From the NCBI GenBank assembly GCA_020629055.1, contig JAHDEB010000023.1:6164-47218 (forward strand): 41,055 nucleotides of DNA, given 5' to 3'. This DNA comes from Chloroflexota bacterium. GTDB taxonomy: Bacteria > Chloroflexota > Anaerolineae > Promineifilales > Promineifilaceae. Of this stretch, positions 1-41,055 are shown piece by piece (position 1 is the first letter of the stretch; every line of letters starts with the position of its first letter). A program made the translations under genes and the position numbers. Under the pieces are notes generated by a model. The model was not told the DNA's origin, did not search any database, and saw only the letters and a program-made list of their open reading frames with translations.

Positions 1-151
1 CGCGGGCCATCACCCCATTCTCTTTAACCCCACAAGCCATATTTCCGGCAATCATGAAGCCGATGCCGCCAAACATCTTCTTTTCAGAATAGGCCGGATG
101 CGAGTTAAGATAATTCCTAATTCTCTGTGCTAATGTTTCATCGTATGCCAT
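1..151 (-). CDS. TfoX N-terminal domain protein (partial, runs off window start)
   Basis: Only the first 50 codons are present; the gene reads leftward out of the window. The ATG is the complement of 149-151, and the protein begins MAYDETLAQRIRNYL. The downstream signature, KKMFGGIGFMIAGNMACGV, is typical of the TfoX/Sxy N-terminal domain. That fold is found in competence regulators and in many small proteins of unknown function. The role here cannot be told from a fragment. It is divergent from the NUDIX gene, and the 132 bp between them carry an inverted repeat. The family call is fairly sure; the function is not. Confidence 0.75.
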   Translation of the reverse strand, partial: MAYDETLAQRIRNYLNSHPAYSEKKMFGGIGFMIAGNMACGVKENGVMAR

Positions 152-205
152 AAAAAAACTTAGATCATTTGTGCTAAGGTCGCCAGTGTCTTAATTGTTT
201 GCTTT

Positions 206-267
206 AGACCTGACCGGTTTTGAACATGTTTTCTAAAGCAATTTGGTACGTAAAACTAGTCAGGTCT
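206..267. repeat. Interrupted inverted repeat (REP-like) between divergent genes
   Basis: The arm AGACCTGAC at 206-214 is matched in reverse complement by GTCAGGTCT at 259-267. The pairing extends inward imperfectly (CGGTTTT against AAAACTA), giving 14 of 16 paired positions around a loop of about 30 bases. It lies just before the NUDIX gene. It resembles palindromic intergenic repeats common in Chloroflexota, but could also be an operator or an mRNA hairpin. Confidence 0.5.
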
Positions 268-283
268 TTGTGGTAACAAAAAT

Positions 284-886
284 ATGTTTGAAAAAAAGAC
301 GATTAAAGAAAAATTAGAGCAGAGTCCCCCGGAACTGTTTTGGTGGCGCAGATGGGCCAAACGTGCGGCAACCGGAGCATTGCTCTCGAACAAACCGGAG
401 GTCACTGGAGGAGAGGGGACCCACGTGCTGTTGATGAAGCGAGCTGATCGTCCCGGAGATCCTTGGGCCGGTGATATGAGCTTCCCCGGCGGCCGTATGG
501 ACCCGGAAGATAAAATTATTTATACAACGGTGTTGCGGGAATTTGAAGAAGAGGTCGGCTTTAAACTGGCGACCGGTGCCGATTACTTAGGCCGTTTGCC
601 AGATACGATGGCTCGGCCGCCACGCTGGAATAGACGGCCGTTCGTTGTGGCGACATTTGTTTTTTGGCAGACAGAAATACCTGATTTTAAGCCTGATCCG
701 GTCGAAGTTGCTGATTTGGTTTGGCTGCCTTTGCAGTTTTTGGCTGATCGTAACAACCGAGAGACGATGGTGTGGAAGCGACAAGACATGGAAGTTGATC
801 TGCCTTGTTATTGGTATGGGGAGTATCGATTGTGGGGGTTAACATTGCGCATGCTCGACGATTTTTTATATCGCTTAGATGTGTAA
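284..886 (+). CDS. NUDIX hydrolase, CoA pyrophosphatase (NudL)-like
   Basis: A 200-residue protein with a clear NUDIX box: GGRMDPED starts at about residue 68 and REFEEEVGF follows. The spacing from GG to RE matches the CoA pyrophosphatase subgroup rather than the shorter MutT box. The preceding LLMKRADRPGDPWAGDMSF segment also fits that subgroup. Members cleave CoA or acyl-CoA to 3',5'-ADP and phosphopantetheine, using the box glutamates to bind Mg2+ or Mn2+. The gene heads a plus-strand run and is followed 51 bp later by an acyltransferase gene. No strong ribosome-binding site is seen. Substrate preference is inferred. Confidence 0.85.
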   Translation: MFEKKTIKEKLEQSPPELFWWRRWAKRAATGALLSNKPEVTGGEGTHVLLMKRADRPGDPWAGDMSFPGGRMDPEDKIIYTTVLREFEEEVGFKLATGADYLGRLPDTMARPPRWNRRPFVVATFVFWQTEIPDFKPDPVEVADLVWLPLQFLADRNNRETMVWKRQDMEVDLPCYWYGEYRLWGLTLRMLDDFLYRLDV

Positions 887-937
887 ATCCGTTAGAAGAT
901 AATGCCAGTGGGGAAGCCGTCGGGTAAAATTTAACCT

Positions 938-1957
938 ATGTCGTTGAAAACAAAAGTTGTATTGGGGAATCAAATATTTTCGGCCGTACCGCCACATGCT
1001 TGGGATGATTTGGCACGTGGTGGGATAACCGACACCCCGTTTCAAACCCATCTGTACCAAAAAACATGGTGGGAAAATTTAGGCCGAGGTGAACTGGTTT
1101 CAGTTGTTGTTGAAGATGACGGCAACCATTTGGCGGGCCTGGCGGTTTTCCTTCTAGAGGATGGGATTTTACAATTTAACGCCTCTAAAGAAGAGACAGA
1201 CTATCTCGACATCATCGTCAAGGCTGAGCATGCCGAGGCGGTTTGGGCGGCCGTTTTTGATTCTTTGGCCAACGATTCAGATTGCCCTGCATGGCACACG
1301 CTCGACTGTTGGAACATTCCGGCCGAATCCCCTTCTAAATCTATTTTGCCCCGACTTGCCCAAGATCGGGGTTTTTCTTTAAACACAGAAATCGCTGAAG
1401 TCTGCCCTGTCATCCCGCTGAGCGGTAGTTTTGACGACTATTTGGCCGGTATTAATAAAAAACAGCGTGGGGAGATTCGGCGCAAGGTCAAGAAAGCGAC
1501 TGCGGCCGGAGTGACAATTGAAGTCATTGGGGCTGACGACGATCTGGACCAAGCGATAGATGATTTTCTACACCTGTTGCAGTGTTCCACGGCCGATAAA
1601 CAGGCATGGTTTGACGAACTTCCCAGCCGCGGTGAGGTGTTCCGCACGGTGGCCAAAGGTGCCTTGGACGCTGGCAGCTTGCTATTGATGTTCACAACTT
1701 TAGAAGACCAACGCATTTCAGCATTATTCAACTTTATCTATGATGGACGGGTTTGGGTTTATAATTCTGGCAATGACACGAGTCAACATCGTCATTTAAG
1801 CTTGGGATGGGTGTTGACCGCACATGCCATCATGCACGGTATTGAGCATGGTTGCCATTCATTCGACTTTTTGCGTGGCGATGAGACCTATAAGTACCGT
1901 TTTGGCGGGCAAGATACGGAGATTTTTCGTTTAACATTGCGTAAAGACGAGCAATAA
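938..1957 (+). CDS. GNAT-fold acyltransferase, BioF2/FemAB-like
   Basis: A 339-residue soluble protein. The basic segment KKQRGEIRRKVKKA (about residues 174-187) and the later VYNSGND...LSLGWVL...HGC..FDFLRG stretch are typical of the BioF2-like (CelD/FemAB-related) acetyltransferase domain. Members usually transfer an acyl or aminoacyl group to a cell-envelope sugar or peptide; the donor and acceptor here are unknown. It sits 35 bp before a GT4 glycosyltransferase, which suggests a shared role in building or decorating a glycan or glycolipid. No signal peptide, so it should act in the cytoplasm. The family is sure, the substrate is not. Confidence 0.8.
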   Translation: MSLKTKVVLGNQIFSAVPPHAWDDLARGGITDTPFQTHLYQKTWWENLGRGELVSVVVEDDGNHLAGLAVFLLEDGILQFNASKEETDYLDIIVKAEHAEAVWAAVFDSLANDSDCPAWHTLDCWNIPAESPSKSILPRLAQDRGFSLNTEIAEVCPVIPLSGSFDDYLAGINKKQRGEIRRKVKKATAAGVTIEVIGADDDLDQAIDDFLHLLQCSTADKQAWFDELPSRGEVFRTVAKGALDAGSLLLMFTTLEDQRISALFNFIYDGRVWVYNSGNDTSQHRHLSLGWVLTAHAIMHGIEHGCHSFDFLRGDETYKYRFGGQDTEIFRLTLRKDEQ

Positions 1958-1992
1958 CGGCACTCACGAACGGCCGAAGCGAAGATAAGATC

Positions 1993-3261
1993 ATGAATTC
2001 ACAACCAGAACAAATTAAACGTATCGCCATGCTATCGGTGCATACATGTCCATTGGCGATGATGGGTGGAAAAAAAACGGGTGGTATGAATGTCTATGTC
2101 CGAGACTTGGCTCGAGAACTAGGTCGCCAAGGATATATGGTTGACGTATTCACCCGATCTGAAGATGAATGCCAGCCACAGGTTAAACATGATTTAGGGT
2201 ATGGCGGCCGTGTGATCCATATTAAAGCGGGGCCAGAGATTCCGGTTCGGCCGCCTGAAATCATCGCCCATATCGACGAATTTGTAGATGGATTGCTCGC
2301 TTTTGCCGAGGAAGAAGGGGCGGTTTATGACGTTATCCATTCGCATTACTATTTGTCTGGATTGGTTGCAGAACGGCTAAAACAGGTTTGGTGCGAACGC
2401 TTTGGGCGAAAAATTTCGATTGTACAGATGTTCCATACGTTGGGGCATATGAAAAATAAGATTAATCCTCGACCGGAAGAGCGTGCGCCACAGGCTCGGA
2501 TCGATGCGGAGGCCCACATCATTCAAAATGTGGCCGACGTGATTGTGTCGGCAACACCGGCCGAAGTGGAACAATTGCAAATATTGTACGGTGCAGACCC
2601 ATCTAAGATTCAAATTTTGCCTCCTGGGGTCGATTTAAATCGATTTTCACCCCAAAATCGGACAGCGGCTAAAGAGAAGCTCGGCATAGACCCTGCTGGG
2701 TTTAACATTATGTTTGTTGGCCGCATCGAACCGTTAAAAGGGATTGATGCGTTCATCGAAGCTGCTTCGATACTGTGGGAGCATCATCCGGCCGAAATGC
2801 AGGTGGCCCACTTTACGATTGTTGGGGGAGACCCATGGGCGGAAAACCCGGAAACTGAGATGGCTCGATTGCAAGCGCTGCGTCATCAGCTCAATGTAGA
2901 GCAGCTGGTCGGTTTTGTCGGTGCAAAGAATCAGAATGAACTGCCAACCTATTACGCTGCGGCCGATGTGGTTGTCATGCCGTCTCACTATGAAAGTTTT
3001 GGAATGGTCGCGCTAGAAGCGATGGCGATGGGGACACCGGTCATCGCTTCAGAAGTTGGGGGCCTAGCCCATTTGGTTCAAGATGGGAAAACAGGTTTTC
3101 ATATTCCACCACGGTCGGCCGATGCCTTGGCGCTGCGGTTGTGCGACCTGTTGTTTAACCCCAAGTTGCGCGAAAAATTAGGCAAACAGGCCTTAGAATA
3201 TGCACAAACCTATGATTGGAAGCTGATCGCGGCCAAGATGGGTGACGTTTACACCCTTTAG
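1993..3261 (+). CDS. Glycosyltransferase family 4, MshA/sucrose-phosphate-synthase-like
   Basis: A 422-residue GT-B enzyme. The N-terminal half opens with RIAMLSVHTCPL, then GGKKTGGMNVYVRDLARELG, a glycine-rich acceptor-side loop seen in MshA-like and sucrose-synthase-like GT4 enzymes. HSHYYLSG follows at about 116. The C-terminal half has FVGRIEPLKGID (about 240), then PSHYESFGMVALEAMAMGTPV, which contains the E-x7-E nucleotide-sugar motif (about 331-351). These are retaining enzymes using a UDP- or GDP-sugar; the acceptor cannot be read from sequence. It lies between an acyltransferase and a sugar ABC importer on one strand. Confidence 0.85.
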   Translation: MNSQPEQIKRIAMLSVHTCPLAMMGGKKTGGMNVYVRDLARELGRQGYMVDVFTRSEDECQPQVKHDLGYGGRVIHIKAGPEIPVRPPEIIAHIDEFVDGLLAFAEEEGAVYDVIHSHYYLSGLVAERLKQVWCERFGRKISIVQMFHTLGHMKNKINPRPEERAPQARIDAEAHIIQNVADVIVSATPAEVEQLQILYGADPSKIQILPPGVDLNRFSPQNRTAAKEKLGIDPAGFNIMFVGRIEPLKGIDAFIEAASILWEHHPAEMQVAHFTIVGGDPWAENPETEMARLQALRHQLNVEQLVGFVGAKNQNELPTYYAAADVVVMPSHYESFGMVALEAMAMGTPVIASEVGGLAHLVQDGKTGFHIPPRSADALALRLCDLLFNPKLREKLGKQALEYAQTYDWKLIAAKMGDVYTL

Positions 3262-3301
3262 CCGTCATTGAATGATAGGGGGTGGAATTTTTTAGGGGGT
3301 C

Positions 3302-4174
3302 GTGCGAAGATTGCATATGGGCTCTTTCCGCCACCAATTTTCTTCCATTTTTAATCGCGATATAGTCTATGTGGCCCCGTGGCTTATCGGGACGCTGATT
3401 TTGGTGGTTGTCCCTACACTGTCGCTTTTTGGGCTAGCTTTTTGGGAAGATGAGGCTCTCTCTGCTGGGGCGATCGGCCGGTTGATTGAATCTGATCTGG
3501 TGCGCCTATCGTTTTTTAACAGCCTGTTTTTCGTTTCAATCGCAGTACCGGTGCGCATTTTGGGGGCATTCTTTTTAGCCCTTTTGCTGCGGCCGAACCG
3601 GCTTGGCCCTGCCCGAGCGGCTGTGTTTTTACCCTCAGTTATCCCTCCGCCAGCTTGGGCACTAATCGGACTCTGGCTGTTTAACCCCCTTAACGGCCCC
3701 ATCAATTTAGTTTTACAAGGATTGGGATTTTCGGCCGTTAATTGGCTGGTTAACGCCAATGCGACCCGAATCATGTTTGTGATTTTGTCCGGCTTTCAGT
3801 TAGGCGAAGGGTTTGTTGTACTTCTGATCGGCCGCGCTTTAATCCCTGATCATTTATACGATGCGGCCCGCATCGATGGGGCGGGGCTGTTTGGCCGATT
3901 TTGGACCATTACCCTGCCGTTGATGGTCCCTTGGTTGGCACTTTTAACCGGCCGCGATCTGCTTGTAAGCTTGCAAGGGACATTTACACCGTCGTTTGTG
4001 ATCACTTACGGTGGCCCCTACTATTCGACGACCTTTTTACCTCTATTAATTTATGAATTGGCTTTTGACTTTCGGGACCCTGCACTTGTTGCTTTGGTGA
4101 TGCTCGTTGTATTTTCGACCTTGGCCGGGGTTGGTCTATGGCTGTGGCGGGGGGTGGCTTTTCGTGACGGGTAA
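3302..4174 (+). CDS. Sugar ABC transporter permease 1 (MalF/UgpA type)
   Basis: A 290-residue inner-membrane protein with about six hydrophobic helices. The EAA-loop region reads YDAARIDGAGLFGRFWTITLPLMVP (about residues 183-208), the contact site for the ATPase. WLIGTLILVVVPTLSLFGLAF is the first helix. It pairs with the next gene to form a CUT1-type sugar channel. The given start is a GTG just after an AGGGGG stretch; an in-frame ATG at 3317 is a reasonable alternative. It begins 40 bp after the glycosyltransferase and its end overlaps the next permease, so the genes are probably co-transcribed and translationally coupled. Confidence 0.87.
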   Translation: MRRLHMGSFRHQFSSIFNRDIVYVAPWLIGTLILVVVPTLSLFGLAFWEDEALSAGAIGRLIESDLVRLSFFNSLFFVSIAVPVRILGAFFLALLLRPNRLGPARAAVFLPSVIPPPAWALIGLWLFNPLNGPINLVLQGLGFSAVNWLVNANATRIMFVILSGFQLGEGFVVLLIGRALIPDHLYDAARIDGAGLFGRFWTITLPLMVPWLALLTGRDLLVSLQGTFTPSFVITYGGPYYSTTFLPLLIYELAFDFRDPALVALVMLVVFSTLAGVGLWLWRGVAFRDG

Positions 4175-4985
4175 AAGGGTGATGGCCGGCCGCTTTGCGC
4201 TGGCGATTTTGATTGCAGCTTTGTTTACCTTGCCGGCGGCACTGGCCGTTTTGGGTTCATTGTTCCCCATTGGCCTGTGGGACGTTACCGATTGGACGAC
4301 AAACCTGTTTACTCCTCATTGGAGCAATTATCGAACGCTTTTTCAGACGATTGATGGTGGACGACAGTTAGGGAATTCGCTTCTCGTAGTCATTGTAGGT
4401 GTGCCGGTTTCAATTATTACATCATCCTTGGCCGGATTCTTTATCGTGAATCAACCTCAACCGTGGCGCAGGTGGTTGGTGGTGTTTGCAATTGTCACGA
4501 TGCTGATACCACCATCGGCCGTGTGGCTGCTGCGGTTTCAGGTGTTCCAGCGCTTGGGACTGCTTGACACGCTCTTTGCGCTGATTGCGCCTGCATTTGC
4601 AGGGGGGAACTCTCTGTTTGTGCTGGTCTATTTTTGGGCCTGGTCACAAATCCCGACAGAATTATTTGAGGCGGCCAAGATCGATGGGGCGGGGTTTTTA
4701 ACCCGCTGGCGACGCGTTGCGATGCCGTTGGTGCGCCCGGCAACCGCTGCTGTCGGGCTGTTGGCGTTTATGCTGTTTTGGGGCAGCTTTATCGAACCGC
4801 TTTTGTTTATTTATGATCCGCACAAATACACATTGCCGATCGGGCTGCAACTGCTGAATCAGCTAGACTCTACCAATCGGCCGCTGCTGTTGGCCGGTGC
4901 CGTTGTCGCCATGGCCCCACCAATTGCGCTATTTGCCGTTGCACAAAGATGGTTTTTGCATGGAAGCGTGATCGATGAAGGCTAG
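4164..4985 (+). CDS. Sugar ABC transporter permease 2 (MalG type)
   Basis: Second channel subunit, about 274 residues with six hydrophobic helices. The EAA loop is present as LFEAAKIDGAGFLTRWRRVAMPLVRP. The open frame extends upstream, but those residues (CGGGW and so on) are unlike the family. I therefore start at GTG 4164, which has a GGGGGG stretch about 9 bases upstream; ATG at 4182 is possible. The start overlaps the first permease by 11 bp and the end overlaps the binding-protein gene by 11 bp, a tight translational chain. No ATP-binding subunit follows. Confidence 0.85.
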   Translation: MTGKRVMAGRFALAILIAALFTLPAALAVLGSLFPIGLWDVTDWTTNLFTPHWSNYRTLFQTIDGGRQLGNSLLVVIVGVPVSIITSSLAGFFIVNQPQPWRRWLVVFAIVTMLIPPSAVWLLRFQVFQRLGLLDTLFALIAPAFAGGNSLFVLVYFWAWSQIPTELFEAAKIDGAGFLTRWRRVAMPLVRPATAAVGLLAFMLFWGSFIEPLLFIYDPHKYTLPIGLQLLNQLDSTNRPLLLAGAVVAMAPPIALFAVAQRWFLHGSVIDEG

Positions 4986-6195
4986 TCGATCACTTCTCTG
5001 GCTGTTGTTTGGCTTGATTGTGTTGACTCTAACGAGCTGCCAGCAAGATCAAGCAGCTGAAAAAACGACTGTTTCTTTCGCATTTGCGGGGGATGCGGCC
5101 GAATTTGATGCCTATACCAAACTAATCCTTACATTTGAAAATCAGCACCCAAATATCGATATTCAGATGCGCCATGCCCCATCCCGGCAAGACTTTCAGC
5201 AAAAACTGGTGACGATGCTTGACGCCGGTTCACCGCCCGATGTGGTGTTGCTCAACTACCGGCGCATCGCCCGTTTTGTAGCAGATGGGGATCTACATCC
5301 TGTAGGGTCGCACGCGGCCGAATTAGACATAGAGCGAGAGGCGTTTTTCCCCATAGCCCTAGATGCCTTTACCTATCAAGATGAACTATGGTGTGTGCCG
5401 CAAAATATCTCTAGTTTGGTGGTGTATTTTAATCAAGATTTATTCGACCTGGCAGGGGTGGCATACCCGGCCGCGGGTTGGGATTGGGACGACTTTTTAC
5501 AAGCGGCTATCGACCTAACTGATGAGCCGAAAAGATATGGGGCTGGGGTCGAACCGAACCTCTATCGGTTGGCCCCGTTTGTGTGGCAGGCGAACGGTGC
5601 GGTTTATGATGAGAATCTGGATCTATTGCCACCGATCGAGCCCAATATCCGCGCAATGTCGAGGTTTACGGCGCTACAGACGGTTTATCAGGTTGTGCCA
5701 GACCAGACTGCGGCCGCTGCACAATCGGTTGAAGAGCGCTTTTTGGCTGGGCACATCGGCATGCTTTTTGATAGCCGCCGCTTAACGCCAACGCTGCGCC
5801 AAGCGGCTGATTTTCGGTGGGATGTCGCCCCTTTGCCACAGGGTGAACGGGTGGCGAGCGTTTTGCATAGTGATGGGTACTGCTTGGGGCGATCCCCTTC
5901 GGCCGCAACGCTAGAATTTATCCGTTTTGCAACATCTGAGACGGGGCAAAGGCTCATGGCGGAAACCGGCCGAACGGTTCCTTCTTTGCAATCGGTCGCC
6001 CATTCAACCCCGTTTTTAGACAGCACACAGCCGCCGGCTGCTAGTCACATTTGGCTAGACGGGGTGGAACATCTAGAACGGGTTCCACATCACCCCGATT
6101 GGATTCAATGGGAGAAGGAAGTTTCGGCTGAGTTGAGTCAGCTGTTTTACGGGAATATCACCCTTGAAATGTTTCTAGAAACCCTTGAAAATTAA
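4975..6195 (+). CDS. Sugar ABC transporter solute-binding lipoprotein
   Basis: A 406-residue extracytoplasmic binding protein of the family 1 (MalE/UgpB) type. The N-terminus is a lipoprotein signal peptide with lipobox LTSC, the lipidated cysteine being residue 22. Later landmarks are ILTFENQHPNIDIQMRHAP, the SPPDVVLLNYRRIARFVADGDL hinge region and a GRSPSAATLEFIRF stretch. It captures a sugar or polyol and delivers it to the two permeases just upstream. The ligand is unknown. The binding protein is last in the gene order, which is less common than first. Confidence 0.86.
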   Translation: MKASRSLLWLLFGLIVLTLTSCQQDQAAEKTTVSFAFAGDAAEFDAYTKLILTFENQHPNIDIQMRHAPSRQDFQQKLVTMLDAGSPPDVVLLNYRRIARFVADGDLHPVGSHAAELDIEREAFFPIALDAFTYQDELWCVPQNISSLVVYFNQDLFDLAGVAYPAAGWDWDDFLQAAIDLTDEPKRYGAGVEPNLYRLAPFVWQANGAVYDENLDLLPPIEPNIRAMSRFTALQTVYQVVPDQTAAAAQSVEERFLAGHIGMLFDSRRLTPTLRQAADFRWDVAPLPQGERVASVLHSDGYCLGRSPSAATLEFIRFATSETGQRLMAETGRTVPSLQSVAHSTPFLDSTQPPAASHIWLDGVEHLERVPHHPDWIQWEKEVSAELSQLFYGNITLEMFLETLEN

Positions 6196-6248
6196 TCTGC
6201 AACTAATCTATTTCCAACGGCGTATTGAGCAGCGGAAGAGTTAACCAC

Positions 6249-6316
6249 TTTACATAACATAAATATTGTGTAAAATTTTCTCTGAAAATGAGGAAAAGGT
6301 TAATGAAAATTTAACC
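6249..6316 (+). promoter_or_regulatory. Likely mscL promoter with two small dyads
   Basis: TTTACA at 6249-6254 and TAAAAT at 6271-6276 are separated by 16 bases and fit a sigma-70-type promoter. TTTACA is also mirrored by TGTAAA at 6269-6274. A second inverted pair, GGTTAA at 6298-6303 and TTAACC at 6311-6316, lies in the leader. The mscL ribosome-binding site AGGAGA is just downstream. The dyads could be operators or chance in AT-rich DNA. Confidence 0.45.
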
Positions 6317-6339
6317 CAAAATACTATAGGAGAATTTCA

Positions 6340-6741
6340 ATGTTAAAAGAATTTCGGGATTTCATAGCAAAAGGCAACGTCATGGACCTTGCCGTCGCGG
6401 TCATCATCGGTGGCGCGTTTGGTGCAATTGTTACGTCATTGGTCAACGACATCATTATGCCACTGGTTGGCTTGGTGCTTGGCGGCCGCAGCTTCGACAA
6501 TATGTTCGTGTCGCTAGACGGCAGCGCATATGCGACATTAGCGGCAGCTCAAGAAGCTGGTGCAGCGACCTTAAATTATGGTCTGTTTATCAATGCGATT
6601 ATCAACTTCTTGATCATCGGCTTTGTGATTTTCTTGATGGTTAAACAAATCAACAAGATTAATCCGCCTGAAGAGCCAGCACCTGCTGGACCAACGGCCG
6701 AAGAGCTATTGGCAGACATTCGCGACCTGTTGAAAAAATAA
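6340..6741 (+). CDS. mscL: Large-conductance mechanosensitive channel MscL
   Basis: A 133-residue protein of normal MscL length. It begins [20 protein letters not shown], the conserved amphipathic N-terminal helix plus the start of TM1. [21 protein letters not shown] completes the pore-lining helix. TM2 is [20 protein letters not shown], and the C-terminal helical bundle carries [12 protein letters not shown]. It forms a homopentameric inner-membrane pore that opens under membrane tension and releases solutes on osmotic downshock. An AGGAGA site lies 8 bases before the ATG. It appears to be a single-gene unit with its own promoter and terminator. Confidence 0.97.
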
Positions 6742-6760
6742 AATTTTTGACGGAAAAGCA

Positions 6761-6800
6761 AAAAGGGCTGGTCGGAATTTCCGACCAGCCCTTTTTTGTT
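6761..6800. terminator. Bidirectional intrinsic terminator between mscL and M48 gene
   Basis: A 15-bp perfect stem, AAAAGGGCTGGTCGG at 6761-6775 and its complement at 6781-6795, closes on a 5-base loop. It runs into a T-rich tract on the plus strand and an equivalent one on the minus strand. It lies between convergent genes ending at 6741 and 6818, so it should stop transcription from both sides. Confidence 0.92.
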
Positions 6801-6817
6801 GCCTGTTTTTTGTTTCG

Positions 6818-7708
6818 TTAATCGATGTATTCAGGCGGGACACCGTTTGGAAAGTTCTCGTTGACGAAATCTTCGATGCCTTGAATCCGATTGCCTGGAT
6901 CGGGGTGGGTGCTCATAAATTCCGGTTGCCGAGCACCGCCTCCTGATGCGGCCAAGATCTCCATGACGCGGGTCATTGAGGCGGGATTGTAACCGGCTGA
7001 CATCATGATTTCTAAGCCAAGATGGTCAGACTCGAGTTCATCTTCACGGCCGTATTTCATGTTAACCATGCCACCGATCATTTGAGCCATGCGGGCGGTG
7101 CCTTGGCATGACGAACCGCCGTCACATGCCGCCATCACAACTGCGCCGGTTAACCCCTCGGTTAGCTCTTGTTTGGCGATGCGTTGTGCACCGTGCCGGG
7201 CGATAACGTGGCCGATTTCATGCCCCAAAACACCGGCAAGCTGGGCTTCTGTCTCTAGTTGATTAAATAGAGCAGCCGTAATAAATGTGGGGCCACCGGG
7301 CAATGCAAAGGCGTTAATCACCTGATCATCAGCCAACAGCGTAAATTCAAACGGATATTCTGAAGTGGCCGCAAAGCTGTTGCGTACTAAGTTTTCACCC
7401 ACCATGTCGACCAATGCTTGCGCTTCGGGGTCAGGATCTAGCCCACCGTGCTGTTGCACCATTTGGGGAACAGCCTGTAGCCCCATCGTTATTTCTTGAT
7501 CTCGGGTCAGGCTAATATATTGAACTTCGCCGGTGGTTGGGTTGACTTCTCTTTTGCTTAAAAAAGAAAAAAATGCGAATGCGGCCACGACGAGGCCGAT
7601 GATGAGACGCATTTTTAAGGCGCTGCCTGCCCCGTTGCGTGGGGTTCCACGCCTGCGAATCGTTTGCCCATTGGGGGCGCGTCGGGTTGATTGTCTTTGA
7701 TATGTCAT
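6818..7708 (-). CDS. Membrane-anchored M48 family zinc metallopeptidase
   Basis: A 296-residue protein. A basic N-terminal tail (residues 1-33) is followed by a single hydrophobic anchor (about 34-52), then a catalytic domain. The zinc motif HEIGH is at residues 163-167. The third ligand is likely E224 in the ELESD context, with D228 as the usual supporting acidic residue. This is the BepA/YcaL/Oma1-like M48 branch, linked in other bacteria to envelope protein quality control. The orientation of the anchor suggests an extracytoplasmic catalytic domain, but this is inferred. Two cysteines (195 and 201) may form a disulfide. It is probably co-transcribed with the membrane-protein gene 18 bp upstream. 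Confidence 0.9.
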   Translation of the reverse strand: MTYQRQSTRRAPNGQTIRRRGTPRNGAGSALKMRLIIGLVVAAFAFFSFLSKREVNPTTGEVQYISLTRDQEITMGLQAVPQMVQQHGGLDPDPEAQALVDMVGENLVRNSFAATSEYPFEFTLLADDQVINAFALPGGPTFITAALFNQLETEAQLAGVLGHEIGHVIARHGAQRIAKQELTEGLTGAVVMAACDGGSSCQGTARMAQMIGGMVNMKYGREDELESDHLGLEIMMSAGYNPASMTRVMEILAASGGGARQPEFMSTHPDPGNRIQGIEDFVNENFPNGVPPEYID

Positions 7709-7726
7709 GATGTTATTTCCTCCGCT

Positions 7727-8224
7727 CTAATCCTCGATCCACTCATCGCCTTCATACATCTCATCTTCAAATATTTCGTAGAGCCCGCCTACACATGCAC
7801 CAAATAGAACGTGGACCCACGCCATGTTGGTAGACCGCAGGCCAGACATCCACGGGAAGAAGAGGTCTGAAAAGAAGTAAAAGTTGATCGCGTAGAATGC
7901 TAATCCTAATAAGCCCCCGCCGAAAATGCCGACTAAAATGCCCCAACGATGAATGATGAGTGCGATTAAGCCGGCCGCTAAAAATGAGATGATGAGGTGG
8001 GTAATGACACCGATAATCAATGAACCTGCATTAAGCGGATTCCACAAGGCGCTGGCCCCCATCACCATAGATGCGATTAATTTGATGAACGTGGCCATGG
8101 TGCCACCAGCGGCCGTGGCCGCCATTGAGCCGGTTACCAGAAAGACGATGCTGCTGATAATGCCTGCCCATCCGACAGCACCCCAGTCGGTGTCGGCATA
8201 AATGGGTACGTTTTTATCTTCCAT
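7727..8224 (-). CDS. Small polytopic membrane protein, unrecognised family
   Basis: A 165-residue protein with about four hydrophobic segments: WAGIISSIVFLVTGSMAAT, a Gly/Ala-rich stretch with LIASMVMGA, LIIGVITHLIISFLAAGLIALII, and GIFGGGLLGLAFYAINFYFF. It ends in an acidic tail (EIFEDEMYEGDEWIED). No known domain is recognised. It is translated from an ATG next to AGGAG (complement of 8229-8233). It sits 18 bp upstream of the M48 protease gene on the same strand, so it may be a partner or substrate-presenting membrane protein; that is a guess from context. Upstream DNA at 8318-8329 holds the perfect palindrome TTAGATATCTAA, a possible operator. Confidence 0.75.
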   Translation of the reverse strand: MEDKNVPIYADTDWGAVGWAGIISSIVFLVTGSMAATAAGGTMATFIKLIASMVMGASALWNPLNAGSLIIGVITHLIISFLAAGLIALIIHRWGILVGIFGGGLLGLAFYAINFYFFSDLFFPWMSGLRSTNMAWVHVLFGACVGGLYEIFEDEMYEGDEWIED

Positions 8225-8413
8225 TGATTCCTCCTAAAAATGGTTGCGAACCGCTGGCTTGGCTGCCGAACGGTTATGATCTTTACGATGTGATTTTAAG
8301 ATAGGCTCAGCTTGATATTAGATATCTAACTTTAGTAAAAATGATACCTGATTTTAGGGGATTGTGTATCGGATAGCGGGCGTTTTGGGGTCTAACTTCG
8401 ACAAGCTAAGGAT

Positions 8414-9646
8414 CTAATCACCCACGGCCGGGGCTGTTGCGAGTAAGGGAGAATTATCTTTTAAAGGCAGATGGATGAAAAACGCCATGACCGCTAAAAC
8501 AATCCCCATAATCCAGACCGGCATGTAGCTGCCTTGGGTGTCGAAAAAGCGGCCGCCGAGCCATACACCTAAAAACGATCCGATTTGATGGCCAAAGAAG
8601 ACAAAACCGTACAAAGTCGAGAGATAGCGCGACCCAAATATTTGGGCGATGAGGCCGCTGGTGAGCGGGACGGTGGCCAAGTAGAGCAGGCCGAATGCGG
8701 AGCCAAACACAAGCGCGGTCGTGTTGCTGAGCGGCAACAGTAAAAACAGGGCAAAAACGATGGCGCGGCCCAGGTAGATGCCGCTGAGCATGTATTTCTT
8801 CCGGTAGCGGTCACCCAGCCAGCCGGAAAGCGGCGAGCCGATCATGTTGAATAGACCGATGAGCGAAAGAGCGAGCGCTCCGATATTGGCCGCAATCCCT
8901 TTGTCAACCAAATAGGCGGGCAGATGGGTGCTGACAAAGGCGACGTGGAAGCCGCACACAAAGAACCCTGCAAACAGGAGCCAGTAGGAGCCGCTTTTAC
9001 CCGCTTTGCGTAAGACGGGTAGCAAAGTTTCTTCTTCCTCTTCTGGGTTGTGCGTGGCTGATTCCCCTTGTTTGGGTGCACCCGGAAAGCGTGAGGCGAC
9101 TAGGACGATGATGAGCACCATGCCCCCCATGAACATAAAGGTGGTTTGCCAGCCGACGATGGTGCGCAACTGCTCCATCCCAAAAACAACGGCGAACATG
9201 CCAAATGAGCCAGCGGCCGTGATGAGGCCGAACGCCGTACTGCGCCGTTCAGGCGGGACGATTTTCGCGACGGCACCGAGTGCGACGACATAGGTTGTGG
9301 CGCTAAGTGCAAGGCCGATGAGGACGCCGAAAGAGGTAAACAGCGTAAATGTACTTGGAGAAAGCGCAAACCAGAAAATCGCCAAACTGTAGAGCAGCCC
9401 ACCCCCGATGGCGACCCCGCGTGAGCCGTACCGGTCGGCCAAAATACCGATGAGCGGAAAACCGTAAATGAGCTGTTGAATGGCGATGGCGAGGCTAAAT
9501 GTTTCGCGGCTGATGTTGAGATCTGCAACCAGCGGCCGCAAGAAGATGCCAAAGCTTTGGCGGATACCGACGCTGATAATGACGATGACGATGGCTATTT
9601 GGACGATGTAGGAGCGATTTTGGACATTTGGTTCTGAGGTTGACAT
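8414..9646 (-). CDS. MFS transporter, monocarboxylate/oxalate-formate-antiporter-like
   Basis: A 410-residue, roughly 12-helix carrier. SFGIFLRPLVADLNISRETFSLAIAIQQL and the GILADRYGSRG loop 2-3 motif are typical of MFS members near the OFA/MCT group. The half-repeat motif returns as GWLGDRYRKKYML in the second half. An acidic linker (HNPEEEEE) separates the halves. Substrate is unknown. It is the last gene of a P450/DHA2/MFS operon, starting 17 bp after the DHA2 stop, so it may import a substrate or export a product of the P450. Confidence 0.85.
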   Translation of the reverse strand: MSTSEPNVQNRSYIVQIAIVIVIISVGIRQSFGIFLRPLVADLNISRETFSLAIAIQQLIYGFPLIGILADRYGSRGVAIGGGLLYSLAIFWFALSPSTFTLFTSFGVLIGLALSATTYVVALGAVAKIVPPERRSTAFGLITAAGSFGMFAVVFGMEQLRTIVGWQTTFMFMGGMVLIIVLVASRFPGAPKQGESATHNPEEEEETLLPVLRKAGKSGSYWLLFAGFFVCGFHVAFVSTHLPAYLVDKGIAANIGALALSLIGLFNMIGSPLSGWLGDRYRKKYMLSGIYLGRAIVFALFLLLPLSNTTALVFGSAFGLLYLATVPLTSGLIAQIFGSRYLSTLYGFVFFGHQIGSFLGVWLGGRFFDTQGSYMPVWIMGIVLAVMAFFIHLPLKDNSPLLATAPAVGD

Positions 9647-9663
9647 GCGGTTTCAGGTGGAGC

Positions 9664-11220
9664 CTAGGCCGTGTGTCGACCGTCAGGCTGACTATCTTTT
9701 GGAATTGTTAGGAATAGTATGACTAAACTGGCCAAAACCAAAATGGCAGAAATAAACATATTGGTACGGAAACCGTCGACAAAGGCGAGCCGAATTATTT
9801 GCTCGATTTCGGCGACCGTTTCGGCAGGCAGATTGGCTGGCGGAGTCGTTTCTGCCAGATTTCGAGCCTGGGCCAACAATGTGGTTTGAACATCGGCCGG
9901 CAAATTATAACTGGCGATGCGCGAGGCCAAACCAGTACGGAAACGATTGACCATGACCGCCCCCAAAACCGCAACCGAAAGCATTTGTCCCAGTCGAGAG
10001 GCGGCATTGTTCACGCCAGAAGCGATCCCCGATTGGTTCGCAGGCAGTGCTTGCAGCCCTAAGCTGGTGATGGGTACCACTAAAAACCCCAGGCCGATGC
10101 CGTACAGCAAAATACCGGGCAGCCAATGGGTCCAGTAGGATTGGTCGACTGAAGGCCACATGAGCAAGAAAAATGCGGCGGCGATAATAATGTTGGCGAT
10201 GATGATCAGCGGTCTTGCCCCGATTTTGTCAATGAGTCGGCCCATTTGGCGGGCCATTAAAAACAGCGAAAGGGCGATCGGCATGATGGCTAGCCCCGCT
10301 TGGGCGGCCGTGTACCCTTGCACCTGCTGAAAGTTGAGGGTGATAAAGAAAAAGGGGCCACCCAAACCGAAATACAAAATAATCGTCATGAGGTTGACGC
10401 CGGTGAACACCGGTATTTTAAATAGGTTTAAAGGGATGAGCGGTGCCGGAACCCATGATTCAACCCAAACAAAGGTGATGAGCCCTACTGCGCCGATGAC
10501 AAGGCTGGCAAGGATAAGCGGCGATGACCAGCCGAAATTCGGCCCTTCGATAAGGGCGAATAGCAGACCGCTTAGCCCTAACATGAGGGTAATGAGGCCG
10601 AGCCAATCGAGCCGGCCGTCTACTTCTTCATTTTTGTTTTCAGGCACGTAGCGCCATGCGACAAAAATGGCCAAAAGACCGAGCGGCAAGTTGATGAAAA
10701 AGACGGAGCGCCATGAGGCGAAATCGACGAGCCAGCCGCCGATGACGGGGCCAGCTACGGTGATTAACGGTGAAAATGTCCCCCAAATACCGAGCATACG
10801 GCCGCGCCGCTCTGGGGCCACAACGGCGTTGATGATAGCCAACCCGCCAGGGGCGACCAGAGAGCCGCCAACCCCTTGCAAAAATCGGCCCGCAATAAGC
10901 CATCCAGCGGTGGGGGCCAAGCCACACAGCACAGATGCCCCGATAAAGATGGCCATACCGATGATGTAGACACGTACCCGGCCGAAGATGTCGCCTAACA
11001 CGCCGCCGATTAACATCAAAACCGAAAGGACGAGCAGGTAGATGTCGAGGATCCACTGCAATGCGCCAATGTCTGCATTCAGGCTCGATTGTATGGCTGG
11101 CAGGGCGACGTTAACGGCCGATTGGTCTAGAAAAACGATGCCGGAACTAAGAATGGCGAGGGTAAGCGCCATCTTTTCGGCAAATGGGATTAAACGGAGT
11201 GGGGTTGTGCTTTCGGCCAT
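9664..11220 (-). CDS. DHA2 family (EmrB/QacA-type) MFS exporter
   Basis: A 518-residue, roughly 14-helix carrier. LDQSAVNVALPAIQSSLN is the DHA2 helix-1 motif. LSVLMLIGGVLGDIFGRVRV is the loop 2-3 motif, and GAPTAGWLIAGRFLQGVGG-like helix 4-5 residues follow (APTAGWLIAGRFLQGVGGSL). Family members pump drugs or hydrophobic metabolites out using the proton gradient. It is encoded between a P450 and another MFS carrier with short gaps (46 and 17 bp), so the likely job is export of an oxidised or toxic compound. No fusion partner HlyD-like gene is present. Confidence 0.88.
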   Translation of the reverse strand: MAESTTPLRLIPFAEKMALTLAILSSGIVFLDQSAVNVALPAIQSSLNADIGALQWILDIYLLVLSVLMLIGGVLGDIFGRVRVYIIGMAIFIGASVLCGLAPTAGWLIAGRFLQGVGGSLVAPGGLAIINAVVAPERRGRMLGIWGTFSPLITVAGPVIGGWLVDFASWRSVFFINLPLGLLAIFVAWRYVPENKNEEVDGRLDWLGLITLMLGLSGLLFALIEGPNFGWSSPLILASLVIGAVGLITFVWVESWVPAPLIPLNLFKIPVFTGVNLMTIILYFGLGGPFFFITLNFQQVQGYTAAQAGLAIMPIALSLFLMARQMGRLIDKIGARPLIIIANIIIAAAFFLLMWPSVDQSYWTHWLPGILLYGIGLGFLVVPITSLGLQALPANQSGIASGVNNAASRLGQMLSVAVLGAVMVNRFRTGLASRIASYNLPADVQTTLLAQARNLAETTPPANLPAETVAEIEQIIRLAFVDGFRTNMFISAILVLASLVILFLTIPKDSQPDGRHTA

Positions 11221-11266
11221 TGGGGAAATGTATCCCGAATGGCTGTGTTGGGAAAGCTTGATGGGG

Positions 11267-12643
11267 CTACTGTGATCGTCTCGTTACTTTGATGTTTAGT
11301 CCGTTTTCTGGGCTGATGGTGATGAGCGGCCGAGGGATGATCGATTGACCTGGAACGATTTCGAAATTGAACGTTTGTAGCAATTGGATCAAAATGAGCT
11401 GAGCTTCGATCATGGCGAACTGGGCCCCGATACAAACCCGTGGTCCGGCCCCAAAGGGCAAATAAGCGTAACGAGGGATGTTGCCCGCTCTTGTGGGATG
11501 GAATCGTTCGGGTTTAAACGCTTCTGGATTTGGGAAATATGATTCTTGCCGATGGAGGGCGTATGGTGAAATAACGATCCAGCTTCCTTTGGGGAAACGG
11601 TAATCACCGACGGTCGTATCTCGCTGAACTTCTCGATAGGCCAGCGACCAGACAGCTGGGAATAGGCGCATCGATTCTTTTAACACCATGGCGGCATAGG
11701 GGAGTTGGTCTAGATCGGCCATGGTTGGGCGACGCCCTTGAAGGACTTGGTCGATTTCGTTGGTAAGTTTTTGGGCCACATGCCGATTTTGGCCCAACAG
11801 GTAAAAGGTCCAGATGAGGGTGTTGGCCGTCGTTTCATGCCCTGCACTAAACAGGTTGTTGACCTCATCGAAGATTTGTTGTTTTGGCATCGGCCGTCCT
11901 GCGTCATTGCGCGCATTGATTAAGGTGGTTAATAGGTCTCCATGGTCGATGTTGGTGCGCATCCGCTGTTCGATGATCGGCATTAAAATTTCTTGGAGTG
12001 TTTGATTGTTCTTTTTGAACTGCCGATTTCCTCGTGTGGGAACCCAGTCTGGCATTTTAAAGCCAAGCCAAAACTCTTTTTCGATCCAGATTTGATTGTT
12101 GGCGATCGCATCGGCCGCCCGCTGTGCATCTTTGGCCATCGTCCGTTTGTCAGCGTTAAACAGTGTTTTCGAAACGATGAACATCGTTAGGCGCATCATG
12201 TCGTTATGCAGATCTCGATTGGGATTACGCTCCCACTCTTTTAGTAAGTCGGCCGTGTAGGTGGTCATGACTCGGCTATAAGCTTCCATCCGTTTGTGAT
12301 GGAAAAGCGACTGCATCATCTTGCGCTGACCGGCGTGGAATTTGCCATCGCTGGGGACCAATCCATTGCCTAGCGCCTTGCTTAACGTGCCACGAAAGGG
12401 GGCCGCTTTGGGAAACTCGGCCGCCCGTTTGACCAACACTTCACGCACAAGCTCAGGGTGCTGCACCATGATGAGCCGCTTGGGGCCGACACGTAGCTGG
12501 ACGAGTTCTGGGTGTTTTTGCGCCATTTGACGCATGCTGGCCAACACATCTTTTTTAAAATCAATGATGTGGCCAAGTGGGTGATAGCGAACATCTTTGG
12601 GAATCGGTTTGTAGGCCGGTTCGGTGTGGGATAATTCGATCAT
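11267..12643 (-). CDS. Cytochrome P450
   Basis: A 458-residue soluble P450 with all hallmark motifs. The I-helix oxygen-binding site AGHETT is at residues 267-272, ExxR is KESMR with E323 and R326, and the heme loop is PFGAGPRVCIG with ligand cysteine C404. No membrane anchor is present. It is a bacterial class enzyme resembling the CYP102/CYP4-type fold (long chain, FxPERF motif as FKPERFHP); fatty-acid or terpenoid hydroxylation is plausible but not provable. No reductase or ferredoxin gene is nearby, so electrons must come from partners encoded elsewhere. An AGAGGAAG site precedes the ATG. First gene of an operon with two MFS carriers. Confidence 0.94.
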   Translation of the reverse strand: MIELSHTEPAYKPIPKDVRYHPLGHIIDFKKDVLASMRQMAQKHPELVQLRVGPKRLIMVQHPELVREVLVKRAAEFPKAAPFRGTLSKALGNGLVPSDGKFHAGQRKMMQSLFHHKRMEAYSRVMTTYTADLLKEWERNPNRDLHNDMMRLTMFIVSKTLFNADKRTMAKDAQRAADAIANNQIWIEKEFWLGFKMPDWVPTRGNRQFKKNNQTLQEILMPIIEQRMRTNIDHGDLLTTLINARNDAGRPMPKQQIFDEVNNLFSAGHETTANTLIWTFYLLGQNRHVAQKLTNEIDQVLQGRRPTMADLDQLPYAAMVLKESMRLFPAVWSLAYREVQRDTTVGDYRFPKGSWIVISPYALHRQESYFPNPEAFKPERFHPTRAGNIPRYAYLPFGAGPRVCIGAQFAMIEAQLILIQLLQTFNFEIVPGQSIIPRPLITISPENGLNIKVTRRSQ

Positions 12644-12880
12644 TTAACGCTTCCTCTTGTTGGTTTAGACCGGGTGTCAATCTGGTGTGTCAGGTGTAGG
12701 TTGTTGCGATTTAGATCTAGAAACAGATCCAAAATAGCGGTCGAGGTGTAGACATAACTTTAAATTTAGGATAGACGGATTCTTTTTGCCAATCATTTGA
12801 GCGAATTTGAAAAGAAATCGCTTTTCTTGAATAGAAAAGGGGGGCGAGTGAGCTAAGTTTGTCATTTACCTAAACACAAA
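12644..12880. other. Intergenic region with the P450 operon promoter, no gene seen
   Basis: About 240 bases upstream of the P450 start and beyond the subtilase terminator. The stretch is AT-rich from 12740 to 12840 and should hold the leftward P450 promoter, but I could not choose convincing -35/-10 boxes. A short minus-strand open frame here (12677-12865) has no protein-like composition and is not called. Confidence 0.4.
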
Positions 12881-12926
12881 ATCGGCCGCATGCTAGGTTG
12901 GGGTAAACCAACATGCGGCCGATCGT
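12881..12926 (-). terminator. Intrinsic terminator of the subtilase gene
   Basis: A 12-bp perfect stem pairs ATCGGCCGCATG at 12881-12892 with its complement around 12912-12924, and an inner GGTT/AACC pairing closes the loop. Read on the minus strand it is followed by TTTTGTGTTT, so it should end the leftward transcript of the gene that stops at 12983. The stem is built on the genome's iterated hexamer CGGCCG. Confidence 0.8.
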
Positions 12927-12982
12927 TATCATTTAGGCTACGGTCTTAAACGTCTCCCTACTGAGACATTAACACTGTGACA

Positions 12983-15900
12983 TTAACAAAGTTGGGAGAT
13001 AAAAATTGTATGGGGGATAATGTCGTTCGTTTTTCCTCCCGAATCTGTTACCCGCAAGGTTACCATGTGGCTCGTACCGCAACCTGTGGCTGTAAAATTA
13101 TGCGTGATCGTCACTGAACCGGTCGAAGTGTTCACCGTACCGCTTCCGAGTGGGCCGGCCACGCTATCGATCCATTCAACGGTCAATTCTGAATAAGCAT
13201 CTTCCTGATCATCAATTTGACCGGCGAGCGTTAGCCTCTTGTACCAAATACCGTCAATCCCCATGGTATCCACATGAAACGATGAATCATTTGCTGGTGA
13301 GGTGATTGAAGCGGTTGGTTTTAGATTGAAACAATCTGGATCACTGGCCCCTAAGATGGTCAAACTAACTGTCTCTGTCTCTGATAAGCCACCATCATCT
13401 GTCACAGTCAGGGTGATTGTATGCTCACCAGTGCTCAGAAAACTGATCGGAAGCGGATTCCCATTTCCTAAGTTCCCATCAAGTGATGAACGCCAGTTGT
13501 ACCCCAATGCTGGAATCCCATCGAGCTGATTGGGGTCAAACGAGCTACCCAAGAAGTTAATCTCTTGGCTAGAGCAAATTTCAGCATTGTTCGATGGGTA
13601 TTCAATGACAGCGGTTGGAGCTGTGTTGAGGATTTGGATCGAAACTGAATCAGTGGCGTTAAAGCCACCACCCGTCATCGAAAAGGTAATGGTGTGGGTC
13701 CCACTGCTCAAATCATCGATAAAGAAGTTTGAGTTTGAACCACTTTCATCAAGAGGGGCGTTCCAACTGCCTGAGTGAAGTGCTCCATCTATATTTGATG
13801 TCCAGCTGTAGGTGAAGGTGGTTTCGTTTTCAAGCACGGCACCAATTTCAGCATTGAAAGAGATGGTCGTACCTTGCTGAGCATCGCTACCGGCTGATGG
13901 TGAGGTGATTTTCGCGGATGCTACCTCCCCAACCGCCTCGCGTACGGCCGCGTATGCATTCACATATCGGGGTACAGATGCATCTGGGCTGGTATGGGCT
14001 GTACTATTCATGATGTTCAAGACTTGATTAGCAGAAAGAGACGGGTCGGCCGCCCAGATAAGAGCTGCTACACCACCTGCGTATGGCGATGAAAAACTTG
14101 TTCCGCTAATGAGGCTTACATTGCCACCTTGAACAAGATTGTCCGGGTCTGCACCCATATAAACTCGATAAGGGGCAAACATGTGCACCCCACCATCGCT
14201 GCCCCAGTTAGAGCCGCCGGTGGTTCGGCCGGACCCGTCTACGCTGCGGGCGCGCATTGTCGAGTTCCACTCGATGCCACCCACACACACAACGCCATTA
14301 TTCTCACACGGGGTATGCCAGGTTCTTTCCCAGCAGATGCCGATAAAGCAGCGCTCAGCATCGACATCTTGGTAATCATTACCGGCCGAGGCGAACAAAA
14401 GTGCACCCGAAGCCCGAATCGCCATGGTTGTATGTTCAAATGGGAGTACCGTGAAGCTGACGACGGCGGGTACTTCCGCACTGTAGCTCATGTTGATGAC
14501 TTTGGCACCGGCCGCACGAGCGGCGATAACGCTTGCAATAGAGGTGACATAGTCGTAACCGGTGTAAATATTAATCGGTTCTGCTACCGTATGAGCAACA
14601 CCTACTACACCGTAAAAGTTGTCAGCTTCGGCCATGGCCGTTTGCATGACATGGTTGCCGTGCCAAGGAGATGCGCTTCCACCTCTGTCACCATCGGCCG
14701 TAACCCACGGAAAGATGGAAATGTGGGTCGTGCTGTCAGGATAGTCATTATTGGTGGCGAACCCTTTGTCCAAAACTGCGTATGGCACTCGGTTGTCCCA
14801 TTTCCCGCCGTGAATTAACACGTTCCACGCATCTGCTGTTCCGATGTCTTGTACACTGCCTCGATTCATGAATGACCAGTTGTACGGATTGGTTGTATAG
14901 GAAATTCCCCCCCAAGTGAGACCGTTGGTCGCTTCACGCGAACTATCAGGAGGTGTAGTGGGTTCACCGACCCAATTGACTCCGATCGTCGTACCGCCGA
15001 CCGCTTCTTTACCAGCAATCGCCATCAAACCAGCGGCGGTATCGCTAGAAAAACTGTGTTCGCCTCTGACCTTACCGTTTTCAGTGGTATCGAGTGCATC
15101 GAGATATGAGGCGAGTTGAGAAACGTCTCCTACTGTAGGGTCGATACGAATAAGATACATTTTAGGCAAATCAGTGATACCCGCTTCGGTTGGATCGATT
15201 TCTAGCAAGATCTCACCAGAATAATCAGCCACAATCTGGTTGATCACACTCATGTCGTCGGTTTCTACAAATATTTCGTTTTGCACAAATGTTGCCACAG
15301 CCCCATCTGGGTCACTCATCGCGCCCAGCGGTCGGGCCGGGTCCCCCGCGTTTAGGCCAGGCAAACTAGCCGCAAGCGGCTCAACCGTCTCGTCAATGTC
15401 GATTTGAATTTTCGGTGTGCTATTCGGTGGATTCGTGTCGCCACTTCCGCCGATTACAATAGGTAAGTAGACGGTATATCGGCTTGGTTCTGGATCTGGG
15501 GTTGGGTCAACCGTTACAGTTGTATTTGCACTTTGCTCAAATTCGCCCGTGCTACAAGGGGATAGTGAGCAAACTGTGATCGTATGGCTGCCAGGGGTTG
15601 CACCCATCGGAATCTCAAAGGTTGTAGAGAATTCTCCGCCGTCTGGGATTAGAAATCCACCGACATCAATTCCGTCCCAGCGAATTGTGGCGATGTAGCC
15701 ACCGGGCGTATAACCGCTTCCCTCAAGCGTTACTGACTCACCCGACTCAGCATTTGTGGGGGTTACGCTGAGCGTGGGGGTGGAAGAATTAGCCCTTTTT
15801 GGGATGAAGACATTAAATTTAGACTCTTCGCTTATGGCTGAAATGTCTTGGGTAAAAATATTCCATCTGCCTGAGCCGGGTGAATACCAGACGCCTAAAT

Positions 15901-16681
15901 TTGCTCGTGTGTTTTTTAGATAGTTTAGTATGCCATCATCCCAGTTTGTTTCAACAAATAAAATCGCATCTGGATTATCATTCAGTAAAGCGTGGTCTAA
16001 TTGAGTGGAGTTTGATGTGATATTTTCACTGGTGGCTTCATGAATATAGCTTTCATGAGTGCTGCTAGGTACAACAACATGAAAGGCGGCATTATTTGGC
16101 ATCGGGTTGAACTCATCAGCTTGTTCTTTGAAAATATTCCAACGGTTTACGGTTGCATCGCGCCCCACATAGGTTGTGTTTGGATTATAAACTTCATGGG
16201 GGGTCCAATAATGTGTGTTAAAAGGAATCGCCTCAGGTGCATTATTTAAACTGGGGTGGTCTAAGAAGGTTTCGTTGTAGCCATTGCCATCTTGATGGAT
16301 ATGCACAAAGGCGTCATCGCTTGACGAGGCGACGTATACATTAAAGGAAGCACCTAACGGCATGTCATTTTGATTTTCATTGTAGATGAGCCATTTTTCT
16401 TCGTTGTAATATACGCCGATGACGTTGTTGTTATAGACACCAGTGCCGTTGCTTGGGTTCCAGTTTTGGGTCACAATCAACTTCGCATTTGGATTACCAT
16501 TAAGACTGATATGGTTGAGCACTGTGATATGCGAGGCTGAGTTTTCTTCTGTCGTGGTATGGACGAAGTAGCTTGTGAACGGGGAGCTTTCTGTTTCTGC
16601 AAAAAGAATTTTGCCACCTTGTTGGCTGGTAAAGATGGTTAATAACAAAAGCCAACAAAACGATTTGAGAAGTTTTTTCAT
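12983..16681 (-). CDS. Exported multidomain subtilisin-like serine protease (S8)
   Basis: A 1232-residue secreted protein. Residues 1-28 form a signal peptide. Three tandem repeats of about 95 residues follow (about 33-305), each with an NxPdA...W and kW.IF/Y..FNVfVP pattern; I believe this is the DUF7452 type. Next come an Ig-like domain (306-395), the linker VYLPIVIGG, an inhibitor-like propeptide (about 440-560) and the subtilase domain with D638, H674 (HGNH), oxyanion N768 (SAGND) and S862 (SGTSFSSP). Three Ig/PKD-like domains (about 925-1232) complete it. All catalytic residues are intact. It probably degrades extracellular protein or processes surface proteins. The first 660 codons lack CGGCCG, unlike the rest. 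Confidence 0.92.
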   Translation of the reverse strand: MKKLLKSFCWLLLLTIFTSQQGGKILFAETESSPFTSYFVHTTTEENSASHITVLNHISLNGNPNAKLIVTQNWNPSNGTGVYNNNVIGVYYNEEKWLIYNENQNDMPLGASFNVYVASSSDDAFVHIHQDGNGYNETFLDHPSLNNAPEAIPFNTHYWTPHEVYNPNTTYVGRDATVNRWNIFKEQADEFNPMPNNAAFHVVVPSSTHESYIHEATSENITSNSTQLDHALLNDNPDAILFVETNWDDGILNYLKNTRANLGVWYSPGSGRWNIFTQDISAISEESKFNVFIPKRANSSTPTLSVTPTNAESGESVTLEGSGYTPGGYIATIRWDGIDVGGFLIPDGGEFSTTFEIPMGATPGSHTITVCSLSPCSTGEFEQSANTTVTVDPTPDPEPSRYTVYLPIVIGGSGDTNPPNSTPKIQIDIDETVEPLAASLPGLNAGDPARPLGAMSDPDGAVATFVQNEIFVETDDMSVINQIVADYSGEILLEIDPTEAGITDLPKMYLIRIDPTVGDVSQLASYLDALDTTENGKVRGEHSFSSDTAAGLMAIAGKEAVGGTTIGVNWVGEPTTPPDSSREATNGLTWGGISYTTNPYNWSFMNRGSVQDIGTADAWNVLIHGGKWDNRVPYAVLDKGFATNNDYPDSTTHISIFPWVTADGDRGGSASPWHGNHVMQTAMAEADNFYGVVGVAHTVAEPINIYTGYDYVTSIASVIAARAAGAKVINMSYSAEVPAVVSFTVLPFEHTTMAIRASGALLFASAGNDYQDVDAERCFIGICWERTWHTPCENNGVVCVGGIEWNSTMRARSVDGSGRTTGGSNWGSDGGVHMFAPYRVYMGADPDNLVQGGNVSLISGTSFSSPYAGGVAALIWAADPSLSANQVLNIMNSTAHTSPDASVPRYVNAYAAVREAVGEVASAKITSPSAGSDAQQGTTISFNAEIGAVLENETTFTYSWTSNIDGALHSGSWNAPLDESGSNSNFFIDDLSSGTHTITFSMTGGGFNATDSVSIQILNTAPTAVIEYPSNNAEICSSQEINFLGSSFDPNQLDGIPALGYNWRSSLDGNLGNGNPLPISFLSTGEHTITLTVTDDGGLSETETVSLTILGASDPDCFNLKPTASITSPANDSSFHVDTMGIDGIWYKRLTLAGQIDDQEDAYSELTVEWIDSVAGPLGSGTVNTSTGSVTITHNFTATGCGTSHMVTLRVTDSGGKTNDIIPHTIFISQLC

Positions 16682-16850
16682 CTGGTTTCTCCTTTCTAAG
16701 TAAATTAATTTATGACCGAGGGTTATGCGTTTTCTTACCGAAGAGGCGAAAAGGCTTTCTGAATCAAGGTAGTCATTCGAGAGTTAACATAGACTTTTCG
16801 TGTCTAGAACCCATAACCCGAATGATGTAAGAAACTATCATTGTTTTACG

Positions 16851-16884
16851 TTCGGAAAAGTCTGAAGAAGACTCGGAATTTTTC
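16851..16884 (+). promoter_or_regulatory. Regulatory box A, copy upstream of the broken STAND gene
   Basis: TTCGGAAAAGTCTGA followed by AGAAGACTCGGAATTTTTC. It matches box B at 18373 at about 29 of 33 positions. Both carry three half-sites, TCGGA, TCTGA and TCGGA, starting at offsets 2, 11 and 23. Preservation next to a decayed gene and next to its intact paralogue suggests an operator or promoter element of this regulator family. Confidence 0.5.
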
Positions 16885-17331
16885 AGGGGACAGGCTTTTG
16901 GAAGACAATCGGCCGATTTCGGCATGGTTTTCAGCCAGAACTGTGGGATATACGATCGAAAGTTGGCGTTACCGTAAAACTCCACCAGCCATAGCCATTC
17001 TTAACCACAAGCACTGTATGAACTTAAGAGGGATAAACAGAGAAGCAAATTTTCAACCTACTCAAACGATTCCCATCGTCGATCAGCCACCAATTAAAGC
17101 GTATAGGCCGCCGGTGCAGGATGGTTTTGTGAGGGGAGCACGGCCGAGATTGAACGGTATCGCCAGCAATTAAGTAGCGAAACGTCTGCTGTTATTAGTG
17201 GAATGGCTGATATAGGCAAAACAAGCCTTACGAAGATTATCGGATCTAGTTGGGTTGCGCAACCGGTTTTTAGCATAGCAGATTGGTGCAGCCTGACACA
17301 CGGATATGCGGTGAACGCCAACTTTTCCTAA
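16885..17331 (+). pseudogene. Broken copy of the HTH/P-loop STAND regulator
   Basis: The translated stretch TIESWRYRKTPP (from about 16949) matches TIESWRYRKAPP of the intact regulator at 18523. QTIPIVDQPPIKAYRPPVQDGFV matches its linker. After about 17130 the frame changes by one base, and the copy continues as STAEIERYRQQL, then SAVISGMADIGKTSL with an intact P-loop, then IIGSSWVAQPVF. It ends at TAA 17329-17331, losing the rest of the NTPase and all TPR repeats. About 35 codons of the linker and the first 40 residues are also missing. No product is expected. It is a relic of a duplication in tandem with the intact gene. Confidence 0.8.
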
Positions 17332-17427
17332 AAACTGTCCCAATCTAGGGAACGTATTAACCCTGCTGAATAAAATCAACAAAATTTGTTTAATTTTTCT
17401 CATTATGGTTTCTTCTAGATGCGATTG

Positions 17428-17455
17428 GGAGCCAAGACTGTTATGTCTTGGCTCC
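17428..17455. other. Perfect 11-bp hairpin downstream of the 233-residue gene
   Basis: GGAGCCAAGAC at 17428-17438 pairs with GTCTTGGCTCC at 17445-17455 around a 6-base loop. It lies 26 bp beyond the stop of the leftward gene at 17481 and so is placed like a terminator, but it has no T-tract on either strand. It may protect or end the message by another route. Confidence 0.5.
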
Positions 17456-17480
17456 TCATCAATAGGCGTAGTAGTAGTCC

Positions 17481-18182
17481 TTATCGCCTAACAACGAAGA
17501 ACGCTGACTCGTTCCTAACTACCACATCATTCTCTTGGCTATTGTGTTCTCCGTTGCCTGGAATTACATACCAATTGAGCACATTGTCTTGGTCAAAAAA
17601 TGGACGCAATCCATTACGAATCTGTTCTCCAGGGCTAAGGCCCTCTGCGGAACTTGTCAATAAGTTCGTTACGCTATCTCTTGTCTTTCTCCTTCGCAAG
17701 GCTCCAACATTTGAGACGGACACATTCAAATACCAATCGTCGGCAATTCTCAGACTATTCCCTGATTGCCTCCAACCGAAATACATCTCAACTAAAATAT
17801 GGGCGTCCCGGGGTAGTGGAATATCTGCGATTAATTCAAACGAAACCACGACGAAAATATTCGAGTAGGCATGTCCAGAGATAGGGAGATCATCCGTATA
17901 CATGGCTCCGATCGAGACACCACGGTTGAACGTGACACCATCTGGCAACTCTTCCCCTAGGGCATCTTGGATCGTATTTTCAATGAAATCAGTTTGAATT
18001 TGTATTTCATTTCTGGCTCGATTGTGGACACGGACACTTCTCAATGGGAATGGAGACCCCAGCCTTAACCAGCTTGACTCACTTTCTTCGAGCTGATTAT
18101 CGGCCGAGATCGTGTGGCTTAGCACCGCAGCTCGACCACCAAATGTACGTTCTAATCCTACTAGCGTTTGTTGTATTGACAT
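17481..18182 (-). CDS. Unrecognised 233-residue protein beside STAND regulator
   Basis: No family is recognised. The protein has no signal peptide or membrane segment. It looks beta-rich, with alternating patterns such as IFVVVSFELIADIPL and WYLNVSVSNV, and ends FFVVRR. A basic stretch RRRKTRD lies near residue 165. TAGGAG is placed correctly upstream of the ATG (complement of 18180-18182). It is transcribed away from the STAND regulator at 18523, sharing a 340-bp intergenic region that holds box B. CGGCCG is nearly absent from it (one copy near the 5' end), hinting at a different history from its neighbours. It could be a target of the regulator. The coding call itself is fairly secure; the function is open. 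Confidence 0.7.
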   Translation of the reverse strand: MSIQQTLVGLERTFGGRAAVLSHTISADNQLEESESSWLRLGSPFPLRSVRVHNRARNEIQIQTDFIENTIQDALGEELPDGVTFNRGVSIGAMYTDDLPISGHAYSNIFVVVSFELIADIPLPRDAHILVEMYFGWRQSGNSLRIADDWYLNVSVSNVGALRRRKTRDSVTNLLTSSAEGLSPGEQIRNGLRPFFDQDNVLNWYVIPGNGEHNSQENDVVVRNESAFFVVRR

Positions 18183-18372
18183 TGTTAACTCCTAAATAAT
18201 TGTGTGATTGGTTGATGCGAGTGGCACCAACGAAATTTGTTGAAACTAGGATTTTCTTTTAGACATCCAAGAACCCAGCAAAATACGAAACTTGCACAGG
18301 TCCTATTTGGATAATCTGTAGGGCAATTTGGAGTTCCCAAATCCTAATTCAACAAACTGTGCCATTTAACAA

Positions 18373-18408
18373 TTCGGAAAAGTCTGAGGAATTCTCGGAT
18401 TTTTTTAA
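18373..18408 (+). promoter_or_regulatory. Regulatory box B upstream of STAND regulator
   Basis: TTCGGAAAAGTCTGA followed by GGAATTCTCGGATTTTTTT, 115 bp before the ATG of the STAND regulator. It has the same three direct half-sites (TCGGA, TCTGA, TCGGA) at the same spacing as box A at 16851. Its position between divergent genes suits an operator controlling one or both. A TACAAT at 18481 could be a -10 element, but its -35 is not convincing. Confidence 0.5.
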
Positions 18409-18522
18409 CTCAATTGAGATCTGACTTAAGGGATGCAACGGTCTTGTGAAACCTGACAAACTCAAATTCATGTAATTTGGTACAATCTGAAATCGAATGA
18501 GAACAAGAAATGGAAAAAGGGA

Positions 18523-21327
18523 ATGCTAAAATTTGGTGACTATCTTTCAAATGCATTGCATGACATTAAACGCTTTTCGGGCAAAAAGATTAGTGTTGTC
18601 ATGGACGAACTTGGCTATGGGTTCGAGCCTGAGCTGTCAGGAGACACGATAGAAAGTTGGCGTTACCGTAAAGCCCCGCCTACATTGGCCCATTTAGAAA
18701 CTTTGGCCCGGCTCATCATTGGCTACAAAACCCCTCAGCATGATGATGCGTGGCTAGACTTGTTCCTGAAAAGTGCCGATCATCCTTATCCGCAAGCGTT
18801 GCAGGATGAGCTGTTTCCTCAAGAGCCGGACCTGGCCGAAAACGATACTGCTTCTCATCCCGTTCAGCCTATTCCACTAGCAAAACCCCCATCCTTAAAA
18901 GCATACAGCCCGCCCATTCAGAGCGGCTTTGTCGGCCGATCGGCCGAAATTAAGCGATATTCTCAACTGCTCGAAAATCAAACCTTTGCTGTCATTACAG
19001 GGATGGCCGGTGTTGGTAAAACCAGTTTGATGAGTACCATTGGTTCACATTGGCAGAACCAGCCGGTTTTCTGGCACAGCTTTGCCAGCGGCACGGCCGA
19101 TTCACTTGCCTCTCGTTTGGCTGGTTTTGTGGCCAATTTCGGCCGACCCGAGCTATGGGAGATGTTTGAATCAGCCAGAGTCTCTGGCGGCCGGTCCCAC
19201 GACACCGGCATGATGTTAGACATGTTGGCCGTTGTGATGAGTGAGTTTAAAGAGGGGATGTTGCTGTGTTTGGACGACCTGCAATTTGTTGATGAAGACC
19301 CACGCATAAAAGATTTTCTGCCTAAACTTTTGCAGTCACCGTCTTTATACATGCTGGTGACCGCCCGCCGATTTCCATCGTTTTTACCAACCGATAACAA
19401 AACCCAGCTAAATGGACTCACTGTCAGCGAAACGGCCGAGCTTTTACACGGCCGAAGTGTAGAGTTGGCCCCCGATTTAATTGAGCGGCTCAATCAATTA
19501 ACGGGTGGGAATGGGGCGTTCTTAACCCTAGCAAGCGTTATCCTAAAAAACAGCCGGAATCATGAAGAGATTATCGGCCGGCTGGCCCGTGAAGAAGATA
19601 TAGAGCGGTTTTTGATGGAAGAGGTCAATGACCGGCTTGAGAGCAATGAACAACGGGTGATGGAAGCGGTTGGGATTTTAAGTGGGTATGTGGGAACGCG
19701 TGAAGTGATCGAGGCGATGCTCAACATGCGTGATGTGCGTCGCGCACTGCGGGATCTTTCTGATCAACACTTGCTCTTGATAGATGAAAATGATGACGGA
19801 GAGCGAATTTACAAACAGCATCAGATTGTGCAGACGTTTTTCTATGAACAGCCACGCAAGGCGAAACGGAGAGAGATGCACGGCCGGGCGGCTGATTTTT
19901 ATGAATTTGAAGAACCTGAACCGTTTCGGGCGATGTTGCATCATGCCAAAGCGGGGCAACATTCGGCCGTGATGTCGTTGGCCAATCAACATTATTACGA
20001 TGTGTTGAACATGGGCCATGGCCACACGTTGAGCGGGATTTTGGCAGACGTCGATATGATGTCTGCAACGTTGTCGAAATTTGATATCGTCCGATTTTTG
20101 CTGGCGCGCGGCCGGTTAAGCACGATATTGGGTGAGAATCAACCGGCCGAGGTTGATCTGAAAGAGGCGGCTGAGATGTTGCAGCAAATGCCACAGTCGG
20201 CCGAGTCTAACACGTTGAAAGGGGAAGTCTGTTTGGCGATGGGTGAGCTGCTTGAGCGACAGGATCCGTCAGAAGCATTGCGTTGGGTTCAACGAGGTTT
20301 AGAAGTCATTCCAGCTGATGATCGCAGACTGTCAGCTGAGCTAAAAACATTATCTGGGACCTTAAACATGCATATGGGTAATTTTGGCGGTGCCCTCGAA
20401 GACTTGATGGATGGATTAGAGCATGTGCCTGAAGACAACCGAATACTGCATTTGAATGTGCTGAAAAATCTGGGTGCGGTTTATGTTAATTTGGGGAATT
20501 TAGAAGAGGCTGCTGCGCATACGGCTGAAGCGTTGCAACTTAGCCGCCAACTTAAAGATCATAATCAAACGGCCAGGATCCTGATTAATTTGGGGCCAAT
20601 TCGGCATATGCAAGGGGATTGGCGAGCGGCCGTCGCTGACCTAGAGCAAGGGCTGGAAAAAGCAGAACGCTTGGGGAATCCTGATGCCACCTTGTCGTTG
20701 TTAATTAATTTAGGTGGTTGCTTTGTCGAGATGGGGGATTTTGAAAAGGCTCACAAATATCTAGACCGTGGTATTGAGATGGGGCAGGGGCAAGCGCCCC
20801 ATCAGCTGATACCTGCTTATATTCGGCTTGCTGAGCTGTTTATAAAAGAACGCAATTGGATGGAAGCGGATGAGGTTCTTCAAAAAGCAGAAACGTTGGC
20901 TCAAGCGATGAACGATCAGGCAGCGTTGGCTTCAATCTACGGGATTTGGGGGTTGCAGGCAGCTGGCATCAATCGGTTAGACAAGGCGATGCAGCGGATC
21001 GCCAAAGCGATCGGGTTTGACCGGATGCTGGGGGATACTTGGTCGCTGGGGTTGAATTTGCGAATTCAAGGACACATTGCAGCCTTGCGTGATGACGTCG
21101 AATTGATGCACCGTTCCTATTTACAAAGTATTGAGAATCTAAGTGAGATCGACAGCTTTCAGGCGGCTGTATCAGGGCTTGAATATGGGATTCATCTCCA
21201 TGCAATCGGTGATAGCCAACAGGCGAAAACACGCATTCGTGAAAGCCATGAAACTCTTGTAAATTTTGCTGATGCACCGGAGTTTTCCCAAGCATCAAAA
21301 TGGCTTGAGACTGAGTCGCAAGCATAG
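18523..21327 (+). CDS. STAND regulator: HTH-like N-terminus, NB-ARC-type NTPase, TPR repeats
   Basis: A 934-residue protein. Residues 1-85 look like a helix-turn-helix-type N-terminus (LSGDTIESWRYRKAPPTLAHLETLARL). After a Pro-rich linker, FVGRSAEI (about 136-143) opens the NTPase. Walker A is GMAGVGKT at 160-167, Walker B is LLCLDDLQ with D251 and D252, and VTARR at 279-283 is sensor-like. A winged-helix region follows, and from about residue 540 to 930 there are many TPR-like units (for example AVYVNLGNLEEAAAHTAEAL). Such proteins are ATP-driven switches in which the TPR part senses a ligand or protein and the N-terminus acts. Target and signal are unknown. A decayed paralogue lies 1.2 kb upstream. 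Confidence 0.88.
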   Translation: MLKFGDYLSNALHDIKRFSGKKISVVMDELGYGFEPELSGDTIESWRYRKAPPTLAHLETLARLIIGYKTPQHDDAWLDLFLKSADHPYPQALQDELFPQEPDLAENDTASHPVQPIPLAKPPSLKAYSPPIQSGFVGRSAEIKRYSQLLENQTFAVITGMAGVGKTSLMSTIGSHWQNQPVFWHSFASGTADSLASRLAGFVANFGRPELWEMFESARVSGGRSHDTGMMLDMLAVVMSEFKEGMLLCLDDLQFVDEDPRIKDFLPKLLQSPSLYMLVTARRFPSFLPTDNKTQLNGLTVSETAELLHGRSVELAPDLIERLNQLTGGNGAFLTLASVILKNSRNHEEIIGRLAREEDIERFLMEEVNDRLESNEQRVMEAVGILSGYVGTREVIEAMLNMRDVRRALRDLSDQHLLLIDENDDGERIYKQHQIVQTFFYEQPRKAKRREMHGRAADFYEFEEPEPFRAMLHHAKAGQHSAVMSLANQHYYDVLNMGHGHTLSGILADVDMMSATLSKFDIVRFLLARGRLSTILGENQPAEVDLKEAAEMLQQMPQSAESNTLKGEVCLAMGELLERQDPSEALRWVQRGLEVIPADDRRLSAELKTLSGTLNMHMGNFGGALEDLMDGLEHVPEDNRILHLNVLKNLGAVYVNLGNLEEAAAHTAEALQLSRQLKDHNQTARILINLGPIRHMQGDWRAAVADLEQGLEKAERLGNPDATLSLLINLGGCFVEMGDFEKAHKYLDRGIEMGQGQAPHQLIPAYIRLAELFIKERNWMEADEVLQKAETLAQAMNDQAALASIYGIWGLQAAGINRLDKAMQRIAKAIGFDRMLGDTWSLGLNLRIQGHIAALRDDVELMHRSYLQSIENLSEIDSFQAAVSGLEYGIHLHAIGDSQQAKTRIRESHETLVNFADAPEFSQASKWLETESQA

Positions 21328-21482
21328 TCCGATTAAATCCTTAGCTAAATTCGGAATTTTGGACGTTTGCTTAACGTATAGTCAAGAAAGATAAAAGTTG
21401 GGGAGGGTTGCTCCTTCTTGCAGCCTAACCCGCTTGGCAAACTATGATGCAGATGGATTGGGAAAATTAACGAGAGGAACTA

Positions 21483-23654
21483 ATGAATAAAAATTTGCGA
21501 AATGTCTTTGTAGGATTATTATGCTTGCAGATTGCCTTGTTGCTGAATATCGGCACGGCTGAAGCGGGGCGGAAGTGGGTAACTGACTTTGATAATCCGA
21601 CCCCGTGGCAGGTTCAAAGGGCATGCCAAAATGGGGTTGAGATATTGGCCGTGCACCGAGATGGCCTTTCTGCTGATTCTTCGGAAACGATTTCGATTCC
21701 GATCCGGCCCCGACTGCTGACACATCAACCTGACCCAAACTGGTGGGATGAAGATGAAGAATTCTATAATTTCCCAACCGACAGCCCGACTGCTGAGATC
21801 TATTACCCTGCGGTAGGTCATGTGGGGTACATCGTAGCTTCAGAACCCAACACAGAGCCATTAACTTTGTCTATTCCGGGTATGGGTTCGGCCGACTATT
21901 TTGTCTATGTCACTGACAATGTCTATTTTTACGAAACGCTACCTATTGATTCATGGGTCTTGTTGGGTTTAGCCAATTTGGTCCAGGTGGAAGACTGTTT
22001 CTTAGATGATCAATCTAGCAGCTCGACGGAGCTGACAAACCAGGTTATGACCGCTGCTAGTCATATGCCAACTAGTCGGCTTTTGTATCGGGTCGAGGGG
22101 GTTCCGAGCGATGCTCAACTGCAATTGGGTGACGAAACTGTCAACGAGGGTGATCAATTTTCAGCTGCGCGGCTCGACTCAATGGGCTTAACAATTTCAG
22201 GGGGCGGCCAAGATCAAAGTGTGAAGTTATCAGCTTCCGGCACTTATCGAGTTTCCGCTGACCACCAGGGTGATGAACTTCAGAATGGTGATTCCGTATC
22301 CCCATCAATCTCGGCCGATGGCTCTATCGTCGCCTATCAAACCGATGCGATCTTTGATGCCACAAACGATGTGAATGGTGAGGCTGATATCGTAAAAAGC
22401 AGTTTTGACTATCGAATTGAAGCTGTGACTATGAGGAACACCCTCGTATCGAGAGATTGGCGCACGCAGCAAACCGTTGCTGGAAGATCAACGAATCCGG
22501 CCATTTCTGCCCATGGGAGAACCATCGTTTTTGAATCGACCTCGACGCTATTAAATATCGATGGCCTGCCTTGTACGGCCCAAAGCTATGTTCTAAAAGC
22601 CACCGAGACCGACATTACCCAGGAGGGGTGTCGGTCGGCCGACAATTGGGGCGGCGATGGTTCAAAAAGGTTTAAGAATCCGGATATATCCGAGGATGGA
22701 CAAATCGCCTTTGAAACAGACCTAGCCTTGCCAAGCACGATTGTCAACGTTGATTCGAATGGTGGGTCCGATATTTTAGTCGGTATCGTGCCGGTCTCAG
22801 CTTTCTTGCGCACGTCCGGCGGTGGCCCCTTGGACCCCCTGCCACCGATCACATTGTCGTTTACCGGTGATCAAGCGTCATCTAACCCTGATATTTCAGA
22901 TGATGGGCAAGTTGTTGCGTTTGACTCGAATGCAACAGATTTGGTTGGATTGGATACCAATGGCGTTAAAGATATTTTTGTGAAGCGGGCGTCTAATCTG
23001 ACGATTGCATCGGTCAATTCAGATGAGCAACGCATCGAAACCGGCGGGGCATTTCATCCATCGATTTCTCGGTTTGGCGAGCATATCGCCTTTAGTTCAA
23101 CATCAGACGAGTTGACCGTACATGACACCGCCGGTATATCACAGATTTATGTACGTGATGACGGGGCGGGCTGCACCATCATCGCATCTGTGACCGGCAG
23201 CGGTTTGATTGGAAATGAAGGCTCATTCTTTCCATCGATTTCTGCAAACGGTCAATTTATCGCTTTTCAGTCATATGCGGATAACTTGGTAGACAACGAT
23301 ACAAATAACGTTCTAGATGTATTTGTATTTGACCGGGATGCTGATAATGACGGCAGCTTTTATGAAGATGAAACAAGCTGTCAGCCTGGACCCTCTGAGA
23401 TTAAGCGTGTTTCTGTCGCTTCCGACGGAACCCAAGCGGACGGGGCATCGGCCGGGGCTGACATGTCAGCCAACGGAGAATTTGTCGCTTTTACATCTTT
23501 TGCTACCAATTTGGTTGATGATGACACAAATCAGGTGGCCGATGTGTTTGTTCACTACCTGGGCTTTACCATAGATATACGGTTTTCAGATGACGGCGAG
23601 GGTCCCACGGACCCAGCGCTATACAGTGTCTATATGCCCTTCCTTGCTCGCTAA
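21483..23654 (+). CDS. Exported PD40/TolB-like beta-propeller protein
   Basis: A 723-residue secreted protein with an N-terminal signal peptide (about 1-28, ending near GTAEAG). From about residue 265 there are seven or so propeller blades of the PD40 kind: SISADGSIVAYQTD, DISDDGQVVAFDSNATDLV, SISANGQFIAFQSYADNLV and ADMSANGEFVAFTSFATNLV. Between blades lie VFVFDRD and VFVHYLG strands. The first 260 residues match nothing I know. It ends ALYSVYMPFLAR, the Y-L/M-P tail shared with other exported proteins here. A binding or scaffold role at the cell surface is likely; no catalytic residues are evident. A GAGAGGAAC site precedes the ATG. Confidence 0.85.
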   Translation: MNKNLRNVFVGLLCLQIALLLNIGTAEAGRKWVTDFDNPTPWQVQRACQNGVEILAVHRDGLSADSSETISIPIRPRLLTHQPDPNWWDEDEEFYNFPTDSPTAEIYYPAVGHVGYIVASEPNTEPLTLSIPGMGSADYFVYVTDNVYFYETLPIDSWVLLGLANLVQVEDCFLDDQSSSSTELTNQVMTAASHMPTSRLLYRVEGVPSDAQLQLGDETVNEGDQFSAARLDSMGLTISGGGQDQSVKLSASGTYRVSADHQGDELQNGDSVSPSISADGSIVAYQTDAIFDATNDVNGEADIVKSSFDYRIEAVTMRNTLVSRDWRTQQTVAGRSTNPAISAHGRTIVFESTSTLLNIDGLPCTAQSYVLKATETDITQEGCRSADNWGGDGSKRFKNPDISEDGQIAFETDLALPSTIVNVDSNGGSDILVGIVPVSAFLRTSGGGPLDPLPPITLSFTGDQASSNPDISDDGQVVAFDSNATDLVGLDTNGVKDIFVKRASNLTIASVNSDEQRIETGGAFHPSISRFGEHIAFSSTSDELTVHDTAGISQIYVRDDGAGCTIIASVTGSGLIGNEGSFFPSISANGQFIAFQSYADNLVDNDTNNVLDVFVFDRDADNDGSFYEDETSCQPGPSEIKRVSVASDGTQADGASAGADMSANGEFVAFTSFATNLVDDDTNQVADVFVHYLGFTIDIRFSDDGEGPTDPALYSVYMPFLAR

Positions 23655-23683
23655 AACGCGGTTCTTTCTTAAGATTTCAAGTT

Positions 23684-23730
23684 CGGCCGCTGATTGTGAT
23701 TACAACCACAACCAGCGGCCGTTTTTATTT
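23684..23730 (+). terminator. Intrinsic terminator after the PD40 protein gene
   Basis: CGGCCGCTG at 23684-23692 pairs perfectly with CAGCGGCCG at 23713-23721, with extra GTG/CAC pairing in the loop, and runs straight into GTTTTTATTT. It sits 30 bp past the stop at 23654. The stem again uses the iterated hexamer CGGCCG. Confidence 0.9.
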
Positions 23731-23817
23731 GCAATCCCTATGAACGTTCGTTTGTGCCAGCCTAACGGCTGATATTTGGTAAAATCTGCGCCAATAAACT
23801 TATAGGATGGTCCAGTT

Positions 23818-25002
23818 ATGCAAAAAGCTTCCCCAAAATCAGTTGGTGTAGATCCCCAACGCCTCGCCCGAATTTCACCCGTGATGCAGCGCTATTGCGA
23901 CGAGGGAAAAGCGGCCGGAATCGTTACCCTAGCCGCCCGTCACGGCAAAATCTTCCATCATCAGGCGTGGGGAATGCAGAACCTAGAAACGAGCACCCCG
24001 ATGGCGCTCGATTCGATATTTCGCATCTACTCGATGACCAAGCCGATCGTGAGCGTGGCACTCATGCAGCTGCATGAACTGGGGAAATTTCACCTAAACG
24101 ACCCCATCGCCCCGTTCATACCCGCGTTTGCAGATTTAGAGGTGTTAAACGCCGATGGTAGCCGAGAAAAAGCGGAGCCGATGACTTTTTGGCATGTGCT
24201 GACCCACACCAGCGGGCTGAGCTACGGTTTTCGTGATGACCATCCGCTAGAAAAAATGTACCGGGACGCTGAACTATTTGACCATAGCATGACTTTGGAA
24301 CAGATGATGATGAAAATCAGCGAGCTGCCGTTGCGTTTTCAACCGGGTCATGATTGGCACTATTCGGTTGCTACAGACGTTGTTGGGTATCTGGTTCAGG
24401 TGATTTCAGGGCAGCCGTTGGGCGATTATCTGCAAGAAAATATTTTACGGCCGCTGGGGATGGTAGATACCGATTATGAGATCCCAGATGAAAAGCTCGG
24501 CCGCCTGACCTCACTTTATGGCTCTTTGCAGCCGGGCGATCCGTACATGAAATTGCTAGACCCACCGGAAACCAGCTTTCACCGGCCGCCGGTGATGAAC
24601 CAACGTGGGGGCAGCGGGCTGCTTTCTACCGCTGAAGATTACATCAAGTTTGCGCAGATGGTGGCCAACGGGGGGACGTTTGATGGCAGGCGCTATATCG
24701 GCCGGAAAACCTTAGAGCTAATGACGATGAATCATTTGCCGCAGCGAATGTTTCCACTGGCTGTGACGACCCCCTTTCCAGGTTATGGATTCGGGTTAGG
24801 GTTTACCCAAGTGGTGAATGTGCCAGAAACCGGCAATCAAGGGTCATTGGGCAATCATGGTTGGAGCGGGGCGGCCGATACCCATTTCTGGATCGATCCG
24901 GTGGAAGATATGATCGGCATGAGCTATTTGCAGTACATGCCGTCAAGCACGATTCCGGTGCGTGACGATTTGAACAATTTGCTTTATCAGGCATTAGAGT
25001 AA
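23818..25002 (+). CDS. Serine hydrolase, beta-lactamase class C / family VIII esterase-like
   Basis: A 394-residue S12-type enzyme without a signal peptide. The nucleophile motif is SMTK (S72, K75). The tyrosine motif reads HYSVATDVVGYL, with YSV in place of the penicillin-binding YxN, a pattern common in family VIII carboxylesterases. The third motif is GNHGWSGAADT. This points to an intracellular ester hydrolase acting on short acyl esters rather than a true beta-lactamase. ATAGGATGG upstream is a weak ribosome-binding site. It is a stand-alone gene downstream of a strong terminator. The substrate is unknown. Confidence 0.88.
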   Translation: MQKASPKSVGVDPQRLARISPVMQRYCDEGKAAGIVTLAARHGKIFHHQAWGMQNLETSTPMALDSIFRIYSMTKPIVSVALMQLHELGKFHLNDPIAPFIPAFADLEVLNADGSREKAEPMTFWHVLTHTSGLSYGFRDDHPLEKMYRDAELFDHSMTLEQMMMKISELPLRFQPGHDWHYSVATDVVGYLVQVISGQPLGDYLQENILRPLGMVDTDYEIPDEKLGRLTSLYGSLQPGDPYMKLLDPPETSFHRPPVMNQRGGSGLLSTAEDYIKFAQMVANGGTFDGRRYIGRKTLELMTMNHLPQRMFPLAVTTPFPGYGFGLGFTQVVNVPETGNQGSLGNHGWSGAADTHFWIDPVEDMIGMSYLQYMPSSTIPVRDDLNNLLYQALE

Positions 25003-25112
25003 ATGTCACCCTCTTACTGTTAGCCTAAGACTCACTTCCCACAGATATTTGTATCCGAATCGTTTAGACTAGCGCATAGTTCAAGCCCATTGCGATGGGG
25101 GACGAGACAACT

Positions 25113-26057
25113 ATGCGTTTTAGATTTATACAGACCGCTTTCACTTTTTTGCTGTTTCTGGCTGCCTTTGGGCTGATGGGGTTAGCCACGGCCGAGCCCG
25201 AACCAGACGAAATCCCATTTCCAGACGTTCCCCAAGGGATCGAGGGCAAATTTGACCATATCCTTTTTGTTTACGACGATTTTGATGAAAATCATGCCGG
25301 TTATATTGAACCCTCGTTAGGCCTTGTTACGACAGGCTGGGGGGAATATGATGACATTTTGATTCCGGATACTACGATCGATGGGGAGTTTGGCTGGGTT
25401 ACCGATAACACGATAGACGGCCGAGCCTTTCGGTGCGCCATAACGGGAGGGCAAGCGTATAACAACTATTTTTGTGCCAACAACATCGCTAAATTGAATG
25501 GCAGCAATGGGGAATATCCCTATGATGGCTTAAATTGGTTAGAGTTGGAGATGGACTTTTATGTTGAAGGCAATATCGATTGCAGCCAGCAGATCAAGTC
25601 TGACATGGAGGGGATCGAATTTGTGTGGCAATTTACCCAGCCGCCGAAAAGCTATGGTTTTGGCCTTGTTTATGCCCCTTACAAAGGACAGTTGCGCTAC
25701 TGGGCGGAACAAGGGACATGGGAACCGTTTGACCCACCGATTGAGGGGGTGTGTATTACCGGAAATGAATGGCACCATGTACGCTTTGTCACCAGTATGT
25801 TGGGGGACAGCATTAACTATCACTACATGGTTTTAGATGGGCAAGTAATCGATTTTAGAAATCAGCAGCTCGACACATTTAAGACGTTTGATGATTGGAA
25901 GGACACCTTTTTACAGATCGGTGTGCAAGTCGACTCCACATTTTCAGAAGATGATCCTAACGTCGCCCGGCCGGTTGGCATGGTTATCGACAACGTTAAG
26001 CTTACCGGACTCGATTTCTCATTCGAAAACAAGGTCTACTTGCCGATGATCCGATAG
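25113..26057 (+). CDS. Exported protein of unknown function with Y-L-P tail
   Basis: About 314 residues. The start is ATG 25113, which has a GGGGGACGAG site upstream and gives a clean signal peptide (MRFRFIQTAFTFLLFLAAFG, cleavage near ATAEP). The frame is open a further 18 bases upstream, but that start would bury the signal peptide. The mature part is rich in Asp, Trp and Tyr and looks beta-sandwich-like (WLELEMDFYVEG, WHHVRFVTSMLGDSINYHYMVLDGQVIDF), reminiscent of LamG/concanavalin-like carbohydrate-binding folds; this is a weak guess. It ends FENKVYLPMIR. Four cysteines may form disulfides. Confidence 0.75.
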   Translation: MRFRFIQTAFTFLLFLAAFGLMGLATAEPEPDEIPFPDVPQGIEGKFDHILFVYDDFDENHAGYIEPSLGLVTTGWGEYDDILIPDTTIDGEFGWVTDNTIDGRAFRCAITGGQAYNNYFCANNIAKLNGSNGEYPYDGLNWLELEMDFYVEGNIDCSQQIKSDMEGIEFVWQFTQPPKSYGFGLVYAPYKGQLRYWAEQGTWEPFDPPIEGVCITGNEWHHVRFVTSMLGDSINYHYMVLDGQVIDFRNQQLDTFKTFDDWKDTFLQIGVQVDSTFSEDDPNVARPVGMVIDNVKLTGLDFSFENKVYLPMIR

Positions 26058-26069
26058 ATTTCAATTTTT

Positions 26070-26210
26070 ATAGGACTTTCGTTTCCTGAGTCTGTCGAAG
26101 GGCATAAACCGCACTTCGACAAGCTGTGCCAACAAGTTGGCCTTAGAAGAATGCAGTTCTTCATGTGAGCGTAGCGACGCTCAGCGCTCTATAGTAAGCG
26201 AAAGTCCTAT
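26070..26210. repeat. 141-bp MITE-like element with 12-bp terminal inverted repeats
   Basis: ATAGGACTTTCG at 26070-26081 is the exact reverse complement of CGAAAGTCCTAT at 26199-26210. Inside lie a second inverted pair, CTGTCGAAG (about 26092-26100) with CTTCGACAAG (about 26116), and a dyad TGAGCGT/ACGCTCA near 26165-26182. No protein is encoded and no clear target duplication flanks it. It separates two convergent genes (ends at 26057 and 26214) and may double as a terminator for both. Confidence 0.65.
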
Positions 26211-26213
26211 CAA

Positions 26214-28820
26214 CTAATCTTTTATAGCTCTTGGCAAGTAGAGGGCATGATCTAGATTGCTTGGATCAGTGATGGTTGATGTAAAAATCGCGGACACAAT
26301 CTTGTCTTCAGTCAAGGTTAAAAGACAGGATCCTACCCCGTTGCAATCTCCACTCCATCCGGTAAATTCTGAGTTTTCATCTGCCGTGGCGATTAAAATG
26401 ATCGCTGTATCTCCTTCAAAACTGTCGTTGCAGGTTCGGCCACATTCGATACCGCCGGGACTACTGATCACTGTACCTGTGCCAGTCCCTCTCTTTGACA
26501 CTTGAACCAGCCAGGGGCCACCTGTTTGGATTGCAAAGTTGGCCGTTACCAACTGATCTTCAGTCATCGGAATGGTGCATGCCCCCCGGCCGGAGCAGGA
26601 GCCACTCCAACCGGTAAATGTCGATCCGGCGGCTGCTCTTGCGGTTAAGACAACCATTGTCCCATCTACATAGCTTCTGGTGCAATTGATGCCACAGTTT
26701 ATCCCGGCCGGATTGCTGGTCACCGTGCCATTTCCGTTCCCTTCGCCCGTGACTTGAAGCTCGTGGGTGATGACCGGTTGCTCCACAAAGCTGGCGGTGA
26801 CCTCTTGGTCGCTATCAAGAATAATGGTGCAGGGTCCTGTACCAGAACAAGCCCCCTCCCACCCTTCAAAAAAGAATCCATCGGCCGGAATGGGGGTCAA
26901 AGTTTCCTCTGTGTTGCTGAGGTAGGTTTTGCTACAGTCGGCCGCGCAGCTCAACCCCGTTGTACTCGTGATGCTGCCGCTCCCCTTAATTTCAATCTTT
27001 AATTCAAACTGCTGGGCTTCAAAAGCGCCCATATCAATCGCATCATCGCTGATTCGAATATTACCGGCTAAGTCGGTTGAACTTTCCCCGGTGTATGCCT
27101 CGTTGCTACCGGCATCAATGGCGACAGAGCCTGCCCCCAGCTGGTAATTGCCATCAGTTGTTGGTGTGTCGGCCGGATCGATAACAGAAACAAACATCGG
27201 GTCGCTGTCGATATTGCCCCCTTTATCTATGCCGGCCGAATTGTTCCACTCGTTACTGCCGCCGCTACCGGCGATTAAACTATAGCTGACCAACGATTCG
27301 CTGCCGTTTAAATTTCTGATTTGTGAATCGAGACCGATGCCCAACCCCTCGTTGTCAACATTGCCGATAATGATGCTGTTGCGGATTTGTAGATTTGCAT
27401 TGTTGTTTAAGATGCCGCCCAAGCTGACCCGAGCATAGTTATGGGCGATTGTTGTATTGATTAATATCGGGTTGGCCCCTTCATTCCCCATCCCACCGGC
27501 CTGATTGTTTGACCGATTGCCGGTAATTTGGCTGTTGATGAAGATGGGAGATCCTCCCCCTTCATTGTAGACTCCACCACCGCTATCGGCCGTGTTCGCC
27601 GTAATTTTGTTGTTCGAGATGGTGGGCGAGCTTAAGAAATTGTAGATCGCCCCACCCTTTGCGGCCGAGTTCCCGCTAAAGGTTAACCCGGTCATGCTAC
27701 CATCGCTTTCGTTGTTGTTAAACACCGCGCCACCGCTGCTCGTGGCAGCATTGTCATTAAAGTTGCTATCGGTTATTTCAGTTGTTCCGCCGTTGTTGTA
27801 AATGCCGGCCCCGTTGTTGCCGCTATTGCTCGAGAATGTACTGCTCGTGACGCTGCCGCCACTGTTGTTGAAGTTGCTAAGCCCACCCCCAAAATCAGCC
27901 TGATTACCAGAAAAGCTGCTGTCGCTGATGACAAACGAACTGCTGTCATTAAAAATAGCTCCGCCCGCATTGGTGGCGGTGTTGTTGATAAATTTTACAT
28001 TGTTAAACGCCAATTCACTGCCGAAACTATAGAGTGCACCACCATCCCCGGTGCTGTCATCCCTGGCATTTGATGTGTTGTTTGAAAAAATTGCATTGGT
28101 GAAGGTTGGCTTGCTGCTCCAGTTATAAACGGCCCCTCCATCAGGGGCAGAGTTGCCACTAAACGTGACATCTGTAAAGGTTGCGTTACTGTCGGTGTCG
28201 TTGTAAACCGCACCCCCATCATCGGCCGTGTTCCCCATAAAACGGACGTATTCAACGGTTGGGCTAGACGTTTTGTTAAACATCCCTCCCGCCTGGTTGT
28301 CGGGGAAATCCCCGTTCGCCTGCCCGCCCGTGACCGTAAATCCATTTATCACGGCACTGTCATCTAGATCAGTTGCGCGCACCACATGAAAGCTGTTACT
28401 GCCCGAAATATCTTCGGCCGTTAGCGTTATTCCCCCGTCATCTACGACATCATCCCCGTCAATATCACCGCTCAGCACCGTTAAGTTTGTTACCCAGTCA
28501 CGGCTCTCGATCTCAGACTCTGACCCATCAAAGCCACCAAATAAAGAGACTTCATTTTTTAACACAAAGGAGTCGCCACGTTCGCTGCCCGGCTTGTAGA
28601 TACCGGCTGCCACCCAAATTTGATCCCCGGCGGCTGCACGGGCTAAGGCCTGTTGTAAATCAGGATACGCATTTTCCCAGTCATTTCCGGTATTGGTGCC
28701 GGTTGCGCTCGCATTGACGTAAATTATTTCAGCGGCCTGAACCGACGCTGATTGTAAAAACGATAAGACAAGGCAGAGCAGCCCCAGAGAAAACAAGAAT
28801 TGGTGGAACTTTTGTGACAT
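26214..28820 (-). CDS. Exported parallel beta-helix protein with three Cys-rich repeats
   Basis: An 868-residue secreted protein with a signal peptide (about 1-30, ending SVQAA). Residues 31-600 form a right-handed parallel beta-helix with many GGAVYN/FSGNSA rungs (for example GGAIYNFLSSPTISNN), as in choice-of-anchor Q and POMP-like proteins, and close with GNIRISDDAIDMGAFE. Three repeats of about 75 residues follow (about 610-845), each with two cysteine pairs and an FxGWxGxCxGxGxC..T..... VTAxF pattern, like divergent InlB B-repeats. The tail is LDHALYLPRAIKD. No catalytic residues are evident; a role in surface adhesion or glycan binding is likely. It converges with the previous gene. Confidence 0.87.
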   Translation of the reverse strand: MSQKFHQFLFSLGLLCLVLSFLQSASVQAAEIIYVNASATGTNTGNDWENAYPDLQQALARAAAGDQIWVAAGIYKPGSERGDSFVLKNEVSLFGGFDGSESEIESRDWVTNLTVLSGDIDGDDVVDDGGITLTAEDISGSNSFHVVRATDLDDSAVINGFTVTGGQANGDFPDNQAGGMFNKTSSPTVEYVRFMGNTADDGGAVYNDTDSNATFTDVTFSGNSAPDGGAVYNWSSKPTFTNAIFSNNTSNARDDSTGDGGALYSFGSELAFNNVKFINNTATNAGGAIFNDSSSFVISDSSFSGNQADFGGGLSNFNNSGGSVTSSTFSSNSGNNGAGIYNNGGTTEITDSNFNDNAATSSGGAVFNNNESDGSMTGLTFSGNSAAKGGAIYNFLSSPTISNNKITANTADSGGGVYNEGGGSPIFINSQITGNRSNNQAGGMGNEGANPILINTTIAHNYARVSLGGILNNNANLQIRNSIIIGNVDNEGLGIGLDSQIRNLNGSESLVSYSLIAGSGGSNEWNNSAGIDKGGNIDSDPMFVSVIDPADTPTTDGNYQLGAGSVAIDAGSNEAYTGESSTDLAGNIRISDDAIDMGAFEAQQFELKIEIKGSGSITSTTGLSCAADCSKTYLSNTEETLTPIPADGFFFEGWEGACSGTGPCTIILDSDQEVTASFVEQPVITHELQVTGEGNGNGTVTSNPAGINCGINCTRSYVDGTMVVLTARAAAGSTFTGWSGSCSGRGACTIPMTEDQLVTANFAIQTGGPWLVQVSKRGTGTGTVISSPGGIECGRTCNDSFEGDTAIILIATADENSEFTGWSGDCNGVGSCLLTLTEDKIVSAIFTSTITDPSNLDHALYLPRAIKD

Positions 28821-29012
28821 AAGGACATCCTAGATTGTTTGAACTTTCAGAGGCTCGCTCGTATATAAATGATACCTTCTTAACAAATGTGATCCACTTT
28901 TCTTCCCAAATTGCTTTCGATGTCGTTCAAATGATGTGAAAAGAGGCTGGTTTAGACCTGCTAGGCTCAGCATAGGGATTTGCAATTGTTTTTTGGTGGG
29001 ATAAAGGGGCGA

Positions 29013-29618
29013 TTACGGGAAAAATATGTTCAAGAGTGCCGCACATAACGCGATGGCTAAGCCGATAACAAGCGGGGGAGTTAGCATCAAAAGCCCCGTT
29101 GTCGGGTAGGCGATGGTCGATTCAATTGCGGCCAACTTGTAGCGGTGCCCCTCATGAAATTCCGGCCGACTTAAAATCTCCATCATGTCTCGCCGACTGC
29201 GATAACGGACGATTCCAAATGCTGACCAACGGGCGGCCGGTTCTGCTCCCCACATCTCTATCGGCCCCGCTTTGGGTCTTGAAATGAAGGCAAACCATCC
29301 CGCACGGCTGAACAGCGCACGCGAAAACCAGCCGTTCGTATACCGGCGCAGCATGGTGGCTGATGAAAGATCGTCCGGTACCCCCTCAACAGGATCAGGC
29401 TTTTCTTTCAGCTCTATCAAATTCATCATAAAGAACTGCTTGCCATCATCCCGTTCTAAAAACTTGCGAACTTCAGCCAATCGCTCAGGTTCTGCGTTGC
29501 CAAAGTTTTCAAGTTTGCCCATGTAAGCTTCAATTTCCTGGGGCTTTAACGGCCGACGCCAGCCGATGTACCAGAGGAGGAAGAGGGCATAAACAATGAT
29601 TGCGATTATCCAAGTCAT
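29013..29618 (-). CDS. Membrane-anchored DUF1330-like protein
   Basis: About 201 residues from ATG 29618 (MTWIIAIIVYALFLLWYIGW, one N-terminal membrane helix). A longer TTG/ATG start near 29669 is possible but adds only a spurious-looking hydrophobic leader; neither has a good ribosome-binding site. The soluble middle has FFMMNLIELKEK and later SAFGIVRYRSRRDMMEILSRPEFHEGHRYKLAAIE, a layout like the dimeric ferredoxin-like DUF1330 fold. The C-terminus is a second hydrophobic helix pair. It follows the sulfatase gene on the same strand by about 70 bp, so it is likely the last gene of that operon. Function unknown. Confidence 0.7.
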   Translation of the reverse strand: MTWIIAIIVYALFLLWYIGWRRPLKPQEIEAYMGKLENFGNAEPERLAEVRKFLERDDGKQFFMMNLIELKEKPDPVEGVPDDLSSATMLRRYTNGWFSRALFSRAGWFAFISRPKAGPIEMWGAEPAARWSAFGIVRYRSRRDMMEILSRPEFHEGHRYKLAAIESTIAYPTTGLLMLTPPLVIGLAIALCAALLNIFFP

Positions 29619-29688
29619 ATTTTTAGTGTGAAGTGTTAAGTTTAAAGCGATAAGCAGGATCCACATCAAGCTTTTTGCTTAACACGTT

Positions 29689-31734
29689 CTACTTCTCACT
29701 TCTTGCTTTTAACGCTTCCAACATTTCCCGATACAGCGGTTCTAGCCGTTGCGCTAAACGATTGCCGATGAGCGGTACAACGGTGCCTTCAAAGCTCTCT
29801 TCAAAAAGCACACGGCACCGGTTCGCATTGATCGGCTCCACGTTAAACATAAAGCAGGGGCGCACCCGGCCGCCTGCGACCTGGTCTAACCAGTGAATGG
29901 CCCGATTCGGCTCTAGTTTGACAATGGTCGCTTTCATCGGCCGTGGGGCGATACTGACCGTCACATCGATCTGATTGCTCGGCCGAATATCACCTTTAAC
30001 CGCAGTCACCAGCGGATTCCACTCACCGATCTTTTCAAAGTCGGTAAACGTTTCCCATACACGTTCGGCCGAAGCCTCGATCTCGATTGATTCACGGAAC
30101 AGCCGTTTGGCATTGGCCGTTTTTGACCGTTTGCCCAAAGAAAATTGATCGGCCGTAGGCCATAAGAACGCATCAGGCATCGTTCCTTTTTCTTGCATCA
30201 GCTCGATCAGTTTTTGATGCAGTCTACGCCGCTCCGGTTCAATCTCTAGTTCATAAAACCAATGGTTGAGCAGATTTTTAGATTCAAGTGGATCGTTTTG
30301 CAGATCATACAGTTCGTATTCTGTCTGTTGCCCCATCTCGGGATCAAAATAAACCGCGTATTTCCAATCTTTTTCAATGATGGCCCGAATATGGGACGCC
30401 CCTGCACTGGAGAAACTCCGTTTGCGCAGAAAATAGGGGAGGCGGATCGGCATCACCGAATCGTCATAAGTAAACAGAACCGCATCCTGAACCTCGGCCG
30501 TCTTGCCGTGCAAAATCCCGCTTAAATCATCCCCTTTAAACTCATACCGCTCACGATTGGGCACATCGGCAAACGTACACAGCGTGGGCAAAACATCGAC
30601 CAAGCTCACCAGCGCATCAGATTCTTTTGGTTTTGGATACAGTTTTGGATTCGAAAAGATCAGCGGCACATGGGTCGTTTCTTCGTACACATTGCCGAAC
30701 TTTTGGCGCAGCCCGCCGTGGGCCATCCCCATCTCACCATGATCGCTGGTGCGCACAATCAACGTGTCTTCGGTTAAACCGTTTGCGTCCAACGCATCCA
30801 GCATCCGGCCGATGTGTGTGTCAGATTCTTTGACCAGATAGGCGTAAAACCGGCAGTAGTTCCGCTGTTCTTCCGCCGTTTTTAGTTTGCCGATGACGGT
30901 GTCCATCCCCCGCTTTACCCGTTTATGGAATTTCGGTTTGGTGATCAAATCTTCAGTTGCTGTTTCAGGTAGGTCAATCGGCAGCCATGAAAAATCGTTC
31001 AGTTTGTATCCACCTCGAACGTAGGCGGGCACACGCCCTGGCTCTCCCCGGCCGGTGCCAGGATATGACAGCACATCGTGCGGATTGACGAGGGATGCGA
31101 TGAGGCAAAACGGTTTGTCGGAATCATAGTTGTTTAAAAAGTGCAGGATGCTGTTCCGCTCCATCTCATCGGCCGAAAGGGGGATGGGGCCTGCGGTCCC
31201 GTTGCCATCAACATAGCGACCGTCATGATTGACACTGCCACCCCCAAACTCTCGAATCAGCAGTCCGTCCCCCGCATCAGGTGCATTCCATTCGGTAAAG
31301 CCATATTTTTCAGCGATTGTGTCTGAATCGAGCTGGGACCAAAAACGATGGCCTAAATCATGATTAAACTGGGTCGGTTTGGTCAGGTGCCATTTCCCTT
31401 TAAACACCACGTTGTACCCGGCCGACGCCAACATTTTCGCCATATTTTGGGTGTGGCTGCTTAGTTGGGTTTGATGGGTCTGATCGGCCGAATAGGGATC
31501 GTTTGATTGCAGCAAACGTGTCACCCCGTGCTGGGCCGGATAGAGGCCGGTGAACAGCGAAGCGCGGCTGGGTGAACAGGCGGCCGTGGCGATGTAGGCT
31601 CGGTTAAACGTCATACCATTCGCTTTGAGCCTTTCGCGGGCAGGCAGATTTTCTTCAGCCCACCCTTCGGGCCAGTGCATCACTTCACGTTCTTGATCGG
31701 TGATAATGAGGAAGATGTTGGGTTTGTTTAGCAT
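29689..31734 (-). CDS. Sulfatase fused to a C-terminal SRPBCC domain
   Basis: A 681-residue protein. Residues 1 to about 480 form a type I sulfatase: metal-site NIFLIITDQ (single Asp D13, as in choline-sulfatase-like members) and the signature CSPSRASLFTG with C53 as the residue converted to formylglycine. Later landmarks are KGKWHLTKP, the metal ligands in RTSDHGEMGMAHGG and a YELYDLQNDPLESKNL stretch. Residues about 547-675 form a START/SRPBCC ligand-binding domain (IEIEASAERVWETFTDFEKIGEWNP). No signal peptide, so it acts in the cytoplasm. It hydrolyses a sulfate ester, probably imported by the upstream transporter. The SRPBCC fusion is unusual and suggests a hydrophobic substrate. Confidence 0.9.
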   Translation of the reverse strand: MLNKPNIFLIITDQEREVMHWPEGWAEENLPARERLKANGMTFNRAYIATAACSPSRASLFTGLYPAQHGVTRLLQSNDPYSADQTHQTQLSSHTQNMAKMLASAGYNVVFKGKWHLTKPTQFNHDLGHRFWSQLDSDTIAEKYGFTEWNAPDAGDGLLIREFGGGSVNHDGRYVDGNGTAGPIPLSADEMERNSILHFLNNYDSDKPFCLIASLVNPHDVLSYPGTGRGEPGRVPAYVRGGYKLNDFSWLPIDLPETATEDLITKPKFHKRVKRGMDTVIGKLKTAEEQRNYCRFYAYLVKESDTHIGRMLDALDANGLTEDTLIVRTSDHGEMGMAHGGLRQKFGNVYEETTHVPLIFSNPKLYPKPKESDALVSLVDVLPTLCTFADVPNRERYEFKGDDLSGILHGKTAEVQDAVLFTYDDSVMPIRLPYFLRKRSFSSAGASHIRAIIEKDWKYAVYFDPEMGQQTEYELYDLQNDPLESKNLLNHWFYELEIEPERRRLHQKLIELMQEKGTMPDAFLWPTADQFSLGKRSKTANAKRLFRESIEIEASAERVWETFTDFEKIGEWNPLVTAVKGDIRPSNQIDVTVSIAPRPMKATIVKLEPNRAIHWLDQVAGGRVRPCFMFNVEPINANRCRVLFEESFEGTVVPLIGNRLAQRLEPLYREMLEALKARSEK

Positions 31735-31757
31735 TGGGAAAAGAAATTAGCACACTT

Positions 31758-33059
31758 TTAATCAGAAGCAAGTACCGCTTCAACGTCGGAAAAATCTCGG
31801 TCAGACACACGCATCAGGGCGAAAAACGCCAGCAACATCCCTCCGGCCGAGACGGCCCACATCGCCCGTTGGGACCCTGACAGCTGCACCAACGCCCCTG
31901 ACAAGAGCGGCCCAACAATGCTGGCCGCTTGAAATGCCAAATAGTAAATACCGGCGAAAACACCGAAGTTCTGACCGGTGTCTGTATTCATAAATAGGGG
32001 GAGGCTGTTTAGAAAGACCATTGTCCAGCCCAAACCGGACAGAATGATTGCGATCAGAACCCCCTGCTCGGTTGTCACGAAAAACAGGGTTAAGAGATGA
32101 GACAGCCCGTATAACAGCATTCCGGCCATCATAATTCGACGTGGCCCAAACCGATTGGCCATTAATCCGCTGGGGAAGGCCAATACGAGATAAAGGATGC
32201 CTGCGATACCGGTGAATTGACCGACCCGGCCGGCCGTCATGCCGATATCAAACACGGCGAATCCGGAAATTCCTGCTTGGTAAGCCGCACTCCCGACATG
32301 AAATAGGAACGTGCCTAAAAACGCATACAAAACGCTCCGATTTTTAGGCAATCGCATTTGGCTTAATGTTTCTAAGATTGTCGGGCTCGTTTCAATCGAT
32401 TCCCCTTCTTCTTCCACTTGACCAATGGGCAAATCTTTGTCTTCTTTGATCCAGATTGTCAGTGCGATACCGGCTAAAAGGGTAAGGGCGCTGGCGATCG
32501 CGAACGGGGCGCTTATTTGCCCTCGGTCAAACAGAGCGCCACCGACTAGCGCGGCAACGACGGACGCAAGGCCACCCAGCACATGCACCGGAATCTCCGC
32601 TTTGGAACGGTCAGCCGGTTCAAAGAAATCACCCATCCATGCCCGTATGGGGGCACGATAGATGCCGGTCCCGATGTTGGTAAACATGATGAAAATGATG
32701 ATGGCGACTAGCGATGTCGCGAATGGGACAAGGATAAAGCCAACAATGGCGAGAGGGACGCCGACCATGACCCAAGGCAATCGCCGGCCGAATCGGGTCC
32801 ATGTTTTGTCGCTGCGTGCGCCAGCCCATGGGGTTAGGAACATGTGGATGATGTTGTCCCAAGTCATGATGAAGTAGGCCATGGTGGGTGCCAGTGCAAA
32901 GCCGGTCACGGCCGCAGTTTGTCCTGCGGCTCCGTCCCACAAAGGATGCCCCGTTTGCAACAGAATAGGGACGTAGTTATTAAAAATTACCCAAATGGTG
33001 TTGCCGATCACGCCAGATAGCCCGATCAAAAAGGCCAACCGCCAGCTAAACTGCTTCAT
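31758..33059 (-). CDS. MFS transporter, SLC45/GPH-like
   Basis: A 433-residue, roughly 12-helix carrier. The loop 2-3 region, WDNIIHMFLTPWAGARSDKTWTRFGRRLP, is characteristic of the SLC45/GPH (sugar-cation symporter) group, with the RSD...RFGRR pattern. A central charged loop (EDKDLPIGQVEEEGESIE) separates the halves. It ends 23 bp before the sulfatase start on the same strand, so the pair is likely an operon for uptake and desulfation of a glycoside or similar solute. The substrate is unknown. The upstream DNA (33100-33200) should hold the promoter. Confidence 0.85.
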   Translation of the reverse strand: MKQFSWRLAFLIGLSGVIGNTIWVIFNNYVPILLQTGHPLWDGAAGQTAAVTGFALAPTMAYFIMTWDNIIHMFLTPWAGARSDKTWTRFGRRLPWVMVGVPLAIVGFILVPFATSLVAIIIFIMFTNIGTGIYRAPIRAWMGDFFEPADRSKAEIPVHVLGGLASVVAALVGGALFDRGQISAPFAIASALTLLAGIALTIWIKEDKDLPIGQVEEEGESIETSPTILETLSQMRLPKNRSVLYAFLGTFLFHVGSAAYQAGISGFAVFDIGMTAGRVGQFTGIAGILYLVLAFPSGLMANRFGPRRIMMAGMLLYGLSHLLTLFFVTTEQGVLIAIILSGLGWTMVFLNSLPLFMNTDTGQNFGVFAGIYYLAFQAASIVGPLLSGALVQLSGSQRAMWAVSAGGMLLAFFALMRVSDRDFSDVEAVLASD

Positions 33060-33264
33060 CTCCTATTTCTCCTGAGGCCCGTCACCCGTCATGTTAATTT
33101 GGTTGCTCAAACAGCAATGGTGATATTGTACAAATAGTTCGCTAAATGAACAAATTGTTTATTTAGTCAGATTTATGGCCCCTCGCATCGATCTCAGTTT
33201 TTAGCTGTTCTGGCCTAACCATATGCAAAATCGACGTTTGCCGATGCATTTCACCCAACGCAAA

Positions 33265-33286
33265 AAACCGGCCTATGAGCCGGTTT
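33265..33286 (-). terminator. Possible minus-strand terminator hairpin
   Basis: AAACCGGC at 33265-33272 pairs with GCCGGTTT at 33279-33286 around a 6-base loop. Read leftward, the second arm continues into TTTTTTG, a short U-tract. No annotated leftward gene lies to its right, so it would end an unseen transcript from 33300-33840, or shield the transporter operon from read-through. Confidence 0.4.
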
Positions 33287-33445
33287 GGCAAGCGTTTTAA
33301 ATAACTTTCTCTAAGGTTGTGGATAAAGGTTCAGATGGAGCTCAACGGACGTTGCATGACTAGGTCAGAGACAGTGTGTTTATTTTCAAGGTTCTAGCTG
33401 CACAATAAATGCGCTAGTCTCAATCAAAGTTTCCAGAGGCCATGA

Positions 33446-33471
33446 TCAATAGACCCATGGACGTCTATTGA
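33446..33471. promoter_or_regulatory. Perfect 9-bp hairpin or operator palindrome
   Basis: TCAATAGAC at 33446-33454 and GTCTATTGA at 33463-33471 are exact reverse complements around the 8 bases CCATGGAC. It is either a strong RNA hairpin without U-tract or a DNA operator. Its regulator is not evident. Confidence 0.4.
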
Positions 33472-33510
33472 GAACGTTCCTTATCCGAAGATCGCTGTTC
33501 CACCGCGAGA

Positions 33511-33533
33511 TTTTATCAGTCTAACCGATAAAA
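33511..33533. promoter_or_regulatory. Operator-like 23-bp palindrome
   Basis: TTTTATC at 33511-33517 mirrors GATAAAA at 33527-33533, and an inner GT/AC pair at symmetric positions extends it to an imperfect 23-bp palindrome. Length and AT-rich arms resemble sites for dimeric regulators. It lies about 310 bp before the BtrH-like gene. Confidence 0.4.
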
Positions 33534-33844
33534 CAATTTGCCCCACGGTGTGTAAGTTGCAAAACAAACGAATCAGACTTTACATGATTTTTGACGTCGG
33601 CCGCTGTCATTTGATCTCGTGCTGGAGAAAAGCCGTAGGCCAAGGTGTGTAACCTAGGGCGCGCGGGTTCTGAGACTTCGGTTTGAGTTCAGCTAAACGG
33701 TTGTCGAAGGGAAAACTCAATAGTATGTCTCTTTTTTTTCAAAAAGGTCTAAAAGCCGTGTAAAGTATGAAAACGTAGCTGTTATCGGTTGGTACCGCCC
33801 TTATCAGCTTTTTCAAACTTTAATTCAAATTTTGGAGAATCGAC

Positions 33845-35047
33845 ATGACAGTAATCGAAAACTACAACGCTTTTGACGGCATTCATTGGGAGACCGGATC
33901 GACACACAACTTTTTCAAAGCACGGGGATTTGTGAACCCCCATACGGGTCAACCGTATAGTGAGCCGTTCTTATTAGGGGTAAGTGGCGGCATCGTCTTT
34001 GGTTATTTCAGTTTTGCGTATGAAGGTTGGGACCCGATTTTGGCCTTGCTTAGCCGCAACACGTTTGATCCGATGGATAAAATGTTGTCACGTTTGGGTG
34101 TGGTGCAAAATATCAAACAGTCGACCAAAGCGGAGAATGGGCTTAAAAACTTGCGAAACATGTTAGACGACGGGACTCCGGCCGTGGCTTGGATCGATAT
34201 TTTTAACACAAGCTATGTCGGCAGCAGCGATCACGACGGCATCCCTGGGATGTCACCCGTTGTGGTGTACGGATGGGCCGACCGGCAAGTTCATATCGCT
34301 GATCGGGCCACACAGGGATTTGTGATCAGCGAGGAAGAATTTGTGGCGGCCTGGGGGAAAGTCAAAAAGTTTAAGCATCGCGTGGCAACCTATGAAGCCC
34401 CTGATGAAAGCAAGTTGGCCAGTGCGGTTACGGCCGGTATTTGGGACACCATCAATCTGTTTACCGAAAAACCACCCAAAGGGAGCAAAAATAGTTTTGG
34501 CTTTGCCGCCTATCAACATTGGATCAAACTGTTAACCAAGCCGAAAACCCGGTTGAGTTGGGAAAAAGAGTTTCCGCGTGGGGTTAAACTTTATGCCGGT
34601 TTGCGAGATATGTTTACCCGGACCTCTACCTTTGGTCAGATCCAAGGGGGGGCAGATCGACGGCCGTACGCTGCGTTTTTGCGCGAGTCGGCCGATATGC
34701 TAAACAAACCGGCCTTAAATCAGGTCGCTGATCAGTTTTTACGCAGTGCTGACGAATGGGAGAAGCTCACAGCGCTGGGATTGGCAGACGACGTTCCGTT
34801 GCTGGCCGAGGCGAGAATGCTGCTGGCGAAAAAGCGGGACACATTGCGCGCAGGTGGCCAAAATACCGGCGAGACGATCACCGATTTAAACAGACGGTTG
34901 GCAGAAATCCGCACCGCTTGTGAAGCTGATTTTCCACTGAATCAGGATGAGGTGGAATCATTGCGCGCTGTGTTGGCGGCGCAGGTGCAGGTGATTCACG
35001 ATGTAGAACTAGAGGCTGTAACAGCGTTGAAAGATGCGATTGGGTGA
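33845..35047 (+). CDS. BtrH_N/DUF4872-like protein with altered active-site residue
   Basis: A 400-residue cytoplasmic protein. The N-terminal pattern HWETGSTHNFFKARGF, then PFLLGVSGGIVFGYF, matches the BtrH N-terminal (butirosin H) domain, whose usual form is H-C-x-x-x-x-L/N...SE.mLfGLGsGl.f. Here the expected cysteine is W15. The middle, DGTPAVAWIDIFNTSY...HDGIPGMSPVVVYGW...VHIADRA, fits the same papain-like fold (conserved H and D). The C-terminal 200 residues resemble the DUF4872 helical part. BtrH moves an acyl group from a carrier protein to an aminoglycoside; with no cysteine this copy may bind rather than catalyse. A TTGGAGA site precedes the ATG. No biosynthetic cluster surrounds it. 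Confidence 0.8.
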   Translation: MTVIENYNAFDGIHWETGSTHNFFKARGFVNPHTGQPYSEPFLLGVSGGIVFGYFSFAYEGWDPILALLSRNTFDPMDKMLSRLGVVQNIKQSTKAENGLKNLRNMLDDGTPAVAWIDIFNTSYVGSSDHDGIPGMSPVVVYGWADRQVHIADRATQGFVISEEEFVAAWGKVKKFKHRVATYEAPDESKLASAVTAGIWDTINLFTEKPPKGSKNSFGFAAYQHWIKLLTKPKTRLSWEKEFPRGVKLYAGLRDMFTRTSTFGQIQGGADRRPYAAFLRESADMLNKPALNQVADQFLRSADEWEKLTALGLADDVPLLAEARMLLAKKRDTLRAGGQNTGETITDLNRRLAEIRTACEADFPLNQDEVESLRAVLAAQVQVIHDVELEAVTALKDAIG

Positions 35048-35207
35048 GGTTTGGGAGGCTGACACAAATTTTTAGCTTGAAAAATCGCTGACTTGATAAA
35101 CCCCGCGGCTGGATACAACGCTCTGGTGGGCTTTTGAGGCGAACAGGGCGCTGATTAGAGTCGAAACCTTTAGGTTTGTGGCGGTTGATGATCGAACATT
35201 TCAGCAA

Positions 35208-35348
35208 ATGAAAAACCTGAATGCTCTAAACCGGTCATTTGCCGCAGTATCAGGCACGGCCGAAGGATTCCCTGTTGCAGTCGTGTTTATCATCTTGCTG
35301 GTTGATATTGTCGCCTTTATCTTTTGCTGGCGCGCCATTAAAGAATAA
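35208..35348 (+). CDS. Possible 46-residue single-pass membrane protein
   Basis: ATG 35208 to TAA 35346-35348 encodes MKNLNALNRSFAAVSGT, then one membrane helix (FPVAVVFIILLVDIVAFIF) and a short CWRAIKE tail. The same frame is open upstream to about 35100, so GTG at 35178 is an alternative start. No clear ribosome-binding site and no recognised family. It lies between the BtrH-like gene and the GNAT gene in a 360-bp gap that otherwise shows nothing. The helix-plus-charged-tail layout is what supports the call; it may be non-functional. Confidence 0.35.
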   Translation: MKNLNALNRSFAAVSGTAEGFPVAVVFIILLVDIVAFIFCWRAIKE

Positions 35349-35407
35349 TTTAGAAAAAACATGTCCGCTCGGCTAAAAGTTTCTTTAATCGTCATTCAGC
35401 CGTGCAG

Positions 35408-36460
35408 CTAGTCAACAAGAAAATGGGATAGTGCTTTTTCAACTGAGAGTTGCCAAACCTTCTCTTCATAATATGCCTTAAAGCCCATTTCATTGTTGAT
35501 TTTGAGCATAGGTGCATTGGAGGCGGCGTTGCCAGTACGCACGTATTGTATGGCTGGGCGTTCATTGACAAGGTGGGTAATCATGGCGGCTTTAAGCCAT
35601 CGGCCGATTTTATTGCCGCGAAATTCTGGCACAACAGCTGTATCGCCTTGCCCGGCTAACTGCGGCGCTGAGTCACGGAAATCCATTTCAGTGTAACCAG
35701 CTAATTTATTTGATGACTTATGGCGCACTAGATAACGCCATATCTCACGACCTGGTTGAAGATGTTTTAACTCCATTTGGCGAAATTGTTCGGCAGAAAA
35801 TTCAATATCCTCAATCTCAAGCTCACCCCTTGGTGCAGTGTTCATGACTTGCTTGACATCTACCATCGCATCTAGCAAATTATCTGGCAACCGCCCACTT
35901 ATAAATAGCAGTTCATACTTATCAGCAAGTAAATCAGCTTGTTTTTGCCATTGTGCCATCAACGCCATATTTAAATCGGCAATGGCCAATTGGTTGGTAA
36001 TAGTACTTAAACCCATCTCAGCACCAAGGTTTTTGGTAAATGCCTCTCCAGCCTCAACGTTTGATTGCGTGCTGAAGAAGAGCAACGAGCGTTTCTTCGC
36101 GGCCGCCATCTGCACGATATGTCTTAGCAACTCGCTGCCAATGCCATTGCGCCGATACGCAGGTGCTACCTGAAGTTCTAACTGTCCCAAATGCTGATTT
36201 TGCGCCATCTGCTCATTAAACATAATCAGCGATGCATCACCAACGATTGTGTTGCTTTGACAATCGATAGCCCACCAAATGGTCAAATCTACAAATGATG
36301 GAATGTTGCCCAAATTAGTCTTGGTTTCTCTCAGTGTTGGTGCTGGTGAAAGGGGGTCACGTTCGTATCTTAGCAGTTTGTTTAGCGCATACTGCTCCTC
36401 CCAGCGTCGTTCAGAAATTGTGTCTATATCGACCTGTTGTATCGTAAAGTCACTCATCAA
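35408..36460 (-). CDS. Tandem GNAT N-acetyltransferase
   Basis: A 350-residue protein with two GNAT domains. The first has the acetyl-CoA loop VAPAYRRNGIGSELL at about residues 98-112. The second carries VVPEFRGNKIGRWLKAAM at about 275-293, with a weaker glycine pattern, so it may be degenerate. Two-domain GNATs of this sort include mycothiol-synthase-like enzymes and aminoglycoside- or peptide-modifying enzymes; the substrate here is unknown. It starts 11 bp after a ribbon-helix-helix gene on the same strand, and the pair shares the palindromic operator at 36920. Length is about twice that of TacT-type GNAT toxins. Confidence 0.85.
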   Translation of the reverse strand: MMSDFTIQQVDIDTISERRWEEQYALNKLLRYERDPLSPAPTLRETKTNLGNIPSFVDLTIWWAIDCQSNTIVGDASLIMFNEQMAQNQHLGQLELQVAPAYRRNGIGSELLRHIVQMAAAKKRSLLFFSTQSNVEAGEAFTKNLGAEMGLSTITNQLAIADLNMALMAQWQKQADLLADKYELLFISGRLPDNLLDAMVDVKQVMNTAPRGELEIEDIEFSAEQFRQMELKHLQPGREIWRYLVRHKSSNKLAGYTEMDFRDSAPQLAGQGDTAVVPEFRGNKIGRWLKAAMITHLVNERPAIQYVRTGNAASNAPMLKINNEMGFKAYYEEKVWQLSVEKALSHFLVD

Positions 36461-36471
36461 AGTTCCTCTCT

Positions 36472-36906
36472 CTATAGTGTACGGTCTGCCAAAATCTTTT
36501 TGACATCAGCTGGTGCCCTGAATGCGCCACGCACCTTAATAGACTTAATCGCTTGATTGGCTAGCTTAGGGGTTACATCATTGTTTAGCCTAAGAAGACC
36601 GATAATGTTGATAGAAATGCGCTTGTTATCAGCTAGCACATGCTCTAAATCGCTCGCCGAGAAGGCCATCACGCCGACGGCGAATGCGTGTTTGGTGCCA
36701 ATATCTCCGCTAGAGCGCAGCTCGTCAGCAGCTTTCATGCGACTAACAGCTTGGTTCGTTTCATTTTCGTGCTGCAGCAGCAGTTGTTTGATGCCGGTGC
36801 GGATGAAGTCTGTTCGGTTTGTATAAAACCCTTCTTCTGTCATAAGGTCAATTTTGCCGAGGTCGACTACACTTAGATTAATTGTAATTTTCTCAGATGC
36901 TGTCAT
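36472..36906 (-). CDS. Ribbon-helix-helix (CopG-type) regulator
   Basis: A 144-residue protein. Residues 5-47 (KITINLSVVDLGKIDLMTEE, then YTNRTDFIRTGIKQLL) form a ribbon-helix-helix DNA-binding domain: a beta-strand and two helices that dimerise. The C-terminal part, about 85-140 (ISINIIGLLRLNNDVTPKL, then SIKVRGAFRAPADVKKIL), is beta-rich and recurs in longer RHH proteins. AAAGGAG sits 7 bases before the ATG. A perfect palindrome at 36920-36937, just upstream, is the likely operator, so the protein probably represses itself and the tandem GNAT gene. Longer than typical RHH antitoxins (about 90 residues). Confidence 0.85.
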   Translation of the reverse strand: MTASEKITINLSVVDLGKIDLMTEEGFYTNRTDFIRTGIKQLLLQHENETNQAVSRMKAADELRSSGDIGTKHAFAVGVMAFSASDLEHVLADNKRISINIIGLLRLNNDVTPKLANQAIKSIKVRGAFRAPADVKKILADRTL

Positions 36907-36919
36907 TTATACTCCTTTG

Positions 36920-36937
36920 ACCATCCGTGTGGATGGT
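36920..36937. promoter_or_regulatory. Operator palindrome of the RHH/GNAT operon
   Basis: ACCATCC at 36920-36926 and GGATGGT at 36931-36937 are exact reverse complements around GTGT. It lies 14 bp before the start codon of the ribbon-helix-helix gene, at the ribosome-binding-site/promoter junction, a standard place for autorepression by an RHH dimer pair. Confidence 0.65.
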
Positions 36938-37038
36938 TAATGGATGTTAGCGAATGGTTCGGCCGATGTCAAGCCCCAATTTTTCTTCCATCAATGAATT
37001 GTGTATCGGCCTCTTATTACGCTTGAGTGTGTCATTCT

Positions 37039-37232
37039 GATTTTGTCGACGACAATCAACTGCTTGAAAAGATGGTTGCGAACTGGACACAGTTTGAAAA
37101 GACAGAAAATTCGAATGGCGGCGTATTAGTCACACGATTGCGGCCGAAGCTGCCACCTATGCAAAACAGTACAACATCTTTAACACGCACACGTCTTTGA
37201 AATCGGAGGCTGTGGCGAATCGCCTAGGTTGA
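37039..37232 (+). pseudogene. Relic of an unknown gene with one frameshift
   Basis: Two protein-like stretches lie end to end in different frames. DFVDDNQLLEKMVANW and so on runs from 37039 to about 37101. After a frame change near 37101 comes RISHTIAAEAATYAKQYNIF, then NTHTSLKSEAVANRLG, ending at TGA 37230-37232. The amino-acid composition and clear end look like the C-terminus of a real gene, but no start is found upstream and the family is not recognised. The rest of the gap (36938-37397) shows no other gene. Confidence 0.4.
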
Positions 37233-37397
37233 TGGTTGGCTTTTTTGAGTGATACTGGTGTAAAAGAGCCCATTGTTTGTAGTTGAAAATCTAAACTTGG
37301 CCACATGAAGTAGATAGTTGTGCTAGAATTAGCGAACAAAAAGTCCATTAATTCGTATTGCTGATGATAAAACAGCATTTTGGAGAATAATTATCGT

Positions 37398-37982
37398 ATG
37401 GCAGAAAAAATCGATAGACGCGTAAAACGAACCCGACGTTTGGTCAGCGATGCCTTTATCCAATTGGTTTTAGAAAAAGGGTATGACGGGGTTCGCATTG
37501 AAGACATTATCGACCGGGCCGATGTGGCGCGCACGACGTTCTACACCCATTTCAAAGACAAAAGTGATTTACTGCAATATGTCGCTGATGTTTTTCGCAA
37601 AGCCTCAAAAGAAAACTTACCCAATATCCAGTTAGATGATCAAGGTTTGCCTTCAGTCGAGCAGCTTACCAGGACTTTTCGGAATGTTTCTGAGCATGCC
37701 CATTTTTTTCAAGTGGCATTAGATAGCAACGGAATGCCGAAACTGTATCATGAAATCCATCAAATTATTGTAGAGATGGTTGAGGTTTTGATAACCAATC
37801 ATGCTGCAGAAACAGGGCAAGAACCGGCCGTGCCGGTCTCCCTATCGGCCCATCATTTTGCCGGAGCACTCTTGTCATCTATCAAATGGTGGCTACAAGA
37901 GCAGCGAATTTATTTGATTCCGCCGGAAGAAATGGCAACCCTCTTTGTCCAGATGCATCGTTATTCGTTAACAACTGCATAG
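37398..37982 (+). CDS. TetR/AcrR family transcriptional regulator
   Basis: About 194 residues from ATG 37398, with GGAGA upstream; an in-frame TTG at 37380 is less likely. The N-terminal helix-turn-helix is clear: TRRLVSDAFIQLVLEKGYDGVRIEDIIDRADVARTTFYTHFKDKSDLL with the FYxHFxxKxDLL end motif. The C-terminal ligand domain is variable and includes the late helix FAGALLSSIKWWLQE. Such proteins repress genes and release DNA on binding a small molecule. It is 64 bp upstream of the DUF1330 gene, with another gene overlapping after that, so it likely regulates this set and itself. Confidence 0.88.
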   Translation: MAEKIDRRVKRTRRLVSDAFIQLVLEKGYDGVRIEDIIDRADVARTTFYTHFKDKSDLLQYVADVFRKASKENLPNIQLDDQGLPSVEQLTRTFRNVSEHAHFFQVALDSNGMPKLYHEIHQIIVEMVEVLITNHAAETGQEPAVPVSLSAHHFAGALLSSIKWWLQEQRIYLIPPEEMATLFVQMHRYSLTTA

Positions 37983-38046
37983 GGCAAGTTATCACTTTAT
38001 CATCCCAGTTGTTCACCGACTGAAAACCTAGAAAAGGAGACTCCCC

Positions 38047-38448
38047 ATGAATTTAACCAACCAAGTGGTGCCTACACGCGAACAGTTTATTCAGTTTATG
38101 AAGGAATACCCGGCTGATGAGCCGGTGGTGATGGTCAATGTCCTAAAATTTAAAGGAAAAGTTGAAGGGACCGATGAAGCTGGCAAGCTAGCGTATGCTC
38201 GTTATAGTAAAAATGTTGTTCCATTGCTCAAAGGGGTGGGGGGGCGAGTTCTATGGGCGGGCAAAGTCAATATGACCGTCATCGGGGATCCTGATGATCA
38301 ACCTGATATGGTCCTGATTGTCGAATATCCCTCTTCAGCCAAATTCGCCGAAATGTCTACGTCCGAAGCATATCGAGCCATCGCCCACGACCGTGAACTC
38401 TCTTTGGAATACGGTGGATTATTAGCCTCTGCAACCACGAATTTTTAG
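38047..38448 (+). CDS. DUF1330 family protein
   Basis: A 133-residue cytoplasmic protein. VVMVNVLKFKGK near residue 27 and the later DMVLIVEYPSSAKFAEMSTSEAYRAIAHDRE stretch are typical of the DUF1330 dimeric alpha/beta-barrel (ferredoxin-like) fold. GGRVLWAGKVNMTVIGD fits the middle strand. The biochemical function of the family is largely unknown. AAAGGAGA precedes the ATG. It is the middle gene of TetR/DUF1330/HCCA-isomerase-like and its TAG overlaps the next gene's possible GTG start. Confidence 0.8.
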   Translation: MNLTNQVVPTREQFIQFMKEYPADEPVVMVNVLKFKGKVEGTDEAGKLAYARYSKNVVPLLKGVGGRVLWAGKVNMTVIGDPDDQPDMVLIVEYPSSAKFAEMSTSEAYRAIAHDRELSLEYGGLLASATTNF

Positions 38449-38453
38449 TGCCT

Positions 38454-39773
38454 ATGTCTAACCCGATCCGGCCGTATTTGGCGCAGCTTGTGCTTAGCCG
38501 CAACACGCTTGAGCGTAAACGCAGGCGCAGTGAACGTAAACGTAAGCGAGCGGGGCAGCCCCATCGTGTGACCGTGTATCTCGCAATTAACGATCCACAT
38601 AGCTATTTGTTGCTTCAGGTACTCGAAGATTTTGAACAACGTTTTGGGATCGAGCTTGAGTTCCGCACCTTGCTCAATAAACAGGCAGAAATGTTCCCAG
38701 CCCCTGAGTTGTGGGACCAGAACGCATTGAATGATGGGGCTTGGCTGGCGAATTTATACAGCCTCGATTTTCCGGCTGAACGGCCGAACCGAACGGCCGA
38801 AGACGATTTGCAGTTCACGGCCCAACTTATTGAATGGGAGCAACAGACCGGCTTTGTACAAAAAGCACTGCCCCTTTTTACCGCATATTGGAACGGTGCG
38901 AGCATAGAGAAGCCATCGCAAGTGGCTGACCCACAGCGATTATCTGCAAACGAGCTGGAGCTTAAAGAAAATGGCCATTATTTAAGCGGCATGATCCATT
39001 ATGGGGGCGAATGGTATTGGGGGCTAAACCGGCTGCAATATTTAGAGCGTCGCTTGATGGCGCTTGGCATCCAAAAAACGGCCAACGATCAAGTACGGTT
39101 TGATTTAGGGCAGCGTGGCTTTTGCACACGATTAAGCTCGGCCGAACTTAAATCGGCTCTTGTGGCCCGATCTAAGCAAACCGAAGAACAAACACCGCTT
39201 GAACTGTTTTGGTCGATTCGCAGCCCGTATTCATATGTGGGCATTGTGCGCGGCCGGCAGTTGGCCCAACATTATCAGGTGCCACTCGTCATCAAGCCGG
39301 TGCTGCCGATGGTGATGCGCGGGATGCAGGTGCCGCCAACCAAATCAAACTATATCGCCCGTGACCTCAAGCGAGAGGCGGACCAGTTGGGCATTCCGTT
39401 CGGCCGGATCGCAGACCCATTGGGCGTTGGGGTCGAACGCTGCTACGCCTTGGTAGAGTTGGCTCGTTCTCAAGGAAAGCTGAATGACTATTTAGAGAGC
39501 TATGCGCGCGGGGTGTGGGCCGAAGGGATTCGGTCAGAGACGGACAGAGGGCTGAAAATTCTAGTTGAGCGGGTTGGGCTGAGTTGGGCTGCTGCACGGC
39601 CGCTTTTAGCCGATGACAGTTGGCGTCAATGGGCACAATCCAATCAAGATGAGTTGTTCAGTCACGATTTATGGGGTGTGCCCAGCTTTGTGTATGGTGA
39701 CACCAAGGTGTTCGGTCAGGATCGCTTGGATCAGGTTGAGCAGACGATAGCCGATAAATTACGCGGGTCTTAG
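38454..39773 (+). CDS. Double HCCA-isomerase/DsbA-like thioredoxin-fold protein
   Basis: About 439 residues from ATG 38454 (a GTG at 38448 overlaps the previous stop). An arginine/lysine-rich N-terminal tail (LERKRRRSERKRKRAGQ) is followed by two thioredoxin-fold domains. The first has VYLAINDPHSYLLLQVLEDF; the second has LFWSIRSPYSYVGIVRGRQLAQ, the SPYSY pattern of 2-hydroxychromene-2-carboxylate isomerase/GST-kappa, with the serine that holds glutathione in those enzymes. Neither domain has CxxC, so it is not an oxidoreductase of DsbA type. The last segment, LWGVPSFVYGDTKVFGQDRLDQVE, is the typical C-terminal end of the fold. Substrate unknown; TetR-controlled context suggests detoxification or aromatic catabolism. 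Confidence 0.82.
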   Translation: MSNPIRPYLAQLVLSRNTLERKRRRSERKRKRAGQPHRVTVYLAINDPHSYLLLQVLEDFEQRFGIELEFRTLLNKQAEMFPAPELWDQNALNDGAWLANLYSLDFPAERPNRTAEDDLQFTAQLIEWEQQTGFVQKALPLFTAYWNGASIEKPSQVADPQRLSANELELKENGHYLSGMIHYGGEWYWGLNRLQYLERRLMALGIQKTANDQVRFDLGQRGFCTRLSSAELKSALVARSKQTEEQTPLELFWSIRSPYSYVGIVRGRQLAQHYQVPLVIKPVLPMVMRGMQVPPTKSNYIARDLKREADQLGIPFGRIADPLGVGVERCYALVELARSQGKLNDYLESYARGVWAEGIRSETDRGLKILVERVGLSWAAARPLLADDSWRQWAQSNQDELFSHDLWGVPSFVYGDTKVFGQDRLDQVEQTIADKLRGS

Positions 39774-39903
39774 AGACTGTTTGGTAAATCAAGAAATCTC
39801 TTTTAGACAAGATCAAACAGGATTTTCAGGATGATGATTTCCCGACAAACTATCCTGTATATCTTGTAAATCCTGTCTAACAAGGCATTATCAAGCAGTC
39901 TCT
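39772..39903. repeat. Palindromic intergenic repeat between convergent genes
   Basis: AGAGACTG at 39772-39779 mirrors CAGTCTCT at 39896-39903, and further inward pairing includes ACAGGATTTTCAGGAT against ATCCTGT...AATCCTGTCT. The core ACAGGATTTxCAGGAT belongs to a repeat class seen in many environmental bacteria. It fills the gap between the plus-strand isomerase-like gene and the leftward dehydrogenase and could form a large hairpin in either transcript. Confidence 0.6.
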
Positions 39904-39915
39904 TCGAAAATGGGG

Positions 39916-40818
39916 CTAAACGTCCCAATGATTTTGCCAATTCCCCTCGACCTGAAGAGATGTATTACTTGCCTCTTCTACCAGTTTCGCAACCAAAAGC
40001 TCTGGCGCATCATCTCCGTATGTCTCGCGTGCTAACTCAAATTTCGCTTGAGCCGCCTTTGTCATGTCTAACTGAGTACCACTCCCTTCACCTAGCTCTG
40101 TTATCAGCCGCAAATCTTTGCAACAAAGCGCCAGCGAGAAAGAGGGATCATAGTGACCGGCAAAAATCGAGGGGACATCATGCCGCACCACAAATGTATC
40201 CCCAACAGAGTTTTTGAGTGCATCCCACAGAACGAGCAGGTCTACCCCGTTTTTCTTGCCTAGGGCAAGCGCCTCTCCGGTGACGGCCGCATTGACAAAC
40301 CAAATTTGATTGGTGATGAGTTTGACTACATTGCCGTTACCTATCGGCCCACAGGCGATTAATTTACCCATGACTTCAATCGGAGCCCGCGCCCGTTCAA
40401 TGACCTCTTGATCCCCACCTACAAACAGTGTCAACTTGCCCAAACGGGCACCATCGACCGCCCCTGTCACCGGACTCTCCAATGTCTCAATGCCGCGGGC
40501 TTTGGCACGAGCGGCCAATTCAAGCACAAGCTCTTTATCGTTGGTGGTCAAATCGACCCAGATAGAGCCTGCCTGCATCGCATCAATCAGGGCTGGCATC
40601 GCGGCCTTGGAATGTCGGGGTTCGGGTAAAGATGTGAACAAAATATCAGCCACGGCCGCCACCGCCTCGCCGCTTTCGGCCGCTGTTGCTCCTGCAGCCA
40701 CGGCCGGTTCTAGCCGCTCTGGTACAAGATCAAAAACAGTCACATCGTACCCTGCTTTGACCAGATTAATTACCATCGGTTGACCCATATTGCCGAGCCC
40801 AATGTAACCTATCTTCAT
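39916..40818 (-). CDS. NAD(P)-dependent 3-hydroxyisobutyrate-dehydrogenase-like oxidoreductase
   Basis: About 300 residues. The start is the ATG at 40816-40818, with AGGAGA 6 bases upstream; five extra codons further upstream are probably not used. The N-terminal Rossmann fold starts KIGYIGLGNMGQPMVINLVKAGYDVTVFD (GLGNMG nucleotide loop). The catalytic region has the sequence ESPVTGAVDGARLGKLTLFVGG (substrate loop) and the helical domain has GNGNVVKLITNQ with the catalytic lysine, then GLRLITE-type residues (CKDLRLITE). These enzymes oxidise beta-hydroxyacids such as 3-hydroxyisobutyrate, tartronate semialdehyde or related compounds. The substrate is not determined. It stands alone. Confidence 0.9.
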   Translation of the reverse strand: MKIGYIGLGNMGQPMVINLVKAGYDVTVFDLVPERLEPAVAAGATAAESGEAVAAVADILFTSLPEPRHSKAAMPALIDAMQAGSIWVDLTTNDKELVLELAARAKARGIETLESPVTGAVDGARLGKLTLFVGGDQEVIERARAPIEVMGKLIACGPIGNGNVVKLITNQIWFVNAAVTGEALALGKKNGVDLLVLWDALKNSVGDTFVVRHDVPSIFAGHYDPSFSLALCCKDLRLITELGEGSGTQLDMTKAAQAKFELARETYGDDAPELLVAKLVEEASNTSLQVEGNWQNHWDV

Positions 40819-40882
40819 TTTAAATCTCCTCAAGAAAAATCGTTAATATTTAGCGGGAGGCATCAATGCCTCTGCTACAGAA

Positions 40883-40917
40883 GACGCCCTTCGAGCTGCT
40901 TCAGCTCGAAGGGTGTC
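40883..40917. repeat. Long perfect hairpin upstream of the dehydrogenase
   Basis: CCCTTCGAGCTG at 40887-40898 pairs perfectly with CAGCTCGAAGGG at 40902-40913 around CTT, and the stem extends to 16 bp with one G-T pair. It resembles the CTTCGA palindromes seen at 8399 and 26092-26120 and is probably a REP-type element. It lies 65 bp before the dehydrogenase start. Confidence 0.65.
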
Positions 40918-40967
40918 GTAAATAGTTGTTGGGCTTATGAAAGTTGATAAATTAAATCGGTACTCAC

Positions 40968-41032
40968 AACCCTCATCCACACCCTTCGGGGGCACCCTCT
41001 CCCAACATTGGGAGAGGGTTGGGGTGAGGGTT
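40968..41032. repeat. Nested palindromic repeat at window end
   Basis: An inner 12-bp perfect stem (ACCCTCTCCCAA at 40994-41005, complement at 41008-41019) sits inside an outer imperfect pair (AACCCTCATCC at 40968-40978, GGGGTGAGGGTT at 41021-41032). This nested CCTCTCCC/GGGAGAGG layout is a REP element widespread in environmental bacteria. Nothing else is seen between 40834 and 41055. Confidence 0.7.
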
Positions 41033-41055
41033 GATCGCTGGAATACAATGACCTG

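Follow-up and report, generated by a model that had tools for sequence, protein, structure and literature searches.

One order of Chloroflexota writes the palindrome CGGCCG into its genomes under a pressure that is genome-wide, lineage-restricted, symmetric and specific for the exact word, and whose target changes between lineages. The exact palindrome is about 15 times (the 6-letter word, in the genome of the window organism) to about 150 times (8-letter dialects) likelier than its synonymous alternatives. Highly iterated palindromes (HIPs) had until now been described in cyanobacteria; these words are a variant of the class that has unrelated letters and occurs in a different phylum. As a word of this class, CGGCCG is probably under the control of a sequence-specific reader.

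The window is the whole 41,055-nt stretch of DNA that was analysed (Table 1). Its copies of CGGCCG run from position 490 to position 40701 with a mean spacing of 290 bp, and their number is 11–14-fold above an expectation of 10.0 from uniform composition or 13.1 ± 3.6 from dinucleotide shuffles (maximum 21 in 100). CGGCCG is the top-ranking hexamer of the window, the runner-up palindromic hexamer has 29 copies, and none of the flanking bases is fixed. An earlier note on this DNA had listed 15 copies near the start of the window and put the local excess near 20-fold. Every listed start is an exact match, and uniform chance over 1–3121 gives 0.76 copies, so the figure holds. The same note placed the word in most of the window, inside genes and in terminators. 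The first part stands, with 123 copies in coding and 18 in non-coding DNA when open reading frames are called mechanically, by length. The second does not: across positions 1–20000, terminator-like hits are at chance level (29 versus 24.7 ± 4.8), and the sole strong terminator there, at 6760–6796, is without the word. The glycosyltransferase-like frame has homologues at 84% and 69% protein identity in metagenome-assembled genomes labelled Chloroflexi bacterium and Ardenticatenaceae bacterium, which marks the window organism as a Chloroflexota, probably close to the Ardenticatenaceae. The longest stretch free of CGGCCG may be recently acquired sequence.

Table 1. Coordinates of the features discussed, in the window and in two related genomes
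Feature	Location	Strand	Remark
CGGCCG copies	window, 1..41055	.	141 exact copies
Fifteen CGGCCG copies listed earlier	window, 490..3121	.	starts at 490, 614, 635, 981, 1248, 1320, 1503, 1590, 1971, 2205, 2248, 2558, 2789, 2960, 3116
Glycosyltransferase-like ORF	window, 1993..3261	+	several CGGCCG copies
Longest CGGCCG-free stretch	window, 14701..16909	.	2.2 kb; in large ORF 12983-16681 and beyond
N6_N4-type methylase	G114, L118:7663-9669	+	~670 aa
HaeIII-type restriction–modification pair	G151, L091:7848-10062	-	complete; RE_HaeIII E 2.7e-98, M.HaeIII match E 9e-124

The excess extends over the whole genome, as in a HIP. The assembly (6.6 Mb in 362 contigs, 82% complete) holds 19,809 copies of CGGCCG, or 3.0 per kb, versus 1,835 of the reversed control word GCCGGC. 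In a 319-kb sample of it, CGGCCG stands 10.9-fold over dinucleotide expectation; it alone of the palindromic hexamers is in large excess, the next reaching 2.7-fold. Shuffles of the same sample that keep proteins, codon usage and codon junctions predict 158 ± 10 coding copies, and 897 are seen. The excess over codon-based expectation on which the earlier note had staked its reading is therefore present, at 6-fold, and GCCGGC shows no excess in either the genome count or the shuffles. There is next to no chance that the word is a by-product of codon usage, GC content or the avoidance of all other palindromes: the GC palindromes GGCGCC, GGGCCC and CCCGGG are indeed avoided, but the codon- and junction-preserving shuffles, the excess in non-coding DNA and the behavior of the control word all speak against it, and codon bias and GC composition are ruled out by the first two.

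The trait is limited to a single order. When 298 genomes of the class were scanned, all 19 that represent this order had more CGGCCG than reversed control; 17 of them belong to the family of the window organism and two to a sister family, in which the excess is milder. In the rest of the class GCCGGC mostly outnumbers CGGCCG, and nowhere does CGGCCG reach a comparable excess. A phylum scan of 400 genomes agrees.

Within the order the word exists in dialects. In samples of 6 to 320 kb per genome the CGGCCG core is common to the dialects, and the flanks differ by lineage. The genus of the window organism and G151 use CGGCCG without fixed flanks. TCGGCCGA is dominant in G094 and G302, GCGGCCGC in G181 (282 of 324 core copies) and ACGGCCGT in seven sampled genomes; whole-genome counts in 56 genomes of the order extend ACGGCCGT to about 13 genera, with 15,176 copies versus 183 of the control in G300. 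In G311, a member of the same family, the core itself has switched. Its 45-kb sample has 43 copies of TGCCGGCA versus 1.9 expected and CGGCCG depleted to one tenth of expectation, and its whole genome has 3,665 copies of TGCCGGCA and 14 of ACGGCCGT. Small samples of G307, G308, G312 and G329 show a weak excess only. Lineage variants and a replacement palindrome, both known from HIPs, are thus found here as ACGGCCGT, TCGGCCGA and GCGGCCGC and as TGCCGGCA, respectively, and on an rpoB tree the dialect labels need the least possible number of changes. G181 (L081-L090) has a second enriched palindrome beside GCGGCCGC, namely GCCGCGGC, with 31 copies versus 5.6 expected.

The strength of the pressure was expressed as occupancy, the share of places permitted by the encoded amino acids that spell the word. 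Occupancy by CGGCCG is 0.56 (897/1,615) in the window organism, 0.66 in G281 and 0.79 in G151, and it rises to 0.73–0.90 in the 8-letter CGGCCG dialects; TGCCGGCA reaches 0.54 in G311. Outgroups lie at 0.00–0.25, like the control word. In the ACGGCCGT genomes, 228 of the 236 Thr-Ala-Val tripeptides are written ACG-GCC-GTN. One value suffices for all reading frames if the probability of a sequence state is modelled as multiplied by a constant factor, K, for every copy it contains: for ACGGCCGT, K=146 predicts 224, 165 and 69 copies in the three frames, and 228, 154 and 76 are observed. Values in genes and between genes agree within about two- to three-fold (coding/non-coding 16/14 in the window organism, 92/92 in G214, 29/10 in G281 and 52/123 in G254). 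As in HIPs, the excess goes beyond codon usage and is found in both kinds of DNA. Because one K serves all frames and a similar K serves non-coding DNA, the pressure on the word looks largely blind to context.

In the 8-letter dialects the pressure has also shifted protein sequence. The ACGGCCGT genomes have 236 Thr-Ala-Val (TAV) tripeptides versus 35 of the reversed VAT, and the outgroups 19 versus 15. In G094, a TCGGCCGA genome, Ser-Ala-Asp/Glu is found 45 times and its reverse 4 times; G302, sampled after this pattern was seen, has SA[DE] 40 times versus 3. The window organism shows a smaller asymmetry, Arg-Pro 255 versus Pro-Arg 145, which is partly present in outgroups too.

Copies are held in place between near relatives. 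Between two genomes close to that of the window organism, at 79% nucleotide identity to each other, 52 of 73 copies (71%) are kept, whereas the remaining all-GC hexamers are kept at 37% and ordinary ones at 27%. The window and one of these two genomes share 53%, 22% and 17% of the same classes, and a DNA search with part of the window against genomes of its genus gave almost no matches, the divergence being too high. The earlier note had proposed conservation in orthologues as a check. In rpoB compared between genera, site sharing is 0.468 versus 0.381 under independence, and once protein need is allowed for, control words, at 0.299 versus 0.191, have an excess that is no smaller. A position-specific function of the copies is therefore unsupported; together the two comparisons indicate that copies are held and that particular positions are not special.

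The cyanobacterial HIP1 is GCGATCGC, and alternate HIPs include TCGATCGA, GGGATCCC, GGCGCC, GCsGC and rCCGGy (Elhai 2015, PMC4390886). The earlier note had likened CGGCCG to HIP1, and the likeness is upheld quantitatively: measured in the same way on 150 kb from a plasmid of Anabaena (Trichormus) variabilis, HIP1 has an occupancy of 0.65 and K=192. This equal strength argues that the Chloroflexota word works like a HIP. Both are GC-rich palindromes of 6–8 letters at about 1–5 per kb, genic and intergenic, with lineage variants and, in some genomes, replacement by another palindrome. One-letter deviations from HIP1 are commonest at the outermost position (PMC4390886). The same is seen in the ACGGCCGT genomes, where outermost deviations reach 1.7–6.8 times expectation and inner ones 0.15–2.0; G181 shows no such bias and G094 hardly any.

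The word is not HIP1 proper, which is GCGATCGC accompanied by GATC/CGATCG methyltransferases; here the word is CGGCCG, and GCGATCGC does not figure among the genome's top enriched palindromic octamers. The Chloroflexota core is CGGCCG (once GCCGGC) and belongs to another phylum, the flank dialects cover whole genera whereas cyanobacterial variants occur in sporadic strains, tripeptide order is strongly shifted, and no common cognate methyltransferase was found. The open literature searched describes no HIP beyond cyanobacteria, and earlier reports may exist.

The pressure would be exerted by a palindrome-reading protein that is symmetric in its reading, and dialects would arise from shifts in how it recognises a flanking base or, rarely, the core. 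In cyanobacteria a resident methyltransferase accompanies every strongly over-represented word (PMC4390886), and the earlier note had offered a methyltransferase specific for GGCC or CGGCCG as a possible cause. None was found as a gene common to the genomes with the excess. C5-methyltransferases have no match in 7 of the 19 genomes of the order, all with the excess; the assemblies are incomplete, and these seven include G167 (100% complete) and G114 (98%). The sole C5-methyltransferase found in the assembly of the window organism matches Dcm over its full length, target-reading region included, which with the gaps speaks against a clade-wide C5 enzyme as the cause. In G204, from the same genus as the window organism (94% complete and with 25,568 copies), C5 and N4/N6 enzymes are both without a match. 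An N6_N4-type methylase with motif I before motif IV (Table 1) is found across the order adjoining MoxR/DUF58-like genes. It is ruled out as the determinant by its absence from G151 and G133, its presence in the weak-word G329 and its gaps in the genus of the window organism, where four of five genomes have no match and the fifth a marginal partial one. DndC scores over the family cut-off in only two of the 19 genomes, the sisters G244 and G214, and is absent from the genus of the window organism. Vsr occurs in five, several times beside C5-methyltransferase genes, and in none of that genus. Phosphorothioation by Dnd and very-short-patch repair are thus discarded as the general cause. Since no C5, N4/N6, Dnd or Vsr protein tracks the word, these genomes do not confirm the rule that couples HIPs to methyltransferases, as far as incomplete assemblies and unassigned enzyme specificities allow a judgement.

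A complete HaeIII-type restriction–modification pair is present in G151 (Table 1). It reads the inner GGCC of the word, but it occurs in one genome only, and restriction selects against GGCC while CGGCCG is in large excess. In G151 itself, GGCC outside the motif is depleted and CGGCCG is in 19-fold excess, which hints that CGGCCG is exempt from this restriction. G151 (L091-L100) also avoids most other palindromic hexamers (CGATCG 1 versus 55 expected, CGCGCG 2 versus 105, ATGCAT 1 versus 71), which suggests a heavy restriction load.

The likeliest single mechanism, put forward tentatively, is a putative GC-core DNA-modifying enzyme coupled to strand-biased mismatch repair. Mutations into the site would be kept, and mutations out of it would be reverted by the biased repair, as Elhai proposed for modification-coupled repair in cyanobacteria (PMC4390886). 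One-off words carry no clear deamination signature of methylated C, and this counts against a modification-based reading. Repair drive and selection yield the same equilibrium, so the equilibrium statistics fit both alike.

Selection that is weak and uniform, acting through a reader that does not methylate, is nearly as likely as modification-coupled repair, which still leaves it a doubtful proposition. Each copy would be slightly beneficial as the putative binding site of a protein that marks self DNA or shields it, whether by Chi-like nuclease protection, foreign-DNA discrimination or nucleoid organisation. Such selection fits a weight that is similar inside and outside genes and from frame to frame, the retention of copies in place, the lack of a methyltransferase that tracks the trait and the apparent exemption of CGGCCG in G151. 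No candidate for the reader protein was found, however, the densities of 2–5 per kb exceed the known need of such roles, and the known Chi sites, unlike this word, are not palindromic.

A role in DNA uptake is improbable. Competence would prefer DNA bearing the word, and conspecific uptake would then accumulate it. Lineage dialects, genome-wide spread and a uniform weight would all fit, and the uptake sequences of Neisseriaceae and Pasteurellaceae are likewise over-represented genome-wide with lineage dialects. Those sequences are, however, longer, non-palindromic and less dense, being about ten-fold rarer than the word in the richest genomes here (5.6 per kb in G151). Maintenance of the word by Dnd phosphorothioation is very improbable: the Dnd site of Streptomyces lividans does have a GGCC core, and G244 and G214 do carry dndC, but the scarcity of the gene across the order stands against it.

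It is possible, if rather unlikely, that the word belongs to a methylation-independent, palindrome-specific system of drive or selection. Its recognition protein would favour the site strongly enough for most codon choices, and many amino acids, able to spell it to do so, and a change in the specificity of this reader would replace one palindrome by another across the genome. If so, HIPs would be a general bacterial phenomenon and not a by-product of cyanobacterial methylation. HIP1 has gone unexplained for decades, in part because its study was limited to a single phylum, in which it goes along with methyltransferases and phylogeny. In this independent case, the dialects, core switch and near-losses inside one Chloroflexota family allow genes to be matched against the trait, and if more complete genomes confirm that there is no common methyltransferase, the accepted link between HIPs and methyltransferases needs revision. 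The pressure also dictates codons and shifts amino acids, and it therefore affects analyses of codon usage, synonymous substitution and phylogeny in these organisms.

Elsewhere in the Chloroflexota, GCCGGC far outnumbers CGGCCG in G028, G099, G371, G379, G381, G516, G578, G118 and G163. The counts are 23,451 versus 6,866 in the 3.1 Mb of G028 and 5,940 versus 81 in G379, and these lineages possibly carry further HIPs with a GCCGGC core.
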